A stretch of 64,000 nt of DNA from Phenylobacterium zucineum HLK1 (GTDB lineage Bacteria > Pseudomonadota > Alphaproteobacteria > Caulobacterales > Caulobacteraceae). Below the pieces are notes generated by a model. That model was given only the letters and a program-made list of their open reading frames with translations, was not told where the DNA came from and did not search any database. The stretch is from positions 2,520,001 through 2,584,000 of the forward strand of contig NC_011144.1 of the NCBI RefSeq assembly GCF_000017265.1, written 5' to 3'. This document shows, piece after piece, positions 1 through 64,000 of this stretch; the first letter of the stretch is position 1; each line of letters starts with the position of its first letter. Made by a program: the position numbers and the translations under genes.

Positions 1-437
1 GGCGCGACGCCTTGGTCGGGCAGCCAAAGACCTTCCGGCGCCGGGCCGGTTTGCCAGAATACGTCGATGGGGATGCCGCCGCGGGGGTACCAGTACCCGC
101 CGATCCGCAACCACTGCGGCGCGAGCTCGGCCACCAGCCGCTTGCCGATCGCCACGGTGCAATCCTCGTGGAATGCGCCGTGGTTGCGGAACGAGGCCAG
201 GTAGAGCTTCAGCGACTTGGATTCCACCAGCCACTCGCCGGGAACGTAGTCGATCACCAGGTGGGCGAAGTCGGGCTGCCCCGTCACCGGGCACAGCGAG
301 GTGAACTCCGGCGCCGTGAACCGGACGAGGTAGGTCTCGCCCTTGTGCGGATTGGGCACGCGCTCGACCACCGCGGCCTCGGGGCTGTCGAAGCCCCGCA
401 CGTCGCGGCCGAGCTGGCTCAGGTGGGTCTCTTCCAT
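1..437 (-). CDS. queF: NADPH-dependent 7-cyano-7-deazaguanine reductase QueF (3' end cut by window edge)
   Basis: Reduces preQ0 to preQ1 in queuosine biosynthesis, in the cytosol. The minus strand is open from an ATG at 437 to the window edge (about 145 codons, no stop). The translation shows the family's catalytic cysteine context [13 protein letters not shown] (Cys about residue 49) and the substrate-binding stretch ESKSLKLYL followed by [12 protein letters not shown], both diagnostic for the short, single-domain (type I) QueF. It is divergent from the short-chain dehydrogenase that starts at 494, with a 56-bp gap that must hold both promoters. Family assignment is seen directly from the motifs; the missing C-terminus lies to the left. 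Confidence 0.93.
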
Positions 438-493
438 GGGCGCGCCTTTACCCGCTACTAGGGGCGCTAACAACACACGCAAGGGAGAGCGAC

Positions 494-1297
494 ATGGCGG
501 CCGGCGGGGACTTCCAGGACTTCGTGGTGGTGGTGACCGGCGCCTCGACCGGGCTCGGCCGGGCGATCGCCGTCGAGGTGGCGCGCCGCGGCGCCAAGGC
601 CGTGGTGGTCAACTACGCGCGCAGCGCCAGCGAGGCCGAGGAGACCGCCGCCCTCGTGCGCGCCGAGGGCGCCGAGGGGGTGCTGGTGCAGGGCGACGTC
701 GCCTCGGACGAGGATTGCCGCAAGATCGCCGCCGCCGCCCAGCCGTTCGGCCGCATCGACGCCCTGTTCAACAATGCGGGCACGACCCGCTTCGCCGCCC
801 ACGGCGACCTCGACGCGGTCTCGGCGCAGGACTTCCTCGACCTCTACGCCGTCAACGTGGTGGGCGCCTACCAGATGGTCCGCGCGTGCCGGAGCCTGCT
901 CGAGGCCGCCCCCCGCCACGGCGCGGTCGTGAACACGGCCTCCATCGCCGGCGTCACCGGGATCGGCTCCTCGATCCCCTACGCCGCCTCCAAGGGCGCC
1001 ATGACCACCATGACCCTGTCGCTGGCCCGGGCCCTGGCCCCGAAGATCCGCGTGAACGCCGTCTGCCCCGGCTTCATCGACACGCCCTGGTTCGGCAAGG
1101 GCATGCCGGACGCCGCCGTCGACCGCGTGCGGGCGAACGCCGAGGCCTCGACGCCGCTGCGGGCGGCCTCCACCCCCCAGGATATCGCCGAGGCGACGGT
1201 GTTCCTGGCCGCGCCGGCCTCGCGCCACGTCACCGGCGAAACCCTGCTGGTGGACGCCGGCATGCACCTCGGCTACGCGCCGACCGTGGCGCGCTAA
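494..1297 (+). CDS. Short-chain dehydrogenase/reductase (SDR), classical type
   Basis: A 267-aa NAD(P)-dependent oxidoreductase with a complete classical SDR signature: TGASTGLG cofactor loop at residues 15-22, NNAG near 93-96, a serine in NTASIAG, and the catalytic YAASK (Tyr163, Lys167). The C-terminal CPGFIDTPW and [11 protein letters not shown] segments are also typical. A GGGAGAG ribosome site sits about 4 bases before the ATG. Substrate cannot be told from sequence; it is FabG-like in overall form. It stands alone, divergent from queF, so no pathway context is available. Confidence 0.9.
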
Positions 1298-1496
1298 GCA
1301 GGGTGCGGTGCAGGCTGCGGGCGGGTTCTGCCCAATTTCCCGGCGCCGGCCACGTTGGGCGCACAAAGTTCGCTCAGCCCCTGCCGAGCTGCGCCATGGG
1401 CGACGCTGCGCGTTGATCTGCCCGACCGCCGCTCGCGACCATGCCGGCGCACGATCCAACCGAGGTCGGATCGGAGACATAAGGGGATAGACCAAA

Positions 1497-2195
1497 ATGA
1501 ATAAGCTCAAGGTGTCGCTTCTCGCCGCCCTCGGCACAATGGCGTTTTCCGGCGTGGCTCACGCCCAGGACGAAGGCCCTGTCTCGCTGTCCTTCAATCT
1601 CGGCGCGGCCACGGAGTACGTGTTCCGCGGGGTCAGCCAGACCGACGAGGATCCGCAGGTGTTCGGCGGCGTCGACGCCACCTTGGGCTCGATCGGCTAC
1701 GCCGGGGTCTGGGCCTCGAACGTCGACTTCGGCGATTCCACCGACGCCGAGTTCGACCTCTATGCGGGCGTGAAGCCCACCGTCGGCGCGGTCACCCTGG
1801 ACATCGGCGTGATCTATTACGGCTACCTCGACCAGCCCTCGGGCGCCGACTACGACTACTGGGAAGGCAAGGTCGCCGCCTCGGTGCCGGCCGGCCCGGC
1901 CACCTTCGGCGCGGCGGTCTACTATTCGCCCGACTTCACGGCCAACACGGGCGACGCCTGGTACTACGAGGCCAACGCGACCTTCCCGATCCCGAGCAGC
2001 CGCTTCGTGGTCAGCGGCGCCATCGGCCACCAGACGATCGAGGAAGCCTCGGACTACACCACCTGGAACCTCGGCGTCGGCTTCTCGCTGACCGACAACC
2101 TGGGCTTCGACGTCCGCTATTTCGACACCGACGGGCACGAGTTCGGCAAGCTGTACGACAGCCGCGTCGTGGCCGGGTTGAAGCTCGCTTTCTGA
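1497..2195 (+). CDS. TorF-family putative outer-membrane porin
   Basis: A 232-aa exported protein. Residues 1-23 form a Sec signal peptide ending AHA, followed by alternating beta-strand sequence rich in Tyr, Gly and Asp (for example TEYVFRGVSQT near the N-terminus) and a C-terminal Phe, the usual mark of an outer-membrane barrel. The FRG(V/I)SQT block is characteristic of the proteobacterial family annotated TorF-like or Gcw_chp. An AAGGGG ribosome site precedes the ATG and a strong terminator follows. The transported solute is unknown. Monocistronic by layout. Confidence 0.8.
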   Translation: MNKLKVSLLAALGTMAFSGVAHAQDEGPVSLSFNLGAATEYVFRGVSQTDEDPQVFGGVDATLGSIGYAGVWASNVDFGDSTDAEFDLYAGVKPTVGAVTLDIGVIYYGYLDQPSGADYDYWEGKVAASVPAGPATFGAAVYYSPDFTANTGDAWYYEANATFPIPSSRFVVSGAIGHQTIEEASDYTTWNLGVGFSLTDNLGFDVRYFDTDGHEFGKLYDSRVVAGLKLAF

Positions 2196-2223
2196 GCGCA
2201 GCGCACCGCACAGGACACGTCCA

Positions 2224-2257
2224 GCCGCCGCGGAGCCTCCGCGGCGGCTTTTCGTTT
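2224..2257 (+). terminator. Rho-independent terminator after the TorF-like porin
   Basis: A perfect 11-bp inverted repeat GCCGCCGCGGA / TCCGCGGCGGC with a 3-base loop (2224-2248) is followed by TTTTCGTTT. It lies 28 bases after the porin stop codon in the direction of transcription. Confidence 0.88.
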
Positions 2258-2393
2258 GCACCCGCAGGCGCCGGTTCTTAAGGTTATGCGCCTACCCCGA
2301 ACGCGCCGGACATAGGGCCGCGGCGGGGGCGTTCCCGGCCGGGCGCTCCGGCGTATGGTCTGCGAATTCGGAAGGTTAGGCGGAGTGCGACGC

Positions 2394-4331
2394 ATGGAGC
2401 GTGTGGCTTTCCGGGCCCAGACCGTCGTCGCCGACGTCGCTCTCGCCGCCCTCGCCTTCGCCCTGGCCTTCATCGTCGCGCGCACCCAGCCCGTCTTCGC
2501 GCTCGACGACCTGCCGCTGACGCGGTTCCTGCAGCTCACCTTCGTCTACGGCGCCATCGCCGGCGTGTTCGCCCTGCTCTTCCGGCGCGAGCTCTCGCCC
2601 TGGCGCTACGTCTCGATCCCCGACGTCCTCGTGCTGGCGCGCAGCGCCCTGCTGACGGTGGGCGTCTTCCTGCTGGGCGTCTTCGTGCTGAACCGGGCCC
2701 AGGGCCTGCCCCGCTCGGCGCTGTTCATGGCGCCGATGTTCCAGATGGTCTTCTCCATGGGCGTGCGGATCGTCCGCCGGGCGCTGCACGAACACGCCCT
2801 GGACAGCTTCTCGCCGCTCAAGACGGTCACCGACCGGATGGCCCAGGCGCCGACCCTGCTGCTGATCGGGCCGCCCTCGCTGGCCGACACCTACCTGCGC
2901 GACGTCGCGCGCAGCCACGACCGCACCTACACGCCCGTGGGCATCGTCACGACCGAGAAGCGCGACGTGGGCCAGCAGGTCCGCGGCGTCTGCATCCTCG
3001 ACACCCTGGAGCGGCTGGACGAGGCCCTGGCCGAGCTGCGCCGCTGGAACCGCTACCCGCGGGCGATCCTGTTCCTCGAGGAGCCGGCGCGCCTGAAGGG
3101 CCTCACCGCCGACCAGCTCGGCCGGCTGAAGAACGACGGCATCCGCCTGCTGCGCCTGCCGTCCATCGTCGAGCTGCCGCAGCACGACAGCGTCACCCTG
3201 CTGCCGATGCGCGACATCAACATCGAGGAGCTGCTGGCCCGCGACCCCATCGAGCTGGACCGGGGGGCGATCGCCAAGCTGATCCGCGGCCGGCGCGTGC
3301 TGGTCACCGGCGCCGGCGGCTCGATCGGCGCCGAGCTGTGCCGCCAGGTGGCCGCCTTCGACTGCGCGCACCTGACCCTGCTCGACATCTCCGAGACCGC
3401 GCTGTTCGAGATCGAGCGCGAGATGCGCGAGACCTTCCCGCACATCCCGCGCAAGGCGGTGCTGTGCGACGTCCGCATCGCCCACAAGCTTGAGGCGGCC
3501 TTCCGGGCCGAGGCGCCCGACCTCGTCTTCCATGCGGCGGCCCTGAAGCACGTCTCCATGGTCGAGCAGCATCCCAGCGAGGGCGTGCTCACCAACGTCA
3601 TCGGCACCTGGAACGTGACCGAGGCGGCCAAGGCCTGCGGGGCCGGCCAGATGGTGCTGATCTCCACCGACAAGGCCGTGGACCCGTCGAACGTGATGGG
3701 CGCCACCAAGCGGCTCGCCGAGGCGGTGATCCAGGCCCAGCAGTCCAGCGCCAAGGGCACGCGCTTCTCGGCCGTGCGCTTCGGCAACGTCCTGGGCTCG
3801 GCCGGATCGGTGGTGCCGATCTTCAAGTCGCAGATCGAGCGCGGCGGGCCGGTCACCATCACCCATCCCGAGATGGAACGGTTCTTCATGACCATTCCGG
3901 AGGCCGCGCAGCTGGTGCTGCACGCCACCGCCACCTCGGCCGAGGGCGAGGCGCGGGACGCCCGGCTGTTCCTGCTCGAGATGGGCGAGCCGGTGCGGAT
4001 CATGGATCTCGCCCGCCAGATGATCGCCCTCTCCGGCCGCACCCCCGGCCGCGACATCGAGATCGAGATCACCGGCCTGCGTCCGGGCGAGAAGCTGACC
4101 GAGGCCCTGCTGGACGAGACCGAGAGCGCGGTCCCCTGCGCGCCCAAGGTGCTGGAGGTGATCACCAACTCGGCCCTGCGGGTCACCCCGGGACACCTGG
4201 CCGAGCTGGAGGCCCTGGCCAGCCGCGGCGCCGTGGACGAGGTGCGCGCCGCCCTCTTCGCCCTCGTGGCCCAAGTCCGCGGCGAGAAGCCGGGCGGCGC
4301 CCCCAACCTGCGGGTCATCGCCGGCGGCTGA
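2394..4331 (+). CDS. Membrane nucleotide-sugar 4,6-dehydratase, CapD/FlaA1/WbpM family
   Basis: A large polysaccharide biosynthesis enzyme. The N-terminal ~130 residues hold about four hydrophobic segments, then a CoA-binding-like Rossmann domain, then the extended SDR catalytic domain with GAGGSIGAEL near residues 305-313. The active-site motif STDKAVDP followed by NVMGATKR has Met in place of the usual catalytic Tyr, the Ser-Met-Lys type known for long WbpM/PglF C6-dehydratases that convert UDP-GlcNAc to its 4-keto-6-deoxy form. I chose ATG 2394 (645 aa) because GGAG lies 8 bases upstream; ATG 2355 is in frame but has no ribosome site. Expected role: 6-deoxy-sugar supply for O-antigen, capsule or glycolipid. 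Confidence 0.88.
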   Translation: MERVAFRAQTVVADVALAALAFALAFIVARTQPVFALDDLPLTRFLQLTFVYGAIAGVFALLFRRELSPWRYVSIPDVLVLARSALLTVGVFLLGVFVLNRAQGLPRSALFMAPMFQMVFSMGVRIVRRALHEHALDSFSPLKTVTDRMAQAPTLLLIGPPSLADTYLRDVARSHDRTYTPVGIVTTEKRDVGQQVRGVCILDTLERLDEALAELRRWNRYPRAILFLEEPARLKGLTADQLGRLKNDGIRLLRLPSIVELPQHDSVTLLPMRDINIEELLARDPIELDRGAIAKLIRGRRVLVTGAGGSIGAELCRQVAAFDCAHLTLLDISETALFEIEREMRETFPHIPRKAVLCDVRIAHKLEAAFRAEAPDLVFHAAALKHVSMVEQHPSEGVLTNVIGTWNVTEAAKACGAGQMVLISTDKAVDPSNVMGATKRLAEAVIQAQQSSAKGTRFSAVRFGNVLGSAGSVVPIFKSQIERGGPVTITHPEMERFFMTIPEAAQLVLHATATSAEGEARDARLFLLEMGEPVRIMDLARQMIALSGRTPGRDIEIEITGLRPGEKLTEALLDETESAVPCAPKVLEVITNSALRVTPGHLAELEALASRGAVDEVRAALFALVAQVRGEKPGGAPNLRVIAGG

Positions 4332-4419
4332 GCCCGCGGCTGGGGCCTCAAGTCCGGCCTCACGCCGGACCTCACGTCGGGGAGTTCATCCCCGGCCCGC
4401 CGTCTGCTAAAGGCCGGCC

Positions 4420-4647
4420 ATGGGTTACGCAGCAGGCCTGATCGGCCTTACCGCTCCGATGGCGGCCCTCGCCGCCTACGTCGGCCTCAAGCGGCGCTCC
4501 GAGCGCCGCCGACGGCAGGCCCGGCTCGATGCGGCGCGGACCCCTGCGCCTGCGACGCCGCCGCCCGCCGAGGAGAAGGATGCCTTCGACGCCTGGCGCG
4601 AGGGTTTCTCCAGCCAGGTCGAGCCGCCCGGCGACGGGAAGGCCTGA
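4420..4647 (+). CDS. Small membrane protein of unknown function
   Basis: A 75-aa protein I do not recognise. One N-terminal hydrophobic helix (about residues 5-22) is followed by a strongly basic stretch (KRRSERRRRQ), a Pro/Ala linker and an acidic amphipathic tail (EKDAFDAWREGF). AAAGG lies a few bases before the ATG. The order of helix, then positive charges, suggests an inner-membrane protein with a cytoplasmic tail. It lies between the dehydratase gene and the terminator region shared with convergent pckG. Coding is supported by composition and a plausible ribosome site only. Confidence 0.6.
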   Translation: MGYAAGLIGLTAPMAALAAYVGLKRRSERRRRQARLDAARTPAPATPPPAEEKDAFDAWREGFSSQVEPPGDGKA

Positions 4648-4648
4648 A

Positions 4649-4679
4649 ACGAAAAGGCCGCGGGGTGACCCGCGGCCTT
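4649..4679 (-). terminator. Rho-independent terminator of pckG
   Basis: A perfect 11-bp stem AAGGCCGCGGG / CCCGCGGCCTT with loop GTGA (4654-4679). Read on the minus strand it is followed by TTTTCGTTTC, so it serves pckG, whose stop codon is at 4706. The plus-strand side lacks a T-run, so it should act poorly for the small plus-strand gene. Confidence 0.85.
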
Positions 4680-4705
4680 CGTCGTCCGGAGGGTGGCCGC
4701 CGCGC

Positions 4706-6556
4706 CTATTCGGCGGCGACGACCTGCTTGGGCGCAGCTTCCTCGAGGCGCTTCACCAGCGCCTCGTACTCGCCCCACAGCGCCTTCGGCAAATGCTCGC
4801 CGAACCGCTGGTAGAAATCGGGGATGAGGGCCGCTTCCTGGCCCCAGATCGCGGGATCCACCGTCAGCAGCAGGTCGAGCTGCTGGTCGCTGAGGGTCAG
4901 ACCCGACAGGTCCAGGCTCGTCTTCGACGGCACGCGACCGATCGGGGTGTCCACGGCGTCGGCCTTGCCCTCCAGCCGCTCGACGATCCACTTCAGGACC
5001 CGCGAGTTGTCGCCGAAGCCCGGCCAGACGAACTTGCCCCGCTCGTCCTTGCGGAACCAGTTCACGAAGTAGATCCGCGGCAGCTTGGCCGGATCGGCCT
5101 GCTCGCCCATGGCCAGCCAGTGGCCGAAGTAGTCGCCCATGTTGTAGCCGCAGAAGGGCAGCATGGCGAAGGGATCGCGGCGCAGTTCGCCGATCTTGTT
5201 CTCGGCGGCGGCGGTGCCTTCCGAGGCGACGTTCGAGGCCATGAATACGCCGTGGGTCCAGTCGCGCGCCTCGGTGACCAGCGGCACGGCCGACGCCCGA
5301 CGGCCGCCGAACAGGATGGCCGAGATCGGCACGCCCGCCGGGTCCTCCCACTCGGGCGCGGCGACCGGGCACTGCGAGGCCGGAACCGTGAAGCGGGCGT
5401 TCGGGTGCGCGGCGGGCTCGTCGCTGTCGGGCGTCCACGGACGGCCCTTCCAGTCGATCAGGCGCGCCGGCGGCTCGTCGGTCAGGCCTTCCCACCAGAC
5501 GTCGCCGTCCTCGGTGAGCGCGACGTTGGTGAAGATGCAGTTCGAATGCAGCGTGGCGATGGCGTTCTGGTTGGTGTTGACGCCCGTGCCCGGCGCCACG
5601 CCGAAGAAGCCCGCCTCGGGGTTGACCGCATAGAGGCGTCCGTCGTCGCCGAAGCGCATCCAGCAGATGTCGTCGCCGATCGTCTCGGCCTTCCAGCCGG
5701 CCAGCGTCGGCTGCAGCATGGCCATGTTGGTCTTGCCGCAGGCGCTGGGGAAGGCCGCGGCGATGTAGCGGACCTGCCCCTCGGGCGAGGTCAGCTTCAG
5801 GATCAGCATGTGCTCGGCGAACCAGCCCTCGTCACGGGCCATGACCGAGGCGATGCGCAGCGCGAAGCACTTCTTGCCCAGCAGCGCGTTGCCGCCGTAG
5901 CCCGAGCCGTAGGACCAGATCTCGCGGGTCTCGGGGAAGTGGACGATGTACTTGATCTCGTTGCACGGCCAGGCGACGTCCTTGGCCCCGTCGACCAGCG
6001 GCATGCCCACCGAGTGGACCGCAGGAACGAAAAAGCCGTCCTCGCCGAGCTGGTCGAGGGCGGCCTGGCCCATCCGCGTCATGATCCGCATCGATACGGC
6101 CACGTAGGCGGAATCGGTGATCTCGACGCCGATGGCGCTGATCTTCGAGCCGAGCGGGCCCATGCAGAAGGGCACCACGTACATGGTGCGGCCGCGCATC
6201 ACGCCCTTGAACAGGTCCTTCAGGTCGGCCCGCATCTCGGTGGGGTCGAGCCAGTTGTTGGTCGGACCGGCGTCCTCCTGCTTCTCCGAGCAGATGAACG
6301 TGCGGCTCTCGACGCGGGCGACGTCGCGCGGGTCCGAGGCGGCGTAGAACGAGTTCGGACGCTTGTCCGGATTGAGGCGCTTGAGGGTGCCTGCGGCGAC
6401 CAGCTCTTCGGTCAGCCGGTTCCACTCCTCTTCCGACCCGTCGCACCAGACCACGCGGTCGGGCTGGGTCAGCTCGGCGATCTCGCCGACCCATTGGACC
6501 AGCTTGGCGTGCTTCGTCGGCGCGGGCGCAAGTCCCGGGACGGTGGGTTGGCTCAT
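4706..6556 (-). CDS. pckG: Phosphoenolpyruvate carboxykinase (GTP)
   Basis: Converts oxaloacetate plus GTP to phosphoenolpyruvate, the first committed step of gluconeogenesis, in the cytosol. At 616 aa it has the length of the GTP-dependent family, not the ATP-dependent one. The kinase loop [13 protein letters not shown] with its reactive Cys is present near residues 270-282, as are [13 protein letters not shown] and the WFRKDE region expected in the family. The start ATG at 6556 is preceded by GGGAG at 10 bases. It is monocistronic, with a terminator directly downstream and a structured leader upstream. Most alphaproteobacteria with PEPCK carry the ATP form; the GTP form here is itself informative for lineage. 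Confidence 0.95.
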
Positions 6557-6835
6557 AGACGAAAACTCCCTGGCCCCAACTCGGCGCGTGCGGCAGACGC
6601 CCCGCACGCTCCTTACACGTGAGCAACTCCTTAACGGCGGAAAGCGCGTCTGCCTACCGCGTGCGCACCCGTACAGGCTGCGCCGTCGCATCAACGCCCC
6701 AGAACGCAAGGCGGACGCGCCGGTTCACGGCCAATTGCACGCCCTCACCCTGGGTGAGGCATCCGCCGACGGACGAATCGCCAGGTGGGTTGGCGGCCGG
6801 TTGGCGCGGCGCTGCGAATGGGGCATGTCTCCCCC
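6557..6835. other. Divergent intergenic region between pckG and the ECF sigma gene, with leader hairpin
   Basis: No gene is seen. On the pckG side an 8-bp perfect inverted repeat GCGTGCGG / CCGCACGC (6586-6609, 8-base loop) would form a hairpin 30-53 bases before the pckG start. Further upstream, minus-strand TAAGGAG occurs twice (6609-6615 and 6627-6633), 18 bases apart, flanking the palindrome CACGTG. These could be regulator sites or leader structure; I know no match to a described motif. Confidence 0.4.
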
Positions 6836-7372
6836 ATGGCCGGTCGGGGCAAATCGGCGGCGCGCGACCCGCTCCTCGACGTCTATCTGGAGCGTCGGGA
6901 GACGCTCGTGCGCTTCCTGGCGGCGCGGGCGGGCTCGCGCGCGGCGGGCGAGGACCTCGCCCAGGAGCTCTACATCCGGATCGCCGGCCGCGATCCGGCC
7001 GCCGGCGCCGACAATCCACTGGCCCTGCTCTACCGGATGGCCCTGAACCTGGCGCTGGACCGCGCGCGCGGCGAGCGCCGCGCCGCCGCCCGCGAGGCCG
7101 CCTGGCGCGAGACCGCCCATACGCGCATCGGGGCCGTGGACGTGGCCGACGAGCCCCCAGCCGACGAGGCGGTGGCCTCGCGCCAGCGCCTGCGCCGGAT
7201 GATCGAGGCCGTGGCCGAGCTGCCGCCCCAGGCGCAGCGGGCCTTCCGGCTGCACAAGCTGGAGGGCCTCTCGCACGCCGAGACCGCCCGGGCGATGGGG
7301 CTGTCCGTGAAGTCCGTCGAGAAGCACGTCAGCGCCGCGCTGAAGTCGCTCACCGCGAAGTTGGGTGCATGA
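6836..7372 (+). CDS. ECF-type RNA polymerase sigma factor, FecI-like
   Basis: A small sigma-70 family factor (178 aa from ATG 6836) with sigma region 2 (YLERRETLVRFLAARAG, then LAQELYIRI) and region 4 (LPPQAQRAFRLHKLEGLSH, then VKSVEKHVSAAL). It lies directly upstream of a FecR-like anti-sigma gene and a TonB receptor with a signalling domain, the standard order of FecI/FecR/FecA transenvelope signalling, so it should activate the receptor gene when ligand binds. The start is uncertain: ATG 6818 and GTG 6785 are in frame, none with a strong ribosome site; ATG 6836 gives the usual family N-terminus. Confidence 0.88.
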   Translation: MAGRGKSAARDPLLDVYLERRETLVRFLAARAGSRAAGEDLAQELYIRIAGRDPAAGADNPLALLYRMALNLALDRARGERRAAAREAAWRETAHTRIGAVDVADEPPADEAVASRQRLRRMIEAVAELPPQAQRAFRLHKLEGLSHAETARAMGLSVKSVEKHVSAALKSLTAKLGA

Positions 7373-7466
7373 TCTACCATAAATTGCATGCCCCGACCGG
7401 GGGGCGCATCCTGGCGGCGGCGTCTAGTCAGGTGAAGGGCCGCCGGGGGCGGCTGCGGGAAGGATC

Positions 7467-8447
7467 ATGAACGATCTTCGGCGACAGGCGGACGAGGAGG
7501 CTCGCTGCGCGGCGGCGGCCGACTGGCTCGTCCGGCTCGGGGCCGACGATCTGGACGAGGCCGAGGCGCTCCCCTTCGACGCCTGGGTCCAGGCGCCGGA
7601 CAACGCGCGCGCCTACGATGCGGCGCTCGCCGTCTGGAGCGCCTACGACGCCGAGGCCCCTGCGGTGGCCCAGGGCCTTGCGAACCGGCGCGGGCCGCGC
7701 CCCGACCGGCGACGCCTGTGGTTCGCCGCGGGGATCGCCGCCGCCGCCGTGGGCGCCGTCGTGCTGCTGCCCCAGCTCCAGACCCAGCCGCGGACCGACG
7801 TCTACGCCACCGGCGTGGGCCAGCACCGCACGGTCACGCTCGCCGACGGCTCCACCCTCGAGCTGAACGCCGCCACGCGCCTGTCGGTCACCCTGCGCCG
7901 CGACCGCCGGGACGTGACGCTGGACCAGGGCGAGGCGATCTTCGACGTCGCGCACGATCCTCGCCGGCCGTTCCAGATCGCCGCCGGCGACCGGGCGGTG
8001 CGGGTGGTCGGCACCCAGTTCGACGTGCGGCGCCGCGACGGCGAGCTCTCGGTCACGGTGGCGCGTGGCGCGGTCGAGGTGCGGCCGGCCGCCGGCGCGG
8101 CGGGTCGGGCCTATCGTCTGCGGCCCGGCCAGCGGCTGGACCACCGCGAGGGCCAGGCCGAGGTCCGGCTGGCGGCCGTCGAGGCGTCGGAGGTGATGTC
8201 CTGGCGCACGGGCCGGCTCGTCTATCGCGACCAACCTTTGCGGGCGGTGGTGGACGACCTCAACCGGGAGTTCCCCACGCCGATCCGCATCGCCGACGCG
8301 GACCTGGGGGAGACGCCGATCTCGGGCGTCATCGTGCTCGACGACCAGGAGGCGGTCATCCGTCGTCTGGCCTTGCTGGTTCCCATCGAAGCGGTACGTT
8401 CCGACGCGGGTCTGGTCCTGCGGCGCGACGGCGCGCCGGGGCGTTGA
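7467..8447 (+). CDS. FecR-family transmembrane anti-sigma factor/regulator
   Basis: A 326-aa inner-membrane signal protein. The N-terminal cytoplasmic DUF4880-type segment includes the conserved Trp-containing AADWLVRL and FDAWVQAPDNARAYDAALAVW. A single transmembrane helix lies near residues 85-103. The periplasmic FecR domain follows with GQHRTVTLADGSTLELN and a C-terminal STN-like part. It should hold or activate the upstream sigma factor and read the signalling domain of the TonB receptor encoded next. Gap to the sigma gene is 94 bases and to the receptor 30 bases, consistent with one transcription unit. Confidence 0.92.
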   Translation: MNDLRRQADEEARCAAAADWLVRLGADDLDEAEALPFDAWVQAPDNARAYDAALAVWSAYDAEAPAVAQGLANRRGPRPDRRRLWFAAGIAAAAVGAVVLLPQLQTQPRTDVYATGVGQHRTVTLADGSTLELNAATRLSVTLRRDRRDVTLDQGEAIFDVAHDPRRPFQIAAGDRAVRVVGTQFDVRRRDGELSVTVARGAVEVRPAAGAAGRAYRLRPGQRLDHREGQAEVRLAAVEASEVMSWRTGRLVYRDQPLRAVVDDLNREFPTPIRIADADLGETPISGVIVLDDQEAVIRRLALLVPIEAVRSDAGLVLRRDGAPGR

Positions 8448-8477
8448 TGGGGTCTGGAAGTCATCCCGACGCGGAGC

Positions 8478-10883
8478 GTGCCTCTACGGGCGTTGCTGGC
8501 CGGCGGCCTCGTCGCGTGCGTCGCGACGGCCGCTGAGGCCGCGGGCGCGCGCCATCGCCTGTCGATCTCCCCCAAGTCCTACGCCGACGCCCTGATCGAC
8601 CTGGGGATCCAGGCGAACGTCTCGATCGTCGGCACATCGGCCTGCGGCCGCGGCGGGCCCGTGGCCCTGCAGGGCCGCTACACCGTCGAGGAGGCCCTCG
8701 CCCGGCTTCTGGACGGCGCGCCGTGCCAGTTCCGCATCGTCGATGCGCGGACGGTCCGCATCACCCCCGCCCCCACGCCTGCGGCTCCGCCCGTCGAGCG
8801 GCCGCCGGCCGACCAGCCGATGCTGGTGTCCGAACTCGTCGTGACAGCGGCCAAGCGCCCGGCCAGCCTCGATCTGCTGCCGGCCGGCGTCAGCGCCGTC
8901 TCCCGCGCCCAGATCGCCGCCACTGGCGCAGGCGACGTCGGCCAGACCATCGGCCAGGTGGCCGGCGTGCTGACCACCAACCTCGGCCCCGGCCGCGACA
9001 AGCTGCTGATCCGCGCGCTCTCGGACGGGACGTTCACCGGCCGCGCCCGTTCGACGGTCAGCACCTACCTCGACCACGCGCCCCTCAACTACAACGCCCC
9101 GGACCCCGACCTGCGGCTCGTGGACATCGAGCGCATCGAGGTCGTCCGCGGCCCGCAAGGGGCGCTCTACGGATCGGGCTCGCTGTCGGGCGTCTATCGC
9201 ATCATCACCCGAAAGCCCGACCCGGAGGCCGTGGCCGGCGGCGTCGGGGCGACCTTCGCGGCCACCAAGGGCGGCGATCCCAGCGAGGAGGTCGAGGGCT
9301 ATCTGAACCTGCCGCTGGCGGGCGGCCGGGCGGCGGTGCGGCTGGTCGCCTACCACGACGAGCGCGGCGGCTACCTCGACGACACCCCGCCCGGCGCGAC
9401 GAACGTCGACCGCACCGTCCGCGACGGGGGTCGGCTGGCCGTCCGGCTGCGGCTGGGAGACACGTGGAGGGTGGACGCCCTGGCCGCGACCCAGCACCTG
9501 CGCTCCGACAACGCCCAGTACGTCAACGTCGTGCTCTCGACCGGCGCCAGCCGCGGCAATCGCATCCGGGAAGGACACGACAACGACTTCACCCACGGCG
9601 CCGTGACCATCCAGGGCGACCTCGGCGGGGTGAGCCTCGTCTCGTCCTCGGCCTATGTGCACCACACGTTCACCAGCCAGTACGACGCCTCGAGCGTGGA
9701 CGATCCGCTGCTGCCCGGCGGCGCGTTCAACGCCGCCCCGGCGGACACGGTGGTCTATCTGGAGAACACCCGGGTCAACATGCTGGTCGAGGACCTGGTG
9801 CTCCGCTCGCGGACGGGCGGGCGGTTCCGCTGGCTGGCCGGCGTCTACGGCTCGCTCACCCTGGAGCGCTCGCCCTCCTCGGCCGACATCTTCGCCCCCG
9901 GCGCCCCGCGGGTGCCGGCCTACCGCGAGCACCGCAAGGACCGGGTCAGCGAGCTCGCGCTCTATGGCGAGGTGGACTATGCCCTCGCGCCGGGCTGGAC
10001 CCTCAGCGTCGGGGGCCGGCTGTTCGGAAGCTGGGTCCGGACCTCGGCCGACGTATGGACCTGGGCCCCCAACGGGCCGCGGGTCGTCGCCTACGAGCGC
10101 CGGTTCCAGGGGGTCTCCCCGAAGATCTCGCTCCAGCGCGAGATCGGCGAGCGGGGGGCGGCCTATGCGCTGATCTCGGAAGGCCACCGGCCCGGCGGCT
10201 TCAACACCGCCGGCATCACGCCCCTGCGCGAGATCCGCACCACCTTCGGCGCCGATCGCCTGCGGAACTACGAGGCGGGGCTCAAGCTGCGCTTCTTCGA
10301 CGGCCGGATGGCCGTCCGCTCCGCCGCCTATTTCGCCGAGTGGCGCGACATCCAGACCGACCAGTACCGCATCACGGGCCTCGCCTACACCGCCAACGTC
10401 GCCGACGCCGAGACCTTCGGCCTGGAGGGCGAGATCGGCTACGACTGGGACTTCGGGCTGTCGGTGCAGGCCAACGCCCTCCTCGCCGACTCCCGGGTGA
10501 CGGACAAGAATCCGAACTTCACCGGGCGCGTGGCCGACGAGCTGCCCGCGGTCCCCGACGTCTCGGGCGGGGTCATCGCCATCTACCAGCGCCCGTTCCG
10601 CGACGACCTCGTGCTGCGGCTGGTGGGCGAGGCCAGCTACGTCGGCCGCTCGGCCCTCTCTTTCGACGCCACGATCAACCGCCCCATGGCCGGCTACGTC
10701 CGCGCCCGGCTGTCCGCCGAGCTGGCCGCCGACGGCTGGAGCGCGGCCGCCTTCGTCAGCAATCCGCTCGACGACGACAGTGACACCTTCGCCTACGGTA
10801 ATCCCTTCAGCTTCCGCGGCCTGCGGCAGGTCACGCCCCAGCGGCCGCGCACCATCGGCGTCCGGCTGGCCGCCAACTTTTAG
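8478..10883 (+). CDS. TonB-dependent outer-membrane receptor with N-terminal signalling (STN) domain
   Basis: An 801-aa receptor with a signal peptide (about residues 1-22), then a secretin/TonB N-terminal short domain (about 28-85) as in FecA-type transducers, a Pro-rich linker, a TonB-box-like VSELVVTA, the plug domain (with VRGPQGALYGSGSLSGVYRI) and a 22-strand barrel ending in Phe. With the sigma and FecR genes it forms a ligand-sensing uptake system. Ligand is unknown: iron-siderophore is usual for this architecture, but carbohydrate receptors in this order share it. The start is uncertain; GTG 8478 gives a good signal peptide but GGAG is only one base away. Confidence 0.92.
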   Translation: MPLRALLAGGLVACVATAAEAAGARHRLSISPKSYADALIDLGIQANVSIVGTSACGRGGPVALQGRYTVEEALARLLDGAPCQFRIVDARTVRITPAPTPAAPPVERPPADQPMLVSELVVTAAKRPASLDLLPAGVSAVSRAQIAATGAGDVGQTIGQVAGVLTTNLGPGRDKLLIRALSDGTFTGRARSTVSTYLDHAPLNYNAPDPDLRLVDIERIEVVRGPQGALYGSGSLSGVYRIITRKPDPEAVAGGVGATFAATKGGDPSEEVEGYLNLPLAGGRAAVRLVAYHDERGGYLDDTPPGATNVDRTVRDGGRLAVRLRLGDTWRVDALAATQHLRSDNAQYVNVVLSTGASRGNRIREGHDNDFTHGAVTIQGDLGGVSLVSSSAYVHHTFTSQYDASSVDDPLLPGGAFNAAPADTVVYLENTRVNMLVEDLVLRSRTGGRFRWLAGVYGSLTLERSPSSADIFAPGAPRVPAYREHRKDRVSELALYGEVDYALAPGWTLSVGGRLFGSWVRTSADVWTWAPNGPRVVAYERRFQGVSPKISLQREIGERGAAYALISEGHRPGGFNTAGITPLREIRTTFGADRLRNYEAGLKLRFFDGRMAVRSAAYFAEWRDIQTDQYRITGLAYTANVADAETFGLEGEIGYDWDFGLSVQANALLADSRVTDKNPNFTGRVADELPAVPDVSGGVIAIYQRPFRDDLVLRLVGEASYVGRSALSFDATINRPMAGYVRARLSAELAADGWSAAAFVSNPLDDDSDTFAYGNPFSFRGLRQVTPQRPRTIGVRLAANF

Positions 10884-10910
10884 ACAAAATTCACCGCCGC
10901 GGGCGGGGGG

Positions 10911-10934
10911 CGGCGCCGCGCGGCGCCGTCTTAC
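10911..10934 (+). terminator. Possible terminator after the TonB receptor
   Basis: A 7-bp stem CGGCGCC / GGCGCCG with loop GCGC (10911-10928) is followed by the weak T-containing tail TCTTACT. Placement just after the receptor stop supports it, but the T-run is poor. Confidence 0.4.
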
Positions 10935-10955
10935 TGATCAGGGGAACTCGCGCTC

Positions 10956-11777
10956 GTGGAAGCGGGGGGGCAAGTGGTCAGGCTATCGGCGTTGGTGTGC
11001 GTTCGCGGAGGGGAGAGCGGCCTTGCCGACTGCCTGCGCGGCCTGTCGTTCTGCGACGAGGTCGTGCTGGTGGTGGACCGGGGAGCCGACGGGGTCCGCG
11101 ACCTCGCCCGCCGGGCAGGGGCGAAGGTCGTCGACGGCATCTTCCCCTTGCCCAGCCAGGCCCGCGCCGCGGGCGCCGAGGTCTGCACGGGCGACTGGAT
11201 CCTGGAGGTCGAGCCGGACGAACGCGTGGACCGGGCGCTTGCCTGGGAGATCCGCGCGGCCCTGCAGATGCGGCCGGGCGGCGACTGGTTCGACATCCCG
11301 ATCGACAACTACGTGGGGACGACCCTCGTGCGCCAGGGCTGGACGGGGACCCTGAGCGCCCGGCGCGCGGCGCGGCTGTTCCGCAGGGGGGTGAAGACCT
11401 GGGGACCGGGACGGCTGGGCCGCGCGTCGCTTTCCGGCGCCCCGGCCGGGGCCCTGACCGGCGCCCTGCGGCGCTCCCTCGGGCGCGACACCGGCGAACT
11501 GGTCGAGCGGGCGAACCGGCAGGCCGAGCTCTGGGCCGAGGACGCGGCCGACGCCGGCCGCCGGCGCGGCCTCGCCGCCGCCCTCCTCGCGGGGACCGGC
11601 GGGCTGCTGGACAGCTATGTGGCGCGCGGGGGCTGGCGCGAGGGCCGTCTCGGCGTGCTGGTGGCCCTGCTCACCGGCCTGCACCCCGTCCTGGCCCAGT
11701 TGCGGGCCGCCGAGATCCTCACGGCCGAGGCCCAGCAGGCGCCCGCCCCGACCGCGCCCCTGCGCCGGGCCGGCTGA
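10956..11777 (+). CDS. Family 2 glycosyltransferase, WaaE/KdtX-like
   Basis: A 273-aa protein with a GT2 N-terminal fold: LSALVCVRGGE, then FCDEVVLVVDRGADGVRDLARRAGA and GDWILEVEPDERV, where the acidic EPDE occupies the metal/nucleotide-sugar site. This arrangement fits small glycosyltransferases of lipopolysaccharide core assembly (WaaE-like). The C-terminal part has amphipathic helices and a hydrophobic segment. AGGGGA lies 10 bases before GTG 10956; GTG 10974, also with a G-rich stretch before it, is a second choice. It is followed by a nucleotide-sugar epimerase, supporting a role in envelope polysaccharide. Confidence 0.75.
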   Translation: MEAGGQVVRLSALVCVRGGESGLADCLRGLSFCDEVVLVVDRGADGVRDLARRAGAKVVDGIFPLPSQARAAGAEVCTGDWILEVEPDERVDRALAWEIRAALQMRPGGDWFDIPIDNYVGTTLVRQGWTGTLSARRAARLFRRGVKTWGPGRLGRASLSGAPAGALTGALRRSLGRDTGELVERANRQAELWAEDAADAGRRRGLAAALLAGTGGLLDSYVARGGWREGRLGVLVALLTGLHPVLAQLRAAEILTAEAQQAPAPTAPLRRAG

Positions 11778-11856
11778 CGCCGTCATCGACTTGGGCGCCT
11801 GCGGACGCTAGGGAATCCCCTGCGCGATCCTCCGCGCGGAAACTTCGTGTGGCGCC

Positions 11857-12873
11857 TTGGCGATCCTGGTCACCGGCTCGGCCGGCTTCATCGGCTTCCA
11901 CCTGAGCCGCCGGCTGCTGCAGCGGGGCGAACAGGTCATCGGGGTCGACAACCTCAACGCCTACTACGATCCCAGCCTAAAGGCGGCGCGCCTGGCGCTG
12001 CTGGAGGCCGAGGCCGGCTACCGCCACGCCCGCATCGACCTCGCCGACCGGGAGGCCATGGCCGCCCTGTTCGAGGAGACGCGCCCCGATGGGGTGGTGA
12101 ACCTGGCCGCCCAGGCCGGCGTGCGCTACAGCCTCGAGAACCCCGCCGCCTATGCGGACTCGAACGTGGTGGGCTTTCTGAACGTCCTGGAAGGCTGCCG
12201 CGCCGTGCAGCCCAGACATCTCGTCTACGCCTCCACCAGCTCGGTCTACGGCGCCAACGGCAAGCTGCCGTTCAGCGTCCACGACCACGCCGTCCACCCG
12301 ATCACGCTCTATGCGGCGACCAAGCTGGCCAACGAGGCCATGGCCCACGCCTACGCCCACCTATTCGGCGTGCCGTGCACGGGCCTGCGCTTCTTCACCG
12401 TCTACGGTCCCTGGGGCCGCCCCGACATGTCGCCGTTCAAGTTCCTCTCGGCGATCCTCGAGGGTCGGCCGATCGACGTCTACGGCCAGGGCCGGATGCA
12501 GCGGGACTTCACCTACGTCGACGACATCGTCGACGGCGTGATCGCCGCCCTGGACCGCCCGGCGCAGGCGAATCCTGAGTGGGATCCGCAGCGGCCCGAT
12601 CCCGCCTCCAGCGGCGTGGCTCCCTGGCGCATCTACAACATCGGGGCCAGCGAGCCGGTCGAACTGATGCGCTACATCGAGACCTTCGAGCGCAAGCTGG
12701 GCTGCAAAGCGAAGCTCAACCTGATGCCGATGCAGCCGGGCGACGTCGTCAGCACGGCCGCCGACGTGAGCGAGACCGTCCGGGACCTCGGCTATCGCCC
12801 GACCACCTCCATCGAGGAGGGCGTCGGCCGCTTCGTGGACTGGTACCTCGACTACTACGGCAGCAAGGCCTAG
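11857..12873 (+). CDS. NAD-dependent nucleotide-sugar epimerase, UDP-glucuronate 4-epimerase-like
   Basis: A 338-aa extended SDR with GSAGFIGFH at the N-terminus, the STSSVYG block and catalytic YAATK (Tyr152, Lys156). The GRPDMSPFKF stretch is typical of bacterial UDP-GlcUA 4-epimerases (LspL/CapI type) that make UDP-galacturonate for capsule or LPS. The only in-frame start that fits the fold is TTG 11857, directly before the nucleotide-binding strand (MAILVTG). It follows the WaaE-like glycosyltransferase by 79 bases, consistent with envelope glycan synthesis. Confidence 0.88.
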   Translation: MAILVTGSAGFIGFHLSRRLLQRGEQVIGVDNLNAYYDPSLKAARLALLEAEAGYRHARIDLADREAMAALFEETRPDGVVNLAAQAGVRYSLENPAAYADSNVVGFLNVLEGCRAVQPRHLVYASTSSVYGANGKLPFSVHDHAVHPITLYAATKLANEAMAHAYAHLFGVPCTGLRFFTVYGPWGRPDMSPFKFLSAILEGRPIDVYGQGRMQRDFTYVDDIVDGVIAALDRPAQANPEWDPQRPDPASSGVAPWRIYNIGASEPVELMRYIETFERKLGCKAKLNLMPMQPGDVVSTAADVSETVRDLGYRPTTSIEEGVGRFVDWYLDYYGSKA

Positions 12874-12889
12874 CGGCGGGAGAACGGGC

Positions 12890-14137
12890 ATCTTCGGCGC
12901 CGGCGCACTGAACCTGCTGGTCGCGCTTGGCCTCGGCCTGCTGATCGGCGCCGAGCGCGAGCGCCGCAAGATCGAGAAGGCCGTGCCCGCGGCCGCCGGC
13001 ATCCGCACGTTCACCGTGGCCGCCCTCGCCGGCGGGCTGGGCCAGCTGGTCGGCGGCCCCGTTCTTACGGCGGTCATCGTCGCCGCCGTGGGCGCGTTCG
13101 TGGCCCTGGGCTACTGGCGCACGCGGCGGGAGGACGACCCCGGCCTGACCACCGAGATCGCCCTGGTCGTCACCGCGCTGCTGGGCGCCCTCGCCATCGC
13201 CGACCCCGCCCTGGCCGCGGGCGGCGGGGTGGCGGTGGCCGTCGTGCTCGCCGGCCGGACCCAGCTGCACCACTTCGTGGGCGAGGTGCTGACCGAGCGC
13301 GAGGTGCGCGGCGCCCTGGTCCTCGCCGCCGCGACGCTGATCGTCCTGCCGCTGCTGCCGGACCGGCCGATGGGGCCGTTCGACGCGGTGAACCCCCGCT
13401 CGGTCTGGCTGCTGGTGATCCTCGTCCTGGCGATCGGCGCCGCGGGCCACGTCGCCGTCCGGGCGCTGGGTGTCCGCTTCGGCCTGCCGATGGCGGGCCT
13501 GGCGTCGGGGTTCGTATCCAGCGCGGCCACCATCGGGGCCATGGGGGCCCGGGCGCGCACGACGCCCGAGCTGATGCCCGCCGCCGTCGCCGGCGCGGTG
13601 CTGTCCACCGTCGCGACCGTGATGCAGATGACCCTGGTGGTGGCCGCCGTCAGCCTGCCGACGCTGCAGGCGCTCGCCCTGCCCCTCGCGCTCGCCGGCC
13701 TGACCGCCGTGGCTTACGGGATCGTCTTCACCCTTGCCGGCCTGCGCCGCACGCCGGACGGGGAGCTCGATGCGGGCGAAGCGTTCAGCCTCGCCACGGC
13801 GCTGGTCTTCGGGGCCACGCTCACGGCGATCATGCTGGCGGCGGCGGCCCTGCAGGCCTGGTTCGGCGACCTCGGCGCCGCCGCGGCGGCGGCGCTGGCC
13901 GGTCTCGTCGACGCCCACGCCGCGGCGATCTCGGTGGCCGCCCTGGCGCGGAGCGGCCAGCTCGCCCCGGCAGACGCCGTGCTGCCGATCCTGGCCGGCT
14001 TCTCGACCAACGCGGCGACCAAGATCGTCCTGGCCGCCACGGCGGGCGGCCGCGCCTACGCCCTGCGGGTCGCGCCCGGGGTCGTGCTGGTGACGGGGGC
14101 GGCGTGGGCGGGCGCCCTCCTCTCCCGCGCCGCGTAA
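12890..14137 (+). CDS. MgtC/SapB-family membrane protein (DUF4010 C-terminus), probable ATC start
   Basis: A multi-pass inner-membrane protein, about 415 aa if it starts at 12890. The segment LLVALGLGLLIGAERERR, the hallmark of the MgtC/SapB N-terminal domain, is encoded upstream of the first ATG/GTG/TTG in frame (GTG 12983) and would be lost with that start. GGGAG at 12878-12882 lies 7 bases before ATC 12890, so ATC is the best candidate initiator; CTG 12908 is another. At least ten hydrophobic segments follow, with SGFVSSAATIGAMG and GFSTNAATK typical of the DUF4010 half. Function of this subfamily is not established. Confidence 0.75.
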   Translation: MFGAGALNLLVALGLGLLIGAERERRKIEKAVPAAAGIRTFTVAALAGGLGQLVGGPVLTAVIVAAVGAFVALGYWRTRREDDPGLTTEIALVVTALLGALAIADPALAAGGGVAVAVVLAGRTQLHHFVGEVLTEREVRGALVLAAATLIVLPLLPDRPMGPFDAVNPRSVWLLVILVLAIGAAGHVAVRALGVRFGLPMAGLASGFVSSAATIGAMGARARTTPELMPAAVAGAVLSTVATVMQMTLVVAAVSLPTLQALALPLALAGLTAVAYGIVFTLAGLRRTPDGELDAGEAFSLATALVFGATLTAIMLAAAALQAWFGDLGAAAAAALAGLVDAHAAAISVAALARSGQLAPADAVLPILAGFSTNAATKIVLAATAGGRAYALRVAPGVVLVTGAAWAGALLSRAA

Positions 14138-14141
14138 CGGC

Positions 14142-15374
14142 TCAGACCGGCCGGTCGATGGAGGCCGGGGGCTGGGAGAACCACTTCGGCCCCTGATCGG
14201 TCATGTAGAGGCAGTCCTCGATCCGGACGCCGAACTCGCCGGGGATGTAGATGCCGGGCTCGTTCGACAGGCACATGCCGGCCGCCAGGGGCGTCTGCTC
14301 GCCCCGCACGAAGTTGATCGGCTCGTGCCCGTCCAGTCCGATGCCGTGGCCGGTCCGGTGCGACGTCCCGGGCAGGCGGTAGTCGGGTCCGTAACCCAGG
14401 GTCGCGTAATAGGCGCGCACCGCGTCGTCCACGCGGCCGGCGGGGGCGCCGAGCTGCGCGGCCTCGAAGGCGACCTGCTGTCCCCGATGCATGTGCTCCC
14501 ACACGGTCCGCTGCCGCCTGGAAGGCTCCCCGAACACCAGCGTGCGCGAGATGTCGGACTGGTAGCCCTGGAACGTGCAGCCGCAGTCCATCAGTACGAC
14601 TTCACCGTCGCGCACCGCCTGCGGCTTGCCCGAGCCGTGCGGGTAGGCGCTGGCCTCGCCCAGCAGGATCAGGGCGAACTCCGGCTGGCCGCCCAGAGCG
14701 CGGGTGGCGCCGTTCATGATCTCGCCGATGTCGGCCGGCGTCATGCCCCGCTCGATGCGCGGGACCGTGTGCCGGTAGGCCGCGACCGTGATGTCGGACG
14801 CATGCTGCATCAGCGCGATCTCGGCGGGCGACTTGATCATCCGGCAGCCGCGCACCACGCCGGACGCCGAGCGGACCGCCACGCCGGGCAGGCTCCGCTG
14901 CAGGCCCTCGACGGCGAAATAGCGGACCGTCTCCTCGATCCCGATCGCGCCCCGCGCCAGCTTCCGCTCGCGCAGCCAGCCGGCGACCAGCGCCAGGGGG
15001 TCCTCGTGCTCCTGCCATGTCCGGACCTGCGCGGACACGCCCAGGGTCTCGCGCACCGAAGGCTCCTCGAAGAAGGGCGTGACCACCAGGATCTCGCCCT
15101 CGGCCGGGATCACCGCCGCGGTCAGGCGCTCGCTGCGCCACCATTGCAGGCCGGTGAAGTAGACGAGACTGGCGCCCGGCTCGATCAGCACCGCCGAGAG
15201 GCCCTGCTCGCGCATCAGGCGCTGGGCCTTGGCGATCCGCGCCTCCCGCTCGGCCCGCCCGATCGGCGGCGGCGGGTTCGGCAGGGGCGCGAGGTCCGCC
15301 GCGCCGGCGGGGGCGGAGCCGGCCGCGGCCGCGATCAGCGCCGAGGCGCCGGTGAGGAAGATTCGACGATCCAT
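14142..15374 (-). CDS. Exported M24-family aminopeptidase (Xaa-Pro type)
   Basis: A 410-aa pita-bread metallopeptidase. The N-terminus DRRIFLTG followed by an Ala-rich hydrophobic stretch looks like a twin-arginine signal peptide, so the enzyme is likely periplasmic. The five metal ligands are in place: Asp in LMDCGCT, Asp in SDISRT, His in TGHGIG, Glu in SNEPGIYI and Glu in RIEDC. A creatinase/prolidase-like N-domain precedes them. It removes N-terminal residues next to proline, or cleaves related dipeptides. It ends 5 bases from the convergent MgtC-like gene and stands 49 bases after the PLP enzyme gene on the same strand, possibly in one transcript. Confidence 0.9.
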   Translation of the reverse strand: MDRRIFLTGASALIAAAAGSAPAGAADLAPLPNPPPPIGRAEREARIAKAQRLMREQGLSAVLIEPGASLVYFTGLQWWRSERLTAAVIPAEGEILVVTPFFEEPSVRETLGVSAQVRTWQEHEDPLALVAGWLRERKLARGAIGIEETVRYFAVEGLQRSLPGVAVRSASGVVRGCRMIKSPAEIALMQHASDITVAAYRHTVPRIERGMTPADIGEIMNGATRALGGQPEFALILLGEASAYPHGSGKPQAVRDGEVVLMDCGCTFQGYQSDISRTLVFGEPSRRQRTVWEHMHRGQQVAFEAAQLGAPAGRVDDAVRAYYATLGYGPDYRLPGTSHRTGHGIGLDGHEPINFVRGEQTPLAAGMCLSNEPGIYIPGEFGVRIEDCLYMTDQGPKWFSQPPASIDRPV

Positions 15375-15423
15375 CCGGCGAAGCTCTCGCGACTTCGCCG
15401 CAAGCTCAAGCGCGACGGAGCGT

Positions 15424-16650
15424 CTACGAATACCGCGCCTCGCCGCCGGCGGCGCCGCGCGCCGCCTCCACGGCCCAGGCGAGGTCGGCGAGATAGCTGT
15501 CGGCGATCTCGGCGTGCACGGGCGAGAGCATCAGGTGCAGCCCGCGCGGCTCGGTGGTCACGCTGGTGAACCAGCCCCGCTCGCGCAGCTTGGCCCAGAC
15601 GGCCAGGCAGTCGACGTCCTGGCGGGCGAAGGCGAGCAGCCCCAGCTGCGGGCGGCCGATCACCGAAAAGCCCAGCTCGCGCACGCCGGCCTCGATCCGC
15701 TCCCGCGCCCGCGTCACCTGCCCGTGCTTGCGCCGGTAGCCCTCGACGCCCAGGAACGTCATCACCGCCCAGGCCGCTGCGATCGCCCCGCCCGGCCGCG
15801 TGCCGGCGAGCGTCGGCGTCACCATCCGGCCGCCCGGCCAGTCGTTGAAGTCGAAGACCATCAGCCGGTGCAGCTCGGCCGAACGGAAGAGCACCGTCGA
15901 GGCGCCCTTGGCGCAGTAGCCGTACTTGTGCAGGTCGGCCGAGATCGAGCGAACGCCCGGCAGCTTGAAGTCGAAAGGCGGGATGTCGCCGCCGTTCATC
16001 CGCACGAAGGGGGCGATGTAGCCCCCGACGCAGGCGTCCACGTGCAGCCACAGGTCCCGCGCCGTCGCCAGGTCAGAGAGCGCCCCGATGGGATCGATCA
16101 GGCCGTAGGGGAAGTTCGGCGCCGAGCCGACGATCATCACCGTGCGGTCGTCAGCCGCCGCGGCCATGGCCTCGGGATCGGCCAGCCAGTCCTTCAGCGG
16201 CGTCCGGCGGACCTCGATCTCCATGACCGCGCAGGCCTTGTCGAACGCCGGATGCGCCGAGCGCGGCAGGACGAGGTTGAGCGGACCCGTCACCCCGCGC
16301 ACCTTCCGGGCGTGGTCGCGCGCGGCCTTCACCGCCATGGTGATGGAATCGGTCCCGCCCGAAGTGATCGTTCCGGCCGCCCCCTCGGGCGCGTTCAGCA
16401 GCGACAGGCCGTAGCCGACGACCTCGGCCTCCATCCGCGCCAGGCTCGGGAAGGCGGCGGGCCCCAGCCCGTTCTCGGACATGAAGAGGGCGTAGGCCTC
16501 CTTCTGGACCTGCTCCACCTCGGGGCCGGCGTTGAAGACGTAGACGGCGGTCTTGCCCTCGCGCCAGTGGACGTCGCCGGCGCCCATCTCCTGCATACGG
16601 GCCTTCAGGTCCGGCCAGTCGGCGCCGGTCTGCGGAAGGGCTGCGGCCAT
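15424..16650 (-). CDS. PLP-dependent decarboxylase/lyase, sphingosine-1-phosphate-lyase-like
   Basis: A 408-aa fold-type I PLP enzyme of the group II decarboxylase family. The Schiff-base lysine lies in SADLHKYGYCAKG (about Lys239); TSGGTDSITMAVKAAR binds the cofactor phosphate and HVDACVGG supplies the Asp that pairs with the pyridine nitrogen. Overall sequence is closest in style to bacterial sphingosine-phosphate lyases and other lyases of that branch. The start ATG 16650 has GGGGGA 5 bases upstream, better than the in-frame GTG/ATG further up. Substrate remains open: sphingoid-base phosphates, relevant in a sphingolipid-making relative, or an amino acid. Confidence 0.82.
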   Translation of the reverse strand: MAAALPQTGADWPDLKARMQEMGAGDVHWREGKTAVYVFNAGPEVEQVQKEAYALFMSENGLGPAAFPSLARMEAEVVGYGLSLLNAPEGAAGTITSGGTDSITMAVKAARDHARKVRGVTGPLNLVLPRSAHPAFDKACAVMEIEVRRTPLKDWLADPEAMAAAADDRTVMIVGSAPNFPYGLIDPIGALSDLATARDLWLHVDACVGGYIAPFVRMNGGDIPPFDFKLPGVRSISADLHKYGYCAKGASTVLFRSAELHRLMVFDFNDWPGGRMVTPTLAGTRPGGAIAAAWAVMTFLGVEGYRRKHGQVTRARERIEAGVRELGFSVIGRPQLGLLAFARQDVDCLAVWAKLRERGWFTSVTTEPRGLHLMLSPVHAEIADSYLADLAWAVEAARGAAGGEARYS

Positions 16651-16700
16651 GGAGGTCCCCCGGGTCGATGAGCGGGGAAGGACCTTAGCCGGACGCTCGG

Positions 16701-16777
16701 ACAAACAAAAAGCCGCGCCTTTCGGCGCGGCCAGTTAGGGAGGAAACGCCCCTAAGGGCAGGACCACCTAGACCAGC
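16701..16777 (-). ncRNA. Candidate trans-acting small RNA with UUUCCUCCCU core (alpha-r8/MmgR-like)
   Basis: On the minus strand a roughly 75-nt transcript would hold a short hairpin GCCC-UUAG-GGGC, the unpaired 10-mer UUUCCUCCCU (16737-16746), and a perfect 8-bp terminator stem GCCGCGCC / GGCGCGGC (16712-16731) followed by UUUUUGUUUG. From memory, this exact 10-mer between two hairpins is the signature of the alphaproteobacterial MmgR/alpha-r8 (Rfam suhB) sRNAs; it is anti-Shine-Dalgarno-like and would pair with mRNA ribosome sites. It lies 100 bases after the manC fusion gene and has its own promoter-like sequence. It may alternatively be a processed 3' tail of that operon. Confidence 0.68.
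16712..16731 (-). terminator. Rho-independent terminator of the small RNA and possibly the glycan operon
   Basis: Perfect GCCGCGCC / GGCGCGGC stem with a 4-base loop. On the minus strand it is followed by TTTTTGTTTG. It would end both the small RNA and any read-through from the manC fusion gene. Confidence 0.85.
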
Positions 16778-16782
16778 GATTT

Positions 16783-16811
16783 GTGTCAGCGCGAAGACGT
16801 CATCGCTTCAA
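16783..16811 (-). promoter_or_regulatory. Putative promoter of the small RNA
   Basis: On the minus strand TTGAAGC (16811-16805), 14 bases, then GCTGACAC (16790-16783). This resembles the Caulobacter housekeeping consensus TTGACGS with a 10-14 base spacer and GCTANAWC. The inferred start point, about 6 bases on, gives an RNA beginning near 16777. Confidence 0.45.
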
Positions 16812-16877
16812 TTGCGAAACCCGGTTCGACAGGCGCCCGCAGCCTGGGCAGCCTGCCCGGAATCCGGGCGCCGGGTG

Positions 16878-19034
16878 TCATCCGGCGCGGCCGGTCAGCT
16901 CCAGCACCGCCATGGTCAGGTGGTACAGCGAGGTCGCCGGCGCCGGCTCGTCCACGAAGCCGCCGTCGGGCCGCAGCTTGTCGCGCCAGGCGCCCCGGGC
17001 GGGGGTCTCCAGATAGCGCGCCAGCCCCCGCGCGGCCGAGATGGCGTCGGCCTCCTCGCCCAGCAGGACGGCGGCCTTCAGGCGCTCGGTCTGAGGCCAC
17101 AGGCGTGCATAGCCGTCGCGCACCGCCAGGTCGTCCCACAGGGCGTTGACCGCCACCTCGCGCGAGGCGTCGACGCCCGCCCGGCCGACCTCGTAGAGGC
17201 GGCGCGCCGTGTGCAGCCCGCGCTCGGCGCCGCGGGCCCGGCCCCAGCGCTCCAGCAACCAGGCCCATTCGAACTGGTGCCCCGGCTCCACCAGGCCCGC
17301 CTCGCCCGTCAGAGGGGCCCAGCCCGCGTCGAAGAACTCGCGCAGCACGCCGCTGTCGGGATCGATGAACCGCTCGAGGGCGAGATCGGCCACCTCGTCC
17401 GCCAGCCGCCCCCAGCCGCCGTCGGGCTCCACCGCCTCCCAGGCGAGGGCCGCCTCGAAGAGGTGCATGTGGGCGTTGGCCTGGTAGGGCTGGGGCCCCG
17501 CCTCGCGGAAGCCGCCGGCCGGATGGCGGAAGATCTCCAGGGCCGCGCGGGCGCGGGCGCCCTCGGTCCGCCAGCGGGCGTCCCCGGGCTCGGCACGGGC
17601 GAGCGCGCTCAGGGCCAGCAGCAGGAAGGCGTGCTCGTACAGGCAGGCGGTCTCGTCCAGCGGCGCGCCGTCCACGGTCAGCACCGACACCGTCCGCCCG
17701 TCCTTGCGCAGTCCCCGGGCGGCGTAGAACTCCCAGCCGCGCTTGGCGACCTCCAGCCAGGGGCCGGGGGCGCCGATCGCCGCCGCCGTGGCGAAGACGA
17801 AGACCTGCCGGGCCTGGGTGCGGGCGCGCCGCCGCGGGTCGACCGCCTCGCCCTCGGCGGTCAGCGCCTCGCGGAAACCGCCGTTGACGGGATCGGCCCC
17901 CAGGGTGCTCCACAGCGGCAGGGCGGCGGTGCGGAACCACAGGTCGTACCAGTCGGCGGCGGCCTCCAGGGTGGTGAAGCGCCGGCCCCGGCCGCCGGGC
18001 GGGGCCGCGGCCGCCGCGGCCTTGACGTCCTGGCTGGCGGCGAGGTCGCAGACCAGCACCACGTCCGGCTCGACGATCACCGCCAGGTTGGAGGCGCCGA
18101 CCACCGCCACGTGCAGGTCGTCCGAGGCCCGGACCAGCAGGTCGCGCGCGCCCACCGCCTGCACGTTGCCGCTCAGGCTGTTGCCGTCGGCGTCGCGGTC
18201 CGAGCCCGCCAGGACCGCGTCCCACGCGCCGACGTCCGACCATTCGAAGGCGACCGGCAGCACGGCGGCCCGGGCGGTCTTCTCCATCACCGCGTAGTCG
18301 ATGGATATCTTCGGCGCCTGGCGGAACGGCCGGCCGAGGATCCAGGCCGCGCCGTTCGCTTCCAGGTCGGCGACCCCGGCCCGCGCGGCCTTCGCCACGC
18401 CGGGCGCATGGGCGCCGAGCTCGTCCATCAGCGTCCGCGCCGTGGCGACGAAATTGCCGCTGTTCCACAGGTAGCCGTCCGCCACATAGGCCCGGGCCCG
18501 TTCGGCGTCGGGCTTCTCGACGAAGGCCGCGACCGGCTTCACGGCCTCGGCCCCTGCGCCCGGCCGGATGTAGCCGTAGGCCGTGGCGGGCTCGGTCGGC
18601 TCTACGCCCAGCGTCACGACCGCGCCCTCGCAGGCCGCCGGCAGGGTCTGCGCCACGGCCGCACGGAAGGCGTCGGCGTCGGGGATGTGGTGGTCGGCCG
18701 AGACGATGACCGCCACGGCGTCCGGATCGCGCGCTTCGATCCAGGCGCAGGCCGCGGCGATGGCGGCGGCCGAGTCCCGCGGCTCAGGCTCCAGCAGCAC
18801 CACCGCCTGTCCGCCGATCTCGGCAAGCTGGGCCTCGATGAGGGCCTGGTGGGCGATCCCCGCGACGACCAGCACGGGGCCGGCCTCGGCCAGCGGCGCC
18901 ACCCGGACCAGCGTCTCCTGGAAGCTGGAGCGGGCCCCGGTCAGCGGAATGAACTGCTTGGGCCGCCAGGGGCGCGAGGCCGGCCACAGCCGCGTCCCCG
19001 ACCCGCCGCACATGATCACCGGATAGACGGCCAC
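16878..19034 (-). CDS. Fused mannose-1-phosphate guanylyltransferase / AGE-type sugar isomerase
   Basis: A 718-aa two-domain enzyme. Residues 1 to about 345 are a ManC guanylyltransferase with GGSGTRLWPAS and FVEKPD, making GDP-mannose. Residues about 355-718 are an (alpha/alpha)6-barrel of the N-acylglucosamine 2-epimerase family (QARQVFVFATA, YEHAFLLLALSAL, NAHMHLFEAAL, PGHQFEWAWLL, with the His residues of the active cleft). In AGE proteins of this kind the domain acts as a phosphomannose or mannose isomerase, so one polypeptide may run fructose-6-P to GDP-mannose in cooperation with a mutase. Usual ManC fusions carry a cupin isomerase instead. GTG start 19034 follows a GGGGGAGGGG stretch. 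Last gene of the operon, 27 bases after the glycosyltransferase. Confidence 0.88.
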   Translation of the reverse strand: MAVYPVIMCGGSGTRLWPASRPWRPKQFIPLTGARSSFQETLVRVAPLAEAGPVLVVAGIAHQALIEAQLAEIGGQAVVLLEPEPRDSAAAIAAACAWIEARDPDAVAVIVSADHHIPDADAFRAAVAQTLPAACEGAVVTLGVEPTEPATAYGYIRPGAGAEAVKPVAAFVEKPDAERARAYVADGYLWNSGNFVATARTLMDELGAHAPGVAKAARAGVADLEANGAAWILGRPFRQAPKISIDYAVMEKTARAAVLPVAFEWSDVGAWDAVLAGSDRDADGNSLSGNVQAVGARDLLVRASDDLHVAVVGASNLAVIVEPDVVLVCDLAASQDVKAAAAAAPPGGRGRRFTTLEAAADWYDLWFRTAALPLWSTLGADPVNGGFREALTAEGEAVDPRRRARTQARQVFVFATAAAIGAPGPWLEVAKRGWEFYAARGLRKDGRTVSVLTVDGAPLDETACLYEHAFLLLALSALARAEPGDARWRTEGARARAALEIFRHPAGGFREAGPQPYQANAHMHLFEAALAWEAVEPDGGWGRLADEVADLALERFIDPDSGVLREFFDAGWAPLTGEAGLVEPGHQFEWAWLLERWGRARGAERGLHTARRLYEVGRAGVDASREVAVNALWDDLAVRDGYARLWPQTERLKAAVLLGEEADAISAARGLARYLETPARGAWRDKLRPDGGFVDEPAPATSLYHLTMAVLELTGRAG

Positions 19035-19061
19035 GCCGCGCCCCTCCCCCTCGCCGAACCG

Positions 19062-19862
19062 CTAACTAACCCGAGGCGGGTTGAATCGGCCAAGGCAGAC
19101 TAGGGCCAGCGTGCGCAGAAGCGCGATCTCGCCCTGGAACGGCTTGATCTTGGTGGGCGTCTTCTCGTCCTTGGGATAGCGGCGGGCGGTCGGCAGTTCG
19201 AGGCAGCGGAAGCCCAGGCGCGGCGCCCGGTAATTCATGTAGGCCAGGAGCTCGTAGTCGCGGAACTGCGGCCGGAAGATCGCCATCCGCGGGTCCTCCA
19301 GCAGCCGGCGGCTGTAGGCGCGGAAGCCCTGGGTGGTGTCGGTCCAGCGGAAGCCCGAGGCGAGGCTGAGGGCCGGCGCGTGGATCAGGCGGATGGCCAG
19401 GTCGCGCAGCCAGGGCGTGTTCTCGGCCACGCCGCCCTTCACGTACCGCGAGGCCTGCACGAAGTCCCAGCCGTCCTTCAGCGCCTGGACGAAGGCCGGA
19501 ATGGCGTCGGGATCGTCCTTGTTGTTGCCGTCGATGGTGACGACGCCGCGGTAGCCCTGGTCCAGGGCGAAGGCGTAGGCGCACAGGAGCTGGGCGCTGA
19601 GCTTGCCGGGGCCGGTCTTGCGCACGAGGCCGGCCACCTGGGCGGCGTCGAGGCGCGCCGGAGCCAGGGAGCCGTCGGTCGAGCCGCCGTCCACGATGAC
19701 GATGTCGGCGATCTCGGCGATGCCCAGGGCGCTCATGCGCGACAGCAGGCGGCCGATCCGTTCGCCCTCGTTGATCACCGGAATGACGACGCAGTGGTCC
19801 TTGGAGCGCCCGCGCCAGCGCTCCACCACATGCTCGGGGACGTGGTCGCGGCCGGGGGTCAC
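19062..19862 (-). CDS. Family 2 glycosyltransferase, polyprenyl-phosphate mannose synthase-like
   Basis: A 266-aa GT2 with VIPVINEGERIGRLL, IADIVIVDGGSTDGSL and VTIDGNNKDDPDAIPAF, the last in place of the DXD metal site, followed by ASRYVKGG and TDTTQGFRAYS as in dolichol/polyprenyl-phosphate mannose synthases. No C-terminal membrane helices are evident. The start GTG 19862 overlaps the stop codon of the upstream small membrane protein (GTGA). Next to a GDP-mannose-forming fusion, mannose is the likely donor sugar; the acceptor (carrier lipid or glycan) is inferred only. Confidence 0.82.
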   Translation of the reverse strand: MTPGRDHVPEHVVERWRGRSKDHCVVIPVINEGERIGRLLSRMSALGIAEIADIVIVDGGSTDGSLAPARLDAAQVAGLVRKTGPGKLSAQLLCAYAFALDQGYRGVVTIDGNNKDDPDAIPAFVQALKDGWDFVQASRYVKGGVAENTPWLRDLAIRLIHAPALSLASGFRWTDTTQGFRAYSRRLLEDPRMAIFRPQFRDYELLAYMNYRAPRLGFRCLELPTARRYPKDEKTPTKIKPFQGEIALLRTLALVCLGRFNPPRVS

Positions 19863-20212
19863 GCTGGGCCCCGCGCCAGGGCCAGGGCCACGATGCCGGC
19901 CAGCAGCAGCGAATAGCCCAGCCAGTGAAGCGGCGTGAACGCCTCGCGCATCATGAGGGCCGAGGCCGCGCCCACGACCACGATGGCTCCGGCCGTGGCG
20001 ATCGGATGGGCGACGTTCAGCGGCAGGCGGGTCACGGCCGCGGCGTAGGCCAGGAACGCCACGCCGTAGCTCGCCGCCGCCAGCCACAGCCGCCAGTTGG
20101 CCGCCAGGGCCATGGGGTCGGACAGCGTCAGCGGCCCGTCCGAGCTCAGCTTGACCAGCACGCTCGCCGCGGCGTTGGCGAGGATCCCAACGACGATCAG
20201 CAGCCAGGTCAC
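19859..20212 (-). CDS. EmrE/ArnE-like small four-helix membrane protein (EamA superfamily)
   Basis: A 117-aa protein with four transmembrane helices (WLLIVVGILANAAASVLVKLS, then three more) and the conserved ASYGVAFLAYAAAVTRLPLNVAHPI segment of small multidrug-resistance-fold proteins. Within glycan clusters such proteins (ArnE/ArnF) flip lipid-linked sugars. It is linked to both neighbours by GTGA overlaps, so it is translated with a TIM-barrel isomerase and a glycosyltransferase, which favours flippase over drug efflux. Starts with GTG 20212. Confidence 0.82.
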   Translation of the reverse strand: MTWLLIVVGILANAAASVLVKLSSDGPLTLSDPMALAANWRLWLAAASYGVAFLAYAAAVTRLPLNVAHPIATAGAIVVVGAASALMMREAFTPLHWLGYSLLLAGIVALALARGPA

Positions 20213-21021
20213 GCCGGCGCCCCGTAGGCCGCTTTCGCGACCGCCACCGCCCGGGCGAGCGCCTGCCGGTGCGGCTCGGCGGCCGCCGGCGCCATCTCGA
20301 CCGTGACGGTGAGCTCGGGCCGCGCGTTTCGCAGGGCCGCGGCCGCGGCGGCGTGCGGCGCGCCGGCGTCGCCAAGCGGGACGAGGCCAGGCTCGCTGGC
20401 GTGGACGTGGCCGATCAGCTCGGCGTGGGCGGCGATCACCTGGGCGGGATCCTCGCGGTTGGCGGCGATGGCGCCGACGTCCAGCTGCAGCCGGATCGCC
20501 GGATGGTCCACGGACCGGACCACCTCGGCCGTCTCGGCCGTGTCCGTCATGAAGTTGCAGCCGTAGATGACGGGATTCGGCTCCAGGCAGACGAGGACGC
20601 CGTTCTGCGCCGCCGCGTCGCCCAGTCGGCGGAAGAACTCCACGGCGATCCGGCGGGCCGCGCCGTCGTCGAGGCCGCTGCGGTCGCGGTTCTTCGGCGA
20701 GCCGAAGGTGAGCGCGCGCGCGCCGAGCAGGCCGCCCACCCGGCACAGCGCCGAGAGCCGGGCCAGCATCGCCCCGTCGTCGGAGAAGAGATTGAGCCCG
20801 CTCGTGCCGAACAGCAGGCTCTGCATGCCGACGACGCTGAAACCTCGGTCGGCCCACCACCGGCGCACGCGCTCGGCGTCGGCCCCGCTCACCTGCGCCG
20901 GATCGGCGAAGTACTTGCCGGGCGCCACGTCCACCTGATCCACGCCCGCGGCGGCCAGCAGGTCGGCGGCAGCCGGCTCCTCGGCGAGATCCCAGGCGAT
21001 GTTGGAGACCGAGAGGCGCAC
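20209..21021 (-). CDS. Sugar phosphate isomerase/epimerase family TIM barrel
   Basis: A 270-aa protein of the xylose isomerase-like / AP endonuclease 2 TIM-barrel family. Metal-ligand carboxylates expected of the family are visible: Glu in VCLEPNP, Asp in RLQLDVGAI, His/Glu in HVHASEPG and Glu in VTVEMAP. Such enzymes isomerise or epimerise free or modified sugars using a divalent metal. GTG start 21021, one base after the upstream stop, so it is coupled to the reductase gene. Specific substrate unknown; the context suggests a sugar made in the same operon. Confidence 0.82.
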   Translation of the reverse strand: MRLSVSNIAWDLAEEPAAADLLAAAGVDQVDVAPGKYFADPAQVSGADAERVRRWWADRGFSVVGMQSLLFGTSGLNLFSDDGAMLARLSALCRVGGLLGARALTFGSPKNRDRSGLDDGAARRIAVEFFRRLGDAAAQNGVLVCLEPNPVIYGCNFMTDTAETAEVVRSVDHPAIRLQLDVGAIAANREDPAQVIAAHAELIGHVHASEPGLVPLGDAGAPHAAAAAALRNARPELTVTVEMAPAAAEPHRQALARAVAVAKAAYGAPA

Positions 21022-21022
21022 G

Positions 21023-21817
21023 TCAGGCCCCGGGCGTGGAGAGGGGTTTGGAGGGAGGCTCGGACTGGGCGTAGGCGCGGATGGCCATCAGGCTCTCGCG
21101 CCGGGCGTACTGGTAGGCGCCCTGCCCGCCGAACAGCGCCGCGTGCCGGGTGCGGAAATCGTAGGCCGCAGGCGACCGTCCCTCCACAACGTTGTCGAAC
21201 CGCCGCCCGAAGCCCTCCTGCGCCACCTCGGCCATCGACAGCGGTTCAGCCGTCAGGTGGACCAGCCGCAGCCCGGCGGCCAGCGCGGTTTGCAGGTCGG
21301 CCCACAGGTTCACCATCGGATAGAACTGGTAGACGCTGCGCGCGTCGATGACGTGCAGGTTGTTGTCGTTTCGCAGGTCGAACACGGCGTTCTTGCGCAG
21401 GCCCGGCCCGACCAGCCCCGGCAGCCGCACGATCAGGGCGCCCGGGAAGCGCTCGGCGACCTGCTGCTCCAGCCAGCGGCGATGACGGCCGTAGGCGCCG
21501 GGCGCCTGCGCGTCCGGATCCGCGTCCTCGTCCGCGCCGCGGCTGTCGGCGAAGACGTCGACCGTGCTGATCAGGATCACCTGCCGCGCCTGGACCTGCT
21601 CCAGGTGGCCCATGAGGGTCTCCAGCGCGGCGCGGTCGGCCTCGGGCTCCTTCTCGGCGAGCCACTTCTGGGCGGGCGCCCCGGCGCAGACCAGCAGGTC
21701 GAACGCCTGCCCGCGGATCTCGGCGATGTCCGTGGATCGGTAGGTCTGCTGGAAGCTTCGCTGGCGCAGCAGCGTCTGGCCCACATAGCCGCTCCAGCCG
21801 ACGAGGGCGTCGCTCAT
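21023..21817 (-). CDS. NAD(P)-dependent epimerase/reductase, short extended-SDR type
   Basis: A 264-aa protein with a shortened Rossmann start ALVGWSGYVGQTLL instead of the usual GxxGxxG, then LISTVDVFAD in the position of the catalytic Ser/Thr strand and YGRHRRWLEQ with the YxxxR/K-type helix. It continues with LPGLVGPGLRKN and FYPMVNLWAD. This looks like an RmlD/GalE-style reductase, divergent at the cofactor loop. It starts at ATG 21817 inside the ATGA overlap with the FAD oxidoreductase, so the two are likely made in equal amounts and act in sequence. Confidence 0.75.
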   Translation of the reverse strand: MSDALVGWSGYVGQTLLRQRSFQQTYRSTDIAEIRGQAFDLLVCAGAPAQKWLAEKEPEADRAALETLMGHLEQVQARQVILISTVDVFADSRGADEDADPDAQAPGAYGRHRRWLEQQVAERFPGALIVRLPGLVGPGLRKNAVFDLRNDNNLHVIDARSVYQFYPMVNLWADLQTALAAGLRLVHLTAEPLSMAEVAQEGFGRRFDNVVEGRSPAAYDFRTRHAALFGGQGAYQYARRESLMAIRAYAQSEPPSKPLSTPGA

Positions 21818-22902
21818 GCCGGCAGCTCCTCCGCCTCCAGGCGCTCCAGGACGTCGAAGACGTTGTCGATCTTGCCGCCCAGCACGCTGAACACCCGCCC
21901 CTCGTGGCCGTGGCGGCGGAACAGGATCGGCCGCCCGTCGTCGCCCTCGTTCGCCGTCAGCACCGTCTTCACCGTGAACAGCGAGCCCTCCACCGTGCTG
22001 CGCGCCAGCCCCGGCGCATAGCGCGCGGCGTCCCGCAGCATCCGGTCCACGCGGCTTTCCTTCGCATAGGCGTCCAGCACCGCATAGGGATCGCGCTCGC
22101 CCGCCTCGGCCCAGCTCAGGTGCGGCGTGTAGCGGACATGGGACAGCGAGTGCAGCCCCCGGGCGGGGAACGGCATGCACGAGAAGAACGGCCCGTCCAT
22201 CACGGTGACGCCCAACCCCTCGAACTCCGGCGGCGGGCGGACCAGCGCCAGCTCGGTGATCTCGTGCTTCAGGCCGAAGGGCGGCGCCTCCGGCCCGGCC
22301 AGCCGCTGCAGCCGCGCATAGGTGCAGTTGAACACCACGCCCGCCGGATGGTGTTCGCCGCCCGCCGCGACCGTGAGCCCGTCCGGCGCGGCCTCGACCG
22401 AAGTCACCTCCAGCCCGGTGCGCACCTCGACGCCCGCGTCCCGCAGCAGCCGCTCCGCCGCCCGGGCGAGCTTCGCCGCGTCGAAGGCGCTCTCCTCGAC
22501 GAGATAGGCCTGGGCGACCAGCCTGGGATCGAACAGGCGCGCCACCTGCGGCGGGGCCGGATCCAGCGGCGCCCCGATGTCGGCGCAGAAGCGCTCCATC
22601 TGGCGCGGGGTGACCTTCGAATTGCGCCGCGCGAGCGCGTAGACCGCCTGGAAGGGCGTCGTCGCCTCGCCGAAGGCCTCGACGAACCGCGGATAGTTCA
22701 CCCGGCTGCGGTAGGCCGTCGTGAAGCTGCGCGGATAGTGGTAGCCGCTGTGCACCCGGGCCTGGTTGACCAGGGAGGCCCGGCCCAGCAGCTCTGGGGC
22801 CGCCTCGAAGAGCCTGACCGTCCCGACCCCGCGCCGGGTCTTCAGGTAGGCGGCGATCATCGCCCCGTAGAAGCCGCCGCCCGCCACGATGGCGGTGGTC
22901 AT
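21814..22902 (-). CDS. FAD-dependent oxidoreductase, DAO family
   Basis: A 362-aa flavoenzyme. N-terminal AIVAGGGFYGAMIAAYL is the FAD dinucleotide-binding loop, VRLFEAAPELLGRASLVNQARVH places the Glu that binds the FAD ribose, and GVVFNCTYARLQRL and VFSVLGGKIDNVFD are the later FAD contacts. The DAO fold oxidises C-N or C-O bonds of small substrates. It sits between a carrier-lipid glycosyltransferase and a NAD(P) reductase with 4-base overlaps on both sides, which suggests oxidation of a sugar hydroxyl followed by reduction (net epimerisation or deoxygenation). That role is inference. Confidence 0.82.
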   Translation of the reverse strand: MTTAIVAGGGFYGAMIAAYLKTRRGVGTVRLFEAAPELLGRASLVNQARVHSGYHYPRSFTTAYRSRVNYPRFVEAFGEATTPFQAVYALARRNSKVTPRQMERFCADIGAPLDPAPPQVARLFDPRLVAQAYLVEESAFDAAKLARAAERLLRDAGVEVRTGLEVTSVEAAPDGLTVAAGGEHHPAGVVFNCTYARLQRLAGPEAPPFGLKHEITELALVRPPPEFEGLGVTVMDGPFFSCMPFPARGLHSLSHVRYTPHLSWAEAGERDPYAVLDAYAKESRVDRMLRDAARYAPGLARSTVEGSLFTVKTVLTANEGDDGRPILFRRHGHEGRVFSVLGGKIDNVFDVLERLEAEELPA

Positions 22903-23912
22903 CCCGCCCCCTGCCGGACCGCGGGCCGGCGCGGCCCGGCCTCGACGTTCAGCCGCGTGCGCCGCGTCAGCACCGCGCTCGTGTGCTCCCCGGCCAGGTA
23001 GTAGGAGGGCCCTTCCAGCGTCCAGGACAGCACCTGGGCGACGTATTCGACGAGGATGAACACCACCAGCGACAGCAGGAAGAACATGCCCGACTGCTGC
23101 AGCGACAGCGTCGTCCAGCCGGGCATGACGTCCGACTTGAACAGCCGGATCAGGATCACGTAGCCGGAATAGATCAGGTTCAGCGTCGCGCCCGTGATCG
23201 CCAGGGCCGAGGCGATCCGCAGCGGCAGGGTGGTCTGGGAGAACAGCAGGTTGAGACCCCGCCGGGCCTTGCTGCGCAGGCTGGTGCGCGGCTGAGGCCG
23301 CCGGGGTCCTTCGTAGTCGATCGCCGCCTTCGGAAAGCCCGCCAGCGCCGGCAGCGCCCGGTAGCGCAGGCCGGGCTTCGGCTGCTCCAGCAGGAAGCTC
23401 ACCACGCGCTTGCTGATCAGCCGGCAGCTCGCCCCCTCGACCTCCAGGTCCACGCCCACCAGCCGGCGGAAGACCCCGTGGAACAGCCGGTCCAGCATTC
23501 GCTCGGTCCCGGACATCGGCTTGGGCGTGGTGTTGCGGACGGTGACGAGGTCCGCCCCCTCGGCGATCTTCTCCAGGGCGCGGGGCAGGAACGAGAGGTC
23601 CTCGTTCAGCGGGTCCAGCACCAGCACGTAGTCGCCCAGCGCGTTCTCGACGCCGGCCCAGACGGCGATCTCGAGGTCGACGGCGCGGATCAGCCGGTAG
23701 ATCTGCAGGTTGGGCAGCCCGCCCTCCTGCACGAGGTCCGCATAGTCGCGCACCGAGCCGTCGGTCGAACCGTTGTCGACGATGACCACCTCGAAGTCCT
23801 CGACCTGGGCCGCCAGCTCGGCCACCAGCGGCTCGACGAGCGCGCGGGCGCGCCCCGCCACGTTGCGCAGCGGCACGACCACGGACAGAAGGATCGGATA
23901 GCGCTCCGGCAC
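22899..23912 (-). CDS. Family 2 glycosyltransferase with C-terminal membrane helices, GtrB/ArnC-like
   Basis: A 337-aa GT2: LSVVVPLRNVAG, VVIVDNGSTDGSV and LVLDPLNEDL form the nucleotide-sugar site, and two transmembrane helices near residues 235-260 and 275-300 match the polyprenyl-phosphate glycosyltransferase layout (GtrB, ArnC, DPMS). It would load a sugar on undecaprenyl phosphate at the inner face of the membrane. I chose GTG 23912 because GGGGAG lies 7 bases upstream; GTG 23936 is in frame but lacks a ribosome site. First gene of the seven-gene minus-strand operon. Confidence 0.85.
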   Translation of the reverse strand: MPERYPILLSVVVPLRNVAGRARALVEPLVAELAAQVEDFEVVIVDNGSTDGSVRDYADLVQEGGLPNLQIYRLIRAVDLEIAVWAGVENALGDYVLVLDPLNEDLSFLPRALEKIAEGADLVTVRNTTPKPMSGTERMLDRLFHGVFRRLVGVDLEVEGASCRLISKRVVSFLLEQPKPGLRYRALPALAGFPKAAIDYEGPRRPQPRTSLRSKARRGLNLLFSQTTLPLRIASALAITGATLNLIYSGYVILIRLFKSDVMPGWTTLSLQQSGMFFLLSLVVFILVEYVAQVLSWTLEGPSYYLAGEHTSAVLTRRTRLNVEAGPRRPAVRQGAG

Positions 23913-23994
23913 GGCTCGACTCCCCAGGGGGCCCACGCTTGCCGGGTCGCGGCGCGTTCCGCAAGGATCGTAAGGCCGAAGGCCGAGGCGGACG

Positions 23995-24348
23995 TCAGGG
24001 ATAGGCGCGTACGGGGACGTGCGGGGTCGCCGCGTCGGGCGAGTTCCGGCGCAGGGCGGCGCGCAGGATCTCGGTCTCGAGCATCAGGTCGCCGATCATC
24101 TCGCGCAGGCGGCGGTTCTCGGCCTCGAGCTGCTGGGCCCGGCTGGCCCGCGCCGCCGGGCTGAGGTGGGAAAGACCGTCGTTCGAGGGCTGCCGCACGG
24201 GGGTGACGACCACGCGCGGCGTTTCGGCCCGGTTGGGCTCGCACCTGTCGGTCGAGAGCACGAAGTCGCTCACCGACGCGACGGATTTCGCCCGCTTCCG
24301 CCTGCGGAAGAGGCTGAAACGCCAAGCATGACCCGACCGCGGGCGCAT
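23995..24348 (-). CDS. Hypothetical protein with IS3 OrfA-like C-terminal coiled coil
   Basis: A 117-aa basic protein from ATG 24348, which has GGGGG 4 bases upstream. The N-terminal third is Arg/Lys-rich; the C-terminus holds a heptad region QLEAENRRLREMIGDLMLETE resembling the leucine-zipper end of IS3-family OrfA transposase proteins, but there is no helix-turn-helix and no OrfB downstream. An in-frame ATG at 24396 is possible. A near-consensus promoter lies upstream (24413-24441), so the gene is probably expressed. It may be a domesticated transposase remnant or an unrelated coiled-coil protein. Confidence 0.5.
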   Translation of the reverse strand: MRPRSGHAWRFSLFRRRKRAKSVASVSDFVLSTDRCEPNRAETPRVVVTPVRQPSNDGLSHLSPAARASRAQQLEAENRRLREMIGDLMLETEILRAALRRNSPDAATPHVPVRAYP

Positions 24349-24412
24349 AAGACCCCCAACGCTCACGATGTCCGGCACAGCGGGCATCGCCGCCATACGC
24401 CCCCAGAACATC

Positions 24413-24441
24413 ATTATCCGAAAAATAAGGTGAAGCTGCAA
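24413..24441 (-). promoter_or_regulatory. Putative sigma-70-type promoter for the coiled-coil protein
   Basis: Minus-strand TTGCAG (24441-24436), a 17-base spacer, then GATAAT (24418-24413), in an unusually AT-rich patch of this high-GC region. It would start transcription near 24406, about 57 bases before ATG 24348, and argues against any start codon further upstream. Confidence 0.5.
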
Positions 24442-24492
24442 CCCCCGCTGGCAGTCGCTCTCGCGGCGCGACGCAATCGGAGCCGCGGGCGC

Positions 24493-25110
24493 TCAGTCCA
24501 GCATGCGCCGGACGGCGGCCTCCAGCACCTCCTGCGCCCGCTTCGGCGACAGGTCCTGCTCCCGACGCAGCCGCGACCACGCCTCGAAGCTGAGCAGCAG
24601 GTCGAGGCCCTCCAGGCGGTTGCGGTCGCGGACCGCCTCCGCCGGCAGCACGCCCTTGAGAATCTCGCGCAGCGCCGCCGCCAGCCGCCCGGCGTCGGCG
24701 TCCAGGAACCGCGAGCGGTGGCGGAAGGCGTCCGAGGCGCGCTTGAACGGGGCGATCCGCTCGAAGGCGACCGCCCGCCGCTCGACCAGCTCGATCACCC
24801 GCTCCTGCCAGACGTCGGACCGGAAGGGCCGCTCGACGATGGCGCGCAGCTCCTCCTCGATGACCCCGGACATCTCCCGGTAGAGGCTGTCCATGTCCTG
24901 GAAGTGCCGGAAGACCGTGCGTAGCCCGACCTCGGCGCGGGCGGCCACCTGCTCGGCGCTGGGCGCGACCTCGCCGGAGTGGATGATCTCCAGCATGGCC
25001 CGCACGATGCGGGCTCGGTTGTCGAGGCCGCGGCGGCGGCGTCCGTCGGCGACCCCCGCGGCCGCATCGGCGACCGCCTCCGCCCGCTTCACGCTCGCTG
25101 TCCTGGCCAC
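24493..25110 (-). CDS. TetR/AcrR-family transcriptional regulator
   Basis: A 205-aa regulator with the TetR helix-turn-helix AEQVAARAEVGLRTVFRHFQDMDSLY near residues 52-77 and a helical ligand-binding C-domain. It is the last gene of the minus-strand group MBL hydrolase - GST-fold protein - TetR (55 bases after the GST stop), so it is probably autoregulated through the palindrome upstream of that group (27339-27363). GTG start 25110 follows GAGGA. Ligand unknown. Confidence 0.88.
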   Translation of the reverse strand: MARTASVKRAEAVADAAAGVADGRRRRGLDNRARIVRAMLEIIHSGEVAPSAEQVAARAEVGLRTVFRHFQDMDSLYREMSGVIEEELRAIVERPFRSDVWQERVIELVERRAVAFERIAPFKRASDAFRHRSRFLDADAGRLAAALREILKGVLPAEAVRDRNRLEGLDLLLSFEAWSRLRREQDLSPKRAQEVLEAAVRRMLD

Positions 25111-25165
25111 GGGTCCTCGCTCCGGATGGCCGGTGATTAGGGCGCCCGCCCGCGCCTGACCAGCC

Positions 25166-26194
25166 TCACGCGACGAGAGCCGAGAGCCCGGCGCGGGCCA
25201 GCGCCGCGTCCACGGTCGAACGCGCGGCCGGCGGCAGGGCCGCGTGGCTCGCCCGCAGCCAGCCGAGGCACTTGGCCTGGTAGGGAAACGGCTGCTGACG
25301 CCAGGCCTGGCCGTCCACCTCGGCGATCACCTCGTCCAGCCCCTCGGTCACCGCCCGCGCGTTGGCCAGCATCACAGGCGCGTAGGCCCGGCCGATCTCC
25401 ACGAGCAGGGCCACCAGGGTCTCCGGCAGGACGGCGGGATCGATCCAGTCGCCATCGCCCGGTTCGACGCCGGAGGCGTCCTCCATCATGCCCACCCAGG
25501 CGGTCACGCGCGGCGCGACCTCGAGCGTCAGCGCCATCGGCGTGGGATCGAACTCGGCGAGCTGGGTGAGTTGGCCGAAGACCGCGAAGTCGCAGGCCGC
25601 CGGGCGCCGGCCGAGCAGATAGGGCCAGGTCCGCAGATGGTCCTCGAAGCGCTCCAGGAAGCGCCGGTAGCTCGCCTCGATCACGGGCCCGGTGGTCTCG
25701 TTCGACCCGACGTAGCGGAGGCGGCCGATCTGGCGCTCCGAGACGGCCCGGCCGCGCTGGGCGAGCGTCTCGTCCGGGATGTTGAAGCCCCGCCAGCAGG
25801 GCAGCATGGCCGCCGCCTTGGCGATGTCGGGGGCGTAGGACCACCGATAGTGGAACATCGCCTTGGTCAGCCATTCGTCGGCGTAGTCCTCGATCAACTC
25901 GTCCAGGAAGGCGAGCGCCGGATCGGATGGCACGACGCTGCGGCCCGGCCGCTCCCGCTCAAGCCGGCGGATCAGCGGCGTGGAATCGGTGACCGCCTGC
26001 ACGGCTCCCGTCTCGTCGGGCAGGTAGAAGGTCGGCAGCAGCGCCACCTTCGGCTGCGGCAGATCCTGCGCGGCCGCCTGGGGCGGCAGCAGGAAGCGGT
26101 AGGGAATCCGCCGGTAGCGCAGCACGGCCAGCATCTTGCGGGTGTACGGGGAACCCGGCGCCCCCATCAGCGCGATCGGCGCGGTCTCGGTCAT
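25166..26194 (-). CDS. Glutathione S-transferase-fold protein
   Basis: A 342-aa protein with a thioredoxin-like N-domain LMGAPGSPYTRKMLAVLRYRRIPY, where SPYTRK is the GST active-site region, and VALLPTFYLPDE plus DSTPLIRRLE giving the cis-Pro and glutathione gamma-Glu contact. The C-terminal helical domain is longer than in ordinary GSTs (about 210 aa) and includes RRPAACDFAVFGQL, the usual N-capping box. It follows the MBL hydrolase gene by 13 bases, so both are co-transcribed. A detoxification role (conjugation or dehalogenation) fits the neighbouring genes but is inferred. Confidence 0.82.
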   Translation of the reverse strand: MTETAPIALMGAPGSPYTRKMLAVLRYRRIPYRFLLPPQAAAQDLPQPKVALLPTFYLPDETGAVQAVTDSTPLIRRLERERPGRSVVPSDPALAFLDELIEDYADEWLTKAMFHYRWSYAPDIAKAAAMLPCWRGFNIPDETLAQRGRAVSERQIGRLRYVGSNETTGPVIEASYRRFLERFEDHLRTWPYLLGRRPAACDFAVFGQLTQLAEFDPTPMALTLEVAPRVTAWVGMMEDASGVEPGDGDWIDPAVLPETLVALLVEIGRAYAPVMLANARAVTEGLDEVIAEVDGQAWRQQPFPYQAKCLGWLRASHAALPPAARSTVDAALARAGLSALVA

Positions 26195-26207
26195 GCCCCT
26201 TTCCCCT

Positions 26208-27296
26208 TCAGAACAGGACGTTCAGCCGATTGGTCCGGCGGATCGCCGTCGAGCCCGCGGGCAGGCTGATGGTGTCGCCGTCACGGCCGACGCGGATGGC
26301 CCCAGCATAGATCTTCCCGGCCTTCCCCAGCCAGGGCCCCTCCAGGGCGCGGATCGGCAGCGGCGGAATGACGTGGGTGAACAGCAGGTAGCGGACCCCG
26401 GCCCGCTGTGCGATCCCCGCCACCTCCTCGGGCGTGGCGTGATAGCTCGGGATGTCGTGCAGGATGTGCGAGAGGTTCGCCTTGCCGCCCTTGTCCGCCG
26501 ACCGGCCCTGCAGCGCCACCAGCTTCGGCGAGAGGCCCTCGTGCACCAGCAGGTCCGCGCCCCGCGCCGCCGCCTCCAGGCGCGGAGAGGCGGCGGTGTC
26601 GCCGCTGATCACCACGCTGCGGCCCTTGTAGTCGAACCGGTAGCCCACCGCCGGCTCGGCAGGCGAATGCGGGACCGGGAAGGCCGTCACCCGGAGCCCG
26701 GGCTGATCGATGAGCACGACGTCCTGAGCGCCCGGCGCGAAGGGACGCGGATCGCCGCCGAAGCCCGACGGCGGCGTGACCTGAGGCCCGTGGTGGGCGA
26801 TGCGGTAGCCGCGATCGGGCCCATAGGCCGCCTCGAAGCCGTCCACGACCTGCTCGACTCCGGTGGGGCCGTAGACCGGCAGGGGCGCCGGCCAGGCGCC
26901 GCCGGCCCAGCGCTGGAGCATCAGTTCGCCCAGGCCGTCGATGTGGTCCGAGTGGAAATGGGTGATCAGCGCCGCGTCCACCCGCGCGGGCGGGAAGTTC
27001 ATCAGCGAGAGGTTCTTCACCGACCCTGCGCCCGCATCGACGATGAAGAGCTGCCGGCCCGCCAGCACGGCCGTGCAGGGCCCGGCCCGCGTCGGGTCGG
27101 GCATCGGCGAGCCTGCGCCGCAGAGGCCGACGTGCAGCCCGTCCTCCAGGCCCTCGTACGGATCCGCGACCAGAGCCCGGTCGTAGATGCGCTGCATCGC
27201 CGCCAGGGCGATCTGGCCCCGCAGCAGCCAGAGCCCCGCCCCGATCGCCAGCACCGCCGCCAGCAGCATCAGCCCGATCGTCCGCCACCGCCCCAT
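26208..27296 (-). CDS. Membrane-anchored MBL-fold hydrolase
   Basis: A 362-aa metallo-beta-lactamase-fold hydrolase. An N-terminal hydrophobic helix (about residues 7-25) is a signal anchor, so the catalytic domain should be periplasmic. The zinc site HFHSDHIDG lies at residues 113-121, with later ligands in [21 protein letters not shown] and LFTHVIPP, the RNase Z / ElaC-like subgroup order. It begins the minus-strand operon with the GST-fold protein and TetR, 42 bases from a palindrome shared with the divergent dehalogenase-like gene. Substrate unknown. Confidence 0.87.
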
Positions 27297-27338
27297 GGCC
27301 GTCCTCCCGTCTCCCGGGCGGCTTGACGGCCGCCGCTC

Positions 27339-27363
27339 ATAATGACACGCATAATGTCACTAT
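27339..27363. promoter_or_regulatory. Palindromic operator, probably for the nearby TetR
   Basis: ATAATGACA, 7 bases, TGTCACTAT: 8 of 9 arm positions are complementary. It lies between divergent operons, 42 bases from the MBL start (27296) and 34 from the dehalogenase-like start (27398). It can also be read as direct repeats CATAATGACA / CATAATGTCA (27338-27347, 27350-27359). The MBL operon contains a TetR gene, the natural candidate to bind here. Confidence 0.6.
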
Positions 27364-27397
27364 CTGGATCAAGAGCAAGATCGGGGAGATGCGGCGC

Positions 27398-28303
27398 ATG
27401 CAGGTGTTGAGGACGCCGGACGAACGGTTCGAGGGGCTGGCCGACTGGCCGTTCGCCCCGAAGTACGTTCAGGTGAAGGACGCCGACGGCACGCTCCTGC
27501 GCATCCACCATGTGGACGAAGGCCCCCGGGACGGCGCCCCCGTGCTGCTGATGCACGGGGAGCCCTCGTGGGCCTACCTGTACCGCCACATCATCCCGCG
27601 CCTGGTCGCCGCCGGCCACCGTGCGATCGCGCCGGACCTCGTGGGCTTCGGCCGCTCGGACAAGCCGGCCGACCGGGGCGACTACACCTACGCCCGGCAC
27701 GTGGCCTGGATGAGCGCCTGGCTCGAGGCGGTGGACCTTCGGGGCGCCTACCTCTTCTGCCAGGACTGGGGCGGTCTGATCGGCCTGCGCCTGGTGGCCG
27801 CCTATCCCGAGCGGTTCGCCGGCGTCGTCGTCTCGAACACCGGCCTGCCCGTCGGCGGCGGAGCCATGACCGACGGGTTCAAGGCCTGGCTGCAGTTCAG
27901 CCAGACGGTCCCCGAGCTGCCGATCGGCTTCCTGCTGAACGGCGGCTCTGTCCGCGAGCTGTCGGCGGCCGAGATGGCCGCCTACGACGCCCCCTTCCCG
28001 GACGAGAGCTACAAGGAGGGCGCGCGCCAGTTCCCGGCTCTCGTGCCGGTCACCTCCGAGCACGCCGGCGTGGCCGAGAACCAGGCCGCCTGGAAGGTGC
28101 TGGAGGCCTGGGACAAGCCGCTGGTGACCGCCTTCAGCGACGGCGACCCGATCACCAAGGGCGGCGAGGTCCCGTTCCGCGAGCGCGTGCCGGGCGCCCG
28201 GGGCCAGCCGCACGTCACGCTGCATGGCGGCCACTTCGTGCAGGAGGACAGCCCCGCCGAGATCGCCGGGCTGCTCGACGGCCTCATCCGCCGCAGCCGC
28301 TGA
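27398..28303 (+). CDS. Haloalkane dehalogenase-like alpha/beta hydrolase
   Basis: A 301-aa alpha/beta-hydrolase. [11 protein letters not shown]...YPF-like N-terminus, MHGEPSW (oxyanion loop, residues 52-58), CQDWGG with nucleophile Asp123 and the halide-contacting Trp124, and C-terminal GGHFVQED with the catalytic His match haloalkane dehalogenase subfamily I (DhlA-like). I chose ATG 27398: GGGGAG lies 9 bases upstream and the family N-terminus begins here; ATG 27389 directly abuts GGGGAG, and the TTG further up lies in the operator region. Would hydrolyse a carbon-halogen bond, in the cytosol. Followed after 11 bases by a DUF1330 gene. Confidence 0.87.
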
Positions 28304-28314
28304 GGGACCTCCCC

Positions 28315-28731
28315 ATGAAGGTCGAGAACGCCGTCCTGCCCGCCCCCGCCCAGATGATGGACTTCTTCGGCGCGCCCGAGGACGGCCCCTTCATCATGGT
28401 CAACCTGCTGAAGTTCAACGACAGGGCGGAATACGAGGACGGCTCGGACGCTCACCTCACCGGGGCCGAGGCCTACGCCCGCTATGGCGAAGCCGTGCGC
28501 CAGCTCGTCGAGGGGCTGGGTGGGAAGATTCGCTACGCCGGCAGGGTCACCGGCCTGCTGCTGGGCGAGGTCGAGGAGCTGTGGGACGCGGTCGCCCTCG
28601 CCGAATACCCGTCGCTGGCGGCGTTCCGGGACATGGCGCTGTCGCCGCAGATGCAGGCCATCGAGCACCACCGCAAGGCGGGCCTCGCCGGCCAGCTCAA
28701 CATCCGAACGAAGCCCAACGACAGCTTCTAG
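28315..28731 (+). CDS. DUF1330-family protein
   Basis: A 138-aa ferredoxin-like dimeric alpha/beta-barrel protein: FIMVNLLKFND, YARYGEAVRQLVEGLGGKIRYAG and DAVALAEYPSLAAFRDMALSPQMQ are the DUF1330 consensus blocks. Function of the family is not established; many members sit beside catabolic enzymes. It follows the dehalogenase-like gene by 11 bases and is clearly co-transcribed. Its TAG stop shares CTAG with the stop of the convergent FGE gene (28728-28731). Confidence 0.85.
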   Translation: MKVENAVLPAPAQMMDFFGAPEDGPFIMVNLLKFNDRAEYEDGSDAHLTGAEAYARYGEAVRQLVEGLGGKIRYAGRVTGLLLGEVEELWDAVALAEYPSLAAFRDMALSPQMQAIEHHRKAGLAGQLNIRTKPNDSF

Positions 28732-29726
28732 CCGGGCTCGCGCAGCACCGTGCGGAAGCCGATGTGCCCCGCCCCGCCGTCGGGCGGGCCCGGCGTACGG
28801 GCCGCCGGCCGGTAGCGGAAGCAGTAGTCGTCCGAGCAGAGGTACGAGCCGCCCTTGATGACGTGCTTGGCGAGACCCGGTTCGGCCGGATCGTAGGCCA
28901 GCGCCTGCGGCGGGCCTTCCGGATCGGCGCCCAGGCCCGGCCGGTACCAGTCGCGGGTCCACTCCCAGACATTGCCGGCCATGTCGAAGAGCCCGTAACC
29001 GTTCGGGGGATAGCACCCGACCGGGGCGGGTTGCGCCTTGTGACCGTCCTGCCCGATGTCTTTGACGGGGAATATGCCCTGCCAGGTGTTGGCCTTCGGA
29101 CCGCCCTCCGCCGCGGGAGCGTCGCCCCAGGCGTAGCGTGCGCCCGCCAGGCCGCCGCGGGCGGCGTACTCCCACTCGGCCTCCGTCGGCAGGTCCCGGC
29201 CGAGCCAGCGGGCGTAGGCGAGCGCGTCCTCGTAGGCCACGTGGACGACGGGCCAGGCCTCCTTGCCCTCGATCGAGCTGCCGGGCCCGGTCGGATGGCG
29301 CCAGTCCGCGCCGGGCGTGACGCGCCACCAGCGGCCGGGATCGTCCGACTTGCCCGCCGCGCCCACGAACACCAGCGAGGCCGGCCGGCGCTGCTGCGCG
29401 CTCAGGTGTTGATAGGCGACCGGGTCCAGCGGCCGCTCGGCCAGGGTCCGGTAGCCGGTGGCCGCCACGAACCGCGCGAAGGCGGCGTTGGTCACCTCCG
29501 TCCGGTCGATCCAGAAGGTCCCGACAGTTGTTGGCCGCTCAGGCCCCTCCTCGGGCAGGACGGCGGCCGCGCCCTGGCGGAACTCGCCGCCGGTGATCCG
29601 CACCATGCCGGCGGTCGAGCCGGGCGCCGGCAGGGGCGCGTCGGCCAGGCACGCGCGCGGCGCCTCGGTCCTCTGGCACGCGGCCGCCAGGAGGCCCGCC
29701 ACGGCGAGGGGCAGGAGGCGCCGCAT
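28728..29726 (-). CDS. Formylglycine-generating enzyme (sulfatase-maturing), lipoprotein form
   Basis: A 332-aa SUMF1/FGE-family protein. The start ATG 29726 gives a lipoprotein signal peptide with lipobox LAAAC (Cys about 17), so the enzyme is anchored outside the cytoplasm. The FGE fold is complete: GGEFRQG, WIDRTEVTNAAFARF, RLPTEAEWEYAARGG-like block, NVWEWTRDWY, and GGSYLCSDDYCFRYR with both copper-binding cysteines (about 297 and 302) seen in true FGEs. It oxidises the Cys of a CxPxR motif to formylglycine. It lies 5 bases after the sulfatase gene whose CAPSR motif is the obvious substrate. Confidence 0.92.
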   Translation of the reverse strand: MRRLLPLAVAGLLAAACQRTEAPRACLADAPLPAPGSTAGMVRITGGEFRQGAAAVLPEEGPERPTTVGTFWIDRTEVTNAAFARFVAATGYRTLAERPLDPVAYQHLSAQQRRPASLVFVGAAGKSDDPGRWWRVTPGADWRHPTGPGSSIEGKEAWPVVHVAYEDALAYARWLGRDLPTEAEWEYAARGGLAGARYAWGDAPAAEGGPKANTWQGIFPVKDIGQDGHKAQPAPVGCYPPNGYGLFDMAGNVWEWTRDWYRPGLGADPEGPPQALAYDPAEPGLAKHVIKGGSYLCSDDYCFRYRPAARTPGPPDGGAGHIGFRTVLREPG

Positions 29727-29731
29727 CGGGC

Positions 29732-31411
29732 TCAGTTGTCCCAGAGGACGTACTCGTCGCCCGGCTGCTGCTTCGCCCCGCCCGGCTTGTCGACGAGGAT
29801 CGGCCCCTGCAGCAGCGAGGGCCAGATCGGCTTGGCGCTCTGGGCGTCCTGCTCGCGAATCAGGGCCAGCATGGCCTTCACCCGCCCCGGCTCGGCCTTC
29901 GACAGGTCGCGCCGCTCGGTCGGATCCTCGGCCAGGTTGAACAGCCAGACCTTGCCCAGCGCCTCGTTGCTCTGGAGCTTCCAGTCCCCGTCCAGCACCG
30001 TCTTGTACTGGCCGCTGCGCCAGAACAGCGTCTGGTGCGGCCGTCCCGCCGTCCGTCCCTGGACGTGCGGCAGCAGGTCGACCCCGTCCACGGTCCGGTC
30101 GGCCGGGATCTCGGCGCCGGCCGCGGCGGCGGCCGTGGCGAAGATGTCCACGTGCCCCACCGGATAGGGGAAGCGCGAGCCCGCCGGGATCACGCCCGGC
30201 CAGCGCATGAAGAACGGCGCCTTGATACCGCCCTCGAAGAACGTCGACTTCCAACCGCGATAGGGTTTGTTGAGATCAGGCAGGCCGACGTAGCCGGCGC
30301 CCCCGTTGTCGGTGGTGAAGATGACGAGGGTGTTCCGGTCCAGCCCCTCGTCCTTCAGCGCCTGGAGGATCAGGCCCACGTTATGGTCGAGGTTGCGCAC
30401 CATCGCGGCGTAGACCCGCATCCGGTGGTCCGCGATCTGCGGCAGGGCGTCGTAGTCCGACTTCTTCGCCTGCAGCGGCGTGTGGACCGCATTGGGCGCG
30501 AAATAGAGGAAGAACGGCCGGTTGCGGTTGGCCCGGATCGCCTTCACCGCCTCCTCGGCCAGGTAGTCGGTCATGTAGCCGCGCGGCTCGAACAGCTCGC
30601 CGCCGTTGAACTGGACCATGTACGGCAGGTTCGGCCACAGGAACCGGTCGATGGCGTCCCAGGGCTGCTTGGAGTTGACCACCTGGGGGTGCTTCTCGGG
30701 CAGGTACATCGAGCCGCCGGCGATGAAGCCGAGGCTCTCGTCGAAGCCCTGGTGCTCGGGCCGCGAGCCCTCGGCCCCGCCCAGGTGCCATTTGCCGAGG
30801 TGGATGGTGTGGTAGCCGCGGGCCTTCAGCACCTCGGCGATCGTCACCTCGTCCGAGGGCATGCTCAGCACGTTCACCGCCGTCGGCGTCGGGGCGGTGC
30901 TGCCGGGCGGCATGTCCTTGATGCGGTCGGCGAAGAACTTAGGCTTCACGATCGCCCCGGGCTCGGCCTCGGTGCCGACCATCCGCTCGAAGGCGACCGG
31001 CGCGGGGGTGAACTCGAAGCCGAAGCGGGTGGCGTAGCGGCCGGTCATGATCGCCGCGCGCGACGGTGCGCAGGTGGCGTTGCCGGCGTAGCCGCTGGCG
31101 AAGTTCACGCCCTGCCGGCCGATGGCGTCGATGTTCGGCGTCGGGACCGCCCCGCCCGCCACGCCGCCGCCGTTGAAGGTGATGTCGTTGTAGCCGAGGT
31201 CGTCGGCCAGGATGAACACCACGTTGGGCGGGCGCGGTGCGTCGGCCGCCGTCGCCGGCCCCTGGGCCCACTCGACGGGCCGGTTCGGCGCCACGTCGGG
31301 CATCCGCGCCCGGGCGATCATCGACAGGATCTCGGCCCGGTTCACGTAGGCCGCGCCCCCGGCGGCGGCCAGCGCGGCGACGCCGCCCACGATCCACGCC
31401 CACGCCTTCAT
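29732..31411 (-). CDS. Membrane-anchored Cys-type sulfatase
   Basis: A 559-aa arylsulfatase-family hydrolase. Residues 5-22 form a membrane anchor or signal. Metal ligands DD (70-71, LADDLG) and the modified-residue motif CAPSR (114-118, followed by AAIMTGR) define the family; the Cys must be converted to formylglycine. HLGKWHLGG, FFLYFAPNAVHTP and TTDNGG supply the remaining active-site residues. It cleaves sulfate esters in the periplasm; the substrate (arylsulfate, sulfated sugar, xenobiotic) is not evident. First gene of a two-gene operon with its FGE, and preceded by a degenerate copy of the operator found at 27339. Confidence 0.94.
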   Translation of the reverse strand: MKAWAWIVGGVAALAAAGGAAYVNRAEILSMIARARMPDVAPNRPVEWAQGPATAADAPRPPNVVFILADDLGYNDITFNGGGVAGGAVPTPNIDAIGRQGVNFASGYAGNATCAPSRAAIMTGRYATRFGFEFTPAPVAFERMVGTEAEPGAIVKPKFFADRIKDMPPGSTAPTPTAVNVLSMPSDEVTIAEVLKARGYHTIHLGKWHLGGAEGSRPEHQGFDESLGFIAGGSMYLPEKHPQVVNSKQPWDAIDRFLWPNLPYMVQFNGGELFEPRGYMTDYLAEEAVKAIRANRNRPFFLYFAPNAVHTPLQAKKSDYDALPQIADHRMRVYAAMVRNLDHNVGLILQALKDEGLDRNTLVIFTTDNGGAGYVGLPDLNKPYRGWKSTFFEGGIKAPFFMRWPGVIPAGSRFPYPVGHVDIFATAAAAAGAEIPADRTVDGVDLLPHVQGRTAGRPHQTLFWRSGQYKTVLDGDWKLQSNEALGKVWLFNLAEDPTERRDLSKAEPGRVKAMLALIREQDAQSAKPIWPSLLQGPILVDKPGGAKQQPGDEYVLWDN

Positions 31412-31445
31412 CGCGCCCTCCCCCGTCAGGTTCGGGCGGCAGCAT

Positions 31446-31470
31446 ATAATGACATTGCTCGTGCCGCTAG
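31446..31470. promoter_or_regulatory. Degenerate copy of the 27339 palindrome upstream of the sulfatase
   Basis: The left arm ATAATGACA (31446-31454) is identical to that at 27339-27347. After the same 7-base spacing comes TGCCGCTAG, matching 5 of 9 positions of the ideal TGTCATTAT. It lies 35 bases upstream of the sulfatase start, the same distance as the first site from its genes. Confidence 0.45.
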
Positions 31471-31486
31471 TTTGGAATGAGGCCGT

Positions 31487-31909
31487 TCAGCCGGCGGTCT
31501 TGGCGCCCACCGGCCTGGCGCGGCGGGCGCGGGCCTCCTCGTCGTCCAGCGGGGCGGGTCTGCCGTGCCGGCGCTCGATGTCCTTCTGCAGCGCGCGGGC
31601 CGCCATGGCGTGGCCGGGAAACAGCGTGTCCACCGCCCAACCGGCGATCGGCACGCCCGAGCTGACGCTGTCGAGCCCGAGGTAGAGCCCCATCTTGGCC
31701 AGGGTTCCGCGCGAAGCGCCCGCCTGCAGCGCCTCCGAGATGAGCAGCGCGGCCGCGCCCACCGAATAGGCGGTCCCGGCGACGGGCACCCAGGCGAGGA
31801 CGCCGTCGATCCCCAGGCCCAGCGGCCCCACGCGCACGATCCCGTCCGAGAGCCGGCGGATGCGCTCGGCTCGGCTCCAGGCGGTGTGGGCGCGGTCACG
31901 GTCCATCAT
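31487..31909 (-). CDS. DUF4112 membrane protein
   Basis: A 140-aa protein of the DUF4112 family: RIRRLSDGIVRVGPLGLGIDGVLAWVPVAGTAYS and GLDSVSSGVPIAGWAVDTLFPGH-like blocks with two short hydrophobic segments, then a charged C-terminal tail. Function unknown for the family; probably inner membrane. Start is ATGATG at 31909 or 31906 with AGGCGG close upstream. It lies 33 bases after the tipN-like gene and 75 bases before the sulfatase, on the same strand. Confidence 0.85.
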   Translation of the reverse strand: MMDRDRAHTAWSRAERIRRLSDGIVRVGPLGLGIDGVLAWVPVAGTAYSVGAAALLISEALQAGASRGTLAKMGLYLGLDSVSSGVPIAGWAVDTLFPGHAMAARALQKDIERRHGRPAPLDDEEARARRARPVGAKTAG

Positions 31910-31942
31910 CCGCCTAACGCGGGTCGGCGCCGCCCAGGTTCC

Positions 31943-34510
31943 CTACAGCATCCCCCCGGCGGCCGCGTCGAGCAGCAGGTAGAGCCGGCCGGCGTCTCCC
32001 GACAGCAGCTCGGCCATCAGGAAGCCCTGCGGGTCGCGGACCACGGCGTCGTCGATCAGCGTCTTGTAGCGCCGCAGGTAGACCTCGGTCTGGTGCTTGA
32101 CCGTCTCGTCCGTGAACAGGCGCCGGGCGATGCGGCGGGTCGCGGCGGGCGCCAGCTTCTTCACGACCTGGCGCGCGCCCTCCTCGTCCCCCGTCTGGAC
32201 TGCGGCGGCGATCTCGTCGATCCGGTTCTTCGGCAGGAGCTTGGCCGGCTCGACCCCCATTCGGACCAGCTCGGCCGCCAGGGCGTCCTCGAGGCGTTCC
32301 CCCTCGCCCTCGCCGCCGTCCAGCGAGGCCAGCAGGTCCTTCCAGGTCCAGGTCTCGCCCGAGGCGTTCGGAGCCTCGGCCTCCGCCTCCTCCGCGGCTT
32401 CGGGCGCCGGCGCGGCCGGACGACCTGCGGCGGCCGAAAACACGGCGCTGAACTCGCGGTCGGTGGCGGTGGGGGTCAGCTTCAGCCGACCCCGCACGCC
32501 CAGTTCCTGGGCCAGCGCCTCGCCCGGCGGCTCGGCGTCATCGGCCAATGCGCCCTGGGCGCTGGTCTCGTCGGCCAGCTCATTGAGCTCCAGCGGTTCG
32601 GCCTCCTCGGCCGGCGGCGGCTCGACGGGCGCGGACTTCGCCCGCCGGGGCGGGGCGGCCGCGAGCGGCGGCAGCGGTGCGGGCGCGGCGGCGACCGTCC
32701 CCATCAGGCGCACGGCTTCGGACAGCATGTCGAAGTTGCGGCGCACGCGCTCCTGGAAGGCCGCGTCGATCGCCTGGGCCTCCTCGGCCGTACGGCGCGC
32801 GTGCTCCATCAGCTCGTCCATGCCATGGGCCACGGCGGCCTTGACCTGCTCGGCCTGGCCCCGCGCGGCGACCGGCAGGCGCGAGGCGCGCTGCTCCAGT
32901 TCGCCCAGCATGCCAGCCAGCTCCTCCAGCGCGGCCCGGGCGGCGGCGGCGCCCTCGTCCAGCTTCCGCGCCGTGGCGGCCCCCGCTTCCTCGACCATCT
33001 TCGAGGACTGCTCGACGAGGGCCCGGGCCTCCTCCAGGCGGGCCTCGAAGACCTGGTTGGCCTTCTGACCGGCGGTGAAGGCCGCCTCCGAGAGCTGGTC
33101 CACCTGCTCGCGGGCGGTGGCCGCGTGGCGGGCGGCCGCCTCCCGGGTCTCCTCGGCCGCGGCCGCGAGGGCGTCGATGGCGGCGCGGGTCTGGGCCTCC
33201 AGCTTGCCCCGCTGGTCCGCGGCGGCGGCCGAGACGGCCTCCAGCGCGTGCAGGGTGGACTGGCCGAACTCCTCGCGCTCGGCCTTGGCGGTCTCGGCCA
33301 GGTCGCGGAACTGCAGCGCCGCGTCGGCCATCAGCTGGCGCAGGGCCTCGCCGCCCTTGGTCGCCCGGTCGCTCATTTCGGCGGCCGACAGGCGGGCCTG
33401 GGTGATGAATTCCGACAGCCGGGCGGCGTGCGCGTCGGCCTCGGACGAGAAGCTCTCGTGGTCCGAGCGCAGGGCGGCGGCCAGGGTGATCAGCGCCGCG
33501 CGCTGTTCCGACAGGCCGGCCTCAACCGCCCTCGCCTGCTCGGCGACGCCCACGCCGGCGGTCTCCAGGCGGGCGATGTGGCGGGTCAGGTCCTCGCCGG
33601 CCGTGCGAGCGGCGTCGCTCGCCTCGCCCGCGGCGGCGGCCAGGTCGGCGGCGCGGGCCGAGAGCGCGGTTTCGGCCTCGCGGATCTGGGTCTCGGCGAG
33701 GTCGGCGGCCTCGGCGACCATCTTGGCCTGCTGGGTGATGGCGTCGGCGACCCTGACGGCCTGGGCGTCCAGGGTCTGGGCCAGCTGGCCCATCTCGCTG
33801 CGCTCGCGGCCCAGCGTCCCGGCCAGGGTCTCGGCGGTGCGGACCGACTGAGAGGTCGCGTCGGCCAGCTTCTCGGTCTCCAGGGCCAGGGCGTCGCGCA
33901 GCGCGAGCAGGGTCTCGCGGGCGTCCTCGGCGGCCGCGCCGGCGCGGGCGATCTCGTCGCGGACCGACTGGGCCACGTGGCCGGCCCGGGCGGCGGCCAC
34001 GACGGCGGGCGACAGCATGTCCTCGGCCATGGCCTTGGCCCGGCGCGCCTCGAAAGCGAGCTTCTGGCCCTGGCGGATCATGAACGCCGCGCCCCAGACG
34101 AAGGCGGCCGGCCCGATGGCCAGGAGGGCGAAGACGGCCAGGGCGAAGGCGTCGTCCTGCAGCGGGGCGACGTTGTTGCGGTAGCCCACCGCGTAGGCGA
34201 TCGGCGCCAGCGCCCACAGCGCCGAGACGATCACGGCCGCCACCCAGATCGGCCAGCCGGACGGCGCCTCGAGCTCGTCCAGCGTCGCCGGCTCGTAGCG
34301 GGGCTCGGGCTGGAACTCGGGACGTGGCGCCGGGGTCTTCGCTTCCCGCGTCGCCACCGGGGCGGTCGAAGCGGGAGGATCGAGCGGCGGCAGGGCCTCA
34401 GGCGTCGCGGCCGGCTCGGCGGCCGGCGCGACCTCGGGCTCGCTCGCGGGCGTCGGCGACAGCGCAGGGCCGCCGAAATCCATCGGTTGTCGCCGCTTGG
34501 AGAACTTCAT
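31943..34510 (-). CDS. tipN: TipN-like polar localization / cell polarity protein
   Basis: An 855-aa protein with a Pro/Ala/Glu-rich cytoplasmic N-terminus, two transmembrane helices at about residues 86-108 and 121-145, and then a very long Ala/Glu-rich coiled coil (about 150-620) and a more ordered C-terminal part with GETWTWKDLLASLDG and a helical end. This layout is that of Caulobacter TipN, the new-pole marker that directs ParA, flagellum placement and cell-cycle polarity. The name rests on architecture and on the Caulobacterales setting; another coiled-coil membrane protein cannot be excluded. Start ATG 34510. On the same strand, 33 bases before the DUF4112 gene. Confidence 0.72.
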   Translation of the reverse strand: MKFSKRRQPMDFGGPALSPTPASEPEVAPAAEPAATPEALPPLDPPASTAPVATREAKTPAPRPEFQPEPRYEPATLDELEAPSGWPIWVAAVIVSALWALAPIAYAVGYRNNVAPLQDDAFALAVFALLAIGPAAFVWGAAFMIRQGQKLAFEARRAKAMAEDMLSPAVVAAARAGHVAQSVRDEIARAGAAAEDARETLLALRDALALETEKLADATSQSVRTAETLAGTLGRERSEMGQLAQTLDAQAVRVADAITQQAKMVAEAADLAETQIREAETALSARAADLAAAAGEASDAARTAGEDLTRHIARLETAGVGVAEQARAVEAGLSEQRAALITLAAALRSDHESFSSEADAHAARLSEFITQARLSAAEMSDRATKGGEALRQLMADAALQFRDLAETAKAEREEFGQSTLHALEAVSAAAADQRGKLEAQTRAAIDALAAAAEETREAAARHAATAREQVDQLSEAAFTAGQKANQVFEARLEEARALVEQSSKMVEEAGAATARKLDEGAAAARAALEELAGMLGELEQRASRLPVAARGQAEQVKAAVAHGMDELMEHARRTAEEAQAIDAAFQERVRRNFDMLSEAVRLMGTVAAAPAPLPPLAAAPPRRAKSAPVEPPPAEEAEPLELNELADETSAQGALADDAEPPGEALAQELGVRGRLKLTPTATDREFSAVFSAAAGRPAAPAPEAAEEAEAEAPNASGETWTWKDLLASLDGGEGEGERLEDALAAELVRMGVEPAKLLPKNRIDEIAAAVQTGDEEGARQVVKKLAPAATRRIARRLFTDETVKHQTEVYLRRYKTLIDDAVVRDPQGFLMAELLSGDAGRLYLLLDAAAGGML

Positions 34511-34684
34511 GCGCGGCCGATCCTTCCCTCTTGGCCCGAGGCGCGCGTCACGAGGGGGCCGGCATGGCTCGCCCCCACCGCGCCTTGGCTTCAGGTTCGA
34601 AGGATTACCCGCCCGGCGTGCGGACGCAAACAGGCGCCGCGAATCAGGCGGCCTCCGGGTCGGATTGTCGCGGCTGGAGGGGCG

Positions 34685-34900
34685 TCAGGCCTTGACCACG
34701 CCCGACCGCCCGTCGGGGCAGTCGGCGGGAACCTTGACGGAGACCTTCTGGGCCTTGCGCGGCGAGCGGGCGACCACGCGCTCGGCGGGCGCCGCCGGGC
34801 GCTCGAACATCGGGGCGTCGAGCGTCACGCCGAAATGGGAGAAGGCGACGGCGGACGAATGCACGACCACCGCGGCCACAACTTCCGTCAATGTCGCCAT
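34685..34900 (-). CDS. Small conserved-looking hypothetical protein
   Basis: A 71-aa protein I cannot assign. It begins with a mildly hydrophobic helix (TEVVAAVVVHSSAVAF) and continues as a basic, Pro/Val-rich tail with KAQKVSVKVPADCPDG. The ATG at 34900 has an excellent ribosome site (GGAGAGG, 4-5 bases upstream), which makes coding likely. Placed between ogt and the tipN-like gene on the same strand; the flanking gaps of 110 and 174 bases show nothing else I can name. Confidence 0.6.
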   Translation of the reverse strand: MATLTEVVAAVVVHSSAVAFSHFGVTLDAPMFERPAAPAERVVARSPRKAQKVSVKVPADCPDGRSGVVKA

Positions 34901-35011
34901 CGAACCTCTCCCCGATTCCTGCGCGACTCCGCCGAGCGGCGTTATACGACGCGGACGGCTTCGCCGCGAGCGGCGCGGACCTTAAATTTCGGCAATGTTG
35001 CGCCGGCGCCA

Positions 35012-35545
35012 TCAGGCGGCGAGGCGATCCCGGAAGCTCGCGCCCTCGTGGGCCAGCAGCCAGCGCTTGCGCGGCAGCCCGCCGCCGTAGCCGGTGAGCG
35101 AGCCGTCCGAGCCGATCACCCGGTGGCAGGGCACGACCAGCGCCACGGGATTGGAGCCGTTGGCGAGCCCCACGGCGCGTACGGCCGTCGGCCGGCCGAT
35201 CGCCTGCGCCAGGCGCGCGTAGCTCCAGGTCTCCCCGACCGGGATGGCGCAGAGCGCGGCCCACACCTTCCGCTGGAACGCCGTGCCCGCGCCGTCCCAG
35301 GGCACGGCCGACAGAGCCCCGAGGTCCCCGGCGAAATAGGCCTCCAGCGCCGGCCGCGCGGGGCTGCGCCCTTCGACGAGCGCGGCCTTCGGATAGCGGC
35401 GGGCGACCCAGGCCAGCATCCGGTCCTCGTAGTCGGTCCAGTTGAAGGCCCGCAGGACGCCCGCCTCGTCGGTGACCACGAGGGCCGTGCCGATCGGGGT
35501 CGCGATGCGGTCGAGGGTCAGGGTTTCAGGCGGCTGCACGATCAT
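35012..35545 (-). CDS. ogt: Methylated-DNA--protein-cysteine S-methyltransferase
   Basis: A 177-aa suicide repair protein that removes O6-alkyl groups from guanine. The acceptor motif PCHRV has its Cys at residue 140; FQRKVWAALCAIPVGETWSYARLAQ and GRPTAVRAVGLANGSNPV are the DNA-binding helix and Asn-hinge blocks. It overlaps the upstream Ada-AlkA gene by 20 bases, so the two alkylation repair functions are co-expressed. Confidence 0.94.
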   Translation of the reverse strand: MIVQPPETLTLDRIATPIGTALVVTDEAGVLRAFNWTDYEDRMLAWVARRYPKAALVEGRSPARPALEAYFAGDLGALSAVPWDGAGTAFQRKVWAALCAIPVGETWSYARLAQAIGRPTAVRAVGLANGSNPVALVVPCHRVIGSDGSLTGYGGGLPRKRWLLAHEGASFRDRLAA

Positions 35546-37082
35546 CGGTCTTGGTCCTCTTGAGGTCGGGTTGGGCCGCGTCGTGGGCCCAGAGATGTTG
35601 GGCGGCGTAGGCGCGCCAGGGCCGCCAGGCGGCGCTGCGGGCGAGCAGTTCCTCCTGCGTCGGCCGCCGGCCGGTCTCGTCCGCCATGGCGCGCAGGAGC
35701 GCGATATCCGCGCCCGGAAAGGCGTCCGGCTCGCGCAGTTCGCGCAGCGCGATGTACTGCGCCGTCCACTCGCCGACGCCCGGCAGCGCCTTCAGCGCCG
35801 CGATGGCGCTGTCCAGGTCGGCCCGCGGCGTGAAGATCGCCGGATCGGCCGCCACGGTGCGCGCCAGGGCCTCCAGCGCCGCGCCGCGCGCCTTCGGCAT
35901 GCCCAGCGCGGCGATGTCCTCGCCGACCAGCCGCTCGGGCCGCGGGAAGACGCGTGTCAGACCCAGCTCCGCGGCGGCCGGATCGTCGACCGACGCGCCG
36001 TAGGCGTCGGTCAGCTTGGCCGCCAGCGCCCGCGCGGCGGCCACGGTGATCTGCTGGCCGAGGATCGCCCGCACCGCCAGTTCGAAGCCGTCCCACGCCC
36101 CCGGGGCTCGCAGGCCCGGCCGGGCCGCGACCAGCGGGGCGAGCGCCGGATCCTGGCTCAGGTGCGCTCCAATGCGTCCCGGGTCGGCGGCGAGGTCGAA
36201 CACCCGCCGGATGCGCGCGATCACCGCCGGCAGGGCCTTCAGCTTCGGGAAGCGGATCTCGGCGGTCAGGGCGTCGTCGCCCGGGCGCGGCGTCACGATC
36301 ACGACACCGCGGGCGCCGTCGACCTCCAGCGTGCGCGCATAGCGGCGCGGCTCCACCCGCTCCACGCCCGGGATGGCACGGTCGGCGAGGAAGCGGATGA
36401 TCGCGTCCCAGTCGTAGGGCGGCCGGTACGGCAGGCGGACGACGATGCCCTCGGCCGCCGGCACGTCGGCCTGGCGCGAGCGGCGCAGCTCGCCCGGCGG
36501 GCGGCCGAACAGCTGCTGGAACGTCTCGTTGAAGCGCCGCACGCTGCCGAAGCCGGCCGCCAGCGCCACCTCGCCCATCGGCAGGCGGGTCTCCTGGATC
36601 AGCTGCTTGGCGAGCAGGACGCGGCGGGTCTGGGCGACCGAGACCGGCGAGGCGCCGAGATGCTGGCGGAACAGGCGGCGGAGCTGGCGTTCGCCCACGC
36701 CCAGGCGGGCCGCGAGCGCATCCACGTCGTCGCCGTCCAGCGCGCCCCCCTCGATCAGGGCCAGCGCCCGCGAGACCGTGTTCGACGTGCCCCGCCAGGC
36801 GCCGAGATCGGGCGAGGCTTCCGGGCGGCAGCGCAGGCACGGCCGGTAGCCGGCCTCCTGGGCCGCCGCGGCCGTCGGGTAGAACGTCATGTTCTCGGGC
36901 TTCGGCGTGCGCGCGGGGCAGATCGGCCGGCAGTAGATGCCGGTCGTCTTCACGGCGCCGAAGATGCGGCCGTCGAACCGCGGGTCGCGGGTGACGAAGG
37001 CGCGGCGGCAGGCTTCGAAGTCCATATCCATGTTCGGCAGGATGCGCCCCGCGGGACGGCTAGTCTCGCGGTTTTCGGACAT
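35526..37082 (-). CDS. Ada-type regulator fused to AlkA DNA-3-methyladenine glycosylase
   Basis: Up to 518 aa with three parts. The Ada zinc domain (about residues 20-95) has YCRPICPARTP and YRPCLRC, the four metal Cys including the methyl-accepting one. An AraC helix-turn-helix domain (about 105-205) follows. The AlkA part (about 215-505) has the helix-hairpin-helix LPGVGEWTAQYIALR and the catalytic Asp in FPGADIALLR. It senses methyl phosphotriesters, activates repair genes and excises alkylated bases. The family N-terminus begins at Met18-Met20 (ATG 37031), so the shorter start may be correct; neither start has a clear ribosome site. Overlaps ogt. Confidence 0.92.
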   Translation of the reverse strand: MSENRETSRPAGRILPNMDMDFEACRRAFVTRDPRFDGRIFGAVKTTGIYCRPICPARTPKPENMTFYPTAAAAQEAGYRPCLRCRPEASPDLGAWRGTSNTVSRALALIEGGALDGDDVDALAARLGVGERQLRRLFRQHLGASPVSVAQTRRVLLAKQLIQETRLPMGEVALAAGFGSVRRFNETFQQLFGRPPGELRRSRQADVPAAEGIVVRLPYRPPYDWDAIIRFLADRAIPGVERVEPRRYARTLEVDGARGVVIVTPRPGDDALTAEIRFPKLKALPAVIARIRRVFDLAADPGRIGAHLSQDPALAPLVAARPGLRAPGAWDGFELAVRAILGQQITVAAARALAAKLTDAYGASVDDPAAAELGLTRVFPRPERLVGEDIAALGMPKARGAALEALARTVAADPAIFTPRADLDSAIAALKALPGVGEWTAQYIALRELREPDAFPGADIALLRAMADETGRRPTQEELLARSAAWRPWRAYAAQHLWAHDAAQPDLKRTKTDDRAAA

Positions 37083-37126
37083 TCATGGCCGGCCGTGGCA
37101 GCTTTCGGACGCCGAAGCGCGCGCGA

Positions 37127-37306
37127 TCAGCCCTTCGGCGCGCGCCGGGTCACGACCTTCGGCGCGTGGATCGCCGCGGGCCCGTCGCCCCTCGGCCGCT
37201 GCCAGCGCCACTCATAAGGCGTCAGCCACACCCAGCCGCCCTCGGTCAGCCGCCGCGGCGTCAGCGCATAACTGCGGATCCAAAGCGGGTCGGTCGTCTC
37301 GCGCAC
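37127..37306 (-). CDS. Small hypothetical protein, 59 aa, Trp-rich
   Basis: A short open frame from GTG 37306 to TGA 37127. The translation is rich in Trp, Tyr and Pro and looks protein-like: TDPLWIRSYALTPRRLTEGG, then WVWLTPYEWRWQ and a basic tail ending RRAPKG. Codon third positions are strongly G/C as in neighbours and there is no competing frame. Ribosome site is weak (GAGTG region). I know no family for it. It lies in the gap between the DUF302 gene and the Ada-AlkA gene, on the same strand as the latter and upstream of it. Confidence 0.5.
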   Translation of the reverse strand: MRETTDPLWIRSYALTPRRLTEGGWVWLTPYEWRWQRPRGDGPAAIHAPKVVTRRAPKG

Positions 37307-37455
37307 GCGTGTTCACTCGGAATCAGGAAGAGCCCCTCGCCGAGGACCATAGCCGTCCGGCCGCGTCGGCGCCGTGGCATTTCGGCCGCGATCCACAGCA
37401 TCCAAACCGGGTCCAGCCGCGCTTTCAGGGGGAGCCAACCTTTGAGAGGCCGCAG

Positions 37456-37842
37456 ATGAGCTACTATGCCGCAAGAACCCTGGACCTGCCGTTCGACGCC
37501 GCCGTCGAGCGCACCCGCGCCGCGCTCGCCGAGGAAGGCTTCGGCGTCATCACCGAGATCGACGTGCGCCAGGTCCTGAAGACCAAGATCGGCGTCGACT
37601 TCCGCCCCTATCTGATCCTCGGCGCCTGCAACCCCGGCCTCGCCCACGAGGCCCTGAAGCTGGAGGACAAGGTGGGGACGATGCTGCCCTGCAACGTCGT
37701 CGTCCAGGCGGTGGACGAGAGCCGTTCGGAGGTGGCGGCGATCGACCCCGAGGCCTCGATGCAGGCCATCGACAACGCCGACCTGAAGGCCAAGGCGCGC
37801 GAGGTCGGCGGCCGGCTCCGCGCCGCCCTCGACCGGCTCTAG
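37456..37842 (+). CDS. DUF302-family protein
   Basis: A 128-aa protein with the DUF302 pattern: RTRAALAEEGFGVITEIDVRQVLKTKIG, RPYLILGACNPGLAHEAL and GTMLPCNVVVQ. The fold binds small ligands or heme-like groups in some studied members, but no general function is agreed. ATG 37456 has GAGAGG 6 bases upstream; longer in-frame starts lack one. Single gene, convergent with the MFS transporter at 37858. Confidence 0.88.
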   Translation: MSYYAARTLDLPFDAAVERTRAALAEEGFGVITEIDVRQVLKTKIGVDFRPYLILGACNPGLAHEALKLEDKVGTMLPCNVVVQAVDESRSEVAAIDPEASMQAIDNADLKAKAREVGGRLRAALDRL

Positions 37843-37857
37843 GCCACAAGCTCCAGG

Positions 37858-39162
37858 TCAGCCCACCGCCGCGGCGAGGCGCTTGTCGCGGGCGATCGAC
37901 CAGGCGGACGCCAGGTGCGCGAGGATCGTGATCACGATCACCGGCACCAGGGCCAGGAACGCGATCGAGAGCGAGTTGTCGCCGTGCTCGGCCTTGGCCA
38001 TGTCGGAGATGCGGCCGACGTAGACCGGCCCCGCGCCCAGGCCGATCAGGTTCAGCACGAACAGCAGCACCGCGCCCGAGATCGTGCGCCGGTTCGGCGG
38101 CACCGCGTTCTGCACGACGGCGAGCGCCGGCGCGAGGTAGCAGTTGTTCAGCAGCGCCGGCACCGCGATGCAGATCAGGGCGATCTGCCAGGTCGGCGCA
38201 TAGACGATGCCGAACCAGAACGGGATCGTGATGAAGAACGCCAGGGCCGGGATCCAGGCGAACCAGCGGCGGTCCTTGGCGCCCAGCTTGTCGGCGATCC
38301 AGCCGGCCGCGAACGTGCCGATCATGCCGGTGATCCCCAGCACGAGGCTGTAGTAGGCGGCGACTTCGGTCAGGCTCATGCCCTTCACCCGCATCAGGAA
38401 CGGCGGGTTCCAGGTCAGGGCGGCATAGCCGACGAAGGCCGAGAGGCCGGCGGCGAAGGCCGTCAGCACCAGCGTGCGGTTCGAGAAGAAGCCGCCGATC
38501 GCCGTCCAGAGCGGCGGGGCCGCGTCGTGCGCGTCCTTGCCGTCGGCGATCTTGTCGAGGCCGCCGCGCTTCGGCTCCTTGACGAACAGCAGCACGACGA
38601 GCGCCAGGATGATGCCCGGCACGCCCATGACGTAGAACGCCGTCCGCCAGCCGTGCTCGGCCGCGATCCAGCCGCCCAGCGCCGAGCCGAACATCGATCC
38701 GGCGGGCACGCCCAGGGAGTAGATCGCGAGCGCCGTGCCCCGCTCCTCGGGCTTGAAGTAGTCCGAGATCAGCGAATAGGACGGCGGGGAGCCGCCCGCC
38801 TCGCCGATGCCGACGCCCATCCGGTAGAGCGCGAGCTGGACGAAGTTGGTCGCCGTGCCGCAGAGCGCCGTGAACAGGCTCCACAGCGCGCACGCTCCCG
38901 AGATGATCCAGACCCGCCGGGCCCGGTCGGCCAGCCAGCCGACGGGGATGCCGAAGCCGGTGTAGAAGATCGCAAAGACGATGCCGCTCAGCATGCCGAG
39001 CTGGGTGTCGTCGAGCTGCAGGTCCTTGCGGATCGGCTCGGCCAGGATCGAGACGATCTGCCGGTCCAGGAAGTTCAGCGTGTAGACGACGGCCAGAAGC
39101 CAGACGACCATGTAGCGATAGCTCGCCGACACCTTCGGCGCCGGCACGGCGTCCACGCTCAT
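37858..39162 (-). CDS. MFS transporter, spinster-like
   Basis: A 434-aa, 12-helix permease. TLNFLDRQIVSILAEPIRKDL, GVGIGEAGGSPPSYSLISDYF and ALAIYSLGVPAGSMFGSALGG are typical of the proteobacterial spinster-like MFS group. ATG 39162 has GGGGGAGA 7 bases upstream. Substrate unknown; organic acids or lipid-like molecules are common guesses. A paralogue of the same group is at 61978-63411. A possible terminator of the preceding light-sensing operon lies in its leader. Confidence 0.88.
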   Translation of the reverse strand: MSVDAVPAPKVSASYRYMVVWLLAVVYTLNFLDRQIVSILAEPIRKDLQLDDTQLGMLSGIVFAIFYTGFGIPVGWLADRARRVWIISGACALWSLFTALCGTATNFVQLALYRMGVGIGEAGGSPPSYSLISDYFKPEERGTALAIYSLGVPAGSMFGSALGGWIAAEHGWRTAFYVMGVPGIILALVVLLFVKEPKRGGLDKIADGKDAHDAAPPLWTAIGGFFSNRTLVLTAFAAGLSAFVGYAALTWNPPFLMRVKGMSLTEVAAYYSLVLGITGMIGTFAAGWIADKLGAKDRRWFAWIPALAFFITIPFWFGIVYAPTWQIALICIAVPALLNNCYLAPALAVVQNAVPPNRRTISGAVLLFVLNLIGLGAGPVYVGRISDMAKAEHGDNSLSIAFLALVPVIVITILAHLASAWSIARDKRLAAAVG

Positions 39163-39202
39163 ACGCTGTCTCCCCCTGTCGCCCGTCAGGCCGGTGTTCC
39201 GG

Positions 39203-39238
39203 CTCGAAAAACGGGTATGCGCTTCCTGCCCGTGTTTT
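39203..39238 (-). terminator. Possible terminator of the light-sensing operon
   Basis: On the minus strand a short stem ACGGG / CCCGT with a long loop ends in TTTTTCG, 41 bases after the hybrid kinase stop. The stem is only 5 bp plus weak A-T pairs, so this is tentative. Confidence 0.3.
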
Positions 39239-39279
39239 GGCAGCAACCGCGGGCGACGCCAAGCCGCTTTCCGCGGACG

Positions 39280-41724
39280 TCAGCGTCGCAGGGAGACGAC
39301 GTTGGCGCCGCGCTCGCCGCCCAGGATCGCGGCGACCTTGCGGCCAAGTTCGTCGTCGCGGAACGGCTTCTGGATGATCCGTTCCTCGCCGACCTCGCGC
39401 AGCGCCGCCAGATCCGCGAAGCCGGTGATGAACAGGCTGGGCAGGCCCGGCCGCAGGCGCTGGGCCTCGCGGACGGTCTCGACGCCGTTCATCCCGGGCA
39501 TGGCGTAGTCGGCGAGCAGCAGGTCGATCCGGGCGGCGCCACGCAGGGCGTCGAGCGCCGCATTGCCGCTGCCGGCCTCGATCACGCCGTAGCCGAACTC
39601 GCGCAGCAGCGAGGCGGTGACCTCGCGCACGGCGCTGTCGTCGTCCACCAGCAGCACCGTCGCGCCCGCCGGCGCGGCCGGCGCCTCGACCTCGCGCCGG
39701 GCGGGCAGCCGCGCCGGCGCCTCCGCGGCCCTCGGCAGGTAGACGCTGACCGTCGTGCCCTCGCCCTCCCGCGTGCGGATGGCGACGCCGCCGCCGGACT
39801 GCTTGGCGAAGCCGTAGACCTGGGCCAGGCCCAGGCCGGATCCGCGGCCGACGGCCTTGGTCGTGAAAAATGGCTCGAACGCCTTGGCCAGGACCTCTTC
39901 GCTCATGCCGTGGCCGGTGTCGCTGACCGCCAGCATGACGTACTCGCCCGGCCCCGGCTCTTCGGGACGGCCGGGTTCGCCCTTGATCATGACGTTCGCC
40001 GTCTCGACGGTCAGGCTGCCGCCGACCTCCATCGCATCGCGCGCGTTGATGGCCAGGTTCAGGATGATCAGCTCGATCTGCGTCGGGTCGACCAGCGCCG
40101 ACCACAGGTCGGTCTTGAGCACCGTCTCGAGACGCACGGTGCCGCCGAGCGTGCTCTGCAGCAGCTCGCGCATGCTCTCGACCGTGTCGTTCAGGTCGAC
40201 GGGCTTGGGCTCCAGCTTCTGGCGGCGCGAGAAGGCCAGCATCTGGCCGGTCAGCTTGGCGCCGCGCTCGGCGGCGTTCCGCATGTGGCCGAGCCGATCG
40301 ACCACCCCGCCGTCGAGCCCCTCCCTCTGCAACGTCCTCTCGATGAAGCGGATGTTGCCGAGGATGACGGTCAGCAGGTTGTTGAAGTCGTGCGCCACGC
40401 CCGAGGTGAGCTGGCCCACGGCCTCCAGGCGCTGCATCTGCCGCAGCTCCTTTTCGACCCGTTCGCGCTCGGCCATCTGGGCGGCGAGCTGCTCGTTCCG
40501 CTCGGCGAGGGCTTCGGCCGCCGCCTTCTCCTCGGTGATGTCCCGCCCGACCGCGTAGAAGGCGTCGCCTTCCGGCACGGCCGTCCACGAGATCCAGCGC
40601 CAGGAGCCGTCCGCGTGGCGCAGGCGGTCCTCGAACCGGGGGGCGACCTGGCCGCTGGCAAGCGTCCTGATGACTCCCTCGACCTCCGCCAGATCCTCCT
40701 TGTGGATCAGGAGGTGGAAGTCGCTGTCGACCAGGGCCCCGGCGTCGTAGCCGAGCACGGACTCCCAGGCGGGGTTCACCCGGCGCAGCCGCCCGTCGAA
40801 GGTGGCGACGGCGAAGAGGTCGCGGCTGAGCCGCCAGATCCGGTCCCGTTCGGCGGTCCGTTCGGCCACCTCCTGCTCGAGCTTCTCGGCGAAGCCCTTC
40901 AGCTCCTGGCGAGCCCGCCGTTCCTCGGTGATGTCGCGCAGCACCCCGACGAACCGGGTGCAGGTCTCGTCCGTGAACAGCGCCTGGGCGCGGAGCGCGA
41001 GCCAGCGCTCGACCGCCGCCTCCGGGCCGGTGCGGAACTCGGTGACCAGAGCGCGGTCCTGCTCATCGCCGCCCGCGATGGCGCCGGCGATCTCCGCCTC
41101 CAGCGTGGCGCGGTCGTCGGGGTGCACCAGCCTCAGGAAGCGCTTGTAGGTGATCTCGGCGTCGGCCGGCAGGCCCAGGAAGTCGCGCGTGCGCGCGTCG
41201 CACTCCAGGCGCCCGTTCCGCGGGTCGAGGTCCCAGAGGCCGAGCCGGGCGCCCTCGATGGCCAGGCGCGCCCGCATCTGGCTGCGCGAGAGCGCCTCCT
41301 CGGCCCGCCGGCGCTCCTCCCGCTCGTGCGCCTGCTCCAGGGCCCGCTCGACCGCCGTGGCCAGGCGGGTGAGGTTGCGCTTCAGCACATAATCCGTCGC
41401 CCCGCGCTTCAGCGCGTTGGTGGCGAACTCCTCCCCCACCACGCCCGAGACGAAGATGAATGGGATGTCCGGCTGCAGGGCCCGGGCGATGTTCAGCGCC
41501 GACAGGCCGTCGAAGTCCGGCAGGGAATAGTCCGCGAGGATGATGTCGCAGCGCTCTTCCTCCAGCGCATGGACGAACTCGCGCCGGTTGGTGGCCCGCA
41601 GCAGCGTGAACTCGATCCCCGCCTTCTCGAGATGGGCCGCCAGCAGCTCGGCGTCGATCTCGCTGTCCTCCAGCAGGAGGACCGAGACCTCCGGCGCCCG
41701 CCCCCGGCCGACAGCGTCAGGCAT
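39280..41724 (-). CDS. Hybrid histidine kinase with N- and C-terminal receiver domains
   Basis: An 814-aa signalling protein in the order: receiver (about 13-130; LLLEDSEIDAELL, phospho-acceptor Asp in ILADYSLPDFDG), PAS (about 150-270), coiled coil, PAS (about 305-425; VNPAWESVLGYD), HisKA with GVAHDFNNLL (His about 445), HATPase (NLAINARDAM, DTGHGM, GSGLGLAQ) and a second receiver (about 695-805; LLVDDDSAVREV, LLLADYAMPGMNG, IQKPF). Its start overlaps the upstream response regulator gene by 8 bases, so it is the last member of the phytochrome operon and probably receives or relays the light signal. Confidence 0.93.
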   Translation of the reverse strand: MPDAVGRGRAPEVSVLLLEDSEIDAELLAAHLEKAGIEFTLLRATNRREFVHALEEERCDIILADYSLPDFDGLSALNIARALQPDIPFIFVSGVVGEEFATNALKRGATDYVLKRNLTRLATAVERALEQAHEREERRRAEEALSRSQMRARLAIEGARLGLWDLDPRNGRLECDARTRDFLGLPADAEITYKRFLRLVHPDDRATLEAEIAGAIAGGDEQDRALVTEFRTGPEAAVERWLALRAQALFTDETCTRFVGVLRDITEERRARQELKGFAEKLEQEVAERTAERDRIWRLSRDLFAVATFDGRLRRVNPAWESVLGYDAGALVDSDFHLLIHKEDLAEVEGVIRTLASGQVAPRFEDRLRHADGSWRWISWTAVPEGDAFYAVGRDITEEKAAAEALAERNEQLAAQMAERERVEKELRQMQRLEAVGQLTSGVAHDFNNLLTVILGNIRFIERTLQREGLDGGVVDRLGHMRNAAERGAKLTGQMLAFSRRQKLEPKPVDLNDTVESMRELLQSTLGGTVRLETVLKTDLWSALVDPTQIELIILNLAINARDAMEVGGSLTVETANVMIKGEPGRPEEPGPGEYVMLAVSDTGHGMSEEVLAKAFEPFFTTKAVGRGSGLGLAQVYGFAKQSGGGVAIRTREGEGTTVSVYLPRAAEAPARLPARREVEAPAAPAGATVLLVDDDSAVREVTASLLREFGYGVIEAGSGNAALDALRGAARIDLLLADYAMPGMNGVETVREAQRLRPGLPSLFITGFADLAALREVGEERIIQKPFRDDELGRKVAAILGGERGANVVSLRR

Positions 41725-42161
41725 GGGCCAGCCCCCGCGGCGGCGGCTCGTTGAGGATCGCCCAGAACATGCCGAGGTCCTGGATGGCCTCGAAGAAGGC
41801 GTTGAAGTCCACGGGCTTCACCACGAAGGCGTTCACCCCCAGCTCGTAGCTGCGCAGCAGGTCCCGCTCCTCGCGGGAGGACGTCAGCATGACGACGGGG
41901 ATCTGCCGCTGGGCCGGGTTGGTCTTCACCTGCTCCAGCACCTCGAGGCCGTCCACCTTCGGCAGCTTCAGGTCCAGCAGCACCACGGCCGGATCGCCGG
42001 GCTGGCGATCGGCGAACGAATTGCGGGCGTTCAGATAGTCCAGCGCCTCGGCGCCGTCGCGGGCGACCACGATATCGTTGGCGAGCTGGCACTTGGCCAG
42101 GGCGGCCAAGGTGAGCTCGAGGTCCCGCGGATTGTCCTCGACCAGCAGGATGGGCCTCAGG

Positions 42162-42169
<8 letters not shown>
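41717..42169 (-). CDS. Single-domain response regulator, phytochrome-associated (Rcp1-like)
   Basis: A 150-aa receiver domain without output domain: PILLVEDNPRDLELTLAAL, phospho-acceptor in VVLLDLKLPKVDGLEVL (about Asp65), VVMLTSS and FVVKPVDF with the conserved Lys. This long single-domain type with the NPRDLELT start is the usual partner of bacteriophytochrome kinases. TTG 42169 is the likely start, overlapping the phytochrome stop by 8 bases with GGAGAG upstream. It likely takes phosphate from the phytochrome. Confidence 0.92.
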
Positions 42170-44398
<2,229 letters not shown>

Positions 44399-44402
<4 letters not shown>

Positions 44403-44995
44403 GTCAGCCAGGCCTCCAGCACCTCGAAGGTGCGCCGCGCCCCCGCGACCGCCGCGTCGCGGCGCGCCGGCGGCGCCCGCGTTTCGGCCCAATCCTGAAA
44501 TTCCCGCCACATCCGCCCGGTGGCGGGGCCATGGGGGTCGAAGTAGGAGAGCCCGCCTTCGGGCAGCCAGTCCACGCCGGCCAGGGCCCGCGCGATCAGC
44601 TGGCCGCCCAGCGTGGAGCCTTCCATCACGTACATGGACCCGACCGCCCCGGCCTCGCAGCCGGCCGGCTCGGCCCCCGCCGCGCAGGGCGGCAGGCGCG
44701 CGATCGCGTCTTCGTCCAACCCCAGCCCCGCCAGGTCGCGCCGCAGATGCGGCAGACGCGTCCTGGTCTCCTGGAAGCTCCGAAGGCCCGCATGGCGGCG
44801 CACGGCGTACTCCCAGACAGAATGGAAACCGTAGAACCGTCCCAGCACATGGACGAAGCGCTGTCTGTCGACCGGTCGACTCAGCAGGTCGAGCGAGGCC
44901 TCCAGGCGCGCGTGCAGATCGGATGTCCGGCGCCTGAGCAGACGCGTCAGCGTCTCCTCCGGGCATGGAGCGGACTCTCGGGCAGCAATCGGCAC
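44399..44995 (-). CDS. bphO: Biliverdin-producing heme oxygenase
   Basis: A 198-aa heme oxygenase that opens heme to biliverdin, the chromophore of the adjacent phytochrome. The proximal heme ligand is His28 in SDLHARLEASLDLL, and GSMYVMEGSTLGGQLIAR is the conserved distal helix with its Gly residues. I chose GTG 44995, with AGGAG about 11 bases upstream; an in-frame TTG at 45043 would add 16 residues without family support. First gene of the operon with phytochrome, response regulator and hybrid kinase. Confidence 0.92.
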
Positions 44996-45227
44996 GGGCG
45001 GAACATCTCCTGTTCTCGCCCCTCCCCGATGCGGGACTTTCAACCGGAACCGCTCGAACGACGCAAGCCCCGCCCGGCCGCCTCCACCGCAACTGCCAGC
45101 GCATGGAGAATTCCTGGGCCGGGCTCGCCTTGCGCCGCGCCCGGGCGGCGGCTAACTCGCGATCCAGGGCCGGCCCGGGCGCGCGCACGCGCACGGGAAT
45201 ATTCACTCTTTGATGTAAGGTCCGCTC
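44996..45227. other. Divergent intergenic region between heme oxygenase and cysD
   Basis: No convincing gene; one open frame here has a composition unlike a protein. It must hold the promoters for both the light-sensing operon and cysD. Visible features are an alternating GC stretch (about 45178-45193) and the palindrome GAATATTC (45197-45204) about 25 bases before the cysD start. No clear -35/-10 pair was found. Confidence 0.35.
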
Positions 45228-46181
45228 ATGGACGCCCGCGTCCTGACCCGCTCAACGATCTCCGAAGGCGCTGTGCCCCGCCAGACGCTCACCCACCTGC
45301 AGCGGCTCGAGGCCGAGAGCATCCACATCATGCGCGAGGTCGTCGCCGAGTGCGAACGGCCGGTGATGCTCTACTCGATCGGCAAGGACTCGGCCGTGAT
45401 GCTGCACTTGGCGGCTAAGGCCTTCTATCCTTCCAAACCGCCGTTCCCGCTGCTGCACGTCGACACGACCTGGAAGTTCCGGGCGATGTACGAGATGCGC
45501 GAACGCATGGCCAAGGAGCTCGGCTTCGAGCTGCTGGTCCACAAGAACCCGGACGCCGTCGCCCAGGGCGTCAATCCCTTCACCCACGGCAGCGCGGTCC
45601 ACACGGACGTCTGGAAGACCGAGGGGCTGAAGCAGGCGCTGGACAAGTACGGCTTCGACGCGGCCTTCGGCGGCGCCCGCCGCGACGAGGAGAAGTCCCG
45701 CGCCAAGGAACGGATCTTCTCGTTCCGGTCGGCCCAGCATCGCTGGGATCCCAAGAACCAGCGGCCCGAGCTCTGGCGGCTCTACAACGCGCGCAAGAAC
45801 CCCGGCGAGAGCATCCGGGTGTTCCCTCTGTCGAATTGGACCGAGCTCGACATCTGGCAATACATCTATCTCGAGCAGATCCCGATCGTGCCGCTCTACT
45901 TCGCCGCCGAGCGACCGGTGGTGGAGCGTGACGGGACGCTCATCATGGTCGACGACGAGCGCTTCCCCCTGCGCGAGGGCGAGAGCCCGCAGATGCGCTC
46001 GGTCCGGTTCCGCACCCTCGGCTGCTACCCGCTGACCGGCGCCGTCGAGAGCACGGCGGCCACCCTGCCGCAGATCATCCAGGAGATGCTGCTCACCACC
46101 ACGTCCGAGCGCCAGGGCCGGGTCATCGACCACGACCAGTCCGCCTCGATGGAGAAGAAGAAGCAGGAGGGCTACTTCTGA
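45228..46181 (+). CDS. cysD: Sulfate adenylyltransferase subunit 2
   Basis: The catalytic ATP-sulfurylase subunit (317 aa) that makes adenosine 5'-phosphosulfate from ATP and sulfate. [12 protein letters not shown] at residues 50-61 is the PP-loop of adenine-nucleotide alpha-hydrolases; [21 protein letters not shown] and [11 protein letters not shown] are family blocks. AAGG precedes the ATG. Its stop TGA overlaps the ATG of cysNC by one base, so the heterodimer partners are coupled. Confidence 0.96.
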
Positions 46182-48085
46182 TGGCCCACCAGTCCGCCCT
46201 CATCGCCGAGGACATCGAGGCCTACCTGAAGCAGCACGAGGTGAAGAGCCTGCTGCGCTTCATCACCTGCGGCTCGGTGGACGACGGCAAGTCGACCCTG
46301 ATCGGCCGGCTGCTCTACGATTCCAAGATGATCTTCGAGGACCAGCTCGCGGCCCTCGAAGCCGACTCCAGGAAGGTCGGCACGCAAGGCGGCGAGATCG
46401 ACTTCGCGCTGCTGGTGGACGGCCTGGCCGCCGAGCGCGAGCAGGGCATCACGATCGACGTCGCCTACCGGTTCTTCTCGACCGACCGGCGCAAGTTCAT
46501 CGTCGCCGATACGCCCGGCCACGAGCAGTACACGCGCAACATGGTCACCGGCGCCTCGACGGCGGACGCGGCGGTCATCCTGATCGACGCGCGCAAGGGT
46601 GTGCTGACCCAGACCCGCCGCCACAGCTATCTCGTCAGCCTGCTGGGCATCCGGCAGGTGGTGCTGGCGATCAACAAGATGGACCTGGTGGACTGGAGCC
46701 GCGAGGTCTTCGACGCCATCGTCGAGGAGTACCGCGACTTCGCCCGGCAGATCGGCCTGACGGAGTTCACCGCCATCCCGATGTCGGCCCTGAAGGGCGA
46801 CAACATCACCGATGGCTCGGCGAACACGCCCTGGTACTCGGGCCCGCCGCTGATGCGCTGGCTGGAGGACGCCCCCGCCCAGGAGGACCTGCGGGAGAAG
46901 CCCTTCCGCATGCCCGTCCAGTGGGTGAACCGGCCGAACCTCGACTTCCGCGGGTTCTCGGGCCTCGTCGCCTCGGGCGCCGTGAAGCCGGGCGACAAGG
47001 TGAAGGTCCTGCCCTCGGGCCGCGAGAGCACGGTGGACCGGATCGTGACGCTGCGCGGCGACCTGCCCGAGGCCGTCGCCGGCCAGTCGGTGACGCTCAC
47101 CCTCAAGGACGAGATCGACGTCAGCCGCGGCGACGTGCTGGCGAGCGCGGCCGCCCCGCCTGCGGTCGCCGACCAGTTCGAGGCCACGCTCGTCTGGTTC
47201 GACGACGAGCCCCTGCTGCCGGGCCGACCCTATCTGATGAAGCTGGGCGCGCGGACCGTCACGGCCCAGGTCACCGAGCCCAAGCACAAGGTCAACGTCA
47301 ACACGCTGGAGAAGCTGGCCGCCACCCGGCTCGAGCTGAACGAGATCGGCGTGTGCAACCTGGCGCTCTCGGCGCCGATCGCCTTCGACCCCTACGCCGA
47401 CAGCAAGGACCTGGGCGGCTTCATCCTGATCGACCGGCTGTCCAACCGCACCGTCGGGGCCGGCCTGCTGCACTTCGCCCTGCGCCGCAGCCAGAACATC
47501 CACTGGCAGGCCCTGGACGTCGACAAGGCCGCCCGCTCGGCGCTGAAGGGACAGAAGGCGCGCGTCGTCTGGTTCACGGGCCTCTCCGGCGCCGGCAAGT
47601 CGACCATCGCCAACCTGGTCGAGAAGCGGCTGCACGCCGAGGGCCGCCACACCTACCTGCTCGATGGCGACAACGTCCGCCACGGCCTGAACAAGGACCT
47701 CGGCTTCACCGAGGAGGACCGGGTCGAGAACATCCGCCGCGTGGCCGAGGTGTCCAAGCTGATGGTGGACGCCGGGCTGATCGTGCTGGTCAGCTTCATC
47801 TCGCCGTTCCGGGCCGAACGGCGGATGGCCCGCGAGCTGATGGGCGAGCGCGAGTTCGTCGAGGTCTTCGTCGACACCCCGCTCGAGGAGGCCGAGCGCC
47901 GCGACGTGAAGGGCCTCTACAAGAAGGCCCGGGCCGGGCAGCTGAAGAACTTCACCGGCATCGACAGCCCCTACGAGCCGCCCGAGAACGCCGAGATCCG
48001 CATCGACACGACCCGGATGTCGCCCGACGAGGCGGCCGAGCAGATCTTCGCCTGGCTGGAAGGCGCCTTCGACCCCGGGATCTGA
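46181..48085 (+). CDS. cysNC: Bifunctional sulfate adenylyltransferase subunit 1 / adenylylsulfate kinase
   Basis: A 634-aa fusion. The CysN GTPase part (1 to about 440) has GSVDDGKST at 31-39, [12 protein letters not shown] and NKMDLVDW. The CysC APS kinase part (about 450-634) has its own P-loop GLSGAGKST near 467-475, then [16 protein letters not shown] and IDSPYEPP. With CysD it activates sulfate to APS and then PAPS, for cysteine synthesis and for sulfation. The fused form is common in proteobacteria. Confidence 0.96.
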
Positions 48086-48103
48086 TCGGGCGCCCCTCGC
48101 CGC

Positions 48104-48694
48104 TCACGCCTTCGCGCGGGCGGCGTCCACCAGGGCGCGGATGGCCCAGCGCTTCACCCGGCGCGCCTCGTCGGGGGGCAGCTGCAGCACGTCCTTGCAC
48201 ACCACCATGGCCTCGGTCCCGATGAGGATCGCCAGCGCCTTGCTCAGCCGGTCGCGGGCGACGGGCGTCAGGTCCACGCCGTCCAGCGCCGCCTCGATCA
48301 GGGGCGTGCGCCGGTTCTGCCGCGCGGGCAGCCCCTCGCCCCCCAGCGCCCCCTCCATGGAATGGGCGAGCATCATCCGGAACTGCGGCTCGTGCCCGGC
48401 GAGCAGGGAGTCGAGGGTCTCGTCCAGCCGCTCCAGCCGCGCCACGGGATCGCGCGGCGCGCCGGGACCGAACAGCGCGGCGGGATCCGGCATCGCCACG
48501 TCGAGGGCCGCTTCCACCAGCAGCTGCTCGACGTTGGGGAAGTAGCGGTAGGCCGTCGCCCGCGAGACAAGCGCCTCGGCGGCGACCTCGTCCAGCGACG
48601 GCTTGCGGCCGTCCCGCGCCAGCCGGGCGGCGGCCTCGAGCAGCGCCTTGCGGGTGCGGCGTCTCTGGTTCGAACGGCCGGCGGTGCCGTCCAT
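48104..48694 (-). CDS. TetR-family transcriptional regulator
   Basis: A 196-aa regulator with helix-turn-helix LDEVAAEALVSRATAYRYFPNVEQLL. Start ATG 48694 is 2 bases after the SnoaL-like gene stop; an in-frame codon at 48742 would lie inside that gene. The SnoaL-tetR unit is preceded by a promoter whose spacer is a perfect palindrome (49156-49171), the expected operator for this protein, so it is probably autorepressed. Ligand unknown. Confidence 0.88.
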   Translation of the reverse strand: MDGTAGRSNQRRRTRKALLEAAARLARDGRKPSLDEVAAEALVSRATAYRYFPNVEQLLVEAALDVAMPDPAALFGPGAPRDPVARLERLDETLDSLLAGHEPQFRMMLAHSMEGALGGEGLPARQNRRTPLIEAALDGVDLTPVARDRLSKALAILIGTEAMVVCKDVLQLPPDEARRVKRWAIRALVDAARAKA

Positions 48695-48696
48695 CC

Positions 48697-49119
48697 TCAG
48701 GCCTGCGGCAGCTGCTGCAGGATCGCGGCCATGTCGATCCACACGTTCTCGCGCCGGATATCGCCCGTATCGGCGAACTCGATCACGTGCAGCAGCCGGA
48801 ATTCCAGCGGCCGGCCCCGCCCCTCCAGGCCGAACGGCCGGCCGGGCGCCTTGCCGCGCCAGAGGGATTCATCGACCAGGAAGTTCTCGCCGTAGAGGCG
48901 CCGCAGGCACTCGACCTTGCCGTCGGACAGGTCGGCGAACAGTCCCTCGTAGAAGGGGCGCGCGCCTTCACGGCCGTGCGTCGGGCCGGTGGGCGCGCCG
49001 ACGATGTCGTGCTCGACGTCGGGCGTCAGCGTCGCCAGCACGCCCTCGACGTCGTCGTTCGCCTCGAAGGCGAAGTGCTCGTCGATCTTCCGATCCATCT
49101 GCTCGCGGGTGAGCGCCAT
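48697..49119 (-). CDS. SnoaL-like (NTF2-fold) protein
   Basis: A 140-aa protein of the SnoaL/nuclear-transport-factor-2-like fold: MDRKIDEHFAFEANDDVEGVLATLTPDVEHDIVG, GREGARPFYEGLFADL and a terminal DMAAIL stretch. Members bind small hydrophobic ligands or act as isomerases or cyclases; activity here is unknown. GGAGG lies 7 bases before the ATG. Co-transcribed with the downstream TetR gene. Confidence 0.83.
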   Translation of the reverse strand: MALTREQMDRKIDEHFAFEANDDVEGVLATLTPDVEHDIVGAPTGPTHGREGARPFYEGLFADLSDGKVECLRRLYGENFLVDESLWRGKAPGRPFGLEGRGRPLEFRLLHVIEFADTGDIRRENVWIDMAAILQQLPQA

Positions 49120-49149
49120 GCCGCGTCCTCCAACTCGACCGCGGCCGGG

Positions 49150-49177
49150 ATTTAATGAGACTTTTGTCTCACGTCAA
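49150..49177 (-). promoter_or_regulatory. Promoter of the SnoaL-tetR unit with TetR operator in the spacer
   Basis: On the minus strand TTGACG (49177-49172), exactly 16 bases, then TTAAAT (49155-49150). The 16-base spacer is the perfect palindrome TGAGACAAAAGTCTCA (plus-strand 49156-49171: TGAGAC-TTTT-GTCTCA). A further GTCTC half-site lies at 49184-49188. Start of transcription would be near 49143, leaving a leader of about 24 bases with the GGAGG site. Confidence 0.72.
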
Positions 49178-50801
49178 GAATATTGTCTCGCGCCGGCGTG
49201 AGGGGCGGAACCAGCCTGCCCGCCGCTGGTTCGAGTGGCTCAGCCCCAGGACGATCGACGCGGTGAGCGGTTTCCTCGCGCCCCAGCCCCATGTGGACGA
49301 ACGCGCCCTCGACCGGGGGCTGCGCGACCTGATGTGGGACGCCACCTTCGCCACGGTCGTGGGGGCCCTGAACTCGGGCGTGGTGCTGGTCGCCTTCGCC
49401 CTGTGGCTGGGGGCGCCGAACACGGTGATCGGCCTGCTCGCCGCGATCCCGCTGTGGACCCAGATCCTGCAGGCTCCGGCGGTCAGCCTGGTCGAGCGCC
49501 TGCGCGCGCGCCGGCGGATCAGCATCGTGGCCTTGACCATCGCCCGGATCACCCTGCCCCTCTTCGCGATCCTGCCGCTGATCCCCGACCGCCGCCTGGC
49601 GCTGATGCTGCTGATCGTGCTGGAGATCGTCCACACGGCCTTCAACGCGATCTGCGCCTGCAGCTGGAACTCGTGGATCCGCGACCTCGTGCCCGAGGAT
49701 CGGCTGGGCCGCTTCTTCGCCCGCCGCACGATCTTCGCGACCGCCGTCGGCATGGCCTGCTCGCTGCTGGCCGGCTTCGCCCTGCAGTCGCAGCAGACGG
49801 CCTCCGGCGGCGGGGACGGCGTCGTCTTCACCCTGCTCTATTCCGCCGGCTTCCTGGCGGCCGTGATCAGCACCTGGCGGCTCGCACGCGTGCCCGAGCC
49901 GCTGATGCCGCCGCCACAGCCGAAGCAGACCCTCTGGACCCTGCTGAAGGCGCCGCTGAAGGACCCCAATTTCCGCACCCTGATCCGCTTCATGGCGAGC
50001 TGGCAGTTCGCCGTGAACTCGGCGACGCCGTTCTTCACCGTCTACTTCGTCCAGCAGCTGGGCCTCGGGATGGGCTGGGTGATGACCTTCTCGGTCGTGA
50101 GCCAGGCGGCCAACCTGCTGGTGCTGCGCACCTGGGGCCAGCTGTCGGACCGCTTCTCGAACAAGTCGGTGCTGAACGTGGCGGCCCCGGCCTTCCTGCT
50201 CTGCATCGCGGCCATGGTGTTCGCCTCGGAGATCGACGGCCGGCTGGAGCTGATCGTCTACCTGTCGGTCCTGCACGCCTTCATGGGCATGGCCTCGGCC
50301 GGCGTGAACCTGGCCACCGGCGCCGTGGCCATGAAGCTCGCGCCCCGCAACGGCGCCACGGCCTATATCGCCGCGAACTCACTGATCGCCTCGGCCGCGG
50401 CCGGGCTCGCCCCGATCCTGGGCGGCCTGTCGGCCGACTTCTACGCCGCGCGCGAGCTGAGCTTCCAGGTGCTGTGGCGTGATCCGGGCGGGGTGTCCGA
50501 GTTCTTCGCCCTGCGGATCACCCACTGGGACTTCTTCTTCCTGATCTCGGCGACCATCGGCCTCTACGCCATGCACCGCCTGTCGTTCCTCGTGGAGGAA
50601 GGCACGGTCCGCCGGCGCGTCGTCGTGCGCGAGATAGTCGGCGAGACCCGCCGGGGCATGATCCGCAACCTGTCGCCGGTGAAGGGCCTGCGCCCCGTCT
50701 TCCCCGCCGCCGCCCTGATCGACCTGCACGCCCGCTACCGGCAGCAGAAGCGCGCCGCCCGCGCCCGCGACTACCGCGAGGGGCTCAAGGCGGCCGACTA
50801 G
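49155..50801 (+). CDS. MFS transporter
   Basis: A membrane transporter of up to 548 aa with about 12 hydrophobic helices beginning at WDATFATVVGALNSGVVLVAFALWLG and a long basic cytoplasmic C-terminus. It resembles the large MFS proteins that have a GLRDLMWDATFA-type start. The translation start is uncertain: ATG 49155 overlaps the TetR palindrome and has no ribosome site, so it is either a leaderless start or the true start is further in (TTG 49164). The position suggests that TetR also controls this gene. Its TAG stop shares CTAG with the stop of the convergent carboxymuconolactone-decarboxylase-like gene. Confidence 0.82.
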   Translation: MRLLSHVKNIVSRRREGRNQPARRWFEWLSPRTIDAVSGFLAPQPHVDERALDRGLRDLMWDATFATVVGALNSGVVLVAFALWLGAPNTVIGLLAAIPLWTQILQAPAVSLVERLRARRRISIVALTIARITLPLFAILPLIPDRRLALMLLIVLEIVHTAFNAICACSWNSWIRDLVPEDRLGRFFARRTIFATAVGMACSLLAGFALQSQQTASGGGDGVVFTLLYSAGFLAAVISTWRLARVPEPLMPPPQPKQTLWTLLKAPLKDPNFRTLIRFMASWQFAVNSATPFFTVYFVQQLGLGMGWVMTFSVVSQAANLLVLRTWGQLSDRFSNKSVLNVAAPAFLLCIAAMVFASEIDGRLELIVYLSVLHAFMGMASAGVNLATGAVAMKLAPRNGATAYIAANSLIASAAAGLAPILGGLSADFYAARELSFQVLWRDPGGVSEFFALRITHWDFFFLISATIGLYAMHRLSFLVEEGTVRRRVVVREIVGETRRGMIRNLSPVKGLRPVFPAAALIDLHARYRQQKRAARARDYREGLKAAD

Positions 50802-51436
50802 CGCCGTCCCGTGTCCAGGAAGTCTCGGGCGCTGAAGTCCTCGGGCGCGGCCACCTCGACGATGGGGTCGTCGCGGTCGTCGAACTCCAGCCGCAGCGCC
50901 TTCGTCATCACCGCATGCATGTCGTATAGGCAGGTGATGTAGGTCAGCTCCAGGATCTCCTCGTCCGAGAGGAAGCCTTTCAGCGCCCCGAACACCCCGT
51001 CGGGGGTGCGGCCGGCCTGCAGCACCAGGCAGTCGGCGTAGGCCAGCACCGCCCGCTCCTTCTCGTCGAAGCAGGCCGCGGTCTGCCAGTGCGGAATGGC
51101 GGCGATCTTCTCCTCGGAAACCTTCAGGCCGCGCAGCGACTTGCAGTGCTGGGAAAAGACGAACTGGCTGGCCTTGGCCCAGCCGGCGCGGGTCTGGGCC
51201 AGCTCGCGCAGCACCGGGTCCAGTTTGCGCTTCGGGCTGCGGTAGAAGGCGAAGCCGCGGTTGCAGTGGTCCAGGCAGTCGGGGACCAGGGCGAAGACGG
51301 TCCACCAGTCGCCGGACGTGCCGGTGGCGGTGCCGGGCTCGGCCACCGGGTCGCGGTCGCCGAACAGCAAGTCGTAGGTCCTGTGGATCACCTCGGAGTC
51401 GGTGTCCTTGCGCGACACCTGGCGCAGGCGGGGCAT
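50798..51436 (-). CDS. Carboxymuconolactone decarboxylase-like / AhpD-fold protein
   Basis: A 212-aa helical protein with the AhpD/CMD-type pattern VLRELAQTRAGWAKASQFVFSQHCKSLRGL and EKERAVLAYADCLV, including a Cys in SQHCKSL and a conserved Glu/His environment. Members act as decarboxylases or as peroxidase partners. ATG 51436 is 4 bases after the stop of the glyoxalase-like gene and has GGAGCC upstream. Last gene of the minus-strand operon that starts at 55046. Confidence 0.82.
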   Translation of the reverse strand: MPRLRQVSRKDTDSEVIHRTYDLLFGDRDPVAEPGTATGTSGDWWTVFALVPDCLDHCNRGFAFYRSPKRKLDPVLRELAQTRAGWAKASQFVFSQHCKSLRGLKVSEEKIAAIPHWQTAACFDEKERAVLAYADCLVLQAGRTPDGVFGALKGFLSDEEILELTYITCLYDMHAVMTKALRLEFDDRDDPIVEVAAPEDFSARDFLDTGRR

Positions 51437-51440
51437 GGGC

Positions 51441-51974
51441 TCAGGCTCCGGCGGGCTGGACGGCGCGGGCGGGCGCATGCCGCACGTCGTCCGGGCGGAA
51501 GTCGCGCAACGTCGCGGCGAACTCCAGCATCACCCCGTTGGGGTCGGTGAAATAGACCGAGCGGATCCAGACGCCCTCGTGCATCTCGCGGGCGACGCCC
51601 ATGGCGCTGTCGTCGTGGTTGACCACCGCCGGCACGGTCATCTTCACGCCGGCGGCCTGCAGGCGCCCGATCGCGGCCTCCAGCTCGTCCTCGTCCATGT
51701 GGAAGGCCACGTGGTTCATCGAACCAACGGCCGACTTCGGACTGGCAGGGAACTCGGCCACCGAGGCGATCCCGGGCGCGGCCGGCGGGGCGTCGGCCCA
51801 CCAGAAGAACGCCAGGGTCGATCCCCCGCCGCAATCGAAGAAGAAGTGCTGGCCGCCGTCCGGCAGGGCCACCGTCTTCACCAGCCGCATGCCCAGCACC
51901 TGGGTGTAGAACGCCACCGTCTCGGCCATATCCCGGCACACGAGCGCCAGGTGGTTGATCCCCTTGGTCTTCAT
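51441..51974 (-). CDS. VOC-family (glyoxalase/extradiol dioxygenase fold) protein
   Basis: A 177-aa protein with two beta-alpha-beta-beta-beta modules: INHLALVCRDMAETVAFYTQVLGMRLV at the N-terminus, MNHVAFHMDEDELEAAIGRL in the second module, and VYFTDPNGVMLEFA at the end. The His and Glu positions fit a metal-binding VOC enzyme. Substrate unknown; aromatic-ring cleavage or glutathione-linked chemistry are both possible. GGGAGG precedes the ATG. It lies 23 bases after the alcohol dehydrogenase gene. Confidence 0.87.
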   Translation of the reverse strand: MKTKGINHLALVCRDMAETVAFYTQVLGMRLVKTVALPDGGQHFFFDCGGGSTLAFFWWADAPPAAPGIASVAEFPASPKSAVGSMNHVAFHMDEDELEAAIGRLQAAGVKMTVPAVVNHDDSAMGVAREMHEGVWIRSVYFTDPNGVMLEFAATLRDFRPDDVRHAPARAVQPAGA

Positions 51975-51997
51975 GGCGTCCTCCCTTGGCTCGCCGG

Positions 51998-53017
51998 TCA
52001 GAACTCCAGCACGATCTTTCCGAAATGCTCGCCGCCGCCCATGGCCGCGATGGCGGCCTTTGCCTCGGTCCACGGATACACCTTGTCCACCACCGGGCGG
52101 ACGCCGTGCAGCTCGATCGCCCGGCACATGGACTCGAACATGTCGCGTGAGCCGACCGACAGGCCCTGCAGCTTGGCGGAGTTGCCGATCAGGGCGGCCG
52201 GATTGAACGGCTCGCCCGCGCCGGCCACGATGCCGATCACCGCGATGTGGCCGCCGATCTTGATGGCCTTCATGCTCTCCTGGATCGTGCCCCCGCCGCC
52301 GACCTCCATGATGAAGTCCGCGCCGCGGCCGCCGGTGGCCTCGCGCACCGGTTTCGACCAGGCCGGGGTTGTCTTGTAGTTCACGAGGTGGTCGGCCCCG
52401 AGCGCCTTGGCGCGCTCGAGCTTGGCGTCCGACGACGAGGTGATCAGCGTGCGGTAGCCCGCGGCCTTGGCGAACTGCAGGCCGAAGATCGAGACCCCGC
52501 CCGTCCCCTGCAGCACCACGGTGTCGCCCGGCTCCAGGCGGGCGTCGTGAAAGAGCCCGCGCCAGGCGGTCAGCGCCGCGCAAGGCAGAGTGGCGACCTC
52601 GTGGTCAGTGAGGAAGTCCGGAACCTTCGAGAGCCCTTCCTGGCTGAACACCTGCAGCTCGGCGCCCGCCCCCGGGATCGGGAAGCCCAGGGCGCTCGAC
52701 AGCTTCTCCAGCGTCGGCGGTCCCGACACCCAGTTCTGGAAGAACAGAGTGGAGACCCGGTCGCCGGCCTTGAAGCGGGTGACGCCGGGCCCCACGGCCT
52801 CGACGTAGCCGCAGCCGTCCGAGAAGGGCGTGATGATGTCGGTCGCGCTGGCCGCCGCCCGCCCGTACATCCCGTGGATCATCAGGAAGTCGCGATAGTT
52901 CAGCGAGCAGGCCTTCATCCGCACCAGGACCTGGCCCGGCCCCGGAGTCGGCTCTGGGACCTCCACCACCTGGATGGCGTCCGGCCCCCAGGGGGCGGTG
53001 ACGTTCAGCGCACGCAT
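51998..53017 (-). CDS. Zinc-type/quinone-oxidoreductase-like alcohol dehydrogenase (MDR family)
   Basis: A 339-aa medium-chain dehydrogenase/reductase: SLNYRDFLMIHGMYG, FSDGCGYVEAVGPGV, VLQGTGGVSIFGLQFAKAAGYRTLITSSSD (NAD(P) fold) and GRGADFIMEVGG. The usual catalytic-zinc Cys/His triad is not evident, so it is closer to the quinone-oxidoreductase-like, zinc-independent branch. ATG 53017 has GGAGG 8 bases upstream. Member of the MFS - lactonase-like - dehydrogenase - VOC - CMD operon. Confidence 0.9.
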   Translation of the reverse strand: MRALNVTAPWGPDAIQVVEVPEPTPGPGQVLVRMKACSLNYRDFLMIHGMYGRAAASATDIITPFSDGCGYVEAVGPGVTRFKAGDRVSTLFFQNWVSGPPTLEKLSSALGFPIPGAGAELQVFSQEGLSKVPDFLTDHEVATLPCAALTAWRGLFHDARLEPGDTVVLQGTGGVSIFGLQFAKAAGYRTLITSSSDAKLERAKALGADHLVNYKTTPAWSKPVREATGGRGADFIMEVGGGGTIQESMKAIKIGGHIAVIGIVAGAGEPFNPAALIGNSAKLQGLSVGSRDMFESMCRAIELHGVRPVVDKVYPWTEAKAAIAAMGGGEHFGKIVLEF

Positions 53018-53083
53018 GACGACTTCCTCCACTTGGGGAGGCATCATGGAGCGACGCTGGCGCGCCGCAACCGTGTCGCCACG

Positions 53084-53842
53084 TCAGCCTCGCGTGGAGG
53101 GCAGCACGGGCCGCTCGCCCCACTGGCCGGGGTCGTGGCCGAACACCATCACGGTGTCCTCTCCGCGGAGGTCCAGCAGGCTGTCGAGCGACCGGTTCAG
53201 CGCCGCGTGGTCGCTGTAGGCCGGGAAGGTCCGCGTCTCTAGCGCCTCGCAGGTGTAGCAGGCGTCGCCCACCAGGATGTGGTCGCCCATCTCGCTGCGC
53301 ACCCGCATCGACTGGTGGCCCGGCGTGTGGCCGAAACTGGGGTGCAGGGTGACCGCGCCGTCGCCGAACAGGTCGTGCTCGCCGTCCACCAGCTTCACCG
53401 GATGGCCCAGGTCGTAGAACCGTTTGGGCAGGAAGTAGCGGGCCGCCATGTCGTCGTCGAAGCCCGCCGCCCACTCGCGGCTCTGGACGACGACCGTAGC
53501 GTTGGGCAACTGGTGCAGGCCCCCGGCGTGGTCGAAGTGCAGGTGCGACAGGACGACGAAGCGGACCTTGGCCGGATCGATGTCCAGGCGCTCCAGGTGC
53601 GCGGCGGCCAGCTCGCCCTCGTCCACCGTGGAGTCCATCCCCTGGGTGCGCAGCCGCTGGCGGTACGGGTCGTCCGCGTTGGCGATGTCGGCGTGCAGGC
53701 CGGTGTCGAACAGCGCCACGCCGTCCGGGTGCTCGACCACATAGAAGGGGATCGGCACGCTGACCCGCTCGGCCGCCATGCCGAGCCCCGCGCCGGGACT
53801 GTGGAACTGGCCGCACACGCAGCCGAAGAGCCGGATCGTCAT
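53084..53842 (-). CDS. MBL-fold hydrolase, N-acyl homoserine lactonase-like
   Basis: A 252-aa metallo-beta-lactamase-fold enzyme. SHLHFDHAGG with zinc ligands at residues 100, 102, 104 and 105, then HPSFGHTPGHQSM and LVGDACYT, is the pattern of AttM/AiiA-type lactonases. No signal peptide, so cytosolic. Family resemblance does not prove lactonase action on quorum signals; other lactones or thioesters are possible, and the operon looks catabolic. It lies 40 bases after the MFS gene on the same strand. Confidence 0.85.
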   Translation of the reverse strand: MTIRLFGCVCGQFHSPGAGLGMAAERVSVPIPFYVVEHPDGVALFDTGLHADIANADDPYRQRLRTQGMDSTVDEGELAAAHLERLDIDPAKVRFVVLSHLHFDHAGGLHQLPNATVVVQSREWAAGFDDDMAARYFLPKRFYDLGHPVKLVDGEHDLFGDGAVTLHPSFGHTPGHQSMRVRSEMGDHILVGDACYTCEALETRTFPAYSDHAALNRSLDSLLDLRGEDTVMVFGHDPGQWGERPVLPSTRG

Positions 53843-53882
53843 GCTCGCGCCTCCCTATCGCGGCGCAGGTTAGGCGCCGATC

Positions 53883-55046
53883 CTACGGCGGGTCGAGCCG
53901 TCCGACGCCGTAGAGGCGCACCGCGCCGATCAGCCCCACGGCGCACATGGCCGCCATCAGCAGGTAGCCCTGGGCGCCGAAGCGGTCGAACAGCGGCCCC
54001 GAGGCCAGGGTCGCCAGGCCCATCAGCATGCCGCTGGAGAGCGCCGAGTTGATGGTCTGGGCGGCCGAGGCGTTGCGCGGGGTGGACAGCCGCTCGGCCA
54101 ATTGCAGCGCCGCCAGGAAGGTCGCCGCGTAGCTCAGCGCGTGCAGCGCCTGCAGCGGGAACAGCAGCCACAGCGGCGGCGAGAACCCGTAGACGGTCCA
54201 GCGGATCACCGCCGCCGCCCCGCCGAGGACCAGCAGCCGCCGCGGTCCGATCCGCCGCCGCCACGGCTCCATGAACCACATGAACCCGACCTCGACCGCC
54301 ACGCCCACCGCCCACAGCACGCCGGTGGTGCTCTCGGGGATGCCCTGCCCTTTCCAGGCCAGGGTCGAGAAGCCGTAGTAGAATGCGTGCGCCGACTGGA
54401 TCATGCCGGCGGCGAACACGGCGGTCATGAAGTCGCGGTCGCGCAGCAGCTCTCCGACCCCGGCGAACCGGTCCGACAGGCGCGCCGAATGTCCCTCCTC
54501 GTGCACCGGGTCGGGCGGCAGCAGCAGCCGCGCGCAGACGGCGGTCAGCGACACCGCCGCGGTGATCCAGACCAGCACCAGCTCGGGCGAGCCGCGGGCG
54601 AGCAGCCAGCCGACGGTCAGGTTCGCGACGATGAAGGCGACCGAACCGATGCCCCGCGGCCAGCCGTAGTTGAACCCGTCCCGCCGCGCCCTGCGCAGCA
54701 CGATCACGTCGGTCAGCGGCGAGATGGTCGAGATGGCGGAGGAGGCCGCGAACCAGGCCACCGCCCAGCCGGCGAAACCCAGCGGCAGCGCCATGAGCCC
54801 GTAGGTGCCGGCCACCCCGAGCGCCAGGAAGATCAGCGCCGTGCGGCGGAGCCTGAAGCTGTCGGCCCAGATCGCCAGCAGCGGGGCGGTGATCGTCCGC
54901 GCCAGCATCGGCAGCGACAGGATCAGGCCGATCTGGGCCCCCGAGAGCCCCCGTTCGGCAAACCACACCGGCATGTAGGGCGAGCTCGCCCCCGTGCCGA
55001 CGAAGATCGCCGAATAGAACAGGCCCAGCCGGACGGGGAGCGACAT
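53883..55046 (-). CDS. MFS transporter, HcaT/LacY-like
   Basis: A 387-aa permease with 12 predicted helices. RLGLFYSAIFVGTGASSPYMPVWFAERGLSGAQIG-type opening and YGWPRGIGSVAFI are features of the MFS_1-like group that includes 3-phenylpropionate (HcaT) and nucleoside permeases. First gene of a five-gene minus-strand operon of metabolic enzymes, so it may import their substrate. Divergent from the aminotransferase gene, with a 77-bp gap. Confidence 0.88.
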   Translation of the reverse strand: MSLPVRLGLFYSAIFVGTGASSPYMPVWFAERGLSGAQIGLILSLPMLARTITAPLLAIWADSFRLRRTALIFLALGVAGTYGLMALPLGFAGWAVAWFAASSAISTISPLTDVIVLRRARRDGFNYGWPRGIGSVAFIVANLTVGWLLARGSPELVLVWITAAVSLTAVCARLLLPPDPVHEEGHSARLSDRFAGVGELLRDRDFMTAVFAAGMIQSAHAFYYGFSTLAWKGQGIPESTTGVLWAVGVAVEVGFMWFMEPWRRRIGPRRLLVLGGAAAVIRWTVYGFSPPLWLLFPLQALHALSYAATFLAALQLAERLSTPRNASAAQTINSALSSGMLMGLATLASGPLFDRFGAQGYLLMAAMCAVGLIGAVRLYGVGRLDPP

Positions 55047-55123
55047 GGCCGCGATCTACAGGGAGTCGCGGTCGCCCGCGCGGCGACGTAAGCTCGCGCC
55101 AACGACAAGCGAGGGAGGCGCGG

Positions 55124-56401
55124 ATGGCTGGAACAGGCAGCCGGGACCGGGCGCTGCGCGAGCGGGCCCAGGCGGTGATCCCGGGCGGGATGTACGGGCA
55201 CCAGTCCGTGGGCCTGCTGCCCGACGACTACCCGCAGTTCTTCGAGAAGGGCGAAGGCGCCCACCTGTGGGACGTGGACGGCCGGCGCTACCTCGACTTC
55301 ATGTGCGCCTATGGCCCGAACCTGTTCGGCTACGCCCATCCCGAGATCGACGCCGCCTTCGTCCGCCAGCTCGGCCAGGGCGACACCCTGACCGGACCGA
55401 CCGCCCTGATGGTCCAGCTGGCCGAGGCCCTCACCGGCATGGTCAGCCACGCCGACTGGGCGATCTTCTGCAAGAATGGGACGGACGCCACGTCCATGGC
55501 CCTGACCGTCGCCCGCGCCCACACGAAGCGCCGCGTGGTCGTCCGGGCCAAGGGCGCCTACCACGGCGCCGCGCCCTGGTGCACCCCGAGGCCCGCGGGC
55601 GTGATCGACACCGACCGGGCGCACCAGATCTTCTACGACTACAACGACGTGGGAAGCCTCGAGGCGGCCGTCGCCCAGGCGGGAGACGACCTCGCCTGCA
55701 TCTTCGCCGCCCCGTTCAAGCACGACGCCTTCGTTGATCAGGCCGAGCCCGACCCGGCCTACGCCCGCCGGGCGCGCGAGCTGTGCGACGAACGCGGCGC
55801 GCTGCTGGTGGTGGACGAGGTGCGGGCGGGCTTTCGGCTGTCGCGCGACTGCTCGTGGAGCCGGATCGGCGTCCAGCCCGACCTCTCCACCTGGGGCAAG
55901 TGCGTGGCCAACGGCCACCCGATCTCGGTGCTGCTGGGATCGGACAAGGCCCGCGCGGCGGCGGCGTCGGTCTATGTGACCGGCTCGTTCTGGTACCAGG
56001 CCGCCCCCATGGCCGCCGCGCTGGAGACCCTGCGGCTGGTGCGCGAGACCGACTATCTGGAGCGCATGACCGCGCTGGGCGAGCGGCTGCGGCAAGGCCT
56101 TGCCGAACGCGCGGCGGCGGCCGGCTTCGGCTTCCGCCAGACCGGGCCCGCCACCATGCCCCTCTTCCTGTTCGACGACGATCCGGACCTTCGCAGGGGC
56201 TTCTGCTTTTCCAGCGAGATGCTGGCGCGGGGGGTCTATGTGCACCCCTGGCACAACATGTTCCTGTGCGCCGCCATGACCGAGGCCGACATCGACGCGG
56301 CGCTCGACGCGGCCGAGGACGCGTTCGCCGCCCTGAAGCGCCAGGCGGGCGCCCTGCCGCCCGTCGAGAAACTCGCCTTCCTCACCGCCGGAGCCCATTG
56401 A
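55124..56401 (+). CDS. Class III aminotransferase, glutamate-1-semialdehyde aminomutase-like
   Basis: A 425-aa PLP enzyme. RRYLDFMCAYGPNLFGYAHP, FCKNGTDATSMALTVAR (cofactor phosphate), LLVVDEVRAGF (Asp at the pyridine nitrogen) and the Schiff-base lysine in STWGKCVANGHP (about Lys259) define the class III fold. It resembles HemL, but an anabolic HemL would not be expected beside an amidase, so it is more likely an amino-acid or omega-amine transaminase or mutase. GGGAGG precedes the ATG. Its stop overlaps the amidase ATG by one base. Confidence 0.88.
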   Translation: MAGTGSRDRALRERAQAVIPGGMYGHQSVGLLPDDYPQFFEKGEGAHLWDVDGRRYLDFMCAYGPNLFGYAHPEIDAAFVRQLGQGDTLTGPTALMVQLAEALTGMVSHADWAIFCKNGTDATSMALTVARAHTKRRVVVRAKGAYHGAAPWCTPRPAGVIDTDRAHQIFYDYNDVGSLEAAVAQAGDDLACIFAAPFKHDAFVDQAEPDPAYARRARELCDERGALLVVDEVRAGFRLSRDCSWSRIGVQPDLSTWGKCVANGHPISVLLGSDKARAAAASVYVTGSFWYQAAPMAAALETLRLVRETDYLERMTALGERLRQGLAERAAAAGFGFRQTGPATMPLFLFDDDPDLRRGFCFSSEMLARGVYVHPWHNMFLCAAMTEADIDAALDAAEDAFAALKRQAGALPPVEKLAFLTAGAH

Positions 56402-57822
56402 TGGACGACTATTCCGACTACGACGGCCTGGGCCTGGCCGAGCTGGTCCGCACGAAGCAGGTGACGCCTGCCGAGCTGGTCGAGGCCGCCATCGTCCGCA
56501 TCGAGCGGCACAACCCGACTCTGAACGCGGTCGTCCACAAGGGCTACGACGACGCCCGCCGCTGGGCCGCGTCGGACCTGCCGGACGGCCCCTTCCGGGG
56601 CGTGCCGTTCCTGATCAAGGACCTGGGCGCCCAGGTGAAGGGCTGGCCGCGCACCTCGGGCAGCCGCTTCGCCCAGGTCCCCGCCGACGCCGAGGACAGC
56701 GAGCTTGTCCGCCGTTACCGCGACGCCGGCGTGGTGCTGCTGGGCAAGACCAACACGCCCGAGTTCGGCATCCCGGGCGTGACGCATTCCGAACAGCTCG
56801 GCTCGTGCCGCAATCCCTGGAACCCGGACCACATCTCGGGCGGCTCCTCGGGCGGGGCGGCCTCGGCCACGGCGGCCGGGATCGTGCCCCTGGCGCACGC
56901 CAGCGACGGCCTGGGCTCGATCCGCATCCCCGCCGCCTGCTGCGGCCTGTTCGGCCTGAAGGTCACCCGCGACCGCACGCCGATCTGCGAGGTCTCGGAC
57001 GGGGCCCTCGGCTTCTCGGTGCACCACGTGGTCAGCCGCACGGTGCGCGACAGCGCCGCCATGCTGGACGCCACCGGCTATCCCCAGGCCGCCGATCCGT
57101 TCCAGGCTCCGGCCAAGGGCGGCCCCTACCTCGCCGAGCTTGAGAAGAGCCCGGGGCGCCTGCGGATCGCCTGGTCCTCTGAGACGCCCAGCGGCCGGCC
57201 CATTCCCGACGAGATGATGGACGCCCTGCTGCGCACCGTCGAACTGCTCGACGGCCTCGGCCACGAGGTGATCGAGCGGGGCCTTGGGATCGACTACCGC
57301 CTGCTCTACCGCGCCCAGGGCCTGGCCAGCGCCTCCAACTTCTCGGCCAATGTCCAGCGCTGGGTGGAGGCGCTCGGCCGCGAGCCGGGCGACGACGAGC
57401 TCGGCCCCCTGGCCCGCCGCGGCTACGAGGCCGGCAAGCGGCTCACCGGCCAGCAGGCGTTCTGGGGCTTCCAGCAGCTGCGGCTGATGAACCGCCAGAT
57501 CCTCGCCGCCTTCGAGGACATCGACGTCTTCCTCTCGCCGGTGATGGCCACCCCCGCGCCGCGCGCCGACTGGCTTGACCCGCTGATGGACGACCTGAAG
57601 GAGTTCGACCGCCGGCAGGCGGCGACCTATCCCTACACCCCGCCGTTCAACTTCACCGGCCAGCCGTCGATGTCGGTCCCCCTCTGGGAGTCCGAGGCCG
57701 GCCTGCCGATCGGGATGATGTTCAGCGGCCGCTTCGCCGACGAGGCGACCCTGTTCCGCCTCGCCGCCCAGCTCGAGAAGGAGGCCCCGTGGAAGGACCG
57801 CCGCCCGCAGGTGTCGGGCTGA
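56401..57822 (+). CDS. Amidase-signature family hydrolase
   Basis: A 473-aa amidase with the full Ser-cisSer-Lys triad: Lys73 in FLIKDLG, cis-Ser in GGSSGG (149-150) and nucleophile Ser173 in SDGLGSIRIPAA. The overall sequence resembles 6-aminohexanoate-cyclic-dimer hydrolase type amidases, so it may open amide bonds of omega-amino acid derivatives. It is coupled by 1-base overlaps to an aminotransferase before it and the DUF423 gene after it; hydrolysis then transamination is a logical order. Confidence 0.92.
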   Translation: MDDYSDYDGLGLAELVRTKQVTPAELVEAAIVRIERHNPTLNAVVHKGYDDARRWAASDLPDGPFRGVPFLIKDLGAQVKGWPRTSGSRFAQVPADAEDSELVRRYRDAGVVLLGKTNTPEFGIPGVTHSEQLGSCRNPWNPDHISGGSSGGAASATAAGIVPLAHASDGLGSIRIPAACCGLFGLKVTRDRTPICEVSDGALGFSVHHVVSRTVRDSAAMLDATGYPQAADPFQAPAKGGPYLAELEKSPGRLRIAWSSETPSGRPIPDEMMDALLRTVELLDGLGHEVIERGLGIDYRLLYRAQGLASASNFSANVQRWVEALGREPGDDELGPLARRGYEAGKRLTGQQAFWGFQQLRLMNRQILAAFEDIDVFLSPVMATPAPRADWLDPLMDDLKEFDRRQAATYPYTPPFNFTGQPSMSVPLWESEAGLPIGMMFSGRFADEATLFRLAAQLEKEAPWKDRRPQVSG

Positions 57823-58163
57823 TGCCGGCCGCGCTCGCCCTCGCCGCCCTGCTGGGGCTGGCCTGCGTCGGTTTCGGGGCCTTCGGGGCGCACGGGGTCG
57901 CCGACCCCAAGGCCCAGGAGTGGCTGCGGACCGGAGCGCTCTACGGCTTCGTCCACGTGCTGGCGGTGTTCGCCGCAGACCGCTACGGCGCGCGGCTGGC
58001 GCCGCCGCTGTACCTGTTCGGCGTCCTCGTCTTCTCGGGCTCGCTGTTCGCCATGGCGCTGGGCGCGCCGCGCTGGCTGGGCGCGATCACGCCGATCGGC
58101 GGCGTCAGCTTCATGGCCGGATGGGCCGCCCTCGCCTGGGCGGTGGCGCGCCGCCAAACCTGA
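57822..58163 (+). CDS. DUF423 membrane protein
   Basis: A 113-aa inner-membrane protein with four helices: LALAALLGLACVGFGAFGAHG and LRTGALYGFVHVLAVFAA are the DUF423 signature, with PIGGVSFMAGWAALAWA at the end. Function unknown. ATG 57822 overlaps the amidase stop (TGATG); the in-frame GTG at 57789 lies within the amidase gene and is less likely. Confidence 0.9.
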   Translation: MPAALALAALLGLACVGFGAFGAHGVADPKAQEWLRTGALYGFVHVLAVFAADRYGARLAPPLYLFGVLVFSGSLFAMALGAPRWLGAITPIGGVSFMAGWAALAWAVARRQT

Positions 58164-58202
58164 AGGCCGCCAGACCTGAGAGCTGTCAGACCTGAGGGCC
58201 GG
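58155..58202. repeat. Three-unit 16-bp near-repeat between convergent genes
   Basis: CARACCTGA recurs three times with exact 16-base period (ACCTGA at 58158, 58174 and 58190). The first copy includes the stop codon of the DUF423 gene and the last two meet the stop of the convergent efflux gene. No T-rich tail, so not an ordinary terminator. Confidence 0.5.
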
Positions 58203-59400
58203 GCTTCAGGGCCAGCTTCCTCAGCGCCACGGCCGAACCGACAAGCGCGACCAGCATCACCAGCGCCATGGGCCGGGGCGTGCCGTCGTGGAACGCGCCG
58301 GCCAGGCTGGAGGCCAGCGCGCCCATGCCGAACGAGACCCCGCCCAGCAGGGCCGAGATCGAGCCGGCCCGCCGCGGATCGACGCTGAGGGCGCCGGCCA
58401 TGGTGTTGCCCTGCATGAAGCCGTAGCTGGCCAGCAGCAGGAACAGCAGCGGCAGGACGCTCCAGCGCTCTCCGATCCCGGTGACCGCCGCCAGCGCCAG
58501 GGCGACGGCGAACGCCACCGCCACCGTGCTCGCCCGCGCCAGGACCTGGTCGGGCGTGCGGGTGCGCAGCAGCCAGCGGTTCACCTGGTTCGCGCCGATC
58601 ACCCCGGCGGCGTTCAGGCCGAACAGCCAGCCGAACGCCGAGGGCGGCACGCCGTAGGTCTCGATCAGCAGCTCGGGCGAGGCCGAGATGTAGGTGAACA
58701 GCGTCGCCCCGTTCAGCGCCCCGGCCAGGGCGTAGCCCACCAGCCGCGGCTGCCGCAGCAGGGCGGCGTAGGCCTGCAGCGGGCTCTCGGACTGCGCCTG
58801 CCGCGTCGTCTCCTCGCTGCGGGACTCCTGCAGGCGAAGCATCGTCGCCGCGCCGATCGCCAGGCCGAAGGCGGCCATGAACCAGAAGTTCAGCCGCCAG
58901 CCGCCCACGGTGAGCAGGGCGCCGCCCAGCAGCGGCGCGAGGATCGGCGCCAGGCCCATGATCAGCATCAGCAGGCTGAGCATCCGCGCCGTCTCGGTGT
59001 GGTTGAAGCGGTCGCGCACCACCGCGCGCGAGACCACACCGCCCGCGCAGGCGCCCAGCGCCTGGACGAACCGCCCGGCCAGCAGCTGCTCCGGCGAGGC
59101 GGCGAGCGCGCAGCCCGCCGAGGCCAGGATGAAGATCAGGACGCCCACCAGGATCGGCGGCTTGCGCCCGAACCGGTCCGAGGCCGGGCCGTAGAAGAAC
59201 TGGCCGATCGCCATGCCCGCGAGGAAGGCGGCGACGGTGCCCTGGGTCTGGCCCGAGGTGGCGCGCAGATCCTCGCCGATGGCCGGCAGGCTCGGCAGGT
59301 ACATGTCGATGGCGAGCGGCCCCATGGCCGTCAGCGCCCCGAGCAGGACCACCAGCCCCCAGGGCGTGCGGTCCGGCGATGTGGTGTTGGCGTACGTCAC
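58186..59400 (-). CDS. Bcr/CflA-family multidrug efflux MFS transporter
   Basis: A 404-aa, 12-helix proton-driven exporter. MGPLAIDMYLPSLPAIGEDLRAT in the first helix region and GQFFYGPASDRFGRKPPILVG are the signatures of the Bcr/CflA (DHA1) family; SRAVVRDRF follows. Such pumps export drugs or amino-acid derivatives. Divergent from the epoxide-hydrolase-like gene at 59491. Confidence 0.92.
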   Translation of the reverse strand: MTYANTTSPDRTPWGLVVLLGALTAMGPLAIDMYLPSLPAIGEDLRATSGQTQGTVAAFLAGMAIGQFFYGPASDRFGRKPPILVGVLIFILASAGCALAASPEQLLAGRFVQALGACAGGVVSRAVVRDRFNHTETARMLSLLMLIMGLAPILAPLLGGALLTVGGWRLNFWFMAAFGLAIGAATMLRLQESRSEETTRQAQSESPLQAYAALLRQPRLVGYALAGALNGATLFTYISASPELLIETYGVPPSAFGWLFGLNAAGVIGANQVNRWLLRTRTPDQVLARASTVAVAFAVALALAAVTGIGERWSVLPLLFLLLASYGFMQGNTMAGALSVDPRRAGSISALLGGVSFGMGALASSLAGAFHDGTPRPMALVMLVALVGSAVALRKLALKPGPQV

Positions 59401-59490
59401 GACAGGCGTGCCCTACTGGCGCCGCCCGCTTCCGGGAAAGCGGTTTTGCGGCGATGCTGGCCGCAACGCCGAAAATGAGGGGGAAAAGCC

Positions 59491-60471
59491 GTGTCTGCGC
59501 TCGAAACCATGATGCCTGAGCCGAACCGCGTTCGGGTGAACGGGGTGGAGATCGGCTACTACGAAGCCGGCCCGCGGCAAGGCGTTCCCGTCGTCCTGTG
59601 CCACGGATTTCCCGAGCTGGCCTTCTCGTGGCGGCACCAGATCAAGGCCCTGGCCGCCGCCGGCCGCTGGGTGATCGCCCCGGACCAGCGCGGCTATGGG
59701 CTGTCGTCCAAGCCCGACGCCGTCCCCGACTACGACATGGCGCACCTGACGGGCGACCTCGTGGGGCTGCTGGACCACCTGGGCGTGGAGAAGGCGATCT
59801 TCTGCGGCCACGACTGGGGCGGCATCGTCGTGTGGCAGATGCCGCTGATGCACCCGGAGCGGGTGGCGGGCGTGATCGGCCTCAACACCCCGTTCCTGCC
59901 GCGCGCGCCAGCCGATCCCATCGCCATCTTCCGGCACAGGTTCGGCCCCGACATGTACATCGTCTGGTTCCAGACCCCGGACGAGCCCGAGGCGGTGCTG
60001 GGCGAGGACGTCGCCAAGACCATGCGCTTCTTCATGCGCCGGCCCTCGGCCCTGCGCACGGCCGCGGCCCAGCCGGAGGGCGGCTCGTCGTTCGCCTTCC
60101 GCGACCTGCTGCGGGCCTGGGATGGGGCGGACGGCGGCGACCAGCTGCTCAGCCCCGACGAACTCGCGGTCTTTGTCGAGACGTTCGAGGCCGGCGGCTT
60201 CTTCGGCCCGGTGAGCTGGTATCGCAACTTCACCCGGAACTGGGAGCGGGCCGAGGGACTTCCGGGCAGGGTCGACGGCCTGCCCTGCCTGATGATCACG
60301 GCCGAGCTCGATGCCGTGCTCACCCCCGAGATGGCCGAGCCGATGAAGGGCCTGGTCGGCGACCTGGAGACGCACATGGTGAAGGGCTCGGGCCACTGGA
60401 CACAGCAGGAGAAGCCGGGCGAGGTGAACGTGCTGATCCTCGACTGGCTGGACCGGCGCTTCCCGAAGTAG
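59491..60471 (+). CDS. Epoxide hydrolase-like alpha/beta hydrolase
   Basis: A 326-aa alpha/beta-hydrolase with HGFPE (oxyanion loop, about residues 38-42), nucleophile Asp108 in CGHDWGG and a terminal catalytic His in GSGHWTQQEKP. Lid-domain Tyr residues typical of epoxide hydrolases are present (for example in SWYRNF). It should open epoxides; a dehalogenase role is less likely because the second halide-binding residue pattern is absent. GTG start 59491. Followed 10 bases later by the prolyl aminopeptidase gene. Confidence 0.87.
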   Translation: MSALETMMPEPNRVRVNGVEIGYYEAGPRQGVPVVLCHGFPELAFSWRHQIKALAAAGRWVIAPDQRGYGLSSKPDAVPDYDMAHLTGDLVGLLDHLGVEKAIFCGHDWGGIVVWQMPLMHPERVAGVIGLNTPFLPRAPADPIAIFRHRFGPDMYIVWFQTPDEPEAVLGEDVAKTMRFFMRRPSALRTAAAQPEGGSSFAFRDLLRAWDGADGGDQLLSPDELAVFVETFEAGGFFGPVSWYRNFTRNWERAEGLPGRVDGLPCLMITAELDAVLTPEMAEPMKGLVGDLETHMVKGSGHWTQQEKPGEVNVLILDWLDRRFPK

Positions 60472-60481
60472 ACTGAGGCCC

Positions 60482-61474
60482 ATGGAACGCAACACGCCGG
60501 CGCCCGCCGTATCGTCCCCCCAGCACCGGCGCGGCCTGTTCGCCGACAACGAGCCCTTCGCCTCGGGCTGGCTCGCCACCGGCGGCCCGCACGAGATCTT
60601 CTACGAGGAGTGCGGCAATCCGAACGGCAAGCCGTGTGTGATCCTGCACGGCGGCCCGGGCGGGGCGATCAACCCCACCATGCGGCGGTTCTTCGACCCG
60701 GCGAAATGGCGCATGGCGCTGTTCGACCAGCGCGGCTGCGGCCGCAGCCGGCCGAACGCCAGCCTGGAGGACAACACCACCTGGGCCCTGATCGAGGACA
60801 TCGAGCGGCTGCGCGAGCACCTGGGCGTCGAGAAGTGGTGCGTGTTCGGCGGCTCGTGGGGCTCCACCCTGGCGCTCGCCTACGCCATCAAGCACCCGGA
60901 ACGGGTCGAGAGCCTGGTGCTGCGCGGCATCTTCCTGCTGACCGAGCGCGAGCTGCGCTGGTTCTACCAGGACGGCGCCTCGATGCTGTTCCCCGACGCC
61001 TGGCAGCGGTTCTGCGCGCCGATCCCCGAGGCCGAACGCGGCGACATGATCGCCGCCTACCACAAGCGCCTCACCCACCCCGACCGCGGCGTGCAGGCCG
61101 AGGCCGCGGCCGCCTGGAGCCAGTGGGAGGGCGACACCATCTCGATCCGGGGCCCCGAGGCGCGGCCCTCCAAGTTCAACGAGATCGACTTCGCCATCGC
61201 CTTCGCGCGGATCGAGTGCCACTTCTTCGCCAACGGCGGATTCTTCCCCTCGAAGAACTGGATCCTCGAGAACCTCGACCGGATGCGCGGCATCCCCGGC
61301 TGGATCGTCCAGGGCCGCTTCGACGTGGTCACGCCCATGGAGAGCGCCTGGCGGCTGAAGCAGGGCTGGCCCGAGGCCCGCTTCGAGGTCGTGTGGGACG
61401 CCGGCCACGCCTCGACCGAGCCCGGGATCGTCGACGCCCTGGTCCGGGCCACCGACCAGGCGCTGAAGCTCTAG
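60482..61474 (+). CDS. pip: Prolyl aminopeptidase
   Basis: A 330-aa alpha/beta-hydrolase peptidase (family S33) that removes N-terminal proline. HGGPGGAINPTMRRFFDP, FDQRGCGRSRP and GGSWGSTLAL with nucleophile Ser125 are diagnostic, as is QGRFDVVTPMESAW with the catalytic Asp and the His in DAGHAS. Cytosolic. It is part of the plus-strand group with the epoxide hydrolase-like gene (10-bp gap) and a SnoaL-like gene (8-bp gap). Confidence 0.95.
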   Translation: MERNTPAPAVSSPQHRRGLFADNEPFASGWLATGGPHEIFYEECGNPNGKPCVILHGGPGGAINPTMRRFFDPAKWRMALFDQRGCGRSRPNASLEDNTTWALIEDIERLREHLGVEKWCVFGGSWGSTLALAYAIKHPERVESLVLRGIFLLTERELRWFYQDGASMLFPDAWQRFCAPIPEAERGDMIAAYHKRLTHPDRGVQAEAAAAWSQWEGDTISIRGPEARPSKFNEIDFAIAFARIECHFFANGGFFPSKNWILENLDRMRGIPGWIVQGRFDVVTPMESAWRLKQGWPEARFEVVWDAGHASTEPGIVDALVRATDQALKL

Positions 61475-61482
61475 GGACCCGC

Positions 61483-61866
61483 ATGAGCCGCGCCGAGATC
61501 GTCCGCGCCTATCTGAAGGCCATCGAGGACCGCGGCGACTCCCTTGGCTGCTTCGCCGAGGACGCAGTGCAGGAGGAGTTCCCCAACGCCCTGGTCCCCA
61601 CCGGCGCCCGGCGGACCCTGGCCGACCTGCGCGAGGCGGCCGAGCGCGGCCAGGGGGTGCTGCGGTCCGAGACCTACGAGGTGATCAACCTCCTGGAGAG
61701 CGGGAACGTGGTCGCCGCCGAGGTCCTGTGGCGCGGCGTGCTGGCCGTGCCGCTGCGCTCGCTGCAGCCGGGCGACGCCATGAAGGCGCGGTTCGCCGTG
61801 TTCTTCGAGTTCGAAGGCGACAAGATCCGTCGGCAGCGCAACTACGACTGTTTCGAGCCCTTCTGA
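61483..61866 (+). CDS. SnoaL-like (NTF2-fold) protein
   Basis: A 127-aa protein starting at ATG 61483, 8 bases after the pip stop. IVRAYLKAIEDRGDSLGCFAEDAVQEEFPN and KARFAVFFEFEGDKIRRQRNYDCF are the opening helix and final strand of the SnoaL-like fold. Function unknown; a small-molecule binding pocket is expected. A second SnoaL-like gene is at 48697. Confidence 0.83.
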   Translation: MSRAEIVRAYLKAIEDRGDSLGCFAEDAVQEEFPNALVPTGARRTLADLREAAERGQGVLRSETYEVINLLESGNVVAAEVLWRGVLAVPLRSLQPGDAMKARFAVFFEFEGDKIRRQRNYDCFEPF

Positions 61867-61977
61867 CGCCCGCCGCTCGGCGAACGCGCATACCGGACTT
61901 TCGGACTTTCCCGCTCCCCGTGAGGCCGCTACTTTCGCGCCCAAAGGCGAACACCGCCAAAGGGGAAACGATCCAGC

Positions 61978-63411
61978 ATGAGTGCGACCACGACCGCCGC
62001 GGGTGCGGACGGCCACATCACCGGCTTCGGCTCCAAGCCCTACCGAAGCTACGTCCTCAACGCGCTCCTGCTGATCTACATCCTGAACTTCGTGGACCGC
62101 GGCCTGCTGTCGGTGGTCGCGCCGCAGATGAAGCCCGAGCTGGGAATCTCGGACACCGCGTTCGGCCTGCTGACCGGCTTCGGCTTCGCCCTGCTCTACA
62201 CCTTCGTCGGCATCCCCCTCGCCCAGTTCGCCGAGACGCGGCACCGGGTGTGGATCATGACCGTCTGCGTGGCCCTGTGGTCGCTGATGACGGCGCTGTG
62301 CGGCCTGGCGGCGCCGATCACCATCGGCGGCATGGTCATCGGCGGCTTCTGGATCCTGCTGGCCTGCCGGGTCGGCGTCGGCATCGGCGAGGCGGGCTGC
62401 ACGCCGCCGGCCAACTCGCTGATCGCGGACTACTACCCGCCCCAGCGGCGCTCGACGGCCCTCGGCTACTACGCCATGGGCGTGACCCTGGGCGGGCTGC
62501 TCGCCAATCTCATCGGCGGCCCGATCACCGACGCCTTCGGCTGGCGCATGGCGTTCTTCGTGGTCGGCCTGCCGGGCCTGCTCGTCGCGGTGGTCTTCAA
62601 GATGACCGTCAAGGAGCCGCCGCGCGGCTACACCGACCCGCCCGGCACGGTGCGCAAGGCCCGGCCCAAGTTCGCCGACGGCATGCGCGAACTCGCCTCC
62701 AAGCCGTCGTTCTGGTGGATGACCGCGGGCGCGACCATCGCCTCCTTCTGCGGCTACGGCATCGCCTCGTTCCAGTCGCTGTTCATCAACCGCTCGTTCG
62801 ACCTCAGCGCGGGCCAGGCGGCGGTCTACATCAACGCGCCCGTGGCGCTGGCCGCCGCGATCGGCACCCTGGCCACCGGCTGGCTGGCCGAGCGTCTGGG
62901 CAAGCGCTCGCCCAACGCCATCGCCTGGCTGCCCGGCGTGGGCCTGACGCTCAGCGTGCCGTTCTACTTCGTGGCCTTCACGACCCAGAACCTGACGCTG
63001 TGCCTGATCGCCCTGATCATCGGCGGCGGCATCAAGTACGGCTACCTGGCGGCCCAGTACACCATCGGCCAGGGCGTGGTGACCGCCCAGGTCCGCGCCG
63101 TCGCCACGGCCGTGCTGCTGTTCGTGATCAACCTGCTGGGCTACGGCCTCGGCCCGCTGTTCATCGGGGCGCTCAGCGACATGCTGTTCCGGATGAAGGT
63201 GGCGAACCTCGGCGCCGCCGAGCTCACCCGCCAGGCCTGCGAAGGCGCCGCGCGGGCGGCCCTGCCCGCCGCCGAGCAGGCGGTCTGCGCCGTCGCCCAC
63301 CCCGAGAGCCTGCAGCACTCGATGCTGATCACCTCGGCGCTCTACGCCGTCGCGGGCCTGTGCTTCTTCATGACCATGCGCTGGCTGAAGCGGGACATGG
63401 TCGCCCGGTAG
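61978..63411 (+). CDS. MFS transporter, spinster-like
   Basis: A 477-aa, 12-helix permease with ILNFVDRGLLSVVAPQMKPEL, GVGIGEAGCTPPANSLIADYY and ALGYYAMGVTLGGLLANLIGG, the same spinster-like MFS pattern as the transporter at 37858-39162. AAGGGGAAA lies about 9 bases before the ATG. A periplasmic or cytosolic loop of about 45 residues near the C-terminus (including two Cys) is an insertion relative to that paralogue. Substrate unknown. Confidence 0.9.
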   Translation: MSATTTAAGADGHITGFGSKPYRSYVLNALLLIYILNFVDRGLLSVVAPQMKPELGISDTAFGLLTGFGFALLYTFVGIPLAQFAETRHRVWIMTVCVALWSLMTALCGLAAPITIGGMVIGGFWILLACRVGVGIGEAGCTPPANSLIADYYPPQRRSTALGYYAMGVTLGGLLANLIGGPITDAFGWRMAFFVVGLPGLLVAVVFKMTVKEPPRGYTDPPGTVRKARPKFADGMRELASKPSFWWMTAGATIASFCGYGIASFQSLFINRSFDLSAGQAAVYINAPVALAAAIGTLATGWLAERLGKRSPNAIAWLPGVGLTLSVPFYFVAFTTQNLTLCLIALIIGGGIKYGYLAAQYTIGQGVVTAQVRAVATAVLLFVINLLGYGLGPLFIGALSDMLFRMKVANLGAAELTRQACEGAARAALPAAEQAVCAVAHPESLQHSMLITSALYAVAGLCFFMTMRWLKRDMVAR

Positions 63412-63492
63412 GCGGCCCCTCCTCCGGCGGAGGAATAGAGGGCTCCGGGGCGAGGCCGCCTCGGGGCCCTTCCTGCATCCGGCCTGCGCCCG

Positions 63493-64000
63493 CTAGAGGA
63501 GGCCCGAGCCCTTGGTGACCTCGGCGTAGCGGTGGACCCGCGCCGACTGCACCAGGCCGAAGCCGATCATCACCGTCAGCATCACCGTGCCGCCGTAGGA
63601 CAGCAGCGGCATGGGCACGCCCACCACCGGCGCCAGGCCCATCACCATCGCCCCGTTGATCAGGACGTAGAGCGTGAAGGTGGCGGTCACGCCCGCGGAG
63701 GCCAGGCGGGCGAAATGCGAGTGGCTGACATAGGCGGTCCGCAGGGCCATGAAGATCACCGCGGCGTAGAGGATCAGCACCGATACGCAACCCACGAAGC
63801 CGAACTCCTCGGCCAGGGTCGCGAAGATGAAGTCGGTCTGCTTCTCGGGCAGGAAGTTGAGCTGGCTCTGCGAGCCCAGGCCGTAGCCCTTGCCCAGCAG
63901 ACCGCCCGAGCCCAGGGCGATCATCGACTGCAGGATGTGGTAGCCGGAGCCCGAGGGATCGCTCTCGGGGTCCAGGAAGGTCAGCACGCGCTGCCGCTGG
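63493..64000 (-). CDS. rodA: Rod shape-determining protein RodA (5' end beyond window)
   Basis: The C-terminal about 168 residues of a SEDS-family peptidoglycan polymerase. GSGYHILQSMIALGSGGLLGKGYGLGSQSQLNFLPEKQTDFIFATLAEEFGF-type blocks are unmistakable (seen here across about residues 13-65 of the visible part), followed by several transmembrane helices and VPMPLLSYGGTVMLT. RodA with PBP2 builds the lateral cell wall. The frame stays open to position 64000, so the N-terminal half is outside the window to the right. Confidence 0.94.
   Translation of the reverse strand, partial: QRQRVLTFLDPESDPSGSGYHILQSMIALGSGGLLGKGYGLGSQSQLNFLPEKQTDFIFATLAEEFGFVGCVSVLILYAAVIFMALRTAYVSHSHFARLASAGVTATFTLYVLINGAMVMGLAPVVGVPMPLLSYGGTVMLTVMIGFGLVQSARVHRYAEVTKGSGLL

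Follow-up and report, generated by a model that had tools for sequence, protein, structure and literature searches.

The window analysed here, a stretch of 64,000 nucleotides from Phenylobacterium zucineum HLK1, contains an operon of seven genes between positions 16878 and 23912, all on the minus strand. In order, these encode GT2a (22899-23912, GTG start), a GtrB-fold GT2 glycosyltransferase homologue with two C-terminal transmembrane helices; DAO (21814-22902), an FAD-dependent protein of the DAO superfamily; RED (21023-21817), a small Rossmann SDR-like protein related to RmlD; TIM (20209-21021, GTG start), a TIM barrel; SMR (19859-20212, GTG start), a four-helix protein of the lipid-type SMR family; GT2b (19062-19862, GTG start), a soluble, DPMS-like GT2; and ManC-AGE (16878-19034, GTG start), a mannose-1-phosphate guanylyltransferase fused to an N-acylglucosamine 2-epimerase-type domain. 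The original prediction of seven coupled genes, six of them tightly joined, was confirmed: 4-bp overlaps connect GT2a to DAO, DAO to RED, TIM to SMR and SMR to GT2b, and RED and TIM are separated by a 1-bp gap. A 27-bp gap separates GT2b from ManC-AGE. A stem-loop with a 9-bp stem and a T run follows ManC-AGE (16711-16732, minus strand), but two terminator-like sites with a T run were observed against 2.0 expected in shuffles, which makes this weak evidence for a terminator. The predicted family assignments also held against Pfam and NCBIfam profiles. Both GT2a and GT2b matched Glycos_transf_2, DAO matched PF01266 (1e-19), TIM matched PF01261 (AP_endonuc_2; 2e-19), and ManC-AGE matched GlcNAc_2-epim (5e-63) and NTP_transferase (2e-35).

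The conserved cassette consists of GT2a, DAO, RED, TIM, SMR and GT2b, and ManC-AGE lies outside it. The same six-gene order was found, at 42-70% identity, in Sphingomonas, Paraburkholderia, Pseudomonas, Bordetella, Nocardioides and a P2-like prophage, and a plasmid carries a reordered version; thus, the arrangement is not due to chance. A looser core extends to Saccharibacteria, Planctomycetes and Clostridia. Of 200 genomes of the order, 10 had RED, and DAO was present in every one of these. Among the 64 loci having enough flanking sequence, RED and TIM occurred with DAO in 59 and GT2b was found in 58, and DAO adjoins the membrane protein GT2a in most loci. Two relatives (L030 and L031) have RED and TIM, but their DAO is distant, and a GT2 was not detected nearby. 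The carrier-linked model had been staked on co-occurrence of the redox pair with the GT2 in other genomes, and the counts show such co-occurrence. The view that the redox enzymes belong to a single conserved unit with a carrier-lipid GT2 and an SMR of the lipid type is supported. Some relatives have GtrA instead of SMR, or an aldo-keto reductase instead of RED and TIM, and we read these swaps as function-keeping. The first clustering of neighbourhoods also gave recurrent families antisense to the cassette genes; these were taken to be shadow ORFs and set aside.

ManC-AGE had originally been counted as a member of the unit. We rejected it as a defining part of the cassette because it has matches in 29 of the 30 genomes of the genus, whereas a ManC match was found near just 2 of 80 scanned cassette loci. 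It is the sole ManC and the sole AGE in the genome, and in two relatives the same chromosomal surroundings of ManC-AGE are found without the cassette. It is a genus-wide housekeeping gene of sugar supply that adjoins the cassette and is not in the mobile unit.

Two mobile elements carry the cassette in compact form. In the P2-like prophage, the cassette and a GT-C gene lie between the tail genes and the repressor, and a near-minimal Psychrobacter plasmid of 10.8 kb encodes just the cassette functions and a GT-C-like protein. On this plasmid, GT2a and GT2b share one open frame, of which GT2a makes up the 5' part. Both units keep DAO, TIM, RED, SMR, GT2a and GT2b together with the GT-C, and no other glycan genes were detected near them. 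That a prophage and a small plasmid carry the cassette suggests a role in serotype conversion.

The first glycosyltransferase of the operon had been predicted to act as the carrier-lipid transferase, and its homology to GtrB stood. The best solved relative of GT2a is sll0501 GtrB (E 9e-40, whole length covered), and GT2a also matches phrog_841 (GtrB-like O-antigen conversion; 4e-25). However, its DxD motif has been lost, as the DAD of sll0501 aligns to DP-LNED in the window protein, and the DxD columns are variable across 82 relatives. The likely active enzyme is instead GT2b, which is closest to dolichol monophosphate mannose synthase (5mlz, 5e-12) and has a DGNxKD motif, kept in 76 of 82 sequences, at the position of the D-x-D-x-Q metal site of dolichol-phosphate-mannose synthase. 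We propose that GT2b is a putative polyprenyl-phosphate hexose synthase. Fusions of GT2b to GT-C-type membrane domains (L025, L068 and L154) and to GT2a (L153) were observed. GT2a is probably a membrane partner of GT2b and DAO, and a conserved GtrB partner of this kind, devoid of DxD, would be a testable pseudo-glycosyltransferase. At the level of families, a polyprenyl-phosphate sugar synthase is represented by the DPMS-like GT2b and by the GtrB fold of GT2a.

The three proteins encoded between GT2a and SMR are the proposed remodelling enzymes. The predicted model of DAO (pLDDT 94.5) has Escherichia coli GlpD as its best structural match (Z 31.3 over 341 residues), and residues N46, Q47, R49, H51, G53, H55 and Y56 are conserved in 95 of 96 sequences; we propose that DAO is a putative ring-hydroxyl oxidase. 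TIM is similar to D-tagatose 3-epimerase (5e-13) and to 3-keto-D-glucoside 4-epimerase (6wn6, 2e-10). Its residues E147, D181, H207 and E242, aligned to 8xix, are invariant in 85 of 85 sequences and correspond to the catalytic/metal site (two Glu, Asp and His) of the ketose 3-epimerase/YcjR superfamily, so that TIM may epimerize the carbon next to a ketone. RED matched only RmlD_sub_bind in Pfam, weakly and below the cut-off (4e-4), and dTDP-4-dehydrorhamnose reductase in the PDB (8e-5). Its GxxGxxG motif is conserved in 83 of 84 relatives, and S84, Y109 and R113 in all 84, which gives YxxxR in place of YxxxK. We propose that RED is a putative NAD(P)H keto-reductase, and because of the YxxxR motif this activity is uncertain. 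The superfamily of TIM and its four retained catalytic residues suggest a sequence in which DAO oxidizes, TIM epimerizes and RED reduces.

SMR had no Pfam match at an E value of 0.001 and matched the NCBIfam ArnE model at 3.5e-7, well below the cut-off of that model. Residue N13, invariant in 10 aligned sequences, stands where drug SMRs have their central Glu, which is replaced by Asn in lipid-type SMRs (PMC9574504). We propose that SMR is a putative flippase of lipid-linked sugar. At family level it belongs with the GtrA, SMR and MATE flippases, consistent with its substitution by GtrA in relatives, where GtrA is also found fused to a polytopic membrane domain of the GT-C type. Both the operon and its relatives have a single SMR gene, in contrast to the two-gene ArnE/ArnF pair. 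A GT-C transferase is present in cassette relatives. The L036-type cassette membrane protein has no Pfam match and models as a GT-C: ArnT was the top Foldseek match, the similarity to PMT had a Z score of 17.1 (348 residues at 4.5 A), and the matches listed were all GT-C proteins or their GPI-transamidase relative. The window operon contains no GT-C, and a search of the same genome with two cassette GT-Cs as queries found nothing, which is not proof of absence. This genome has two PMT_2 proteins, unlinked to the operon.

We lean towards a function in which the cassette makes an unusual lipid-linked sugar donor that is remodelled on its carrier, flipped and used by a GT-C. From gene content, order and conservation, fold families, conserved catalytic residues, swaps, fusions and the GT-Cs of relatives, we infer the catalytic steps, the sugar, the order of events on the carrier and the use of a GT-C in this genome as follows. 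GT2b, aided by the membrane-bound GT2a, would move a hexose onto polyprenyl phosphate; in this genome, the hexose is perhaps mannose, from GDP-mannose supplied via ManC-AGE. At the inner membrane face, DAO with FAD would turn one ring hydroxyl of the carrier-bound sugar into a ketone, TIM would invert the carbon next to it, and RED, using NAD(P)H, would reduce the ketone to give a rare epimer. SMR would then allow passage of the lipid-linked sugar across the membrane, and on the periplasmic side a GT-C glycosyltransferase would add it to a surface glycan. Lipid A or a hopanoid had been suggested as the target, and no evidence in support of either acceptor was seen. Instead, the relatives point to GT-C decoration of a periplasmic glycan of the O-antigen type.

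The strongest competing explanation, which we consider unlikely, is that DAO, TIM and RED work in the cytoplasm on a sugar that is nucleotide-linked, free or phosphorylated, and that GT2b loads it onto polyprenyl phosphate once finished. Flipping and GT-C transfer would be unchanged, and the order of events alone would differ. ArnC/ArnE-type systems load a pre-made sugar and provide a precedent. ManC adjoins the operon, but its rarity near other cassette loci, the lack of a conserved nucleotidyltransferase or dehydratase in the cassette at the scanned loci and the Psychrobacter plasmid, which has no ManC match, argue against such a supply. RmlD, to which RED is related, is a nucleotide-sugar reductase, and relatives of TIM act on free ketoses, but we know of no DAO-type flavin oxidase that acts on nucleotide sugars, and the usual position of DAO next to the membrane protein GT2a also speaks against this route. 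It is improbable, in our judgement, that the redox enzymes act on a sugar residue that has already been incorporated into a lipid-linked glycan under assembly or into a glycolipid (an undecaprenyl-pyrophosphate oligosaccharide, lipid A or a hopanoid), with the polyprenyl-phosphate sugar as a separate branch. The absence of a GT-C from the window operon and the frequent location of cassettes in loci for polysaccharides, among other glycosyltransferases and ABC exporters, would fit this explanation, whereas the plasmid and prophage units keep all six genes and a GT-C in surroundings devoid of other detected glycan genes. Catabolic or unrelated chemistry, with DAO as an amino-acid or hydroxy-acid oxidase, TIM and RED degrading sugars in the manner of YcjQRS and the glycosyltransferases as mere neighbours, is very improbable: the structural neighbours of DAO do include glycine oxidase, sarcosine oxidase and L-2-hydroxyglutarate dehydrogenase, and TIM resembles catabolic epimerases, but RED and TIM accompany DAO and GT2b with the regularity described above, fusions and swaps are confined to glycosylation parts, and the cassette includes no transporter for uptake.

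The cassette can be compared with several known systems. YcjQ/YcjR/YcjS, which interconvert D-gulosides and D-glucosides, oxidize, epimerize with an AP_endonuc_2 barrel and reduce, as proposed for the cassette, but that system is catabolic, acts on soluble glycosides and lacks a lipid carrier, a flippase and a DAO-type oxidase. In the lipid A aminoarabinose system (ArnC/ArnE/ArnF/ArnT), a GT2 loads undecaprenyl phosphate, an SMR pair acts as lipid flippase and a GT-C is the user, much as proposed for the cassette; however, the sugar is first synthesized in nucleotide-linked form and loaded afterwards, and there are no DAO or TIM enzymes. GtrA/GtrB/Gtr O-antigen conversion systems share with the cassette a GtrB-fold protein, a flippase of the GtrA or SMR family, carriage by temperate phages and, in cassette relatives, a GT-C, whereas the cassette has three remodelling enzymes in addition, as well as a second GT2 that is DPMS-like, and its GtrB homologue lacks DxD. 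Citrobacter youngae O2 ORF12-15 (undP-Ribf to undP-Xylf, GT136) is a three-component O-antigen side-chain system with carrier-linked epimerization, which is carried out there by a single GalE-like SDR with YxxxK, alongside a UbiA-type synthase and a MATE flippase.

The original analogy was to DprE1/DprE2, which together with DPPR synthase form the mycobacterial decaprenyl-phosphate arabinose pathway, with a proposed SMR-family flippase and GT-C users (PMC11127046). Its logic, a flavin oxidase and a reductase acting on a polyprenyl-carried sugar, remains the one proposed for the cassette, but the enzymes proved unrelated. DAO matched neither FAD_binding_4 nor ALO, in contrast to the VAO-type DprE1, and no solved DprE1-type structure was among its listed fold matches, which alone excludes nothing. 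RED is RmlD-like with YxxxR, whereas DprE2 is an adh_short SDR with YxxxK. The cassette has GT2 synthases instead of the UbiA-type DPPR synthase, and no UbiA-type phosphoribosyl synthase is present among the seven operon proteins. A hexose is expected rather than a pentofuranose, and with the TIM-barrel epimerase as an additional core member, the DprE1/DprE2-like pair becomes an oxidize-epimerize-reduce scheme.

The six-gene mobile cassette appears to be undescribed; a literature search covering papers available without subscription found just work on pentofuranoses, for which carrier-lipid sugar remodelling is known from DprE1/E2 and ORF13 (PMC11127046). According to the authors of the ORF13 study, no further epimerases are known to them from O-antigen side-chain systems (PMC11127046). 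Tentatively, with the chances close to balanced, the cassette may represent a third, unrelated route of carrier-lipid sugar remodelling, in which a GtrB homologue without DxD presents a polyprenyl-phosphate hexose to a flavoenzyme resembling GlpD, a TIM barrel of the ketose-epimerase type and an SDR-like protein with YxxxR, yielding rare hexose epimers for O-antigen-type conversion and spread across many bacterial phyla by temperate phages and plasmids. If so, remodelling on the carrier lipid would be a general strategy, reached through unrelated enzymes and hexose-type synthases. Unrecognized rare hexoses would then be predicted in many surface glycans, with the cassette as a marker for finding them.

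The operon runs on the minus strand from 23912 to 16878 and comprises seven genes: GT2a (23912-22899), DAO (22902-21814), RED (21817-21023), TIM (21021-20209), SMR (20212-19859), GT2b (19862-19062) and ManC-AGE (19034-16878). The gene ends and overlaps of the original prediction were confirmed: four junctions have 4-bp overlaps, and RED is separated from TIM by 1 bp. ManC-AGE is preceded by a 27-bp gap, and directly 3' of it lies a stem resembling a terminator, a type of site no more frequent than in shuffled sequences. Pfam and NCBIfam searches also agreed with the families proposed earlier: there are two GT2 glycosyltransferases, DAO is a flavoprotein of the DAO family, TIM has an AP_endonuc_2 barrel, and ManC and AGE are fused. 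The product of RED is a small RmlD-related Rossmann protein; SMR had no match in a Pfam search and was matched weakly by the NCBIfam ArnE model. The operon in the window lacks a membrane glycosyltransferase of the GT-C class (ArnT or PMT type). Two PMT_2 proteins are encoded elsewhere in the genome, unlinked to the operon, and searches of this genome with two GT-C proteins from other cassettes found nothing. Upstream, at 2355-4331, lies the gene for a CapD/FlaA1-type protein (Polysacc_synt_2) and, at 11857-12873, one for a nucleotide-sugar epimerase, so that glycan genes abound in this region.

Relatives of DAO were scarce, being found in 7 of 199 genomes of the family and 12 of 200 of the order, and a scan of 84,980 species genomes with the DAO alignment yielded 80 loci. 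The order GT2a-DAO-RED-TIM-SMR-GT2b recurred, at 42-70% identity and with genes that overlap or almost touch, in Sphingomonas, Paraburkholderia, Azoarcus, Pseudomonas, Bordetella, Cupriavidus, Nocardioides and others; some Pseudomonas cassettes carry an extra membrane protein gene between DAO and the next gene. Saccharibacteria (TM7), Gemmataceae, Clostridia and one cyanobacterium had a looser core of DAO, RED, TIM, GT2b and a GT2a-like protein. In TM7 oral taxon 352, which belongs to the reduced-genome Saccharibacteria, DAO, GT2a, GT2b, RED, TIM and a ManC-like gene are grouped (L077:4321-12192).

Neighborhoods were counted at the 64 DAO loci that are flanked by 6.5 kb or more on both sides; these were chosen through DAO and hence are not independent. 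RED and TIM accompanied DAO in 59 of these (adjacent in 57), GT2b was present in 58, and GT2a or a divergent cousin from the same sequence cluster in all 64. A genome-level test is free of this choice of loci: RED occurred in 10 of the 200 genomes of the order, all within the 12 that bear DAO (hypergeometric, 3e-15, shared ancestry ignored). Two loci from the window's own family have RED and TIM next to a distant DAO (L030:3535-6241 and L031:9611-12510), and no GT2 genes were detected near them.

Four lines drawn from sequences and structure models converge on a putative carrier lipid: the relatives of the GT2 proteins, an Asn in SMR, swaps of parts, and fusions to or proximity of polytopic proteins. 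The closest solved relative of GT2b is dolichol-phosphate-mannose synthase, and that of GT2a, over its full length, is GtrB. SMR has an invariant Asn in place of the central Glu of drug and proton SMRs, a replacement frequent in lipid SMRs (review, PMC9574504). In two Pseudomonas loci (L038:8967-14962 and L039:8964-13203), GT2a-DAO is kept, GtrA replaces SMR, an aldo-keto reductase stands in place of RED and TIM, and a different GT2 in place of GT2b. These are presumed to be substitutes with the same role, and the variant would be a simpler, oxidise-reduce version. Relatives show fusions of GT2b or of GtrA with membrane domains that are polytopic or of GT-C type, and a polytopic protein adjoins or sits inside the cassette in 53 of the 64 loci. 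A structure model (pLDDT 76.6) was made for one of these proteins, which has no Pfam match. Its top Foldseek match was ArnT bound to undecaprenyl phosphate, and a second structural list consisted of GT-C glycosyltransferases and a related GPI-transamidase subunit, headed by protein O-mannosyltransferases (Z 17.1, 348 residues, 4.5 A).

The DAO model was very confident (pLDDT 94.5), and its best structural neighbor was E. coli GlpD (Z 31.3, 341 residues, 2.9 A); amino-acid oxidases are also close, so the fold leaves the substrate unnamed. TIM aligned with ketose 3-epimerases and with the 3-keto-D-glucoside 4-epimerase 6wn6, and it has four invariant residues, E147, D181, H207 and E242. In RED, the glycines that bind the nucleotide are kept, as are the SDR S and Y, but the motif is YxxxR in 84/84. 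The simplest scheme for DAO, TIM and RED, modelled on YcjQ/YcjR/YcjS, would be oxidation, epimerisation and reduction. Such remodelling may take place either on the carrier or before the sugar is loaded, and the observations fit both. The DxD of GtrB is lost in GT2a, and variably among its relatives, and DGNxKD is kept in GT2b. On the Psychrobacter plasmid pA22P4, GT2a followed by GT2b forms one open frame, annotated in the record for its 3' part only; this suggests a role for GT2a as membrane partner of GT2b, and the gene order suggests that it serves DAO as well.

To our knowledge, the known carrier-linked remodellers are the mycobacterial DprE1/E2 and the SDR ORF13, both acting on pentofuranoses. 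They share their logic with the cassette but not their protein families, and, unlike DprE1/E2, the proposed scheme would alter the carbon adjoining the ketone, perhaps along with the ketone carbon. No prior description of the cassette was found in open-access papers, the part of the literature covered. The authors of the ORF13 study were aware of no further epimerases in O-antigen side-chain systems (PMC11127046).

ManC-AGE is the sole ManC match and the sole AGE match in the genome, and is apparently its only source of GDP-mannose; the AGE portion may take the place of phosphomannose isomerase. Because the fusion, or its two halves, is almost universal in the genus, and two relatives without the cassette there have ManC-AGE in similar chromosomal surroundings, the cassette was probably inserted upstream of what is a housekeeping gene for GDP-mannose. 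In TM7 (L077) and Cycloclasticus (L074), too, the cassette has a ManC relative nearby. Mannose is a plausible starting sugar.

Copies were also present on mobile elements. IMG/VR contig IMGVR_UViG_2903814385_000001 (L156) carries, at 6937-13631, the six genes in window order (48-66% identical) together with a GT-C gene on the opposite strand. They are flanked at one end by tail genes, among them those for tail sheath and tape measure, and at the other end by the gene for a CI-type repressor. The contig is from a P2-like prophage, and a position between its late tail genes and its repressor gene is typical of lysogenic-conversion genes. The 10.8-kb plasmid pA22P4 (L153, NZ_MN657058.1) holds little besides the cassette (2336-8624): its content is replication and mobilisation genes, RED-TIM-SMR-DAO, the joined GT2 frame and one membrane protein of 479 residues with the GT-C-like sequence SLWTDEAM. 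A Cereibacter plasmid combines RED-TIM-GT2a-DAO-GtrA with a fusion of GT2b and a PMT_2 domain. On another phage contig (L157:6827-13307), a DAO relative of 37% identity lies among aminotransferase-, oxidoreductase- and glycosyltransferase-like genes, named from sequence only.
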